A DNA stretch of 43,278 bases from Prosthecobacter sp. (GTDB taxonomy: Bacteria; Verrucomicrobiota; Verrucomicrobiia; Verrucomicrobiales; Verrucomicrobiaceae): NCBI RefSeq assembly GCF_014879935.1, contig NZ_JACSRD010000193.1, forward strand, positions 1-43,278. The letters run 5' to 3'. The position numbers were made by a program, and so were the translations under genes. The notes under the pieces are model-generated. The model searched no databases and was not told the origin of the DNA. It saw nothing but the letters and a program-made list of their open reading frames with translations. Numbering within the stretch: position 1 is the first letter of the stretch; each line of letters starts with the position of its first letter. Positions 1 to 43,278 of the stretch are shown here, one piece after another.

Positions 1-14
1 CACCCGCATCCTCT

Positions 15-62
15 CCCGGCCTTCAAAGGCCGGGCTACGAGACGGCTGCCGCTCTGCGGCAG
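15..62. repeat. Two tandem GC-rich hairpins (REP-like or terminator)
   Basis: Two perfect inverted repeats lie back to back. The first has arms CCCGGCCTT (15-23) and AAGGCCGGG (26-34). The second has arms CTGCCGC (46-52) and GCGGCAG (56-62) and is followed by AGGTTTTC. The second could terminate a plus-strand gene outside the window, or the pair may be a dispersed palindromic repeat. Seen directly; the role is inferred. Confidence 0.5.
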
Positions 63-197
63 AGGTTTTCAAACACGGGCCAGGCGAGGAAGCGAGGTCA
101 AACCGTCAACACCCCGGCGAAACCGGCCTCGCAGCCATCCGGAACCACCGCACAATCCCCTTGCGCCTCGGCTGCCGCCGAATGACCTCCGTGCGGC

Positions 198-1961
198 ATG
201 AAGCTGACCCACCTAGGCATCAGTCACTTTCGCAGCATCGGCGAAACCCCGGTCATGATCGACCTCACCAAAAAGATCACCGTCCTCGTCGGCCAGAACG
301 ACTGCGGGAAGTCGAATGTGCTGAGAGGGATTTCGTCAGCCGCCTCCATTTCAAGATCCAAAACGCGTCCCAAAGAAATCGACTTCCATCAGCGATCACC
401 CGAGAACCATCCACAAATCCACCTCCGGGCCGAAGACTTGGAGGTTAAGGGGAGAAAAATCGCCGACTTTGAAACTGCGACTCTCAAAGGAAACCTGACC
501 TCGCGATTCGAAAACGCTCAATGGCATGAAATCGCCAATGCGAGTCCCACTCAACTGGTCGAACTGTTGGGTGCTCTCAAGATCGATTGGCCGGTCACAT
601 CAGGGCCAAACGAAGACGGGACTGGCGTCGAGGTTGAATGCGAAACCGAGTCGGGCAGGATCGAAAAGTTTATCCTGCCACCGACCACAAAGAGCCATAT
701 CGCCGAGTGGATGATGTTTTTTTTAACACGTGACGCCGTCCCCCCATATCGGCCAATACCCGAGTCGAGGCGCATTCAAGAGGGGGAAGAATATTCGGTT
801 GATGGAAAAGGCGTGATCAAGCTTTTGGCCAAATGGCAAAATCCCGACGACGGCGAGTTCCATCTTCGCAATAGGTTTGACCGCATCCAAACACTGATCC
901 GGCAGTTGCTAGACCGCGAAACCCTCCAATTAGACGTTCCCCGAGGTGAAAAGAAGGTAGTTATTCATGAGGGCAACAGACACCTGCCCATCGAATCTCA
1001 CGGCACCGGTATTCACCAGCTTCTTGTTCTAGCCATAGCAGCGCTCTCTGAACAAGACGCCCTCTTCGGCATCGAGGAGCCGGAGATTCATCTGCATCCG
1101 GTGTTGCAGCGGCGCTTTTTGAAGTTCCTGCGCGAGGAGACGGGCGACAACCGCTACATCATCACCACGCATTCACAGACCATGATCGCGCCGGCGGAGG
1201 ATGTGGATGTGATCCATCTGAAGATGGTGGACGGAGTCACGATCCCGACGCGCATCACCACCGACAAGCATACGCTGGAGGCGCTGGATGACCTCGGCAT
1301 GCGGGCGAGCGACCTGCTGCAGGCGAACGCGGTGATCTGGGTCGAGGGTCCGAGCGACCGGCTTTACCTGAAACGCTGGATGGAGCTGGTGAATCAGCAG
1401 CTCGGCGGCCCGGAACTGATCGAGGGCATCGACTACGCGATCATGTTCTACGGCGGCCGGTTGCTTTCGCATCTGAAGCTGGAACGCGATGGCGAGCCGG
1501 ACGACGGCTTCATCCAACTGCTGCGCATCAACCAGCGCTCCGCCATCGTGATGGACAGCGACCGCAAGAAGGGCCTGAACGATCCGCTGAACGCGACGAA
1601 ACAACGCGTCATCGCCGAATGCGAGGCGAACGGCCTGCACGCGTGGGTGACGGATGGACGTGAGATCGAAAACTACCTCACGCAGCGCACGGTGGAGGCG
1701 GCGGTGGCCGAGGCAGGGCTCAGGAAAGACGGCCAGTTCGAGATCCGGGCCATCGGCAGCTTCAGCGACTCATTTGAGCGTGTGGTGGGCCCGACAGCGC
1801 CCGCCTGGTGCGACTACGCCGCCAACAAAGTGCCCTGGGCACATCGTTTTGTGAAGCACATCGAAGCTCAGGACATCAGCACCAGCCTGAAAACGAAGGT
1901 GGAAAGCCTCATCGACTTCATCCGCCACCGACCTGCCGCTTCGTCGGCACCAGCCGCCTGA
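198..1961 (+). CDS. OLD-family ATPase/TOPRIM nuclease (AAA_21 type)
   Basis: This 587-residue protein has the SMC/RecF-like ATPase plus TOPRIM architecture of overcoming-lysogenization-defect (OLD) nucleases. Walker A is GQNDCGKSN (K38) after an N-terminal strand with the FRSIG motif. Walker B is FGIEEPEIHLHP (E293/E294), and the switch histidine is in ITTHS (H325). The TOPRIM part follows, with VIWVEGPSD (E383) and VMDSD (D453, D455), then EIENYL. OLD proteins act in phage exclusion and nucleic acid cleavage. GajA of Gabija is related, but no UvrD-like partner follows here, and only 197 bases are visible upstream. The first ~860 bases are less GC-rich and use more A/T-ending codons than the rest. 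Substrate and role are not shown by the sequence. Confidence 0.88.
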   Translation: MKLTHLGISHFRSIGETPVMIDLTKKITVLVGQNDCGKSNVLRGISSAASISRSKTRPKEIDFHQRSPENHPQIHLRAEDLEVKGRKIADFETATLKGNLTSRFENAQWHEIANASPTQLVELLGALKIDWPVTSGPNEDGTGVEVECETESGRIEKFILPPTTKSHIAEWMMFFLTRDAVPPYRPIPESRRIQEGEEYSVDGKGVIKLLAKWQNPDDGEFHLRNRFDRIQTLIRQLLDRETLQLDVPRGEKKVVIHEGNRHLPIESHGTGIHQLLVLAIAALSEQDALFGIEEPEIHLHPVLQRRFLKFLREETGDNRYIITTHSQTMIAPAEDVDVIHLKMVDGVTIPTRITTDKHTLEALDDLGMRASDLLQANAVIWVEGPSDRLYLKRWMELVNQQLGGPELIEGIDYAIMFYGGRLLSHLKLERDGEPDDGFIQLLRINQRSAIVMDSDRKKGLNDPLNATKQRVIAECEANGLHAWVTDGREIENYLTQRTVEAAVAEAGLRKDGQFEIRAIGSFSDSFERVVGPTAPAWCDYAANKVPWAHRFVKHIEAQDISTSLKTKVESLIDFIRHRPAASSAPAA

Positions 1962-1964
1962 GAA

Positions 1965-2093
1965 TCACTTCCCACAGCCGCAACCGCCACCACAGCCGGG
2001 CTTTTTCCGGCGTTTCGCGGCACGCGCGACAAACAGCGCCACGGTGACGATGATGACCGCGATGGCGGCGAGGGATTGCCAGTTTTCGTTCAT
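1965..2093 (-). CDS. FeoB-associated Cys-rich membrane protein
   Basis: A 42-residue reading frame starts at ATG 2093, 12 bases beyond the feoB stop. It has one membrane helix (about residues 7-24, AAIAVIIVTVALFVARAA), then a basic stretch AKRRKKP and a C-terminal GCGGGCGCGK. This is the layout of the small FeoB-associated Cys-rich proteins that follow feoB in many bacteria. The three cysteines (34, 38, 40) are candidates for metal or Fe-S handling at the membrane. The gene is the last of the minus-strand feoA-feoB unit and is probably translated from the same message. Its role in iron uptake is inferred from position and composition only. Confidence 0.8.
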   Translation of the reverse strand: MNENWQSLAAIAVIIVTVALFVARAAKRRKKPGCGGGCGCGK

Positions 2094-2105
2094 GGTGCGT
2101 TGTGA

Positions 2106-4181
2106 TCAATACCCCATCGCGGTGCCGACTTGGAAGATCAGCAGGCTGAGCAGGTAGGCGGTGCCGGTCATGTAGCCCAATTGAATCAACGCCCACTTCC
2201 ACGAGCCGGTTTCACGTTTCACGATGGCGATGGTGCTGACGCACTGCATGGCGAAGACGTAGAAGACGAGCAGGCTGAGGCAGACGAGCGGGGAATAGAC
2301 GGGTTTGCCATCGGCACGACGTTCGGAGGCGAGCTTTTCACGCAGCGGGTCGAGGTTCTCGTCATCCTCGCTCTCCACGGCATAGACGACGCCCATGGTG
2401 GTGTTGAAGACCTCGCGCGCGGCGAAGCTGCCGATGAGGCCGATGCCGATCTTCCAGTCATAGCCGAGCGGCTTGATCGCAGGCTCGATCAAATGACCGG
2501 CCTGCCCGGCGAAGCTGTTGGCGAGCTGGAGTGACTTGTCCTCCGTGTCGGTTTTCGGATAGGTCGAGGCGGCCCAGATGAGGATGGAGATGCCGAGGAT
2601 GATGCTGCCGGCGCGGACAAGGAAGGCCTTCGCCCGCTGCCAGACGAGCAGCAGGATGGAGCGCAGCGCCGGGCGCTTGTAGGGCGGCATTTCCAGGATC
2701 ATCGGGCTGCTGTCGCCCTTCATGATGCCTTTGCTGAAGATCCAGGCGAAGACGAACGCCCCGCCGGTGCCCAGCGCATACAGGCCCATCATCAGCAGCC
2801 CCTGCGTGAGCGGCTGTGAGGGGAACAGCAGACCGATGAGCAGGGTGTAAACCGGCAGACGCGCCGAACATGAGGCGAGCGGCGCGATGAGGATGGTGAC
2901 GAGGCGGTCCTTCGGGCTGTCGATGGTGCGCGCGGCCATGACACCGGGCACGGCACAGGCGTACGAGCTGAGGAAAGGCAGGAACGACTTCCCATTCAGC
3001 CCCACCTTGCTCATGAGCCAGTCCATGATGAAGGCGAGACGGGCCATGTAGCCCGTGTCCTCCATGAGGCCGATGAAGAAGAACAGGATGACGATCTGCG
3101 GCAGGAAGATGACCACGCCGCCGACGCCGGAGACGACGCCATTGACCATGAGATCCCGCAAATCACCGGGCGGCATCTGCGACTCCACCCACGCGCCGAT
3201 CTGACCGAACAGGCCGTCGATCCACTCCATGGGCACCGAGGCGACGCTGAAGATGAGGTAGCCCAGCAGCACGAACACGAAGGCCAGGTTCACAAAGCCC
3301 AGCACGGGATGCAGGAAGATGCGGTCGAGCTTGGTGGTGATGGTCTCGATCTCCTGATCCGGCCGACGCAGGACCTCGGCGCAGAGTTTTTCGATGCTCT
3401 GATAGCGCTCGGCGACGAGATCGTCCTCCCAGCCGGGAAAGGCCTGGTCGATGCTCTTTCGCAGCTCATGCACGCGCCCCATCTGCGAATCGGCGATGCC
3501 GTAGTGCGTGGGATCGTGGTCGGAGAGCAGGTAGAGCGGCTCCAGCAGCGATGCCTTCGCATGGATCGCACCCGTTTCACACAGCGGCCCCCGGCTTTGC
3601 TCCAAAGCGGCACGCACGCCTTCGGGAATGACCGCGCTCTGCCATTTCGTGGCGGGAAGGTCATCGCGGCTGAGCGCGAGCTTCAGCTCGATCATCCCCT
3701 GCCCTGTCACCGCCTGCGTTTTGATGACGGGAATGCCGAGAATCTCGCCCAGCTTCGCCGCATCAATGCGCCACTGCCGTTGCTCGGCCACATCGACCAT
3801 GTTCAGCACCAGAATCGTCGGCAGGCCGAGTTCGAGCACCTGGGAGACGAGGTAGAGATTCCGCTCGATGTTGGCGGAATCGATCACGCACACCACGCGG
3901 TCCGGCCGCGGCGTCTCAGGGCGCCTGCCCAGCAGCACATCCCGCAGCACCGCCTCGTCCGGCGAACGCGCATTCAGGCTGTAAGCCCCGGGCAGATCGA
4001 TGAGGCGCAGCTTCTTGCCATGCTGGCTGTAGCACTCGCCGATCTTCTTTTCGACGGTGACACCGGGGTAGTTCGCGACCTTTTGCTTCAGGCCCGTGAG
4101 CAGGTTGAAAAGCGTGGTCTTGCCCGAGTTCGGGTTCCCCACGATGGCGATGAGCGGTGTCTCGCTGGAAACGGTGCTCAT
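2106..4181 (-). CDS. feoB: Ferrous iron transport protein B (FeoB)
   Basis: This 691-residue inner-membrane protein imports Fe(II). The N-terminal G domain shows G1 GNPNSGKT (15-22), the NYPGVTVEK switch I region, G3 DLPG (62-65) and G4 NMVD (127-130). A helical linker follows to about residue 280. The membrane part has repeated hydrophobic helices with the two Gate-type segments typical of the family, for example around LPFLSSYACAVPGVMAA, where the cysteine is a conserved pore position. Length is close to that of shorter FeoB proteins. The start overlaps the feoA stop as ATGA, so the two are very likely translationally coupled. The small Cys-rich gene follows immediately. Confidence 0.97.
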   Translation of the reverse strand: MSTVSSETPLIAIVGNPNSGKTTLFNLLTGLKQKVANYPGVTVEKKIGECYSQHGKKLRLIDLPGAYSLNARSPDEAVLRDVLLGRRPETPRPDRVVCVIDSANIERNLYLVSQVLELGLPTILVLNMVDVAEQRQWRIDAAKLGEILGIPVIKTQAVTGQGMIELKLALSRDDLPATKWQSAVIPEGVRAALEQSRGPLCETGAIHAKASLLEPLYLLSDHDPTHYGIADSQMGRVHELRKSIDQAFPGWEDDLVAERYQSIEKLCAEVLRRPDQEIETITTKLDRIFLHPVLGFVNLAFVFVLLGYLIFSVASVPMEWIDGLFGQIGAWVESQMPPGDLRDLMVNGVVSGVGGVVIFLPQIVILFFFIGLMEDTGYMARLAFIMDWLMSKVGLNGKSFLPFLSSYACAVPGVMAARTIDSPKDRLVTILIAPLASCSARLPVYTLLIGLLFPSQPLTQGLLMMGLYALGTGGAFVFAWIFSKGIMKGDSSPMILEMPPYKRPALRSILLLVWQRAKAFLVRAGSIILGISILIWAASTYPKTDTEDKSLQLANSFAGQAGHLIEPAIKPLGYDWKIGIGLIGSFAAREVFNTTMGVVYAVESEDDENLDPLREKLASERRADGKPVYSPLVCLSLLVFYVFAMQCVSTIAIVKRETGSWKWALIQLGYMTGTAYLLSLLIFQVGTAMGY

Positions 4182-4408
4182 GCCGGGGAGATGCCAATGA
4201 AGGCCGCCTCGTGATTGCGCATCGAGAGCTGGGAACCACGCACGCTGATCTCAATCGGCTCGCCCAACGGGGCCCGGCGGGTCACACGGACGCGGGTGCC
4301 GGGGACGATGCCCATTTCCCGCAGTCGGGTGAGGCAGGACCGGCCGGTAGGCATGGCCAGCACGATGGCATCAGTGCCGATGGGAAGTTCAGCAAGGGTG
4401 GAAGGCAT
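4178..4408 (-). CDS. feoA: FeoA family protein
   Basis: This 76-residue cytoplasmic protein has the SH3-like FeoA fold. It starts LAELPIGTDAIVLAM and has the family's CLTRLREMGIVPGTRVRV turn. It ends with the strands around PIEISVRGSQLSMRNHEA. FeoA is thought to assist FeoB, probably by contact with its cytoplasmic part. It is the first gene of the minus-strand feo unit, overlaps feoB by 4 bases, and has a sigma-70-like promoter candidate about 50 bases upstream. No strong Shine-Dalgarno sequence is visible before the ATG. Confidence 0.95.
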   Translation of the reverse strand: MPSTLAELPIGTDAIVLAMPTGRSCLTRLREMGIVPGTRVRVTRRAPLGEPIEISVRGSQLSMRNHEAAFIGISPA

Positions 4409-4456
4409 GGTTGGGAAACGCTTTGCAAATGAGACTCTGTCGCAGACTTGCGCCCG

Positions 4457-4484
4457 AGAATAACAATTCCCCCGCCAATGGCAA
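4457..4484 (-). promoter_or_regulatory. Candidate sigma-70 promoter of feoAB
   Basis: On the minus strand, TTGCCA (4479-4484) and TATTCT (4457-4462) are separated by 16 bases. They lie about 49 bases upstream of the feoA start in a locally A+T-richer stretch. The -10 region overlaps an imperfect dyad, GAATTGTTATTC. A second imperfect dyad, TGCGACAGAGTCTCA, lies between the promoter and feoA and could bind an iron regulator. No canonical Fur box is present, so regulation by Fur is not supported directly. Confidence 0.45.
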
Positions 4485-4599
4485 ATGCGGACTTGCAGCG
4501 GATTTTGCGGTCCCCGCAGGAACCCGGAGGTTCAGCCCCCTGCGCCAGAGCGGTTGCGCCCGTCGTGAAAGCCGCTAGTCTCCGCGCCCCTCGAATTTT

Positions 4600-5967
4600 A
4601 TGTGGAAAGGTCGATTTGCCCAGGAAACCAGCGCTCTGGTGCAGCGCTATGGAGAGTCCGTGTCGTTTGACTGGCGGCTCTACCCGCACGACATCGCCGG
4701 ATCGATCGCGCACTCGAAAGGCCTGCTGAAGGCGGGCATTTTGACCGCCGGGGAGCAGCAGCAGATCGAAGCCGGGCTGCTGGAGATCCGCCACGAGATC
4801 GAAAAGGGGCAGTTTGAGTTCAAGGAGTCCCTGGAGGACGTGCACATGAACATCGAGGCCGAGCTGACACGGCGCATCGGCCCGGCGGGCGCGAAACTGC
4901 ACACCGCCCGCAGCCGGAACGACCAGGTGGCCACGGATGTGCGTCTGTACTGCCGGGCTAACATCGATACCGTGCTTAAACACGTCCGCGCCATGCAGGC
5001 GGCGCTGGTGGAGTGCGCCGAGCGTGGTGGCGACACCGTGATGCCGGGCTACACCCACCTGCAACGCGGCCAGCCGGTGCTGTTCGCCCATCACCTGCTG
5101 GCCTACGTCGAGATGCTGGACCGCGACGCGGCCCGTCTCGCCGATTGCCGGAAGCGCGTGAATGTGATGCCGCTCGGTTCGGGGGCGCTCGCTGGCAGCA
5201 CGATCATCCTGGACCGCGAATACGTGGCACAGGAGCTGGGGTTCGATGGCGTGACGCAGAACTCGATGGATGCCGTCAGCGACCGCGACTTCGTGGCGGA
5301 GCTGCTTTTCGACCTGTCGCTGCTCGGGGTGCATCTTTCGCGCCTGAGCGAGGATGTGATCCTCTGGGCCAGCGCGGAGTTCGGGTTTGTGACCTTGAGC
5401 GATGCACACACGACGGGCTCGTCTTTGATGCCGCAGAAGAAAAACCCCGACGTGGCGGAGCTCACTCGCGGCAAGTCAGCGCGCTTGATCGGGAACCTGA
5501 TGAGCATCCTCACGCTCATCAAAGGCCTGCCGATGACCTACAACCGCGACCTGCAGGAGGACAAGGAGCCGCTGTTCGACTCCATCGACACCGTGGTGCT
5601 CGCTTTGGAAGTCTTCACCGAGATGATCAGCGGCATGGACGTGAACGCGGCCAGAACCACCGCCGCGGCGGGCGATCCGATGCTGCTGGCGACCGATCTG
5701 GCCGACTACCTGGTCAATCACGGCGTGCCGTTCCGGCAGGCGCATGAAGTCATCGGCAAACTCGTGGCCTACTCGATCCAGGAGAAGCGTGGCTTTGGCG
5801 ACATGGAGCTGGCGGAGTTCCAGCGCTTCTCGCCGGTGTTCCAGGCGGATGTGGCGGCTTGTTTGAACCTCGAAACCGCCATGCACGCCCGCAAAGGCAT
5901 CGGTGCACCGTCACCGGACAATGTGAAGGCGCAACTGGCCCGCTGGCGCAAGGCTTTGACCGCATGA
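4600..5967 (+). CDS. argH: Argininosuccinate lyase
   Basis: This 455-residue enzyme splits argininosuccinate into arginine and fumarate in the last step of arginine synthesis. The N-terminus [20 protein letters not shown] is typical. The [13 protein letters not shown] motif and the fumarase/aspartase-superfamily signature [12 protein letters not shown] (273-284) are intact. The signature includes S275, the serine equivalent to the catalytic residue. Length matches the family (about 455-470). Its stop overlaps the start of the downstream Nudix gene as ATGA. The upstream neighbour feoA is divergent, so argH is the first gene of its unit. Confidence 0.97.
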
Positions 5968-6596
5968 CCGGCATGCAGATCCCGGATTTCGAGCTTTACA
6001 CCCCCGGTTTGGAGGCCGGCTGGCGCAAGACGCGCAGCGAGATGGCCCTGGACAATCCACACGTGAAGGTCGAGCGCGCCCACTTCATCACGCCGAACCG
6101 CAGTGCGGAGGTGCCCTGGATGGTGGTGCAGCGGAAGGCCGCCGTGGCCGTGGCCCCGGTGCTGGAGGACGGACGTTTCGTCATGGTACATCAGGAGCGC
6201 CTGCCGGTGATGCAGACGATGTGGGAATTCCCCGCCGGGCAGATCGACACCGAGGTGACCCGGGAGTCGATCATCCACACGGTGGTCAATGAACTGCGGG
6301 AGGAGTGCGGCTGCGTCATCGACCCGGACGGCGGCACGCTGCAGCCACTGGGCTGGTATTTTCCCTCGCAAGGTTTCACCGACGAGATCGTTTATCTTTT
6401 CACGGCGAAGCCCGTGTGTGTCGTCAGCCGTCCCCAGCCGGATGGAAGCGAGCACATCAGCGACGTGCGGTTTGTCAGCGCGGGAGAACTGCGTGGGATG
6501 ATTGCTGCCAATGCGATCACCAACGCCCTGACGCTGGCTCTCTACGCGCGGATCGCGGCCCAAGGACTTGCCGCCGCAGGCGGAATGGCCGAATGA
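5964..6596 (+). CDS. Nudix hydrolase, ADP-ribose pyrophosphatase-like
   Basis: This 210-residue protein starts at the ATG that overlaps the argH stop; an in-frame extension upstream would lie inside argH and is not family-like. The strand MWEFPAGQID (about 86-95) precedes the Nudix helix, as in NUDT5/ADP-ribose pyrophosphatases. The Nudix box is degenerate: G92, then a few extra residues, E101, N109-E110-L111-R112-E113-E114-C115-G116. The metal-binding glutamates of REUXEE are kept, but the Arg is replaced by Asn. Probable substrates are ADP-ribose or nucleotide sugars. Coupling to argH suggests co-expression only. Confidence 0.85.
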   Translation: MTGMQIPDFELYTPGLEAGWRKTRSEMALDNPHVKVERAHFITPNRSAEVPWMVVQRKAAVAVAPVLEDGRFVMVHQERLPVMQTMWEFPAGQIDTEVTRESIIHTVVNELREECGCVIDPDGGTLQPLGWYFPSQGFTDEIVYLFTAKPVCVVSRPQPDGSEHISDVRFVSAGELRGMIAANAITNALTLALYARIAAQGLAAAGGMAE

Positions 6597-6701
6597 CGAA
6601 TCCCGAATGACGAACGCATGCCCATGCACCACGACCGCAATTGATCCGCGAATAACGGATTTTCCGGCCCATTCGTCATTCCACATTCGTCATTCGTCAT
6701 T
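6592..6701. repeat. Long imperfect inverted repeat built of ATTCGTCATT units
   Basis: The left arm has two AATGACGAA(T) units (6592-6601, 6606-6614). The right arm has the complement TTCGTCATT (6672-6680), ATTCGTCATT (6685-6694) and a further overlapping copy (6692-6701). The two arms match at 19 of 23 positions, and the stop codon of the Nudix gene lies inside the left arm. It occupies most of the gap between the Nudix gene and tatC. Probably a dispersed repeat; it may also fold in RNA and limit read-through. Confidence 0.7.
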
Positions 6702-6744
6702 TTCTGCCGCCTGATCCTCCTCCACCCCCCATCTCCCCTCCCCC

Positions 6745-7887
6745 ATGTGGTCCGGCATTCTTCAAAAAGTCTTCAAAGTCCGCGATAAGGTCGCGCTGAA
6801 CCTCAGCGGCAACACAGACGAGGAAAAACCCTTCCTCGAACACCTCGAGGACCTGCGCACGATGATCGTGCGCATCGTCATGACTCTGGTCATCTCGACA
6901 ATTGGCACCTTCATCTTCTACAAGGAGCTGTTCCGTGCGATCCAGTTTCCGCTGATCTTCGCCGGCCTGGCAAAGGACGAGGCCGGAGCCAGTCTGCTAT
7001 TACAGAACATCGATGTCGCAGGTCCGTTTATGATGGCGATCAATGTCTCGCTCATCTCGGCGGTGATCATCTCGTTCCCAGTCCTGCTGGTGTTTTTGCT
7101 GCAGTTCATCCTTCCAGGATTGAAGCCCAACGAAAAGAAGCTGCTGTTCCCAGGCATCGCGATTGGAACCGGCCTGTTCCTGGCAGGAGCGGCCTTTGCC
7201 TACTGGGTCGTTTTGCCGAAGGCGCTTTCATTCTTTGACGAGTTCGCCAAATCGGTGGGTTCACGTCAGGACTGGACGCTGTCTAATTACGTCACGTTCT
7301 CCACACGCTTCATCCTCGTGTTCGGCATTTCCTTCGAACTGCCCGTGATCGTGATGGCCCTGGTGAAGCTGGACTTCCTGAACTTCAAGATCATGAAGTC
7401 CACCTGGAGGCATGCCTTGGTGGGCATCACTCTCTTCGCCGCCATCATCACGCCGACGCCGGACGTGCTGACTTTGATGCTGATGTCGGGCCCTCTTTAC
7501 TTCCTGTATGCCATCTGTGTGTGGCTGGCCTATTTCATGGAGAAGAAGGATCGTGCGGCCTACCCTGAATACTACGCCCAGATCGAAAAGGACGAGAAGG
7601 AGCTCGAACAGGGCGGTGGAACCGACGACTGGGACAACGAGAACTACAATCCGTGGTCATCCACCGATGACGATGAGGACAAGGAAGATTACCAGTCGCC
7701 GGCCGCCAAGCCTTCCGCTCCTCCGGCGGAGGTGGAAAAGCCCGCGACGGAGTACGATGAGTACCAGGGCGAGGATCAAAGCTCCCAGGTGCCAGACGAA
7801 GAACCCGCTGCATCCCCCTCCCAGGAGAAGACGCTCGAAGAATTGTCTCGCGAGGACGAAAAGCGGTCGAACGGGACGCAGGATTGA
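6745..7887 (+). CDS. tatC: Sec-independent protein translocase TatC
   Basis: This is the membrane receptor of the twin-arginine pathway, which exports folded proteins. The N-terminal cytoplasmic motif FLEHLEDLR (with the conserved Glu used for signal-peptide recognition) precedes six hydrophobic helices between about residues 33 and 260. The standard TatC body ends near residue 265. It is followed by a tail of about 105 residues that is strongly acidic and rich in Pro, Ser and Gln (for example TDDDEDKEDY), which is not part of the core family. The start at 6745 sits after a C-rich leader without an SD. No tatA/B-like gene is in the window. Convergent with the next gene. Confidence 0.95.
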   Translation: MWSGILQKVFKVRDKVALNLSGNTDEEKPFLEHLEDLRTMIVRIVMTLVISTIGTFIFYKELFRAIQFPLIFAGLAKDEAGASLLLQNIDVAGPFMMAINVSLISAVIISFPVLLVFLLQFILPGLKPNEKKLLFPGIAIGTGLFLAGAAFAYWVVLPKALSFFDEFAKSVGSRQDWTLSNYVTFSTRFILVFGISFELPVIVMALVKLDFLNFKIMKSTWRHALVGITLFAAIITPTPDVLTLMLMSGPLYFLYAICVWLAYFMEKKDRAAYPEYYAQIEKDEKELEQGGGTDDWDNENYNPWSSTDDDEDKEDYQSPAAKPSAPPAEVEKPATEYDEYQGEDQSSQVPDEEPAASPSQEKTLEELSREDEKRSNGTQD

Positions 7888-7928
7888 ACTCGGCCCGCCC
7901 CGGGGCTGATTGAAGGCTCCGCTCGAGA

Positions 7929-7956
7929 CTGAGACAGGCGCAAGGGCCTGTCTCAG
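7929..7956. terminator. Perfect 11-bp hairpin between convergent genes
   Basis: CTGAGACAGGC (7929-7939) and GCCTGTCTCAG (7946-7956) pair perfectly around the loop GCAAGG. It lies 41 bases after the tatC stop and 90 bases after the stop of the convergent minus-strand gene. There is no T-run on either side, so it may be a bidirectional, Rho-assisted or RNA-stabilising structure rather than a classic intrinsic terminator. Confidence 0.55.
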
Positions 7957-8046
7957 AAGTTGCCGGGCCTTCTGCGAACTGCCGCCGAATGCTCCATTTC
8001 CTCACAGCGGGTTGTCCGGAGGTCGTGCGGTAAAATCCGCCGCGAA

Positions 8047-9306
8047 TCAACGCTCCGGAGCCCCTTCGCAATCCACGACGAGCATGCAGGAGGCCTCGGA
8101 TTTGATGTCCAGATGCCGCACCAGCAGCCGGGACACATAGACCTTCCCCCACTCCGATTCACGGTCCAAAAAACGGCCCAGTGGTGTGTCGCGTTCGACG
8201 CAGGCGACGAAATGCGGATCACTCGTGGCGGAGGTCTGCGCGTCGAAGGTGAGGTATTTGGCCCTCATGTCCGCAGGAATGTCCAGCCCGTGACTGGGCC
8301 GCATCGCCACATGAAACCAGGCCGCCACATCTCCGCCCTGCTTCAAAAAAGCGCCCAACATGCCGTGGTGCGTCTCGATCAGCAGCGGCCAGTGGATGCG
8401 CCGCTTCCCATCAACGCCCATCACCAGACGGACGAGGGCGCCATTCGGGCAGCGGGATGTCGCCAGCTTGAACAGCGGCGCCGGTTCGCCTCCGGGCAGG
8501 GTCAGCGGAATGCCCGGAATGCGCGCGAGCATCCGCAGCTCGATCTTGGCCTGCGCTGCGGGACCGAGGGTCGCCTCGATTTCCGCCGCGTGTTTGGCCG
8601 CGTCATGAATGCAGGCCGCACGACGTTCCGGCGTGTCAGCGGCGAAAAGCTCGGTGACCAGCGCTTTCGCATCCGCGGCAATGGCGTCCATGTCCGGTGG
8701 CGGAAATTTCGGGGCGGCATCTGCGGCTTTCGGGAGCGGAGGAGCGGCCCGGATTTCCACCACGGACGGCTGTGGCACGGCCGCCGTGGTCTGACGCGCC
8801 AGAACCGCCCCAGGTGCGTTCGCATGGTCCCACCACACCCACACCGCGGCTCCGCAGACAACGCAAAACGCCAGCATGATGAACGCGTGACGCCAGCCTG
8901 AACCTCCTGAAGGCTGCGGAATGGTGAAATCGCCCGGTGGCGGCGGTTCTCCCACCGGCATGAGCGCCTGGGAAGGCTGCAAAGTCGCCCGTGCGACCGA
9001 TGGCGGCGGCATGGCGGCAGCCACCTGGGGCACACCCGGCCATACGGTCGGCTGCGCAGGCTGCATCGCCATCGGCGGCGGAACTGCCTGGCCGGGAACC
9101 GGGAAATCCGCAGCCTGCTGCGATTGCGCCACACGCCGCCGCACCGGCATCAGGCCCGCTGTTTGTCCATGCGTGCCAAACTGGGAGCGCGGACCGCTGT
9201 GCGCACAATGCGGGCACTGCGCCACACCCTCCATCGCATGCTGCATGGAGAGAAACGCCTGCCCGCAGGCCGGACAGATCAGGCTGGCGGTCATGCCGTG
9301 GCTCAT
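8047..9306 (-). CDS. Zinc-ribbon, single-pass membrane protein of unknown function
   Basis: Not assigned to a named family. The 419-residue product begins with a zinc-ribbon pattern CPAC (11-14) and CPHC (31-34). A Pro/Gln/Ala-rich linker then runs to about residue 135. One membrane helix (about 138-160, AFIMLAFCVVCGAAVWVWW) is followed by a probably periplasmic domain of about 255 residues. This layout (MJ0042-like ribbon, disordered linker, helix, outer domain) is common in verrucomicrobial and planctomycetal proteins of unknown role. It is transcribed towards tatC and divergently from uppS. Metal binding by the ribbon is inferred from the four cysteines. Confidence 0.75.
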   Translation of the reverse strand: MSHGMTASLICPACGQAFLSMQHAMEGVAQCPHCAHSGPRSQFGTHGQTAGLMPVRRRVAQSQQAADFPVPGQAVPPPMAMQPAQPTVWPGVPQVAAAMPPPSVARATLQPSQALMPVGEPPPPGDFTIPQPSGGSGWRHAFIMLAFCVVCGAAVWVWWDHANAPGAVLARQTTAAVPQPSVVEIRAAPPLPKAADAAPKFPPPDMDAIAADAKALVTELFAADTPERRAACIHDAAKHAAEIEATLGPAAQAKIELRMLARIPGIPLTLPGGEPAPLFKLATSRCPNGALVRLVMGVDGKRRIHWPLLIETHHGMLGAFLKQGGDVAAWFHVAMRPSHGLDIPADMRAKYLTFDAQTSATSDPHFVACVERDTPLGRFLDRESEWGKVYVSRLLVRHLDIKSEASCMLVVDCEGAPER

Positions 9307-9432
9307 CTGGCGGAAACCTAACGCCGGAGCGGAGCTTCACGCGAGAGGATTGTTGCCCGCATCGCCAGTGGTGACAGCACCGCGAAGATTTCTGGCGCGG
9401 ATCGCGTGGCTCGCGTAGATTCCGCCTCCCGC

Positions 9433-10155
9433 ATGTCCCGACCCGATGATGACCTGAAGCCCGTCCCCCGCCATATCGCCATGATCATGGATGGGAACGG
9501 CCGTTGGGCCAAGGAACGCGGCCTGCCCCGGACCGAGGGGCACCGTGCGGGCGCAGAAACCGTCCGCCGGGTCGTCGAAGGCTGCGGTGAGATCGGCGTG
9601 GAGTTCCTCACGCTGTACGCTTTTTCCTCCGAGAACTGGAAACGGCCGAAACGGGAGGTCGAGGCGCTCATGAAGCTGCTGGAGATCTTTCTGCGCGGCG
9701 AACTGGAGCTGATGATGCGGCAAAATGTCCGCCTGCAGGCCATCGGCCGCCTGCACGACCTTCCCCAGTCCTGCCAGGAGGAGCTGCATCGCTGCATCGA
9801 GACGACCGCCCAGAATTCCGGCCTCACGCTCGTCCTCGCCCTCAGCTACGGCGGGCGGGAGGAGATCGTGGATGGCGTGAAAAGCCTGCTGCAAAGCGTG
9901 AAGAGCGGCCACCTCGACGAGGCGATGATTGATGGCGAGGTCTTCAGCAAGCATCTCTACACGCGCTATTATCCAGACCCGGACCTGATGATCCGCACCA
10001 GCGGGGAGATGCGCCTCTCGAACTTCCTCCTTTGGCAGCTTAGCTACACCGAATTCTACGTTACCGAAAAATACTGGCCGGATTTCTCCAAAGAGGATCT
10101 CAAGACAGCGATCCGCGCCTTCCACCAGCGCCACCGCCGTTTTGGAGCTGTTTGA
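9433..10155 (+). CDS. uppS: Undecaprenyl diphosphate synthase (cis-prenyltransferase)
   Basis: This 240-residue enzyme makes the C55 lipid carrier for peptidoglycan and other envelope polymers from farnesyl and isopentenyl diphosphates. The start is put at ATG 9433; a GTG at 9406 would add nine residues unlike the family. Motifs seen: IAMIMDGNGRWAK with the catalytic Asp (D20), GHRAG, TLYAFSSENWKRP, and RTSGEMRLSNFLLWQ (from R188), followed by the SYTEFYV strand. All key residues are present. It is divergent from the zinc-ribbon gene and 63 bases upstream of the sigma-54-type regulator. Confidence 0.96.
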   Translation: MSRPDDDLKPVPRHIAMIMDGNGRWAKERGLPRTEGHRAGAETVRRVVEGCGEIGVEFLTLYAFSSENWKRPKREVEALMKLLEIFLRGELELMMRQNVRLQAIGRLHDLPQSCQEELHRCIETTAQNSGLTLVLALSYGGREEIVDGVKSLLQSVKSGHLDEAMIDGEVFSKHLYTRYYPDPDLMIRTSGEMRLSNFLLWQLSYTEFYVTEKYWPDFSKEDLKTAIRAFHQRHRRFGAV

Positions 10156-10218
10156 CGAAAGTTTTGACGTCCCGGAAAATTGCTGCGATAAGCCCCCCTC
10201 ATTAACCCAACGCCCAAG

Positions 10219-11649
10219 ATGCCAGAAGTTCCGGACAGCCACCTCGTCATCGTGGATCCAGATGCCGATTTTCTAGCATGGGCCGCAGCACATCTGAAAG
10301 CGCCTGGCGTCACGATCAACACCTTCGAACGCGCGGAGGAAGCCCTCGCGGCCTATCAGAAGAAGCGTGCCGATCTCGTCCTGACCGAGGTGCGCCTCAA
10401 TGGCACGACGGGCATCGAGCTGCTCAAACGCCTCCGCCAGACCGATCCGCAGGCCATGGTGATCCTTTTCAGCGGCACCGCCACCACCAGCCACGTCATC
10501 GAAGCCATGCGCCTCGGTGCCTATGACGTGCTGGGCAAGGAACGCCTGCCTTACGAGCTGCGCAGCGTCGTCGAAAGCGCCCTCTCCGCCATCGATGCCC
10601 GCCGCATCACCCGTTCCCAGACCGCCGAGGTGCCCACGGAGACCATCCAGGAGACCATCATCGGCCGTTCCGCTGCCATGCAGGACGTTTTCAAGCTCAT
10701 CGGCCGTGTCTCACGCTCCGACGCCCCGGTCATGATCACGGGCGAAAGCGGCTGCGGCAAGGAACTCGTCGCCGGAGCCATCCACAAATTCAGCCCGCGT
10801 GCGCAGAAGGAATTCGTGGCCATCAACATCACGGCGATCCCCGACAACCTGCTCGAAAGCGAGATCTTCGGCCACGAAAAGGGCTCCTTCACCGGTGCCG
10901 TGAACCAGCGCGTCGGTCGCTTCGAGCAGTGCGATGGCGGCACCCTTTTCCTCGATGAAATCGGTGACATGCCGCTGGCCGTGCAGAGCAAGCTGCTCCG
11001 CGTTCTTCAGGAAGGCCAGTACAGCCGCGTGGGCAGCAACCAGACACTGAAAACCGATGTCCGGGTGCTCGCCGCCACCAACAAGAACCTCGAAGACGAG
11101 GTCGCGAAGGGCAATTTCCGCGAGGATCTGTTCTACCGCCTCAACGTGGTCCGCATCCACATCCCGCCGCTGCGTGAACGCCGCGAAGACGTGCGGCTGC
11201 TGGCCGAGTTCTTCCTTCACCGCCTCTCCACCCGCCGCCGCGGCCCGCAGATGCGCTTCACCGATGACGCGCTCGACATCCTGGAAGCCTACGACTGGCC
11301 CGGAAACGTGCGCGAGCTGGAAAACACCATCCAGCGCGCCTGCGCCCTGTGCAATTCGGACGTCCTGCTGCCCTCCGACATCCCGCTCGGCAGCAAAGGC
11401 TCGCGTTATCATTCGTCCACCACCACCGTCACCCGCATGCGCGATGCCCTCACCATGCTGGTCAACATGGCGGAGAAGTCGCCGGACATCGAATTGCTGC
11501 CGTGGATCGAGCGCGAGCTCTCCCGCATGGCCTACCGTCACTTTGACGAGGACGCCGACCGCACCGCCAAATTCCTCGGCGTGAACAACGCCGCGCTGCA
11601 GGGCCATTTGAACACCCCCGCCGTCAAAAAGGCAAAGAAAGTCAGTTGA
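10219..11649 (+). CDS. Sigma-54-dependent NtrC-family regulator with atypical receiver
   Basis: This 476-residue regulator has three parts. The receiver (about 7-125) keeps the acidic pocket (D13, D15) and the conserved Lys in LGKERLP. The phospho-acceptor position in DLVLTEVRLNG is Glu57 instead of Asp. The AAA+ domain (about 150-385) has Walker A GESGCGKE (K181), Walker B TLFLDEIGD (D246/E247) and a GSFTGA loop (222-227), a mild variant of GAFTGA that contacts sigma-54. The C-terminus carries a Fis-like helix-turn-helix (TAKFLGVNNAALQGHL). Glu at the acceptor site can mimic phosphorylation, so the protein may be active without a kinase; none is encoded nearby. Its target promoters are unknown. 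Confidence 0.92.
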   Translation: MPEVPDSHLVIVDPDADFLAWAAAHLKAPGVTINTFERAEEALAAYQKKRADLVLTEVRLNGTTGIELLKRLRQTDPQAMVILFSGTATTSHVIEAMRLGAYDVLGKERLPYELRSVVESALSAIDARRITRSQTAEVPTETIQETIIGRSAAMQDVFKLIGRVSRSDAPVMITGESGCGKELVAGAIHKFSPRAQKEFVAINITAIPDNLLESEIFGHEKGSFTGAVNQRVGRFEQCDGGTLFLDEIGDMPLAVQSKLLRVLQEGQYSRVGSNQTLKTDVRVLAATNKNLEDEVAKGNFREDLFYRLNVVRIHIPPLRERREDVRLLAEFFLHRLSTRRRGPQMRFTDDALDILEAYDWPGNVRELENTIQRACALCNSDVLLPSDIPLGSKGSRYHSSTTTVTRMRDALTMLVNMAEKSPDIELLPWIERELSRMAYRHFDEDADRTAKFLGVNNAALQGHLNTPAVKKAKKVS

Positions 11650-11821
11650 CCCGCCATTCTCGGACCGACAGGCAGAGACCCGAGCCAGCAGCCCTTTTTT
11701 CTGTCCCCTTTGTCTCTGACAGTCTCTGCGTCTGGTGATGACGAGTGTGAGGGAAGTTCCGGCCAAGCCCCTCCGCAAGGCGCTGGACAGTCCGGGAGCC
11801 GCGCTGTAAATCAGCCGCCCT

Positions 11822-12526
11822 ATGTTCAAACTCACAACCCTTTCCGCGCTCGCGGGACTGATGTTGTCCGCCGCCACCTTCGCCGCGGACGAAAAAGACG
11901 GCTGGATCTCCCTGTTCAATGGCAAGGACCTCTCCGGCTGGAAATCCAACGAGGAAGTGCCCGGAGTCTTCACCGTCGAAAACGGCGAGCTGAAAGTCAG
12001 CGGCGGCCGCGCCCACCTTTTCTATGTCGGCCCGAACGGCGAAGCCAAATTCCAGAGCTTCGAGCTCAAGATGAAGGTGAAGACCACTCCCGGCTCGAAC
12101 AGCGGCGTGTACATTCACACCAAGTATCAGGACAAAGGCTGGCCGGACGCCGGTTACGAATGCCAGGTCAACAGCACCCACACCGACCCGAAAAAAACCG
12201 GCAGCCTTTACGGCGTGATCAACATCCTGGCCCTCCTCGAAGGCCAGAAGGAGCCTGAAGGCGGCAAGCACATCAAAGTGCCGCTCGCCCCCAGCAAGGA
12301 CGACGAATGGTTCGACTACGACATCAAGGTCGAGGGCAAGCACATCACGCTCAAGGTCAATGGCGAAGTCACCGTCGATTTCATCGAACCAGACGGTTGG
12401 GATCCGGCCAAGGAGCTCAAGAACATGCCCGGCCGCAAGCTCAGCGAAGGCACCATCGCCATCCAGGGCCACGACCCGAAGAGTGTCGTCTATTACAAGG
12501 ACCTCTTCATCAAGCCGATGCCGTGA
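11822..12526 (+). CDS. DUF1080 protein (3-keto-disaccharide hydrolase-like)
   Basis: This 234-residue secreted protein has a signal peptide (about 1-21, ending ATFA) and one DUF1080 domain with the typical start DGWISLFNGKDLSGWK and the concanavalin-like strands VENGELKVSGG and FELKMKVKTTPGSNSGVYIH. Members hydrolyse 3-keto-glycosides or bind sugars, and are abundant in Verrucomicrobia and Planctomycetes. The protein is about the expected size for a single-domain member. It stands alone, with a strong terminator 30 bases after its stop. The exact substrate cannot be read from the sequence. Confidence 0.92.
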   Translation: MFKLTTLSALAGLMLSAATFAADEKDGWISLFNGKDLSGWKSNEEVPGVFTVENGELKVSGGRAHLFYVGPNGEAKFQSFELKMKVKTTPGSNSGVYIHTKYQDKGWPDAGYECQVNSTHTDPKKTGSLYGVINILALLEGQKEPEGGKHIKVPLAPSKDDEWFDYDIKVEGKHITLKVNGEVTVDFIEPDGWDPAKELKNMPGRKLSEGTIAIQGHDPKSVVYYKDLFIKPMP

Positions 12527-12555
12527 TTTAGCGTATCACGACCTTTGGAACTTCA

Positions 12556-12586
12556 GCGGACGCCCAGATCGGGCGTCCGCTTTTTT
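12556..12586 (+). terminator. Intrinsic terminator after the DUF1080 gene
   Basis: A perfect 10-bp stem, GCGGACGCCC / GGGCGTCCGC, with loop AGATC is followed directly by six T residues (12581-12586). It lies 30 bases after the stop of the DUF1080 gene and is a textbook Rho-independent terminator on the plus strand. Confidence 0.92.
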
Positions 12587-12592
12587 GTCCCT

Positions 12593-12706
12593 TCATGGCT
12601 GGGTGTAGCCTTGATGCCGCCGCCTGAACTCCTTCGGCGTCATGCCGGTGCGTTTGCGGAATTGCTGGGTGAAGGCGCTTTGATCGCAGAAGGCCGAGCT
12701 CGCCAT
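12593..12706 (-). pseudogene. 3' fragment of an AraC-type regulator gene
   Basis: The minus strand encodes only the last ~36 residues of an AraC-type DNA-binding domain, AFCDQSAFTQQFRKRTGM and onward to FRRRHQG, then YTQP and a stop at 12593. About 69 bases here match the end of the complete AraC gene at 29.3 kb with only two differences. The rest of the gene is missing. Upstream of about 12695 the sequence is unrelated and belongs to another remnant in a different frame. This is a decayed or recombined paralogue. Confidence 0.8.
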
Positions 12707-13244
12707 GGCGGAGTTGATCATCAGGCGCGGTGATGAGGGCTGAGAAGGTGGATGCGAGCTGGAGGTCGCCAGAAGCCTTCACGAAGTGCGGGATGACCTC
12801 ATCGAGCCCGCCGGTGAAGGCGGGGCCAGCGGCGTCTTCGGTGAGCTGTGCCTCGACGCGGAGCACGAGGCTGGAGAGGGGCACCATGCTCTCGGCGAGC
12901 GCGGCGATGAAGTCGGGTGATGGCTTGCCCCAGTTTAATGGCTCCGGGATGACGATGACGGCGTTTTCCGCGTCGCGCAGGCCTTTGAGGATCATCTGCC
13001 AGTCGATGGGTTGCGCAGGCCAGCCGGCGTATTCGTCACGCTCGGCGGGATCAAGGCGGACGAGCAAAACCTCGTCCTTCTTTGCGGACGGATCAGGCGT
13101 GGTGAGCTTTTCACGCGAGTTCGCCACGAGGAAGTCGAGGAACAACTCGTCCACCTTCTGAACGCGGCCGGCGCTTTGCTCACGATCCAGTCACCACGCG
13201 AGCGGGGCGAGGGCGATGAGCCAGATGAGGATACGGAGAAGCAT
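12707..13244 (-). pseudogene. Broken gene for a membrane-anchored protein (possibly CHASE2-like)
   Basis: Starting at ATG 13244 the minus strand encodes a hydrophobic start, MLLRILIWLIALAPLAW, then an in-frame TGA. The same frame stays open afterwards (LDREQSAGRVQKVDELFLDF) and runs through VLLVRLDPAERDEYAGWP into the AraC remnant. The signal-anchor plus VRLDP strand vaguely resembles extracellular CHASE2-like sensor domains, but this is weak. The gene seems to be interrupted by a nonsense codon and cut at its 3' side. A GTG at 13154 could start a shorter protein, but its end would be a meaningless read-through of the AraC remnant. It lies 34 bases downstream of the giant gene. Confidence 0.55.
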
Positions 13245-13278
13245 GCGCCGGGTTTAGCGGCGGCGGCGCTGCGCAAGA

Positions 13279-16200
13279 TCAGTTGTCGGTCACGCGGAGG
13301 CGGATGAAACCAGGCGTGGTGGAGTCTTCCATCGAGGGATGCACACGGAAGGTCACGACCTCGGTGATGCCATCGCCGGTGGGCGCGGGCGGGCCGATCT
13401 GCTCCAGGCTGACGCCGGGAATATCCTCCCAACTGGCGAGGGTGGTAGAACGCTGGAGCTGGTAGGTGAGCGTGCCTGGAATCATGCGACGGCGGTAGCT
13501 GATGGTGAGGTAGTGCTCGCCGTCCGAGGGATTGGTGGCGCTGGTGGTGGCAGGGAGGAGGGAGTTCGTGGCGGTGGTGGGGCTGGCTCCGAGGGCATAT
13601 TCGAGGAGGTTCGAGATGCCGTCGCCGTCATAGTCGTCGGTGGGGCCGGTGTTGCCGCCGGTCATGCCGGATCCAGAGCTCCATTCACCGAAGGGTGCGT
13701 AACGGCTGACCGCGATGGTGTAGGCCTGCGTGGTGGTGCCATCACCTGCGGTGACGAGGAGATTCACGGTGGCGGTGGCTCCAGGGAAGGCGATCGGATC
13801 ACTGGCGGCACCCGATGCAACTGGCGTGCCATTGACCATGACGCTGGCCGTGGGATGCGAGGTGACCGGCGTGACCGTGAAGGAGGTGGCGGCATTCGGC
13901 ACGCCGGCAGTGATATTGAACGTGGTGCTGGCGAAGGCTGGATAGACCGCGCCGGGACTGACGGAAAGCCCCGAGAGCGTGGCATCCGTGCTGATGGTGC
14001 TAAAGGTGAGGCTGGCACCATTTGTATCACCGCCAGGATTGGTTCCGGTGAGGCGGAAATGGTAGGTGGTGCCGGGAAGGAGCCCGGTGAGCGTGACGCT
14101 GACGTTTTGCGCCGTGCTGCCATAGGCGGGGGCAAGGGTTACCGCGGTTGTGGTGCCGTAGGCATTGGTGACCCCATGCTGGAAGCTCGCGCTGGTCAGC
14201 GTGCCGTTGGGATTCACGATGCCGTTGAGCGTGGCGGTGGTGGTCCCGATGGCGGTGGCAGCGAGGGTGGTGACCACGGGCGCGGGGGCATTGAGGTAAC
14301 GGACCACCATCTGCGAGGACTGATGGTAGTCATCGCCAGGCTGCCAGGCATACAGGGTGATCACCCCAGGTCCTGTGACAGTGACGCGGCTGCCATTGAG
14401 CGTGGCCGGTCCATCGACGATGTAGCTGACAGGAAGTCCGCTGCTGGAGGTGGCTCCGAGGACGACGGCATCTCCCACAGGCGTATCCCCCGGACCCGGG
14501 AAATCGACCGTCTGCACCGGGGCGAGGCCGGGAAGCACGAGGCCAGGAGTGAAGGCATCCCGCCAGGCAAGGCCGATGCCGCCACGCGGGCCAAACCCAC
14601 AGCTCCAGAGAGAGCCATCCGATGAGGAAACGAGGGTGCTGTAGTTGCTGGCGAAAGCGCGGCCCCAGCCATCGGCCGTGCCGAGCTGGAAGGGCGTGTT
14701 GCGGCTGCTGGTGCCCCCGTCGCCGAGCTGGCCGTAGAAATTGTAGCCCCAGCTCCAGAGGGTGCGGTCCGCGCGGATGGCGACGGTGTGAAGCAGACCT
14801 GCGTTCACCTCCTGCCAGTAGGTGCCTGGGGCGAGTTGCACCGGAGCGGTCCGGTTGGTGAACGAGCCATCGCCGAGCTGGCCGGATGAGTTGCGGCCCC
14901 AGACCCAGAGCGTGCCATCAGTCCGGGTTGCGATGTTATGGTAGCCACCAGCGGAAACCTTGGCCCATGTGGTGGTGGTGCCAATTTGGACCGGGGTGAA
15001 CCGGCTGGTGGTGGTACCATCACCGAGCTGGCCGTAGAAATTGTATCCCCAGGCCCAAAGGGTGCCATCCTGCTTGCGGGCAAGGATGTGATAGGCCCCA
15101 CTGACGACATCAGCCCAGTCGGCGGCGGTACCGACCTGTGCAGGGAGGAGCTGATTCGCGGAACTGGCCACGCCATTGCCCATTTGGCCGTCGAAATTAT
15201 AACCCCAGGCCCACAAGGTGCCATCCGCACGCATTGCAATCGTATGGTAGCGCCCGGTGGAGACTTTCAGCCAGGTCGTCCCATTGCCCACCTGTACCGG
15301 CGCGTTTCGCTGGTCTGTGGTGCCATCGCCCAACTGGCCGTAAAAGTTGTAGCCCCAGGTCCATAGCGTGCCATCCGTTCGAACGGCGGCGGTGTGGAAT
15401 CCACCTGCGGCCATGCTGAGCCATTGGGTGCCAGGCTGGGGCTGGAAGGGAACCGGGCGCTGGGCTGAATCACTCAAACCATTTCCAAGCTGGCCGTTGC
15501 CATTGTTACCAAAGGTCCACAGGGTGCCGTCTGGTCGCATGATGACACCATGACCATCCCCGACCGCCGCATCGGCCACCGGGCCGAACTGCACCGCCAC
15601 CGGTTTGAGAAGATGCCCGCGGTAGCCGAGCTGGCCGCTCGAATTATCTCCCCAGCTCCAGAGCGTGCCATCAGCCTTCATAGCGACATTGGCGGACTGC
15701 CCGGGAGCGATGATCTGCCAGCCATCCGCGGCACCGACCTGCACGGGCACATTGCCTGCGATGGTTGTCTGATTGTAACCCTGGCCGAGCTGGCCGTTGA
15801 GATTACGTCCCCAAGCCCAGAGGGTGCCGCCGGTGCGCACGGCCAGCACATGATCGGCACCGGCACGCACCTGCTGCCAGTTCGTGGCGGAGCCCACTTG
15901 GACGGGGGAGGTGCGGTTGAGCAGCGTGCCGTCTCCGATCTGGCCGTAAGCGTTGCTTCCCCAGGCCCAAAGAGTGCCGTCAGCACGGATGGCGGCAGAG
16001 AAATAGTAGCCAGCGGTAAAGTTGGTGCAGTTGGCCATGGCCGTGATCTGCACCGGGGAGGTGGCATCGGTGGTGCTGCCATTGCCGATCTGGCCAGAGC
16101 CATTGTCTCCAAAGGCCCAGAAGGTGCCGTCCTGTCTGCGAGCGAGGCTATGGTAGGCACCAGCGGCGACGGCAGACCAAGTGTTCAAGGTCCCGACCTG

Positions 16201-19200
16201 GAGCGGGGAGCTGTTGGCCGTGGTGCCTGTGGTTCCCTGGCCCAGCTGGCCGTCACCGTTGCGTCCCCAGGCCCACAGAGTTCCGTCTGTTTTGATGGCG
16301 AGGCTATGGTAAAGCCCCGCCACGGCCATCTGCCAGTCCGTGGCGGTGCCGATCTGGACGAACGAGGTGCGGTCCGTCGTGGTTCCGTCACCGATCTGAC
16401 CATAAAAGTTGTCACCAGCAGCCCAGAGGGTGCCATTGCTGCGCACCGCCACGCTGTGGTAGCCGCCGTTGCTGACTTGGACCCAATCTGTGGCGGTTCC
16501 GACCTGCACCGGCACCCACTGGGTGGATGTGTTGCCAAGACCGAGCTGACCGTCAATGTTTTCACCCCAGGCCCAGAGGGTGCCATCCGCCCGAAGGGCG
16601 ATGACCGAGCTGGGGCCTTTGCTGCTGCTGATCTGCGTGTAGGCAGGGGTAGAGAGCGCCACAAATGTCTGCGTGACCGGTTTGGCAGGTCCGTAGGCAC
16701 TTCCATCGCCAGTTTGCGAGGCTCGAATCGTTACCGTGCCGGGCGTGCCGGTCAACGTAACCGTGTTTCCTGACAAAGTGGCCGAGGCAGCACCTGCGGT
16801 GATCTCGTAACTGACCGGCAGACCGCTGCTGGCCGTGGCATTGAGGGCAAAGGGAGCGTCTGTGGTGCGTTTCGCCGGGATGGGTGGGAAGATGATTGAC
16901 TGGGTGACGAGCTCGAGAGTGATGTCATTGCCGTCCCCGCCCGCGTAAGTGATCTGGAAAAGATACGACTGGCCACCAAAGCTGACGCTGACGGTGCCCC
17001 CCTCCGGCAGACCGCCAAAGGCACCCCGGACGGGCGTGAAGCCCGTGTTGTTCACCAAGGTGAGAACGGCCCCCTGTGTGGGTGCAAAGCCAAGCGTGAG
17101 GCTGAGGGGCCGGCCGGAGGCGTCAAAGCCATCGCTGACCACAGGGACATCGTCCGGGGTGTCAAACGTGGCATTGGAAGAAGTCGTGAAAGTCCGGTTC
17201 GGGCTGGCAAACACCCCGGCGGCTGTCGTGGCGACGAGGCGGTAGTGGTAGGTCTGATAAGGCTGAAGGTCCACCAAGGGTGCGAAGACCGTTTCGGCCG
17301 CTGTGCCAGAGCTGAAGTTCACCGCCGGGGTGCTGTTCCCATAGGCAGACGTTTCTCCATACTCGAACTGCACCGTGCCACTGTGCGTTTCCCCGGTGAT
17401 CGAGCCGTTCAAGGTGGCTGTGGATTCCGTGATCAGGCCGGCCGGTGAGGCGAGCACCACCGGCGGCTGGCGCAGGCGGAAGAAGGTGGTGCCATTGCCA
17501 CCGTAGAGATAACCATCGGCTCCCAAAGCGAGGCCCTGCGCCGGAGAGACCCCGTCCTGACGGCCGCTGAAGGCGTACGACGAGGTCACCGAGCCATCGG
17601 GAGCGACGCGGAACACGGTGCCCAGACCGTAGGCACCTCCAGCCGAGGTCACACCATAGAAACAGCCATCCGGTGCAGCCTGCAAACCACCCACCGGGCC
17701 GGAGCCGGGCTGATCGCCCGTATTGCCCGTAAAGCTGGCAAGCGTCGTGAGCCCCCCTGCGGTGGTGATCCGAAACACGGTGCCGACGCTCGAAAGTCCT
17801 CCCGCGTTCGTGGTGCCGTAGATCGCCCCATCCGCCCCCTGAACCAGGAGGCCGGACGGGCTGCTGCCGAGCGTGGTGCCAAGCGTGCCGGAGAAGGTCG
17901 CCAGCGTGGTCAATCCGCCTGCCGGGGTGAGGCGGAAGAACGTGCCGAACCCCGTGGAGCCGCCTGCGGTGGTCGTGCCGTAATAGTTGCCATCCGATGC
18001 GAGCAGCAGCGGTGCCTGCGGGCTGGAGCCCAAATTGGCCCCGGTCGTGCCGGTGAAGTTGATCAGCGTGGTTTGCACTCCGGCAGGAGTCATCCGGAAA
18101 ACGGTTCCCAAACCTCCTGTGCCCCCTGTACTGGTCGTGCCGAGGTAATTTCCATCAGCTCCCAAGATGAGCGGTGCCTGCGGACCAGAGCCGGGATTGG
18201 CCCCGGAGTTCCCCGTGAAGCTGATGAGGGTCGTCAGGACACCCGCAGGAGTGAGCTTGAAGACAGACCCGAGGTTGATCGCACCACCTGCGGCGGTGGT
18301 GCCGTAGAAGTTGCCGTCAGGTCCGGCGAGAAGGCCGGCACGGGCATTCAGAGCCGTGGTGCCGGAAACGGGACTCAGCGTGGCGAGGCGGGCAGGTGCC
18401 TCACCAGGCAGTCCGGCCTGCAAAGTGCCGACTCCCAATGCACCACCACCACCCACCATGGCACCAAAGAACCTGCCATCGCCACCCTGGGCCAGGCGGC
18501 CGAGATTGGGCGCGGCACTGAGATTGACGAGGGTGGTGAAAAGTCCCTGCGGAGTGATTTTGAAGATCGTGCCGTTGTTGTTCAGGCCCCCGCCATTGGT
18601 GGTGCCATACAAGGCACCGTCGGTTCCTTCGACCAGTTCACCCTGAGGACTCGATCCCAAAAGCGTGCCGGTGCTGCCGGTGAAGCTGATTAAGGTCGTC
18701 AGCAGGCCTTCGGGGGTGATGGAGAAGACGGTGCCGAGGTTGTTTGCTCCTCCCGTTTGTGTGGTGCCGTAGAGCGTGCCATCCGCGAGCTGTAGGAGCG
18801 CCCCTTTCGGGCTGCTGCCCAAGGCAGAACCCGTCGTGCCGCTGAAGGAAACCAGCGAGGTAAAGCCCGCGCCCAAAGTGACACGGAACACCGTTCCGAG
18901 ATTGTTCGCCCCACCCGTGGCGGTGGTGCCGTAAAGATGGCCGTCAGCGCCTTGAACCAGGCTTCCGGTGGGCGTCGTGCCCGGGAAGGTTCCCGTGGTG
19001 CCCGTGAACTGTACCAAGGTGGTGAGGGCTCCGGCAGGGGTGAGCCGGAAAATGGTGCCAAAGCCTCCAGCACCTCCTGTGGCCGTGGTTCCATAGAAGT
19101 TCCCGTCATTGGCGAGCACGAGACTGGCCCGTGGGCTGGAGCCCAAAGCCGTGCCGGTCGTCCCGGTGAAGTTGACCAGGGTGGTGAGCACGCCGGAGGT

Positions 19201-22200
19201 CGTCACCTTGAACACCGTGCCGGAGGAACTGCTGCCTCCACCCTGCGTCACCCCATACAAACTGCCATCCGGGCCCAGCGTGAGACCACAGGAAGGGTCT
19301 GCCCCGCGTGGGATGCCGGTATTGTTAAACCTCACAACCACCGTCACCTGGCCATCAGGCGTCAAGCGGAAGACCGTGCCGTAATTGGAAGTGGTGCCGC
19401 CGTCGTTGGTGGCGCCGTAGAAGTTGCCGTCTCCAGCCTGCACCAGCCTGCACTGCGGCAGACTGCCGCCGCCGAACCCGTTTCCAATGCTGTAAAGGTT
19501 TGCCAGAGTGGTTAGTGAACCACCCTGCGAGACACGGAAAATGGTTCCTGCGCTGCCGTAAGTGCCACCTGAGTTCGTGGTGCCATAGAGCTGACCATCT
19601 GGTGCTTTGTAGAGCCCGGCCAGCGGCGCGGTGCCGGTGTTGATGAACTGGGCCTGGGGCTGGAGCACCGTCGTGGACACCGGAAGCGTGGTGATGACCT
19701 GGGCATCTCCCTGCGTGGTGCCCGTGGCATTCGTGGCCACCAGCCGCACATGGTAGGTGGTGCCAGGCAGCAGGCCGGTGATCGTCGAGTTCACCGCCAC
19801 ATTGGTGACGCCACCGCCTGCATTCTGCGTGGCCGTCTGCGAGCCGTAAGCCGTGGTGGTGCCGTATTCAAAATACCAATCCGCGCTGCTTCCTAGCGGA
19901 TTGACCGTGCCATCGAGCGTGATGCTCGTCTGGCCTGCGTTCACCCACGAACCGGTGATCGCCAGCGGAGCCCCTGGCGTGGCAAAGGACTGCACCGCCG
20001 AGTAGAAGGCGCCCTGCGACGTCACCGTGACCATGCGCCAATAGTAAACCGCCCCTGATTGGAGACCGGTCAGGCCCGCATTGACGGCCACCGGCACCGA
20101 ACCTGCGGCAATGTTCTGCGGTGCCGTCTGCGATCCAAACGACGACGAGAGGCCGTACTGGAAGTACACACTGGCGGCATCCTGGTTTGGCAGCACGGTC
20201 CCGTTCAGCGTGGCCGAGGTGGCGGCCAATCCACTGACTGAGACGGCCTGGATGGCAGGCTGCTGATGCACGCGGAAGATCGTCGAGCCATTGCCACCGT
20301 ACAAGTAGCCATCCGCTCCGATAAGCAGCCGGAGCGCATCTGAGAAGGAACTGCTGCCATTCAGATTGGGCGATCCACCGTCATTGTTCGTGCCAAAGGC
20401 ATACAGACTCTGGAAGGAGCCGGAGGCGTTTACGCGGAATACCGTGCCAAGGCCGAAGAAGCCTCCAGAACTGGTCGTGCCGTAAAAATAGCCGTCTGGC
20501 GCTTCCCGGAGAGTCGCATGCGGGGTGGCTCCTGGAGAAGCCCCCGCGTTTCCAGTGAACTGCACGAGCGAGGTGAAGGTGCCCGATGGCAAGGCCACCC
20601 GGTAAACCGTGCCCGACCCGGTGCCGCCTCCTGTCGTGGTCCCGTAAAGATGCCCATCACTACCCTGCACCAGACTCGTGCTCGGCGTAGAGCCGGGGAA
20701 GGCTCCGCCACTGCCGGTGAAGGTCACCAGCGAGGTAAAGGTGCCATCGGGTGCCACGCGGTAAACGGTGCCAGAACCGGTACCACCCCCCGTGGTGGTG
20801 CCGTAGAAATTCCCGTCGCTGGCGAGCAACAGGTTTGAGTTCGGACTGCTGCCGAGATAAGCACCCGTCGTGCCGGTAAATTGAACCAGATTGGTGAATG
20901 TGCCGCTCTTTGAAATTTTGAACACCGTTCCAAAACCGCCCGTGCCACCGTTTTGGGTCGTGCCCCAGAGATCACCACTGCCATCCTCGACAAGCCGCGT
21001 CTGCGGTGAGGCCCCCGGCACCGCCCCGGTGGTGCCAGTGAAGGACACGAGGGAGGTGAAAATCCCTCCTGTGGTGATTTTGAAGACCGTACCATTCCCC
21101 CCGCCCGTTCCGCCGCTGGAAGTGACCCCGAAGAGGTCTGAATCGCTGGCCTGGATCATGCCGTGAATGATGGTCGATCCCGGGAACAAGCCTGTGGTGC
21201 TCGTGAGCGTGGCAAGCACCGTCTTGGTGCCGGAGGGGTCGATCTGGAAGATTTGCCCGAAAGAGGTCTCCGTCGGCATGGAGCCATAGAGATTGCCATC
21301 GCTGCCCTGGAGGAGGTAAGGCCCTGCAAAGTGGTTTGAGGTGAAACTGGTCAACTGGCTGAGCGTGCCCGCTGGCGTCATCTTGACCAGGGCACCCAGT
21401 CCCGCGGCACCGAAAGACTGACCCGCATAAAAGTTATCATCGCTGCCGAGGATCGTATTGCGGAACATCGGCGGGCTGATGAAGAAGCTGTAAATGCGGC
21501 TGAAGACAGGCGTGCCAGTGGAAGGAGTAAGCTTGATCACCGAGCCGCGGACCTGTGAACTGCCCCCGCCGTTGCAGGTCGCATAAAAGCTGCCGTCACT
21601 GTGCAGCGTGAACGCCCCGAACGGACTCGCTCCATCAGCCGTGGAGGAGAGACTGCGGATCGTGGTGAGCACCCCGGCGGTCGTCACCTTGAAAAGCGTG
21701 CCGACGTTGTTCGTGCCGCCCGTGTTGGTCATGCCGTAGAGCGCCCCGTCCGTGGCCCACTGCACGAGAGCGCTTTGAGGATTGGTGCCCAGATTGGCCC
21801 CGGTGGTCCCGGTGAAGCTGAGCAGGCTCGTGAAGGTGCCGGCGGTGGTGACTTTGAAGACGGTCCCGAAATTGCCAGCCCCGCCCACATTGGTCGTTCC
21901 ATAAAGCGCACCATCCGATGCCTGCACGAGCGCGGCGAGCGGCGCTGAACCCAGCGTGGCCCCGGTGGTGCCCGTGAAGCTTTTCAAGGAGGTGAATGTG
22001 CCGCTCGTGGTCACCTTGAAGATGGTGCCGAAGCCGCCGCCATTGCCACCGGTGGATGTCACGCCGTAGAGGTTGCCATCAGCGGCCTGGATGAGCCCGG
22101 CCTGGCAGGAGGAACCCAGGAAGGAACCCGAGGTGCCGGAAAAATTCACCAGCACAGTGATCACGCCGGAGGATGTCATGCGGAAGATCGTTCCGCTGCC

Positions 22201-25200
22201 GGTTCCGTTCGCTGACGTGGTGCCGTAGAAATGCCCGTCGAGCGCCTGGATTAACGGTGCCCGCGGAGCAGTGCCCGTCGCCGTGGTGAGATGAGCCAGC
22301 GTGGTCAGCGTGCCTGATGGCGTCATGCGGAACACGGTCCCAAGATTGTTTGCGCCGCCGGAGGTCGTGGTGCCGTAGAAATTGCCGTCACTGGCCAGGA
22401 TGAGCCCGGCATTCGGTGCCATGCCGTTGTAGCCATAGAAGTTTGCCAGCGTCGTCACCACGCCTGCGGTGGTGATCTTGAAGATGGCCCCCTGATTGCT
22501 GGCCCCGCCGGAAACCGTCGTGCCATACAAAGCTCCGTCCGGCCCCACCACGAGTTGCGCACGCGGACTCTGCCCGGGCTGCAAAGTCTGCGGTGTCATC
22601 GGTTCGACGACGGTCAGCACGCTGGTGGGATTCACCACATCAAAGGCGGCGCTGTCCCCCGCATGCCCCACGCCGTCATTCACGGAGAGCACCACGCTGG
22701 TGTCTGTGTTGAAAGCTGTCACCTGGCCTGACCAGACTCCGTTGATGAAGCCGTTCACATTCGTGGGAGAGATCACCACGCCGCCGCCAGTGCCCGCCGC
22801 CGTCACGGCTGGCGCAGCGCTATAGCTGGTCAGCACATTGTTTGCCAGATCGTAGGCCGTGACCGACACATTGAACGGCACACCTTTCGTCTGGGGGGAC
22901 GAAATCGCCGCGAAGCCGAAGTGATGCACATCATTGTCGCTGACCGAGACCGTCGTGCCAGCCCCCGCATACCCCGCTGCACTGGCCGAGACCGAGACTG
23001 AGGCCGAACCATCGGAAAGCGAATTCTCCACCGCCACCGCGTTAAACGTCGTCGAAGAAGTGCCGCTGGCGATGGTCACCGTGGCGGGCACGGTGAGGCG
23101 GGAGACGGTGTCGGAGTTGAGCGTCACCACCAGGTCCGCAGCCACGGCACCCGAGGCGGATACGGTGCCCGTGACGGTCGATCCCTCAGTGATGGTTCCG
23201 GGCAAAAACAATGCCAGCGAGAGTGTCTCGTTGTCGAGCACGCTGAGGCTGCCAGTGGCATTCACCCATCCGGGAAGCTGCGCGGTGATCGTGGTCACCT
23301 GGCTGCCATCAATCGCGGCATCATCCACGACCGTCACAGGAAAGGTCACGCTCGTCCCGCCGGCGGGCAGTGTGACCGTCGCAGGCACCGTCGCCGCCGT
23401 GGGATCGCTGCTGGACAGGGTAAAGACCAGTAGCCCGGCAGGCGGATGCGAGACCGAAAGTGTGGCCGTGACCGGCGCATCCCCCTCCGCCGCGCTCGGT
23501 GGCAGCGTCAGGTTCATCGTGCCGGTCACATCAAACGGATTGCTGACACCCGACGAAGTCCCGCTTTCGGCCCGAAAACGCATCTGGGAGGCCGTCTGTA
23601 GCACCGTCATGCTGCCAGACCAGACGCCCGCCGCGAAGCTGCCGGACGCGGTCGGCGTGATGCTGACGGGGAACACCGCTGCCGGGAAAGGCAACACGAG
23701 GCCGCTGTTCACCGTGCCGATGCTGTTGTTGTTTTTCGTCCAATCTGCCGCAGTTTGGCTGTCCACACCACCCGTTCGCAGATAGGTGTGCAGGCTGCTG
23801 CTCGGCGGGGTGATGGAGGCACCCGTCCAATGCTCCGCCGGGATTGTCACCGGTGAAGTAATCGCAGAAGCCAGCAATGCGTCAGCAGACATGAAATCCA
23901 CCAGATTGCCCGAGGCATCCCGCACCAGCACGGCGATGGGCGAGCCCGGCCCGGTCGTCCAGTTCAGATTCACCCCAGCGTTGAAGTTCGGGAAAGTGCC
24001 TGGTGCCGTCCCGTACTCCGTCACACGAAAAATCTGTCCTGGTGCGCAACTGGCACCCGCAGGAATCGTCATGCTTTTTGAACTCGTCCCCCCGGTGTCA
24101 TAATCATAAAAATGCAGCGTCCAGCCGCCGATGTTCACCGTGCTGCCGCCGATGTTGGTGAACTCCACCGCATCGGGCGTGTCCGGGTTCACCTCGGTGA
24201 TCACAATGCCCGGATGGGCCGCATTCGCCACATAACCGCTCAAATTGGCTGTCCCGCTATAGCTTGTCACCGTGTTACCGCCCGCATCACGAGCGGTCAC
24301 GGTGGCATCGACATTCGCTCCTCGGCTGCGGCTTGCCTGCGTGTCCCAGGCAAAGCTGGCAAGCGAGCCTGTCGTGACATTGAACGCATTGCTCGCGCCG
24401 GTTTTCCCGGCATTCGTCGCTGTCAGCACCGCGGCAGGGTCAAAGGTGTTCACCGTGACATTCCCCGTCCATACACCGGACGTAAACGCTCCGGTCGTGG
24501 TGGGCGTGATCGTCAATGCACCGCCGGTGCCTGCGGCGGAAAGCGTCGCCGGTGAGGTGTAGCTGGCGATGGTGACCTCATTCACGTCCTTCGCCGTGAT
24601 GGTCACGCTGAAGGGAACACCACGCGTCTGAGTCGTGCCGATGGCATTCCAGACAAAATGATGCAGATCATTGTCCAGCACGATCGTGTTCGCATTGGCA
24701 CCCGTGAACCCGGATGCGCCCACGGCCACATTCACGATGGCACTGCCATCCGTGAGGGTGTTGTTCGGCGCGGTGAGCGTGAAGGTGGCGGAGGTCGATC
24801 CGGCGGGGATGGTCACCGTGGCCGGCACGGTAAGACGTGCGGTGGTATCTGACACGGGTGTCACGACCAGCGGCGCGGGCAGGGTTCCTGAAATGGAGAC
24901 TGTCGCCGTGCCGGAACCGCCCTCCGTGACCGTGGCAGGCAGGCTGATGGCGAGATTGGTGTTCTCATTGTCGAGCACATCCATGTCCGCCGTGTCCCCC
25001 GTCCAGCCAGCCACGCTGGCGCTGATGGTGGCGCTTTGCAGGCCGTCGATTTTCGTGTCATTGACGATCTGGATCGCAAACGTCGCGGAGGATTGCCCGG
25101 CGGGGATCACCACACCACCCGGCACCATCACGGCCGTGGGTTCACTGCTGGAAAGCCCCACTGTCACAGCAACCGTTGGCGTGATGCTGAGAGACACGGT

Positions 25201-28167
25201 GCCCTGGACCGAGCCGACTCCCTCGGCGGCACTGGCAGGCGTGGTGAGAGTGATCACCGCCGTGCCGTCGTTATCCTGCACCGCCATGGCTCCCCCTGCA
25301 CTGGCGTATCCTGCGCTGCTCGCTGAGATCACCGCCACGCGAGTTCCGTCCTGCACCGCGTCATCGATCACGGTGACGTCAAAGATCGCGCTCGTCTGCC
25401 CTGACAGCACCGTCACGGAGGCTGGCACCGTTGCCTCGCCGGGGTTTGACGAACTCAAGCTGACCACCGTGTCTGCCACGGCCGCAGCAGGCAGGGTCAC
25501 AGTCCCCTGCCCTGCGAGCACGCCCGCGCCTTCTGTCACTGAGCCTGGCACCGTCATACGAAGCACCGGAGGTGGCGGCGTGGTCGGATAGCTGTTGAAA
25601 TCACTGGTCACAAAGCCTCCCGGCACCCCCAGACCACGCGAGAGGCCGATCAAGCCGTCCGTGGCCGCAATGCCAAGGCAGGTGATGCGGATTCTTCCGT
25701 CCGTGAAAAGCTCGATCTGGAAATTGTTCGAGTCGGTCCCGGCAGCCTGCGGAATGCCCTGGTAGGTCACCGCCACACGATCACCGAGCTGCCGCCAGGA
25801 GACCGTGCCACCTCCACTGGCTGGATTGAGATCATCAAAAAGCGCCGAGACCCGTGGCCGGGCAAAGTGATTTACCAGCGACTCGGCGGAAAGCGTGTCG
25901 CTCGTGCCAAACATCAGGTTTCCATTGCTGCCGACGAAGAATGACGAATACGGCGTGCCATACAGGCTCACCGTCTGCCCCCCCGAAGGCGTGACCGTGG
26001 CGAGGTCATTGTCAAACAGCGTCAAATTCGTGCCACCCGTCGGATCTGTCGGAAATGTGGTCACGCCGGTGCTGCGCAGAACGGAGTAAAAGCTGTCGGA
26101 GCCATCCGGCGTGAAGAGCCAGCTCTGATTGTCCGTGTCATTGTTGGAGGTAAACAGCTCCGTGAAGTGATCCACCTGCCCCACCGCCAGGCTCACGCCG
26201 CGGGTGAAAGAAACGCCGCTGGTCGTGTTCGTGAAAACGGCCGAGCCCGCATGCACCGCCGCCGGGAGAGCATTCACCGTGTCATTGAAGGTGAGCGAGA
26301 CCGTCGTCGAGGCTCCAGCCGCCAGCGAGCCCTCCGCAGGGGAGACACTGATCCAGGAGGCCCCCGGCGCCGCCGTCCAGCTCAGCGGCGTGGTCGCATC
26401 CGTGTTGGTGAGCGTGTAGGTTTGCAGGGTGGGAGTGAAAGGACCGCCAGCAGGGCCTTTTGCCGCCATGATCACGCTGGGAGAGACAGTCAGATCATCC
26501 AGCATCAAAAGCGCCTTGTGTACGTTCAGCCTGCCGCCGGTCACGGTGATGCCGGTCATCGCGGGCGTCACATCCACCGAGGCCATGATGACGTCCTTGA
26601 TCTCAAGGTGGGTGAGGGAAGGTTTGAACGCCTTGAGCAGCGCACAAGCCCCCGAGACATGCGGCGTGGCCATTGAGGTGCCGCTCAGATTCTGGTATAA
26701 TCCGGCGGGCTGCGCACTGTAGATCTCGCTGCCCGGCGCCCCGAGGTCCACCGTGGTAAGGCCATAACTGGAAAAGGATGATTTGTCGTCCGTACGCGTC
26801 GTGGATGCCACCGCGACAACGCACGGCGAATCGTAATTCGAAGGGTAAAAGCCACCCAGATCGTTGTTCGAGTTACTGTTCCCCGCCGCCGCCACAAACA
26901 GGATGCCCGCCGCGTGAGACGCATCCAAAGCATCTTTGAATGCCTGGTTGTAGCCACCGCCTCCCCAGGAGTTCGAGGTCAAATGCACCCCGATGCTCGT
27001 CCCATAGGCCACCGCCTCCGCCGCGTCCGAGATGGCCCCGCTGCCACCCGAGTTCAGGAACTTCAGCGGAATCAGGGAAACCGTCCAGCACACCCCTGCC
27101 ACCCCCTGGCCGTTGTTCCCCGCGCCACCGATCGTGCCCGCGCAATGCGTGCCGTGATACTGGTCGTCCATCGCATTGTTGTCATTGTTCACAAAATCCC
27201 AGCCAAGGGTGTCATCAATGAACCCGTTGCCGTCGTCATCGATCCCGTTTCCGGCGATTTCATTCGGGTTGGTCCACATGTTGGCCGCCAGGTCGGGATG
27301 CGTGTGGTCAATGCCAGTGTCTATCACCCCCACCTTCACCGTGGCACTGCCCGTGTGCATGTCCCAGGCCTCCGGCGCGTCGATGTCCGCGTCCACCGTG
27401 CCGCCCGCCTGTCCCGTGTTGTGCATGCCCCACAGGTTGCCAAAGCTGGTGTCGTTTGGCACCACCGAAGCGTGGGCGATGAAGTCCATATCTGTATATC
27501 GAATCAGCCCCTCGAGCCGGCCCAAGGCCTCCCGCGCCCTCGTCACCGTGTCCAGGTCGGGGTCAGGATACGCCACCAGCCACACCCCGGAGGCAGGCAT
27601 CTTCCGGCGCACCGTCGCCCCCAGGGCCTTCAACTGCTCCTCCAGGGCGGCACCGTTCGTTTTAGCATCCTTCACCGTCACCATCACATGATCAGCCACC
27701 ATCGCCGTCTGGTTCACCAGTTCGCGCACGCCGCCCTCCTCGATGAAGTCATCCTCCACCCTCAGCAGCGGGTACTTGAACGTGTCATCCCGCACGAGGC
27801 GCAGGCGGCGGATCACCGGCCTGCCTCCAAACTCCGCCTTCTCCTCCCGCTCCGCCAGCACCGGGGCTTTGGCGTAGCGGTCGTCCATCTTGGCTGCGAC
27901 GGGATGAGCACCTCCCCGTGAGTTGTGCTGGCCATCGTTCTGGCCTGCCTCCAATGCTTCGGAAGGCTTTCCGCCGCCTCCGGAGCCTGAAAGGGAGGCA
28001 GGTGGTGCCACCGCCGCTTTTTCGGCACCTGCAACGGCCTCCGCTGGCGGCTTGACCCCCAGATCCTGCGGTTTTTGCCCGCGAATGAGCACAAAGAACA
28101 GCAAGAGCAGCATCAGCCCACCAAGGGCAATGGCGGATTTGGAGATAACAGAGGCACTTCGTTTCAT
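13279..28167 (-). CDS. Giant subtilase with GloVer, RCC1, Calx-beta and Fn3 repeats
   Basis: A single uninterrupted gene of 4962 codons. An N-terminal hydrophobic segment (about 11-28) serves as signal or anchor. A propeptide-like region leads to a peptidase S8 domain (about 270-545) with a complete triad: D283 (VIDTGID), H338 (HGTHCAG), S498 (GTSMATPH), and oxyanion N430. Then, by approximate residue: a BACON-like domain (560-660), three Calx-beta repeats (866-1170), a lamin-tail-like domain (1326-1380), two more Calx-beta (1551-1740), 15 GloVer repeats (1868-2635), two Fn3-like domains, 14 GloVer repeats (2850-3568), Fn3 (3570-3660), two sandwich domains, 14 RCC1 repeats (3848-4543), an Ig-like and an Fn3-like domain, a cadherin-like domain (4728-4826), a Ca-binding-like [17 protein letters not shown] segment and a C-terminal domain. 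It is probably a cell-surface adhesin or protease. No PEP-CTERM, LPXTG or autotransporter barrel is visible. Confidence 0.93.
14540..16625 (-). repeat. Fourteen RCC1 repeats inside the giant gene
   Basis: Fourteen units of about 50 residues carry the RCC1 core (D/N)GTLWAWG-N-GQ(L/I)G-G. Variants include [14 protein letters not shown] and LWSCGFG in the last unit. RCC1 propellers have seven blades, so fourteen units would make two complete propellers. DNA identity between neighbouring units is visible but not perfect, so these are old duplications. Confidence 0.88.
17465..19620 (-). repeat. GloVer repeat block 2 (about 14 units)
   Basis: Units of about 54 residues have the pattern L-(x)4-DG-(x)-(L/F)YGTT-(x)-GG-(x)-(N/G)(x)GT(V/I)F(R/K)(I/V/L)TP-(x)-G-(x)3-TL(V/I)-FTG. 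The last unit is shortened to [16 protein letters not shown]. This is the GloVer tandem repeat, known in Verrucomicrobia and Gloeobacter and predicted to form beta-propellers. Degenerate units occur, such as the one with [11 protein letters not shown]. Confidence 0.85.
20265..22565 (-). repeat. GloVer repeat block 1 (about 15 units)
   Basis: Same repeat family as the block at 17.5-19.6 kb, also ending in a shortened unit ([16 protein letters not shown]) followed by Fn3-like domains. The matching block ends suggest the propeller-plus-Fn3 module was duplicated as a whole. Units 7-9 (for example [22 protein letters not shown]) are the most divergent. Confidence 0.85.
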
Positions 28168-28280
28168 GGTCGGAGGAGGTTGAAAGGATCTCAGGGCAGG
28201 AAATTCCGGTGGATTCGTTCTCGAAGACTTGTCGGGGCATCATGCAGCCATGTTGTCATGGTCGGCTGGAGAATGTATAG

Positions 28281-28320
28281 CAAAATACCCACTCTAACGC
28301 GTGGTTGTTACCAAAATACC
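28281..28320. promoter_or_regulatory. CAAAATACC direct repeats upstream of the giant gene
   Basis: The 291 bases between the giant gene (minus) and the aldo/keto reductase (plus) are more A+T-rich than their surroundings. CAAAATACC occurs at 28281-28289 and 28312-28320. The spacing is 31 bases, about three helical turns. The 40 bases around them include TATACAT on the minus strand, which could serve as a -10 element for the giant gene. Operator function is inferred; no other feature is apparent in this gap. Confidence 0.35.
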
Positions 28321-28445
28321 TTCCTGGTTCGCAATAAGATTTTAAGTCGTTTGCTAGATTCAATGCCGTTGCCGCCATCCTGCAGGCTTTTCGCAACGTG
28401 TCACCCACTGCCAATAATCATCCCAAGCTCCCGCCCAACCTCTCC

Positions 28446-28471
28446 TTCCGTCTGTTCCGTGTCTTCCGTAG
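28446..28471. repeat. TTCCG-type dispersed repeat at the reductase start
   Basis: A 26-base sequence with three TTCCGT units in a row. Its reverse complement matches the repeat at 30336-30361 at 23 of 26 positions. It overlaps the likely start codon of the aldo/keto reductase gene. Confidence 0.6.
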
Positions 28472-29313
28472 GCCCATCTTCATCGCTTCCCCGCATCGGC
28501 CTCGGCTGTGTCACCTTCGGTCGTGAGATCGACGATGCGGCATCCTTTGCGCTGCTCGATCACGCCTTCACACGCGGTGTCACGCACTTCGACACCGCCG
28601 CCGCTTATGGTGGTGGAGCTTCGGAAACGATCCTCGGCAAGTGGCTGGCTTCGCGAAAGCCGGAAGGCATCACCATCGCCACGAAGATGCTGCCGCCGTA
28701 TGACCGCATCGACATCACGGACAGTTTGCGACGTCTCGGTGTCGAGCAAATCGACCTGCTTTACCTGCATCAGTGGCATGAATCGGTCCCACAGGGCATC
28801 CCAGCACTCCAATCACTCCTCCACTCCAGCCGGATCAAGTCCCTCGGAGCCAGCAACGTCACGCTGGAGCAACTCCGCGCCCTCGGCCCACGCTTCCGCG
28901 TGATCCAAAACAACCACAACCTCGCTGTCCGCGATGTCACCGAGGCTTTGCGCGACTACTGCGCCTCGAACAACATCGCCATCGTGACTTACAGTCCGCT
29001 CGGAGCCGGTTTTTTGACCGGGAAGCATCAGAACGGCGTTCAGGCCGGTTCACGCTTCGAAATCATCCCAGGCCATCAGCAGGTCTATTTCCATGACACG
29101 GCCTATCAGCGCCTCGCTCGGCTCGAAGCCGTCGCGAAGCGCACCGGGCACTCGCAGGCGCATCTCGCGCTGACGTGGGCTTTGCATCAGCCGGGCATCG
29201 ACACCGTGCTCGTCGGTGGTCGGACGCCCGCGCATCTCGATCAAGCCTTCGCGGCGCTGGAGTTCGATGATCCGGCATTGCTGGCCGAGCTCACCCTTGA
29301 TGCCTTCTCCTGA
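28459..29313 (+). CDS. Aldo/keto reductase
   Basis: An NAD(P)H-dependent oxidoreductase of the AKR barrel family. The chosen GTG start gives 284 residues and puts the first strand LPRIGLGCVTFGREID at residue 10, as usual. An ATG at 28363 would add 32 residues that are Pro/Ser-rich and not AKR-like. The catalytic tetrad is recognisable: Asp and Tyr in FDTAAAYGGG, Lys in IATKM, His in LYLHQWHE. The late strand LGASN and the cofactor-binding end IDTVLVGGRTP are present. The substrate is not evident. Its 3' end overlaps the convergent AraC gene by 23 bases. The start lies in a dispersed repeat, so the N-terminus may have been remodelled. Confidence 0.88.
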   Translation: MSSVGPSSSLPRIGLGCVTFGREIDDAASFALLDHAFTRGVTHFDTAAAYGGGASETILGKWLASRKPEGITIATKMLPPYDRIDITDSLRRLGVEQIDLLYLHQWHESVPQGIPALQSLLHSSRIKSLGASNVTLEQLRALGPRFRVIQNNHNLAVRDVTEALRDYCASNNIAIVTYSPLGAGFLTGKHQNGVQAGSRFEIIPGHQQVYFHDTAYQRLARLEAVAKRTGHSQAHLALTWALHQPGIDTVLVGGRTPAHLDQAFAALEFDDPALLAELTLDAFS

Positions 29314-30085
29314 ACTCCTTCGGGGTCATGCCGGTGCGTTTGCGGAATTGCTGGGTGAACGCGCTTTGATCGCAGAAGGCATGATCAAGGGCGATCTGGA
29401 TGATGGGCAGCGTGGTTTTGGCCAGGGCCTCGGCGGCGGACTGGATGCGGGAGCGCAGCAGGAGCTCGTAGGGGCTGATGTCGAGGGCGATGCGGAGCTT
29501 GCGATGCAGGTGGCGCTCAGAGACGCCGGCGGCGCGGGCGAGCTCAGCGGTGGTGACGACTTCGTGGCAGTGCTCGCGGGCGTATTGCACAGCGACGGTG
29601 ACTTCGCGCACGTCGTGCTGGCGCATGCGGTCCTCATCGCGGCGGGTGATGCCCATGACGCCGATGACCTTGCCGCGTTTGTCGTGCACGGGCAGCTTCG
29701 TGCAGAGGAACCAGCTCAGGTTCCGCTGCTCGTCATACCAGACTTCGAGCCGGTTGATGAGCGGTTTGCCGCTGCGGATGACTTTCTGGTCGTCGTCGCG
29801 ATACGCCTTCGCCACATCGGGCGGGAAGAATTTCTCGTCCATCGCGCCGACGAGCTCGCGCTCGCTCTTGATGCCGAATCGCTCAAAGGTGGCGCTGTTC
29901 GCCGCGATGTGCCGCCCCTGGTCGTCCTTCATGAAAAAGAACACACCAGGCATGTGCTCGAAAATCGCCCGCACGCCCTGCGGATCGGCGATCCGGGCGA
30001 AAAAGTCAGCTTGGAGGCGTAGCAGCGGCATGGCCGGATAGTGATGCAGAAAATTCGCGTGTCGCAGGGAAAGCACAGGCTTCAT
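29291..30085 (-). CDS. AraC-family regulator with PAS sensor domain
   Basis: This 264-residue transcription factor, with start chosen at ATG 30085, has an N-terminal PAS domain (about 35-155; motifs MPGVFFFMKDDQGRHIAAN and GKVIGVMGITRR) fused to an AraC-type double helix-turn-helix (about 165-262). The DNA-binding part shows ELARAAGVSERHLHRKL and the second helix motif AFCDQSAFTQQFRKRTGM with the final P-EFR. In-frame upstream codons would add a Pro/Gly-rich stretch that looks non-coding. PAS-AraC proteins sense a small ligand or redox state; the ligand is unknown. It is convergent with the aldo/keto reductase, which could be a functional neighbour. Its last ~70 bases are nearly duplicated at 12.6 kb. 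Confidence 0.88.
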   Translation of the reverse strand: MKPVLSLRHANFLHHYPAMPLLRLQADFFARIADPQGVRAIFEHMPGVFFFMKDDQGRHIAANSATFERFGIKSERELVGAMDEKFFPPDVAKAYRDDDQKVIRSGKPLINRLEVWYDEQRNLSWFLCTKLPVHDKRGKVIGVMGITRRDEDRMRQHDVREVTVAVQYAREHCHEVVTTAELARAAGVSERHLHRKLRIALDISPYELLLRSRIQSAAEALAKTTLPIIQIALDHAFCDQSAFTQQFRKRTGMTPKEFRRRHQG

Positions 30086-30273
30086 GACCCACCCGTAACG
30101 GCCAAAGTGCAGGCGGGGAGAGCCGCCGGAAACGGGAGAGGGATGCCGGTTGAGCATCACCGCTCCGGCGAATCGCCTCACGGCCTATCCGATGGGCGCT
30201 TGGTCCGAGGTGAAGCTGCCTTGGGGCGATTCTCCACGTCATGAATCTTTGGGAAACAGAGTCCAGAATGATC

Positions 30274-30501
30274 TCCCGCAGATTCAGGGAGGCCCATTTC
30301 TTTTTCAGTGAATCCTAAAGCCGGGAATGGAGAGCCTACGGAACACGCGGAACAAACGGAAAAAGTCGATGAAATGGCGATCACTCAAAAGGTGATTGGG
30401 GCATGAGGCTGCTTGGCTTGAGTTTCCGTGCATTCCGCGTGTTCCGCAGGCCGTCATTTGCGCTTCTGGGTTAATCTGTGGGCCTCTCTGAATCTGTGGG
30501 A
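30274..30501. repeat. Nested inverted repeats of two dispersed families
   Basis: The outer arms lie at 30274-30296 and 30479-30501 and match 21 of 23, with the core CAGATTCAGGGAGGCC. Inside lie arms CGGAACACGCGGAA (30339-30352) and its exact complement (30433-30446), extendable to 24 of 28. The outer family recurs as the hairpin at 42366-42421, the inner family at 28446-28471. It fills much of the 677-base gap 30086-30762, in which no intact gene is seen. Confidence 0.7.
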
Positions 30502-30531
30502 AGTCACCAATCAGGATGACGCACGGTGTAG

Positions 30532-30735
30532 GCCGCCCTTTGCCCACATGACAGCAAACGCAGCGACGGCTCGCAAGGCCCACCCGGCGAAATCAGCCAA
30601 GCCCAACTCGACAGCGCCATCAGCGGCACGAGCGCGAACACGCTGAACCAAAGCGGCGATGGCAGCTATAACCCGAGCCAAATGCAGGACGCCTCCAACA
30701 AGATGGATGAGTCGATCAATGCGTTGCAGAGGTAA
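30532..30735 (+). pseudogene. 3' remnant of a phage-like structural protein gene
   Basis: The frame is open for 67 codons from just after a TAG at 30529 to the TAA at 30733. Its coding-like part reads SDGSQGPPGEISQAQLDSAI, then SGTSANTLNQSGDGSYNP and ends in DESINALQR. GPPGE followed by a QAQLDSAI-GTSANT segment resembles the tail-fibre-like collagen proteins of Verrucomicrobia-associated phage elements. No start codon, ribosome site or N-terminal domain is present, so it is a gene end left after rearrangement. Confidence 0.5.
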
Positions 30736-30762
30736 GCAATCTCGTGAATCTGCGCCTGCACT

Positions 30763-31452
30763 ATGAATACCGACCCCAAAAGCAAAAACGTCCCGCTTTA
30801 TGCGCAAGGCGGTTATGACCGTGAACTCAATTACAAATTGTGGTCCACCTACAAAAGCCGATTTAATGCGGCGGCACGCTTGCAGAAGAAGCACAACCTG
30901 TCGTCACGTGCCGTTGCCTTGCTGTCTGCCTATGTGGTGATCTTCTCACTCATTACGACGATGCTGCCGCAGTTCTCACAGGGTGCCACGGGACAAGCGA
31001 TCTTGTTTATCAGCTCGGCGTTGTCGATCATCATCCTTGTGGTCAGCCAGCTTGAGGCCTCACAGAACTACAGCGTGCGGTCCTACACTTACCATCAGAG
31101 CGGATTGGACGTGGCTGAACTTTACAAAAAGCTCCGAGCTCTCAAGACGCGTCACAAAGACAAGAACGCACCTGAATTCCTTGATGCTGTGGAAAAGTTA
31201 TCTCAAGACTACGACGACATTTTGCAACGGTCCGACAACCACGAGGACATCGACTTTGATGTCTTTCGTGCATCCAAGCCCGACTATGAAGATCACAAGC
31301 TGACGAAATCGCAGGTTCGCTGGATCAAAGTCTCGCTCGTTGTTCGGCAATACTCATTCTATTACCTATGCATGATGCTGCCGCCGGTTGTATTCGGATT
31401 GTTTGCTTGGCTGACTTGGCCTGACGCAGCGGCTACACAGCCGACGCCATAA
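30763..31452 (+). CDS. SLATT-domain membrane protein (orphan defence-type effector)
   Basis: This 229-residue protein has a charged N-terminus with the RLQKKHN helix. It then has two adjacent membrane helices (about 51-68 and 79-95), a long soluble helical region (96-190) and a third hydrophobic stretch (about 198-220). This is the shape of SLATT proteins (SMODS- and SLOG-associating 2TM effectors). In CBASS-like and reverse-transcriptase-linked defence systems these are thought to permeabilise the membrane when triggered. Here no nucleotidyltransferase, SLOG or reverse-transcriptase gene is adjacent. Upstream is a gene remnant and downstream, five bases after the stop, an insertion sequence. 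GC content is lower than in the neighbouring housekeeping genes, which suggests transfer. SLATT subfamily 5 is the likeliest assignment. Confidence 0.75.
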   Translation: MNTDPKSKNVPLYAQGGYDRELNYKLWSTYKSRFNAAARLQKKHNLSSRAVALLSAYVVIFSLITTMLPQFSQGATGQAILFISSALSIIILVVSQLEASQNYSVRSYTYHQSGLDVAELYKKLRALKTRHKDKNAPEFLDAVEKLSQDYDDILQRSDNHEDIDFDVFRASKPDYEDHKLTKSQVRWIKVSLVVRQYSFYYLCMMLPPVVFGLFAWLTWPDAAATQPTP

Positions 31453-31475
31453 CCCTAGGTCGTGTTTGAAAACCC

Positions 31476-32236
31476 TCAACAGCCATAGCGAAGCCAGTCG
31501 ATGACGGACGCAAATTGAATGAGAGCAAGGAAGTGGGAGGCAAGTTTATCGCGGCGCGTGCTTGCTAAGGCCCAGCGCTTCAGGCGGCAGAAGTAGTTCT
31601 CCACCTTGTAGCGCTGACGGTAGAGCTTCTTGTTGAGCCTGCGCTTCTTGCTCCGGTTCGACTTGCCGGGAATGCAATGAGAGGCCCCCAACTGCTCAAG
31701 TTGTTGGCGGAGAGGATCGCTGTCGAAGCCCTTGTCACCCACTATCAGCAGTCCCTCAGGCGCTTCGAGCAGCGGGATGACGTGTCTGCCCTCGTAAGCC
31801 TGGCCTTCGATGAGCAACAGCTTCACTGGCAGACCACGACCGTCGGTGAGCGCCATGATCTTGGTGTTGCGGCCGCCACGCGTGCGGCCCATCGCCTGCT
31901 TCTGCGCTCCTCCGGCGGGATTGGCGGCGCATTGGTGCACCACCACATGCGTGCCGTCGACCAGTCGGATCCTGCTTTTGGCACCAGCCGCCAATCGGCG
32001 CAGCAGCCGCTCCCAGATGCCTTGCCGGGCCAGCCGCTGATACCAGCCATAGATCGTGCGCCAGGGGCCGAAGACATCAGGAAGGTCTCGCCAAGGTCCT
32101 GCATTCCTCAGCCGGAAGAACAGCGCATCAAGCACCATGTCCAACCCTGCTGGTGGTCTGCCGCCCAGGTTCATGGCACCATTTTTTTGAGCCGCTCTTT
32201 GAGCGGCCCCCACCATGCAAAGCGTTGTGTTTTCAT
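31476..32236 (-). CDS. IS5-family DDE transposase, probably made by -1 frameshifting
   Basis: The transposase body shows GPWRDLPDVFGPW and IYGWYQRL, then the catalytic Asp in RLVDGTHV, the second Asp in LIVGDKGFDSD, and the Glu in QRYKVENYFCRLKRW. It ends FASVIDWLRYGC. The best start is ATG 32236, preceded by AAGGAG with an 8-base spacer. That frame reads MKTQRFAWWGPLKERLKK and then stops at TGA. A -1 shift on the run of seven A's joins it to NGAMNLGGRPPAG and the main frame, giving about 253 residues. The W-G-P-L-K-E-R-L piece is the expected N-terminal region of the family. A GTG at 32255 opens the main frame directly but has no SD. Confidence 0.88.
32182..32188 (-). other. A7 slippery site in the transposase gene
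   Basis: Seven consecutive A residues (read on the minus strand) in CTC-AAA-AAA-ATG link the short start frame, which ends at TGA 12 bases later, to the main transposase frame in -1. IS427-type elements are known to use such A-runs for -1 frameshifting or transcript slippage. Confidence 0.7.
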
Positions 32237-32244
32237 CGACCCCA

Positions 32245-32250
32245 CTCCTT
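32245..32250 (-). promoter_or_regulatory. Shine-Dalgarno site deciding the transposase start
   Basis: AAGGAG on the minus strand, 8 bases before ATG 32236. SD sites are rare in this window, so this one supports the short frame as the true translation start of the transposase. Confidence 0.7.
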
Positions 32251-32405
32251 ACCACATCACCGCCGTTTTGCCCATTGGCACGTTTTCAAACACGACCTAG
32301 CTCACCGGCACGGTTTGCCCAGCAAGCTGTCGGTTACTACGGTGTGCAGCGTCAGCAGGTCCGATGTTGGCACTCCCTTCACCGTTCCAGGTATGAAAGC
32401 CATGC

Positions 32406-32440
32406 GCCAGAAGCTCAATGAGATGATCCTGAATGGGTGG
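32406..32440 (+). repeat. Left copy of a 35-bp direct repeat flanking the Mrr-like gene
   Basis: The 35 bases match 33580-33614 at 33 positions, in the same orientation. In frame they encode QKLNEMILNGW and a stop, resembling the extreme C-terminus of sulfatase-like proteins. The 326-base gap 32298-32623 contains otherwise only the flank of the IS and the promoter region of the next gene. Confidence 0.75.
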
Positions 32441-32550
32441 AGGTAGGGGGAGACGTGAGCCTTTCTCGTATCTTGACTTCCGTTGTCATCCTCGGACACT
32501 CGCAACGCTCTTCCTGCCTTCGCTTGGCTGGATGAGCATTTGAAACCACT

Positions 32551-32584
32551 GTGGGCGAATTTGACTTGCCCACAATTTATTGTG
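32551..32584. promoter_or_regulatory. Palindromes upstream of the Mrr-like gene
   Basis: CACAATTTATTGTG (32571-32584) is a palindrome with 6-bp arms. It overlaps GTGGGC...GCCCAC (32551-32556, 32568-32573), and TTGACT (32561-32566) lies between the arms like a -35 element. They sit 40-73 bases before the start codon in an A+T-rich stretch, a good place for an operator or promoter. No convincing -10 is seen at standard spacing. Confidence 0.4.
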
Positions 32585-32623
32585 ACTAAACAATGCTCGG
32601 CTAACTAAAGAACGTCATCCATC

Positions 32624-33436
32624 ATGGGCAAAGTCATTGCAACGTTCTCAGAGAAGGCGAATCGGTTTTTCCCGCTCTACACGAAAGTAGAGCTAACGTT
32701 GCAGGAGCGTCGGAGGCTTCTTGGTAGCCCGCTTCGTTACTGTGTCGGGGGAAACTATATTTACTATCCCGCCAAGCATCCCGATTTGGACTCCGTGAGC
32801 CAGTTATGCTGGGCTCGCATCTATCCGGACGCTGCCTATGCACTACCTGCAGAGCTGTTCGATCCCCAGCCACCAGACTTCAATATTTTCGAGTTCTGCG
32901 CCAGCGAGGACTGTTCCGTGGGAGATCGTTACCTCAAGCGCCAGAAAGAAACCCCCAATGGAATGGTGGATGTCAGTCAGTTTTGCGGTCAGGAGTTATT
33001 TGACGCTGTTTCACAAAATCAGGAGGTGTTGTATGACCTGAAGAAGGACGATTTCGAGGCGCTATGCGCCGAGATTTTTGCCCGACGAGGTTTCAAGGTG
33101 GATTTGTTTCGGAGCACCAAAGATGACGGTATTGATTTCCTTGCTGTAGAGGATGGCGATGGTGATCCAACTGTCTTGGCCGTTCAGTGTAAGTTGCCGG
33201 ATAGCCCACCTGATGGTGGCAGACTACGGACTACCGGCGTTCCAGTGGTGCGTGAGATTTTTGGTGTTGCATGTGCCTTTGGCTATTCTGGTGCCGTCGC
33301 TATTTCAGCGAGCACTTTCAGCAGAGAGGCTCGCCAGTTCGCTAATTTACAGCCTGATCGCATCCAGCTTAGCGACATCACGACGTTGCAGAGTTGGATT
33401 CACCAGTATAGATGGAACCCTGACGAAGCTCCATGA
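32624..33436 (+). CDS. Mrr-like restriction endonuclease
   Basis: This 270-residue protein has an unrecognised N-terminal half (about 1-130). Its C-terminal PD-(D/E)XK domain is of the Mrr_cat type: FEALCAEIFARRGFKVDL (helix with the conserved Glu), DDGIDFLA (D171) and VQCK (Q188, K190), which supplies the QxK form of the motif. The downstream strand GAVAISASTFSREARQFA is also typical. Mrr nucleases cut modified or foreign DNA. There is no methyltransferase beside it, which fits a type IV-like enzyme. The gene is flanked by 35-bp direct repeats and follows an IS element. Target specificity cannot be inferred. Confidence 0.85.
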   Translation: MGKVIATFSEKANRFFPLYTKVELTLQERRRLLGSPLRYCVGGNYIYYPAKHPDLDSVSQLCWARIYPDAAYALPAELFDPQPPDFNIFEFCASEDCSVGDRYLKRQKETPNGMVDVSQFCGQELFDAVSQNQEVLYDLKKDDFEALCAEIFARRGFKVDLFRSTKDDGIDFLAVEDGDGDPTVLAVQCKLPDSPPDGGRLRTTGVPVVREIFGVACAFGYSGAVAISASTFSREARQFANLQPDRIQLSDITTLQSWIHQYRWNPDEAP

Positions 33437-33579
33437 GAGAGTCATCAACGATGAACAGGGTCGAAAAAACGGATGGAGGCAAGGGCTCGCCGTCGCCTAA
33501 TCCGAGGCGTTCTCCAACCGCGAGATGGATCGATGAGTGTGTCTTCGCCGGTTTGCTGATCCCAATCTGGAACAGCTGA

Positions 33580-33614
33580 GCCAGAAGCTCCATGAGATGA
33601 TCCTGAATGGGCGG
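33580..33614 (+). repeat. Right copy of the 35-bp direct repeat, in a gene remnant
   Basis: In frame it encodes FADPNLEQLSQKLHEMILNG and then RRS and a stop at about 33619, again like the C-terminus of a sulfatase-like protein but with no preceding gene body. The 314-base gap 33437-33750 otherwise contains only this remnant and the regulatory motif at 33670. Confidence 0.75.
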
Positions 33615-33669
33615 CGTTCGTAGAACGCGTGCGATTGCCCACTGCCCGCCCGCACCCGCAATGGCCGGA

Positions 33670-33698
33670 TTTTAACAAAGATTGGCAGCCTGTCACCA
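33670..33698 (+). promoter_or_regulatory. Shared upstream motif, copy 1 (haem protein gene)
   Basis: A 29-base sequence matching 22 of 29 positions with one upstream of xylA (36364-36392): TTTNAACAAANATTGGCAG, then ACCA. It lies 52-81 bases before the haem-protein start. TTGG-N10-CCAA within it forms a weak dyad. It could be a common operator or promoter part. Confidence 0.5.
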
Positions 33699-33750
33699 AA
33701 GGAGCGGCGGGCGGCGAAAGTATTGATCAGGATCTTTTTCAGCCCCCGTC

Positions 33751-36324
33751 ATGAAACTCCGCCCCCTTGCTCTCGTCACTGCCCTCTCGCTCGGTCGCCT
33801 GCTGGCCGATGATGCCACCGACTTCCCGCCGAAGCCGCCGGTGAAGGCGCTGACGGCGGCGGAGGAGCAAAAGACCTTCCAATTGCCGCCGGGGTATCGC
33901 ATGGAGCTGATCCTGAGCGAGCCGGACATCACGGAGCCGGTTTGCATCGCCTTTGATGGCAATGGCAGGCTCTATGTCGCGGAGATGAGCAGCTACATGC
34001 GCGACATCGACGGCACGGACGAGCTGGTGAGCACGAGTCGCGTGTCCGTGCATTGGTCGAGCAAGGGTGATGGCCAATACGACATGCATCGCGTCTTTGC
34101 GGACAAGCTGAAGCTGCCGCGTCTGCTGCTGCCGCTGGCGGATGGCGTGCTGATCGGCGAGACTGACACGAACGACATCCATCTTTATAAAGACACGAAC
34201 GGCGACGGCGTGAGCGATGAAAAGAAGCCGGTGTATCAAGGCGGGCCTCGCGGTGGCAATCTGGAGCATCAACCGAGCGGCATGACGTGGGCGCTGGACA
34301 ACTGGATCTACACAGCGGTGAACAATTACCGTCTGCGCTGGAAGGACGGCCAGCTCATCAAGCAGGACATTCCCGGCAACGGCGGCCAGTGGGGCGCGAC
34401 GCAGGATGATGAGGGCAAGTTTTGGGTGGTGAACGCGGGCGGCGAGAAAGGCCCGCTCAATTTCCAAAACCACATCCTCTATGGTCAATCACTCGCTCGC
34501 GGGCAGTTCGAGCCCGGCTTTGAGGTCGTGTGGCCGGCGATGGGTCTGCGTGATTACCAGGGCGGCCCCGGCAAGTCGCGCGAAGACGACACGCTGAACC
34601 ATTTCACCGCGACCTGCGGTGGCGAGATCTTCCGAGGCGATCAATTGCCCGCCGAGCTGCGCGGCAATCTCTTCTTTGGCGAGCCCGTGGGCCGTCTCGT
34701 GCGCCGCACGAGCATCGAGGTGAAGGACGGCATCACCATTCTGCACAATCCGCATCCGCAGAGCGAGTTCCTCCGCAGCACGGACGCGTGCTTCCGCCCC
34801 GTCGATATGAAAACGGCGCCCGACGGCACGCTCTTCATCTGCGACATGTATCGCGGCATCATCCAGGAGGGCAATTGGACGAAGGAAGGCAGCTACCTGC
34901 GCAAAGTGATCCTGCAGCACAGCATGGACAAGATCATCAATCGCGGCCGCGTGTGGCGTCTCGTGCATGACACGACGAAGCCCGTGCCCGCGCCGAAACT
35001 GCTCGACGCCACGCCCGCGCAACTCGTCGAGGCGCTCGCGCATCCGAACGGCTGGCATCGCGACACAGCGCAGAAGCTGCTCGTTTTGAAGCAGGACAAA
35101 AACGTCGCGCCCGCGCTCATCGCAATGCTTCAGAAAAACAGCAGCGACCTCGCCCGCATTCACGCGCTGTGGACGCTCGAAGGTCTCGGTGCCCTCACCA
35201 GCGATCTCGCGCGTGCCGCTTTGAAGGACGCATCGCCCGTGCTGCGCCGTGCCGCCATCCGCGCCAGCGAATCGCTCGCCGATGAGACGCTCGTGGCTGA
35301 CGTCACCGCTTTGACGAAGGACAGCGATCCCACCATCGTCATCCAGGCGCTGCTCACTGCGAAGCAGATGAAGTGGAAGGACCACGCGAAGCTCATCAAT
35401 CTCACAGCACTCAGCACGCCGTCGAAAGGCGTCAAAGAAATGGCCGGGCAGATGCTCAACAGCCAGATCAGCTTCCCACGCGAGTTCAGTAACGCGCAGA
35501 AGGATCAGATGCGTCGCGGTCAGGCCATTTACCAGGAGCTGTGCTTCACCTGCCACGGTCTCGATGGCAAAGGCACCGCCATTGATGGACTCGCACCCGG
35601 CATGACGCTCGCCCCGGCGCTCGCCGCCTCAAAGACCGTCGTGCAGGGCGATCAAGTCCTCCGCGTGCTCCTGCATGGCCTCAGCGGTCCCGTGAACGGC
35701 AAAACGTATCAGGCGCAGATGATCCCGATGGCGAACAACCCCGACGAATGGCTCGCCGACATCGCCAGCTACGTGCGCAAGAGCTTTGGCAACAACGGTC
35801 GCTTCATCACGAAGGAGGATGTCGCCAAACTGCGCCAAGAACTCGCCACGCGCACCACGCCGTGGACCATCGAAGAACTCAAGCGCACTGGGCCGCAGCT
35901 CCCGCTGGAAAATCGCAGCGCGTGGAAGCTCACCGCCAGCCACAACGCCAAGGATCTCGCCCGTGCCATCGACGGCAATCCCGAGACCCGCTGGGACACG
36001 CATACCTCGCAAACGCCCGGCATGTGGGTGCAGATTGAACTGCCACAGCCCACCAACATCGCCGGACTCACCCTCGACACCGCCACCTCGCGCAATGACT
36101 GGCCCCGCGGCTGGAAGATCGAACTCTCCCCAGACGGCCAAACCTGGGACAAACCCATCCTCGAAGGCCAGAGCGAAAAAGTCAGCACCACCGACTTCCT
36201 CTTCCCCAAGCCCGCCAAAGCCAAATTCATCCGCATCACCGACACCGGCAGCACCAAAGGCACCTTCTGGTCCATCCATGAGCTTGATGTGCTGGAGCCT
36301 GCGCCGAAGGTGGCGGGGAAGTGA
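33751..36324 (+). CDS. PVC-type haem-binding dehydrogenase-like protein
   Basis: This 857-residue exported protein has a signal peptide (about 1-20). A beta-propeller of the glucose/sorbosone dehydrogenase or membrane-bound dehydrogenase type (about 45-400; motifs VAEMSSYMRDIDG, KDTNGDGVSDE, FICDMYRG) comes first. HEAT-like repeats follow (about 420-570). A cytochrome c box CFTCH (C598, C601, H602) has a likely Met ligand near residues 657-660. The C-terminus is a coagulation factor 5/8 (discoidin) domain (about 720-850; RAIDGNPETRWDT, RGWKIELSPDGQTWD) that may bind carbohydrate. Such proteins are typical of Planctomycetes and Verrucomicrobia and are thought to oxidise sugars in the periplasm, although substrates are unproven. 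It shares an upstream motif with xylA just downstream. Confidence 0.92.
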   Translation: MKLRPLALVTALSLGRLLADDATDFPPKPPVKALTAAEEQKTFQLPPGYRMELILSEPDITEPVCIAFDGNGRLYVAEMSSYMRDIDGTDELVSTSRVSVHWSSKGDGQYDMHRVFADKLKLPRLLLPLADGVLIGETDTNDIHLYKDTNGDGVSDEKKPVYQGGPRGGNLEHQPSGMTWALDNWIYTAVNNYRLRWKDGQLIKQDIPGNGGQWGATQDDEGKFWVVNAGGEKGPLNFQNHILYGQSLARGQFEPGFEVVWPAMGLRDYQGGPGKSREDDTLNHFTATCGGEIFRGDQLPAELRGNLFFGEPVGRLVRRTSIEVKDGITILHNPHPQSEFLRSTDACFRPVDMKTAPDGTLFICDMYRGIIQEGNWTKEGSYLRKVILQHSMDKIINRGRVWRLVHDTTKPVPAPKLLDATPAQLVEALAHPNGWHRDTAQKLLVLKQDKNVAPALIAMLQKNSSDLARIHALWTLEGLGALTSDLARAALKDASPVLRRAAIRASESLADETLVADVTALTKDSDPTIVIQALLTAKQMKWKDHAKLINLTALSTPSKGVKEMAGQMLNSQISFPREFSNAQKDQMRRGQAIYQELCFTCHGLDGKGTAIDGLAPGMTLAPALAASKTVVQGDQVLRVLLHGLSGPVNGKTYQAQMIPMANNPDEWLADIASYVRKSFGNNGRFITKEDVAKLRQELATRTTPWTIEELKRTGPQLPLENRSAWKLTASHNAKDLARAIDGNPETRWDTHTSQTPGMWVQIELPQPTNIAGLTLDTATSRNDWPRGWKIELSPDGQTWDKPILEGQSEKVSTTDFLFPKPAKAKFIRITDTGSTKGTFWSIHELDVLEPAPKVAGK

Positions 36325-36363
36325 TCTTGCCTCACCTCGGTCCTGCGTTTAAATGCGACCGCA

Positions 36364-36392
36364 TTTCAACAAACATTGGCAGATCATTACCA
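36364..36392 (+). promoter_or_regulatory. Shared upstream motif, copy 2 (xylA)
   Basis: Counterpart of the motif at 33670-33698, 65-94 bases before the xylA start. It is preceded by a small hairpin AAATGC-GACC-GCATTT (36351-36366) and followed by TATAAA at 36415-36420, a -10-like hexamer without a matching -35. Confidence 0.5.
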
Positions 36393-36456
36393 GACTTTCG
36401 CCACTCCAGAAGTGTATAAAAGCGATTCATCCCACTCCAACCCAACCACGAACACC

Positions 36457-37773
36457 ATGAGCCAGGAATACTTCCCGAAGATCAAGCCCGTCGCCTATGA
36501 AGGGCCGAAGACGAAGAACCGTCTCGCCTTCCGTCACTACAATCCCGACGAAGTCGTGGGCAAGAAGACCATGCGCGAGCACCTGCGCTTCTCGCTGGCC
36601 TACTGGCATGCGTTGAAGGGTGGCTCCAGCGATCCCTTCGGCGGCCCGACGCGTCAGCGCCCATGGGACGATGGCAGCACCAGCATCGACAACGCGAAGC
36701 GTGTGGCCGATGCGGGCTTTGAGATGATGCAGAAGCTCGGCCTCGGCTTCTACTGCTTCCACGATCGCGATGTCGCGCCAGAGTTGGACGATCTCCAGGC
36801 CAGCAGCGACGCGCTCGACGCCGTGGCGGATCATTTGAAGAAGCTGCAAAAGCAAACCGGCATCAAGCTGCTGTGGGGCACCGCCTGCCTCTTCGCCCAT
36901 CCGCGCTACGTGCAGGGCGCGGCCACCAGCCCGAACGCCGACGTCTATGCCATCGCCGCCGCGCAGGTGAAGAAGGCCATGGAGGTCACGCATCGCCTCA
37001 ACGGCCTCGGTTACACCTTCTGGGGCGGTCGCGAAGGCTACGCCACGCTGCTGAACACCGACATGAAGCGCGAAGTGGCCAACCTCGCCCACTTCCTGCA
37101 CATGGCCGTCGATTATAAGAAGAAGATCGGCTTCAAAGGCCAGTTCTACATCGAGCCGAAGCCGCGCGAGCCCTCGACACACCAGTACGACAGCGATGCC
37201 GCCGCCTGCCTGAACTTTCTGCGCGAGTTCGGCCTGCTGGAGCACTTCAAACTCAACATCGAGACCAACCACGCCACGCTCGCGCTGCACCGGGTCGAGC
37301 ATGAACTGGCCGTCTCGGCGAACGCAGGCGCTCTCGGCAGCATCGACGCCAACACCGGCGACGAACTCATCGGCTGGGACACCGACCAGTTCCCAACGAA
37401 TGTTTACATGACCACGCAGATGATGCTGCAACTGCTCCGCGCCGGCGGCTTCAAGACCGGCGGCCTCAACTTCGACGCCAAGGTGCGCCGCGAGAGCCAC
37501 GAGGTGGTGGACATCTTCCATGCCCACATCGGCGGCATGGACGCCTTTGCACGCGGCCTGAAAATCGCCCACCGCATCATCGAGGACGGCGATCTCGACC
37601 GCTTCGTGAAAGCCCGCTACGCCACCTTCGAAAGCGGCATCGGCAAAACCGTCACCACCGGCAAAGCCACCTTCGAGTCTCTTGAGAAGCACGCCCTCAA
37701 ACTCGGCAGCGTCATCCCCGCCAGCGGCCGCCAGGAGATGCTGGAGAACCTGATCAACGACTACATGGATTGA
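36457..37773 (+). CDS. xylA: Xylose isomerase
   Basis: This 438-residue enzyme interconverts D-xylose and D-xylulose in the cytoplasm, using two divalent metals. It starts [20 protein letters not shown], the usual opening; the frame is open for 27 more codons upstream, but these are not family-like. The motifs [28 protein letters not shown] (His/Asp catalytic pair), [26 protein letters not shown] (metal ligands), [10 protein letters not shown] and [11 protein letters not shown] are all intact. Length matches group II xylose isomerases. No xylulokinase gene is in the window. It ends 9 bases before the end of the convergent WD40 gene. Confidence 0.97.
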
Positions 37774-37782
37774 TCCGGCCGG

Positions 37783-40206
37783 TCACGGCTTGAACTCGGC
37801 GACAACCTTCGCGCTGGCCACATCCCATGCGCGAAGGACGCCGTCCTGGTCACCACCGAGGACGAGATCGCCGAGACGTGTCGTGGCCAACGATTGCATG
37901 AAGCCGGTGGCACCCGGGAGTTGTTTCACCTCACCGCCATCGCTGGTGATGAGCCGCAGTTTGTTGTCACCAGCGCTGGTGGCGATCTGATCCGCCGCAC
38001 CGAGGTAACGGATGCCCGTGACCTCCTTGTCCCAACCATCGACATTCTTGCGGCGGTCACCTGTGGTCCAATCCCACACTTTGACGACGTTGTCAGCACC
38101 CGAACTCGCCAGCAGGCGGCCATCGGCACGCCAGGTGACGCCGAGCACGTGATGCGTGTGGCCTTCGAAGACCTTCACCACCTTGCCACTGCTCAAATCG
38201 GTGATGCGCACGGCCTTGTCAGCGCCACCGGAGGCCAGGAGCTTGCCATCGGGCGAGAAGTCGAGCGCGAAGACGCTGTCGAGATGACGCTCGGCGAGGT
38301 CCTTCGCCAGTTTGCCCGTGGTGATGTCCCACAGCGTGATGTCCCCACTGCGGGAAGGCTCACCGCTGCCGATGGCGAGCGTTTTGCCATCGGGCGAAAA
38401 GGCGAGGCTGTTCGCACGATCGGTGATCTGTGATCTGGCATCACCTGTGCCGAGCGTGCGCTCCAGCACCCAGGCAGTGCTCGTGCTGCCCGGCGTGATG
38501 GGTTTTCCAGTCACCGTGCTCCAGGCCAAAGGCTCGCCTGAGTCGAAGGTGGCGACGAGTTCCAGGCCATTCGGGCTGAATTGCAGCGCCTTCGCTTTCT
38601 TCATGCCGGTGGCAAGAGCCTTCGTGGCGAGGTCACGCTCCGTGTTGGCTTTGTCAGCTTCCTTCTTCACGACATCGAGACGCGTCTTGGCGTCCACCAC
38701 GGTCTGCTTCGCCTTCTTCTCGTTTTCAGTGACGAGCTTGATCTCATTCGCCGTGTCGGTGATGGCAGCCTCGCCACGAGTGACGGCCTCCTGGGCCAGC
38801 TTGAGGTCGGTGGCGGCTTTTTCGGCCTTCTCCTTCGCCTCGGTCTGCTTTTTGAGCATCGCCTCATCCACCTTCATTTTCGGCGCGGCTGCGATCTGAT
38901 CGGCGATGGTCTTCAAAGACTTGTCCGCGGTGGCTTTGGCATCCTCCTTCGGCTTCACGATTTTCCTCTTCTCTTCGAGGCCCGCTTTGGCGAGATCGAG
39001 CAGTTCAGGCGCCGTCTTTGGATCTGCCGCAGCGATGGCCGCCTCGCCTTTTTTGAGGGCCGCCTGGATCTCGGCAAGTTCCGCAGCAGCCTTGCTGGCC
39101 ACGGATTGAGCTTCCGCCTGCTTCTTGGCAAGGGCTTCATCCGGCTTGCCCGCAGAAGCCTGTGCCACTTGAGTATCGATCTCCTTCGCGGCCTTGTCCG
39201 CGGCTGCATGAGCGTCCTGCTTGGCCTTCAAATCCTTCTTTTTGTCCTCCAGGCTCTTCTTCGCGAGTTCGGCCAGTTCGTTGGCCTTCTTCAAACGATT
39301 CCCCTGTTCCGTGGCGTCGGTCTCCGCACGTTTGATGGCCTCGTTTTGGAACGTGACCTCCAAAGCAGCCCGTGTGGCAGCCAAGGTGCGTTGAGCCAAT
39401 GTCTGCTCGGCCAGGAGATCGCTCTTGATGTGCGCGATCAGCTTTCCGCCTGCGGTCTCCGTGAGCTTGATCGAATGGTCCGCCTCCTGCGTGGCGGTGA
39501 ATTTCGGGTGTGTGGGCACTGGCGCGGCCAGTTTCATCTCGCGCCTCCACAGCTTCACCTCACGGAAGCTGCCCGTCGCCAGACGAGCGCCATCGGGGCT
39601 GAAGGCAAGCGACTGCACCAGGTCGCGATGGGCCACGCCCGGCTGCTTGTAGAGGCCGGATTTGAGCAAGGTGTCATCTGTGAGCTTTGTCGAAAGGCTG
39701 TGGGTGGGCAGGTGATAGAGGCTGATCTGGTTGGCACGGGCAGCGGCCACGAAGTCACCCTGTGCCGTGGTGTCGAGCGCATAAATCGGCTGCACGCCCG
39801 CAGGCAGCGGCTCCCAGGCGATCACCTTGTCCCGTTTCGGCGACGGACGTGCGCCTTGATCGATCCAATCTTTGAGCATCGCGAGCTGCTGCGTCGTGAG
39901 ATTCACAGCGCCGACCTTGTTGCCCTTCGGCGGCATCTCGCTGTCCCAGGTGTGTGCCGCAGCCTGGAAAATGATGCTGTCGGCCCCTTTGCCAGGAACG
40001 AGGCCCTTGTCGGATTCGCCGCCCTTCGCCATCAGCTCGGGCGTCTCCATGTTCAGACCGCCCTTCGTCGTGGTCTTGTTGTGACAGGCGATGCAGTTGT
40101 CTTTGAGGAAGGGATGGACCTGCGTGTCGTAGTCAATGGGCGCGGCGTTCGCAGACTTGGCGAATGACGAAATCACAAGGACGAATGGAAGGCTGCGGCG
40201 GAACAT
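37783..40206 (-). CDS. WD40 protein with planctomycete-type cytochrome c domain and coiled coil
   Basis: This 807-residue exported protein has a signal peptide (cleavage near residue 21-22). A cytochrome c-type domain with CIACH (C38, C41, H42) and the PSCyt1-like features GGLNMETPELMAKGG and SEMPPKGNKV follows. One or two WD40 repeats come next (VQSLAFSPDGARLATGS). A coiled coil of about 280 residues (about 262-540), rich in Ala, Lys and Glu, is followed by about five more WD40 repeats to the C-terminus. The coiled coil thus seems to be inserted into one propeller. Family members occur in planctomycetal and verrucomicrobial degradation loci, but the reaction is unknown. It is divergent from the ECF sigma gene 91 bases away. 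Confidence 0.9.
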   Translation of the reverse strand: MFRRSLPFVLVISSFAKSANAAPIDYDTQVHPFLKDNCIACHNKTTTKGGLNMETPELMAKGGESDKGLVPGKGADSIIFQAAAHTWDSEMPPKGNKVGAVNLTTQQLAMLKDWIDQGARPSPKRDKVIAWEPLPAGVQPIYALDTTAQGDFVAAARANQISLYHLPTHSLSTKLTDDTLLKSGLYKQPGVAHRDLVQSLAFSPDGARLATGSFREVKLWRREMKLAAPVPTHPKFTATQEADHSIKLTETAGGKLIAHIKSDLLAEQTLAQRTLAATRAALEVTFQNEAIKRAETDATEQGNRLKKANELAELAKKSLEDKKKDLKAKQDAHAAADKAAKEIDTQVAQASAGKPDEALAKKQAEAQSVASKAAAELAEIQAALKKGEAAIAAADPKTAPELLDLAKAGLEEKRKIVKPKEDAKATADKSLKTIADQIAAAPKMKVDEAMLKKQTEAKEKAEKAATDLKLAQEAVTRGEAAITDTANEIKLVTENEKKAKQTVVDAKTRLDVVKKEADKANTERDLATKALATGMKKAKALQFSPNGLELVATFDSGEPLAWSTVTGKPITPGSTSTAWVLERTLGTGDARSQITDRANSLAFSPDGKTLAIGSGEPSRSGDITLWDITTGKLAKDLAERHLDSVFALDFSPDGKLLASGGADKAVRITDLSSGKVVKVFEGHTHHVLGVTWRADGRLLASSGADNVVKVWDWTTGDRRKNVDGWDKEVTGIRYLGAADQIATSAGDNKLRLITSDGGEVKQLPGATGFMQSLATTRLGDLVLGGDQDGVLRAWDVASAKVVAEFKP
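38761..39267 (-). repeat. Two 78-residue repeats within the coiled coil
   Basis: Residues 314-391 and 405-482 of the WD40/cytochrome protein align without gaps. They start LAKKSLEDKKK and LAKAGLEEKRK, share KPDEALAKKQAEA / KVDEAMLKKQTEA, and both end GEAAI. A 13-residue linker separates them. This is an internal duplication that lengthened the coil. Confidence 0.85.
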
Positions 40207-40297
40207 GCAGACCCATACGGAGCCAACCAGCGGCGTTTTGGCCGAAGATCATTTTTCTGTCCGGTTTCCCGCCGACACGTGAGATAGTCAGTCCCGC

Positions 40298-40831
40298 ATG
40301 AACATCGCCGAAACTCACGCTGCGCAGGTTTTCCTCGCCCATCACGACTTTGTGAAGGGCGTGGCGCTGAAGTATGCTCCCTGGCCGGGGCTGATGGAGG
40401 ACATCACGCAGCAGGTCTTCCTCGAATTCATGGCGAAGGAGTCGAAATGGGACCTCAGCAGCGATGCGCGGCCGCTTTTGGCCACGATGACGCGTCACAT
40501 CGCCATGCGGCTGTGGCGGGAGCGCACGCGGCAGCAGCCGGACGTGGTGCAAAAGCTCGCCGATCACATCCGCCTGCTCGCGGAGGAGCGCGAGACGCCG
40601 CCGCGCTATGAGGACGAGGTGCGCGTGCTGCGCACCTGCCTGCAAAAGCTGCCGCAGAAGAGCCGCGAGCTCGTGGAGCTCTATTATTACGACGATGTCG
40701 GCACGCCGCAGATCGCCGAGCAGATCCAGATGAAGGCCGACACCGTCTGCCGCGCCCTCTCCCGTGTGCGGGAAAAGCTGCGCGAGTGCATCGAACAAAA
40801 CCTCAACCAAGGAGGCCACGCCCATGCCTGA
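40298..40831 (+). CDS. ECF-type RNA polymerase sigma factor
   Basis: This 177-residue sigma-70-like factor has region 2 (about 15-75; VKGVALKYAPWPGLMEDITQ, then QVFLEF and TRHIAMRLWRE) and region 4 (about 115-170; LQKLPQKSRELVELYYYDDV and IAEQIQMKADTVCRALSR). It belongs to the ECF type common in Planctomycetes and Verrucomicrobia, whose genes are often followed by FecR-LamG proteins. That is the case here: the downstream gene overlaps it by 8 bases. It directs polymerase to promoters that cannot be deduced from this window. Confidence 0.93.
   Translation: MNIAETHAAQVFLAHHDFVKGVALKYAPWPGLMEDITQQVFLEFMAKESKWDLSSDARPLLATMTRHIAMRLWRERTRQQPDVVQKLADHIRLLAEERETPPRYEDEVRVLRTCLQKLPQKSRELVELYYYDDVGTPQIAEQIQMKADTVCRALSRVREKLRECIEQNLNQGGHAHA
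40809..40815 (+). promoter_or_regulatory. Strong Shine-Dalgarno site inside the sigma gene
   Basis: AAGGAGG within the 3' end of the ECF sigma gene, 8 bases before ATG 40824. It fixes the start of the FecR-LamG gene over an in-frame GTG at 40764, and implies coupled expression. Confidence 0.85.
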
Positions 40832-42329
40832 CGCCGACACGCTCATCCAGCACTACCTCGAAGGCACGCTCACCGATTCCGAGGCGGAGGAACTTCACAC
40901 GCTGTTGCAAAACGAGCCGCAGCTCGGCTCCAAACTGCTCCAGCACTTCGAGATGGACGCGATGCTCCGCGCCACGAAGCCGCTCGCCGTGCCGGGCAAG
41001 GTCATCCAGCCCGCTTTGGTGCCGCGACGCCGTTTCACCTTTGCCACCGTCACCACCGTCGCGGCGATGGCAGCCTGCCTTGCGCTCGCAGGCACCTGGC
41101 TGGTGCTTTCACTGCCAAGACCGGCCACCGAGGACACCACGGCCTCCGTCGCCGTGCTCACACGCGGCGTGAATCTCGAATGGGAATCCGCCGCCATCGC
41201 GCCGGGCACGCCGCTTTCGCCTGGACTGCTCAAACTGAAGTCTGGCATCGCGCAGATCGAGTTTTATCAAGGTGCCCGCGTCTTGATCGAAGGCCCCGCC
41301 GAGCTCCAGCTCATCTCCAGCGGCGAGGCCACCTGCACGCGTGGCAAGCTCAGCGCCAACGTGCCGCCGCAGGCGAAAGGTTTCCGCATCAACACGCCCA
41401 AAGGCACCATCGTCGATCTCGGCACCGAGTTCGGCCTCGATGTGAGCGATGCGAGCGCCGAGGTCCACGTCTTCAAAGGCGAGGTGGAGCTGCATCAGGC
41501 CGCCGAGTCGATGAAGTCGCTCAAAGAAGGCCAGGCCATGGCCTTCGCCGCCAAAGCGCAACCGCTGGCTGCGAACGCCTCAAGCTTTGCCTCGCTGAAC
41601 GAGATCAACGCCCGCACCGCTTTGTCTGATCGCTCGCAATTCGAACGCTGGCAGGCTCAAAGCGCCCTTTTGAAGAACGATCCCGCTTTGAAGCTCCATT
41701 TCGACTTCCAAGACGACGAGTCCGCCCGCTCGCTGAGCAATCGCGCCGCTCAAGGCGAGGACGGCAGCATCGTCGGTGCCTCGTGGACCACCGGCCGCTG
41801 GCAGGAAAAGCGTGCGCTCGACTTCCGCAACGTCAGCGACCGCGTGCGCCTCAGCGCTCCCACCGAGGCGAAGGCGCTCACCATGGCCATGTGGGTGCGC
41901 ATCAACGGCCTCGACCGCTACTTCAACTCTCTCTTCATGTCCGAGGGCTGGAACGACCGCAAAATCCACTGGCAGATCGTCCGCGATGGGAAGATCCGCT
42001 TTGGCATTGCGGGTGCAGCAGGCCATGGGCATCAAGATTGCGATACCGAGCTGTTTTTCACGCCGGAGCGCTTCGGCCGCTGGATGCACCTCGCGGTCGT
42101 TTTCGATCCGCAGGCCAAGGAAGTGCGTCATTACGCGAATGGCACCCTACTCGCTAAAATCCGCCTCAAAGACCCCTCGCCGCTCAAACCCGGCATCGCC
42201 GAACTCGGCAACTGGAACGACCGCCGCACCACCAACGTCGCCATCCGCCACCTCAGCGGCACGATGGACGAGTTCGCGCTGTGGGACCGCGTGCTCAGCG
42301 AGGCGGAGATTGAGGCGATGAGCCGGTGA
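40824..42329 (+). CDS. FecR-LamG membrane protein, probable partner of the ECF sigma factor
   Basis: This 501-residue protein has a short cytoplasmic start (LIQHYLEGTLTDSEAEELH, anti-sigma-like). One membrane helix follows (about 75-95, TVTTVAAMAACLALAGTWLV). A FecR domain (about 110-235) contains FRINTPKGTIVDLGTEFGLD and VHVFKGEVELH. The C-terminus is a LamG/concanavalin-like domain (about 275-495; TMAMWVRINGLDRYF, RWMHLAVVFD, LWDRVLSEAEIEAM). This is the standard architecture for sigma-linked sensors in this phylum: a surface lectin-like domain passes a signal to the cytoplasmic end that holds the sigma factor. The ligand is unknown; sugar binding is inferred. Confidence 0.9.
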   Translation: MPDADTLIQHYLEGTLTDSEAEELHTLLQNEPQLGSKLLQHFEMDAMLRATKPLAVPGKVIQPALVPRRRFTFATVTTVAAMAACLALAGTWLVLSLPRPATEDTTASVAVLTRGVNLEWESAAIAPGTPLSPGLLKLKSGIAQIEFYQGARVLIEGPAELQLISSGEATCTRGKLSANVPPQAKGFRINTPKGTIVDLGTEFGLDVSDASAEVHVFKGEVELHQAAESMKSLKEGQAMAFAAKAQPLAANASSFASLNEINARTALSDRSQFERWQAQSALLKNDPALKLHFDFQDDESARSLSNRAAQGEDGSIVGASWTTGRWQEKRALDFRNVSDRVRLSAPTEAKALTMAMWVRINGLDRYFNSLFMSEGWNDRKIHWQIVRDGKIRFGIAGAAGHGHQDCDTELFFTPERFGRWMHLAVVFDPQAKEVRHYANGTLLAKIRLKDPSPLKPGIAELGNWNDRRTTNVAIRHLSGTMDEFALWDRVLSEAEIEAMSR

Positions 42330-42365
42330 TGTGGCCCGTGTCGTCTTGATTGATGATTTCCAGCA

Positions 42366-42421
42366 GATTCAAGGAGGCCAGCAGATTGGTTTCTGAGATA
42401 ATCTGCTGGCCTCCCTGAATC
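42366..42421. repeat. 22-bp hairpin repeat (GATTCARGGAGGCC family)
   Basis: Arms at 42366-42387 and 42400-42421 match 21 of 22 around a 12-base loop. The outer flanks pair further but imperfectly. It is the same family as the outer arms at 30274-30501. It lies 36 bases after the FecR-LamG stop with no T-run, so a dispersed repeat is likelier than an intrinsic terminator. Confidence 0.8.
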
Positions 42422-42451
42422 TCTTGGAGAAACCTTTTGGGCCTACAATAA

Positions 42452-42459
42452 CACTAGTG
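42452..42459. repeat. CACTAGTG just before the HNH gene
   Basis: An 8-bp palindrome three bases before the HNH start codon. The same octamer follows the stop at 43208-43215. TACAATAA at 42444 resembles a -10 element for the gene. Confidence 0.4.
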
Positions 42460-42461
42460 CC

Positions 42462-43205
42462 ATGAAAGCGCCCAAACCTCCTCGGACTTGCTACGATTGC
42501 GGCGTAGAGCTTACGAAAGCTCGCAAGGGCCCATCACCACTCCGTTCAACAGATCGAAGCGACGACCATATCCCGCCAAACTGCCTGTTCAAAGGCGAGG
42601 ATAGAAATACGAATCTAATAACCGTCGAATGCTGTTTCGCCTGCAACCAAGCTCATGGAAAAGATGATGAAGCGCTGATGTGGTTGATTTTTGATGTTCG
42701 AAATCAAAAACGAATCCCTCTTGAGCTTCTGAAAAGCACAATGCGCACTCTCACAAAGGGCAGGCATCAAGCATACCGCAAGGAGTTGGAGGAACTTGTG
42801 GAACGGTCGGGTGACGCACCGGTCGCCCCGCAAAGACTGCCCGTGAAAATCCATGACGTCCTTGCGCGCATGGTAAAGGGATTGCTTCATAAATTCTATG
42901 GAGTGCGTGGGTTTCAAGGATATGGCTTCACGATTGTTGAGGTTGACCCGGCAATGCGAAACGCAGTTCTTTCTGAATTCCCGAAGGAAGCGGGAATCAA
43001 AACTTTCGAGACAGGAAATGGCATTTTCCGAGCAGATTGTCTTGTAGATCAATTGAATCCCCTCTCGGGATTGGTCTGGTTACAATTCTTCCAAAGCCAT
43101 CCGTTTTGCATCTTCTATGAGTCTCCTGGCAAACGCGATGGCCATGCGAGTGGCTTCGCTAAACTTTATGAGAGTATGTTTCCGGGCGCGCTTCGGTCCA
43201 TATGA
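42462..43205 (+). CDS. HNH endonuclease family protein
   Basis: The 247-residue product has an N-terminal zinc-supported HNH domain (about 8-70). CYDC (C10, C13) and CFAC (C58, C61) are the metal pairs, DDHIPP carries the catalytic His36, and CNQAHGKDDE ends the motif. The rest (70-247) is mixed helical and strand sequence without a recognised family. It has no methyltransferase, integrase or terminase neighbour, so it could be a defence nuclease, a homing-type nuclease or a toxin-like enzyme. Base composition is clearly more A+T-rich than the preceding genes, consistent with transfer. Only 73 bases remain after it. Confidence 0.82.
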   Translation: MKAPKPPRTCYDCGVELTKARKGPSPLRSTDRSDDHIPPNCLFKGEDRNTNLITVECCFACNQAHGKDDEALMWLIFDVRNQKRIPLELLKSTMRTLTKGRHQAYRKELEELVERSGDAPVAPQRLPVKIHDVLARMVKGLLHKFYGVRGFQGYGFTIVEVDPAMRNAVLSEFPKEAGIKTFETGNGIFRADCLVDQLNPLSGLVWLQFFQSHPFCIFYESPGKRDGHASGFAKLYESMFPGALRSI

Positions 43206-43207
43206 AC

Positions 43208-43215
43208 CACTAGTG
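43208..43215. repeat. CACTAGTG just after the HNH gene
   Basis: Second copy of the octamer, two bases after the HNH stop codon, extended here to the 10-bp palindrome CCACTAGTGG. The remaining bases to 43278 contain nothing recognisable. Confidence 0.4.
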
Positions 43216-43278
43216 GCTCATGTCATTAAAGTTGAAGGGTAAAGCCGCTTGAGCTTGATGCGTGCGTCCTGGGTGGTG

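Follow-up and report, generated by a model that had tools for sequence, protein, structure and literature searches.

Deseasin MCP-01 is a multidomain secreted subtilase, RCC1 is a known propeller repeat, and type IX tails recur on many proteins of a genome. The GloVer repeat is held in NCBIfam as a choice-of-anchor tandem repeat (TIGR03803); the entry as printed gives neither fold nor function, and our literature searches found neither the TIGR03803 nor the GloVer family name, nor anything on GloVer structure. RCC1, S8, and M36 proteins appear as separate items in a report on Myxococcus vesicles (PMC4158809). We analyzed a 43,278-nucleotide stretch of Prosthecobacter sp. DNA (hereafter, the window) in which a single gene carries an S8 protease domain together with long GloVer and RCC1 arrays. 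The gene and its parts are as follows.

13279..28167 (-), whole gene, 4962 codons; open frame, with a matching architecture in locus L064
28084..28137 (-), N-terminal hydrophobic stretch, residues 11-28, signal-anchor-like, without an AxA site by our rule
27496..27705 (-), propeptide, residues 155-224, Fervidolysin_NPro-like (Pfam PF22148)
26575..27342 (-), S8 protease domain, residues 276-531 (Pfam PF00082, E 2e-53)
25558..26496 (-), BACON-like domain and the region after it, residues 558-870, kept across the S8/M36 head swap
24658..25560 (-), Ig-like repeats, residues 870-1170, with a LapA match (PF20579) at 1070-1163
23890..24222 (-), lamin-tail domain (LTD), residues 1316-1426 (PF00932, E 1.4e-9)
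20233..22620 (-), GloVer block 1, residues 1850-2645, 15 units (NCBIfam and our own repeat profile)
19678..20235 (-), fn3-like linker joining the GloVer blocks, residues 2645-2830 (Pfam)
17449..19695 (-), GloVer block 2, 14 units, predicted tandem propeller (AlphaFold2, Foldseek, VIA-align)
14488..16659 (-), RCC1 block, residues 3837-4560, 14 repeats (Pfam and motif count)
13702..13971 (-), cadherin-like domain, residues 4733-4822 (PF12733, E 4.6e-12)
13282..13680 (-), C-terminal domain (CTD), residues 4830-4962: a DxDGDG loop and helix, then an Ig-like beta-sandwich up to the stop codon

Domain searches of the translated product matched S8 and RCC1 in Pfam and GloVer in NCBIfam, as the initial annotation had expected, and the E-values of these matches exclude chance. 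The annotation's reading of the gene as a 4962-residue protein with a complete S8 triad also stands. The Peptidase S8 match scored 182 bits against a gathering cut-off of 21.8, and the motifs of the triad followed one another in order (D283, H338, S498), with an oxyanion asparagine at N430. The PDB sequence nearest to the S8 domain was deseasin MCP-01 (3vv3; 1.4e-101 over residues 237-557). The propeptide match was borderline, at 18.3 bits in the whole protein and 21.1 in a second scan, against a cut-off of 21. Besides S8, six kinds of domain exceeded their curated cut-offs (LTD, LapA, GloVer, fn3/phosphatase-N, RCC1, and cadherin-like), and BACON_2 fell below its own, short of the at least ten extracellular repeat kinds originally proposed. 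The LapA adhesin match was barely above threshold (28.7 versus 27 bits in a scan of residues 810-1856). Calx-beta spacers, also proposed, were not found by Pfam at E <= 1 in the whole protein or at E <= 5 in residues 810-1856.

The frame runs through 4962 codons without an internal stop. Its nearest relative among at least 80 loci, L064 of Verrucomicrobiaceae bacterium H5_VER2 (JABTUN010000001.1), lies on a 2.7-Mb contig and has a frame of 4990 codons, in which all 17 segments of the giant protein were recovered in the same order at 54%-96% identity (S8, 87%). A frame equally long was met in a genome of the same genus (G102), which is probably the same record as that of L064. Because L064 has the same architecture on so long a contig, we conclude that the architecture is real and not an assembly artefact. 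When the two genes were compared, dN/dS was 0.066 for the S8 segment and 0.089-0.406 for the remaining 11; the S8 ratio is the lowest of the 12 because dS is high there (1.259), dN being ordinary (0.083). The ratio suggests that the S8 domain is under purifying selection, an indirect sign of activity.

The genome neighborhood was dropped as a clue to orthology. Two of the 26 flanking frames matched L064, one of them (28075-29313) antisense and overlapping the start of the giant gene, and none of the 26 matched in the compared stretches of L065, L076, and L073.

Several other genes in the window were noted in passing. Directly downstream of the giant gene, frame 12528-13244 (-) has a stop at codon 18; within it, 12528-13154 shares 74% identity with L064 16542-17012 over 157 residues, and Pfam gave nothing for this part at E <= 0.001. 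A SLATT_5 gene at 30763-31452 (+) (PF18160, 3e-48) lies near a gene with an Mrr-type restriction endonuclease domain at 32624-33436 (+) (PF04471, 1.1e-20), a possible pair of defence genes. Another propeller protein is encoded at 37783-40206 (-), where WD40 repeats come after a cytochrome c domain of the planctomycete type (PSCyt1).

The GloVer match to TIGR03803 scored 1174.8 bits against a cut-off of 44 (E 0, 26 stretches). Our own repeat profile found 14 units in block 1; in block 2 it found 13, including a weak one (i-E 0.031). Each block also has a terminal half unit, which we assigned visually, for totals of 15 and 14, and so the 29 repeats of the initial annotation were recovered. Block 1 has 15 units in L064, L065, L073, and L076 as well, and the 14 units of block 2 are a multiple of seven. 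We scanned named genomes with an alignment of six arrays, which yielded at least 80 loci. Among 105 arrays in 90 frames (frames open at the locus end excluded; strong units, over 15 bits, counted), 46 had 6-8 units and 51 had 12-14, together 97 of the 105; four had 9-11 and four fewer than 6. Because the loci were selected for resemblance to arrays of 13-15 units, the upper peak could come from that choice; the lower peak, at 7 (37 arrays), could not. When weak terminal halves are counted, the peaks fall at 7-9 and 13-16. Some frames in the set look broken (L072, L082, L092, L101). In two loci, separate arrays of 7-8 units each stand evenly spaced in a row, five in L123 (5336-17929) and four in L128 (6215-13819).

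AlphaFold2 modeling of block 2 from 37 sequences gave a tandem propeller (pLDDT 86.6, pTM 0.81), and the top Foldseek matches of the model were propellers (best E 1.1e-17), including designed propellers, the BT4663 sensor domain, GH74, and virginiamycin B lyase. VIA-align placed model residues 20-390 on CylK (Z 31.0, 339 residues, rmsd 3.1) and residues 8-745 on virginiamycin B lyase (Z 31.2, 292 of 293 target residues, rmsd 2.4). Since the first range aligns alone and the second spans the model with just 292 residues, the model suggests that one ring is nested in the other, the outer ring being closed by an N-terminal strand; the number of blades here is deduced from alignment ranges rather than from coordinates. 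A sequence profile of GloVer arrays also matched PpgL (6igb, 1.3e-5). The assignment of GloVer repeats as propeller blades, and of block 2 as a tandem propeller, is thus a well-supported prediction, and block 1 may share the fold. Hence the initial proposal of several beta-propellers on one molecule gains support, both from the block 2 model and from the RCC1 block, which matches UVR8 over residues 4100-4442.

That block scored 375.5 bits against PF00415 (cut-off 21.7, E 9.9e-115, 13 stretches) and contains 14 motifs spaced 47-53 residues apart, the number first annotated. The same count was obtained for L064, L065, L076, and L105. Elsewhere, arrays of 14, 13, and 14 repeats were found in L184, 14 in L036 of the Prosthecobacter genome, 7 and 6 in L034, and 7 in L035; by our profile L037 (10, 11, and fragments) and L176 (4) depart from sevens. 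RCC1 arrays thus appear mostly in sevens, and the block of the giant protein would be expected to fold as two rings. Locus L037 (C145:28000-44000) of the Prosthecobacter genome encodes adjoining proteins, apparently tandem duplicates, that each run to some 1600 residues, match S8 and RCC1, and end in a CTD.

Relatives can differ at the N terminus. L065 keeps residues 558-1850, both GloVer blocks, the RCC1 block, and the CTD at 48%-70% identity (the cadherin-like domain was not found in it), and everything before residue 558 is replaced by an M36 fungalysin domain (E 1.6e-114). L076 retains both GloVer blocks, the RCC1 block, and the tail, and L073, whose frame is truncated at the contig end, retains the GloVer part; both have a kelch head. 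By these matches, the propeller body is constant among relatives and the head is exchanged, being S8, M36, or kelch. The region at residues 558-870 was itself matched in 56 of 288 genomes of the same order (E <= 1e-10), often in its BACON-like part only. Among the long proteins found through it, Pfam placed M36 heads on L174, L175, L179, and L184 and an S8 head on L176; L178, L180, and L181 have an M36-type motif, and the middle of the L177 chain contains a stretch resembling S8 (50% over 317 residues) that lacks a serine motif by our pattern. The Prosthecobacter genome also encodes an M36 giant of 5432 residues whose C terminus is related to that of the giant protein. Across 101 GloVer frames, protease motifs were seen in four: L064 (S8), L065 (M36), L103, and L119, the last two with pro-kumamolisin domains. 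GloVer arrays without a recognised protease include the kelch-headed L076 and L073 and, in the Prosthecobacter genome, C194 (no protease family) and C42 (no protease motif).

We next consider the other end of the chain. A search of the Prosthecobacter genome with residues 4823-4962 as a single sequence hit 37 places, self included, and a profile search gave at least 53 matches; the recurring segment is the last 120 residues of the chain. When 79 genomes of the phylum were sampled, 37 gave a match to the profile. Among 40 strong matches in loci of the Prosthecobacter genome, which were largely chosen by the CTD itself (giant gene excluded), the distance from the end of the match to the stop codon is at most 7 residues in 35, 16 in one, and 242-508 in four. 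The proteins that carry the domain differ in size and N terminus. No specific Pfam or NCBIfam family covers the CTD in the 51 copies scanned; NCBIfam Amuc_1099_fam touches 16 (best 2e-5) and Pfam TSP3_bac touches 8 (best 1.6e-6), and our literature search yielded nothing on such a C-terminal domain. AlphaFold2 predicted a small sandwich (pLDDT 91.3, pTM 0.80). A search for a fold relative gave only weak, Ig-like matches (best Z 6.8, none with a Foldseek E < 0.001), CBM21 sandwiches being among the many. In other genomes, 14 GloVer proteins end in the CTD, of which 13 are labeled verrucomicrobial; the end of the fourteenth, L088 (labeled Porticoccaceae), is nearly identical to that of L081, and L088 may be mislabeled. 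Several verrucomicrobial GloVer proteins gave no CTD match (for example, L068, L069, L115, and L123).

The CTD stands where a sorting tail would be, and this position suggests a sorting role. Known routes were compared with it. In Bacteroidota, the type IX tail TIGR04183 was over cut-off in all nine GloVer proteins tested (from 14 loci); a Nevskia protein, the tenth given to NCBIfam, had none. No TIGR04183 match at E <= 0.1 was obtained for any of the 51 CTDs, and comparison of the CTD profile with type IX tails gave no link (probability 0.1). SprA had no match in the Prosthecobacter genome or in the genomes of L064 and L065, with Flavihumibacter (G288) as positive control (2527.5 bits); the Prosthecobacter assembly is 97.3% complete, so the gene could lie in a gap. 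Type IX secretion of the giant protein was set aside, neither tail nor SprA having been found. A study of Poribacteria describes type IX-like tails without secretion genes (PMC3909097). PEP-CTERM sorting was likewise rejected: the genome has three exosortase matches (C40, C182, C114), yet no PEP-CTERM family was found in the NCBIfam scan of the giant protein, whose chain ends in FIRLRVTDN. That route may coexist with the CTD in this genome. An autotransporter (type V) was discarded too: Pfam matched no barrel family at E <= 1, and the C terminus is predicted as a small sandwich.

At its start, the giant protein has a hydrophobic stretch and then charged residues, without an AxA site, which looks like an uncleaved signal-anchor. 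An anchor-like N terminus was scored in 15 of 18 protease-bearing CTD or chassis proteins, three of which (L178, L179, L181) had the C terminus out of view, compared with 7 of 30 CTD proteins in which no protease was recognised (Fisher p 7e-5). The rule behind these counts was simple, was written after the pattern was noticed, was applied to many related sequences, and misjudges some plain signal peptides both ways; nine proteins in which no hydrophobic stretch was recognised were omitted, among them the protease L176. Within the Prosthecobacter genome the counts were 7 of 9 and 4 of 19 (p 0.010). Two proteins of that genome, L035 and L051, look anchored and have no S8 or M36 motif, yet they carry HExxH-type zinc sites and sub-threshold M12-type matches. 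Such a site is also present in L041, which has an ordinary signal peptide, and in L059, called anchored by the rule although its N terminus looks cleavable to us. In L103 and L119, the GloVer proteins with pro-kumamolisin heads, the signal peptide is of the ordinary, cleavable kind. The association of anchor-like N termini with protease heads is therefore a tendency, not a rule; it would fit a zymogen released by cleavage of its own propeptide.

On balance, we consider it somewhat probable that the giant protein is a secreted, surface-associated multi-propeller protease, made as a zymogen that stays tethered to the membrane until it cleaves its propeptide and so frees itself. The N-terminal hydrophobic stretch would export the chain and, probably remaining uncleaved, anchor the zymogen in the inner membrane. 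The S8 domain would mature by a cut between propeptide and catalytic domain, at about residues 225-240, and the same cut would activate the protease and at once free the rest of the chain from its anchor. The two GloVer blocks and the RCC1 block would each form two seven-bladed propellers in tandem, which makes about six rings, one possibly with an extra blade; our best guess is that the propellers keep a polymer or partner close to the protease. The Ig-like CTD may be a sorting, attachment, or capping end common to many proteins of the genome. The data are compatible with the protease cutting its own chain or releasing the giant protein, as was suggested at the outset.

The same features can be read differently. 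Most of the chain consists of repeat or spacer domains, LapA and cadherin-like matches are among them, and L076, L073, C194, and C42 carry GloVer arrays without a recognised protease; all this would suit an adhesin or matrix fibre that binds cells or surfaces through its propellers and Ig-like domains and needs the protease only for its own maturation and release, not for digesting outside substrates. We regard this as unlikely, because the head of L065 belongs to an unrelated protease class, M36, and those of the remoter L103 and L119 are of the pro-kumamolisin type, which suggests that proteolysis itself has been kept. A freely secreted scavenging protease, with propellers and CTD binding substrate and no sorting role for the CTD, would suit deseasin MCP-01 as the nearest solved protease, the CBM21 sandwiches among the weak CTD model matches, and the internal position of some CTD copies. 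It is less probable still: the near-terminal position of 35 of 40 strong CTD copies, on differing proteins, speaks against it, as does the place of the CTD, which is that of the type IX tail in the tested Bacteroidota GloVer proteins.

A fusion of separate genes by repeat misassembly, conceivable for a repeat-rich gene in an assembly of 286 contigs, is very improbable indeed given the 17 ordered segments of L064, much of which recur in L065 and L076, the frame without a stop, and dN/dS below 0.41 in all 12 segments.

The exchange of heads (one body bearing S8 or M36, the GloVer-RCC1 part bearing kelch, and remoter GloVer chains bearing a pro-kumamolisin type) shows a presumed binding body whose front end can be interchanged, which is useful for asking what that body binds. 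The CTD, in turn, is a concrete candidate for placing giant proteins in Verrucomicrobia without a detected type IX system. A wider and more doubtful possibility joins these points: the CTD would be an address tag of an undescribed surface-sorting route, serving Verrucomicrobiota as the type IX tail serves Bacteroidota, with the giant protein as one of its larger cargoes. The tag on GloVer proteins would then differ from one phylum to the other, and it is on such grounds that "choice-of-anchor" names are given. Protease cargoes would skip signal peptidase and release themselves from the membrane by cutting off the propeptide.

Compared with known systems, three things are new here: a fold for GloVer that can be tested, a head that is exchanged, and a candidate domain for sorting. 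The initial annotation did not include the exchanged head, the arrays in sevens, or the shared CTD. The type IX tail and the CTD both stand at the end of GloVer proteins; the CTD differs in having no sequence link to that tail, and SprA was not found in its genome. GH74 xyloglucanase, the BT4663 periplasmic sensor domain, and EML1 share a tandem-propeller arrangement like that predicted for block 2, at 10%-16% identity; no catalytic or sensor role is implied. Beyond what the TIGR03803 entry holds, the GloVer arrays examined here come mostly in sevens and one is a predicted tandem propeller; the preference for sevens and the block 2 model make the propeller assignment directly testable. RCC1/UVR8 propellers are likewise built of RCC1 repeats; the giant protein has two rings' worth in one bacterial chain, with no exchange-factor or light-sensing role implied. 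The M36 fungalysin giants (C165 of the Prosthecobacter genome and L174, L175, L178-L181, and L184) resemble it in having an N-terminal protease and a long Ig-like body, with the BACON-like domain in the five scanned and the CTD wherever the C terminus is in view; L184 also carries RCC1. They differ in their metalloprotease head and in having no GloVer in the stretches examined, L065 being the M36 protein with GloVer. Deseasin MCP-01 has a similar catalytic domain, whereas the S8 domain of the giant protein heads a chain with 43 GloVer and RCC1 units; the enzyme class is ordinary, its setting unusual.
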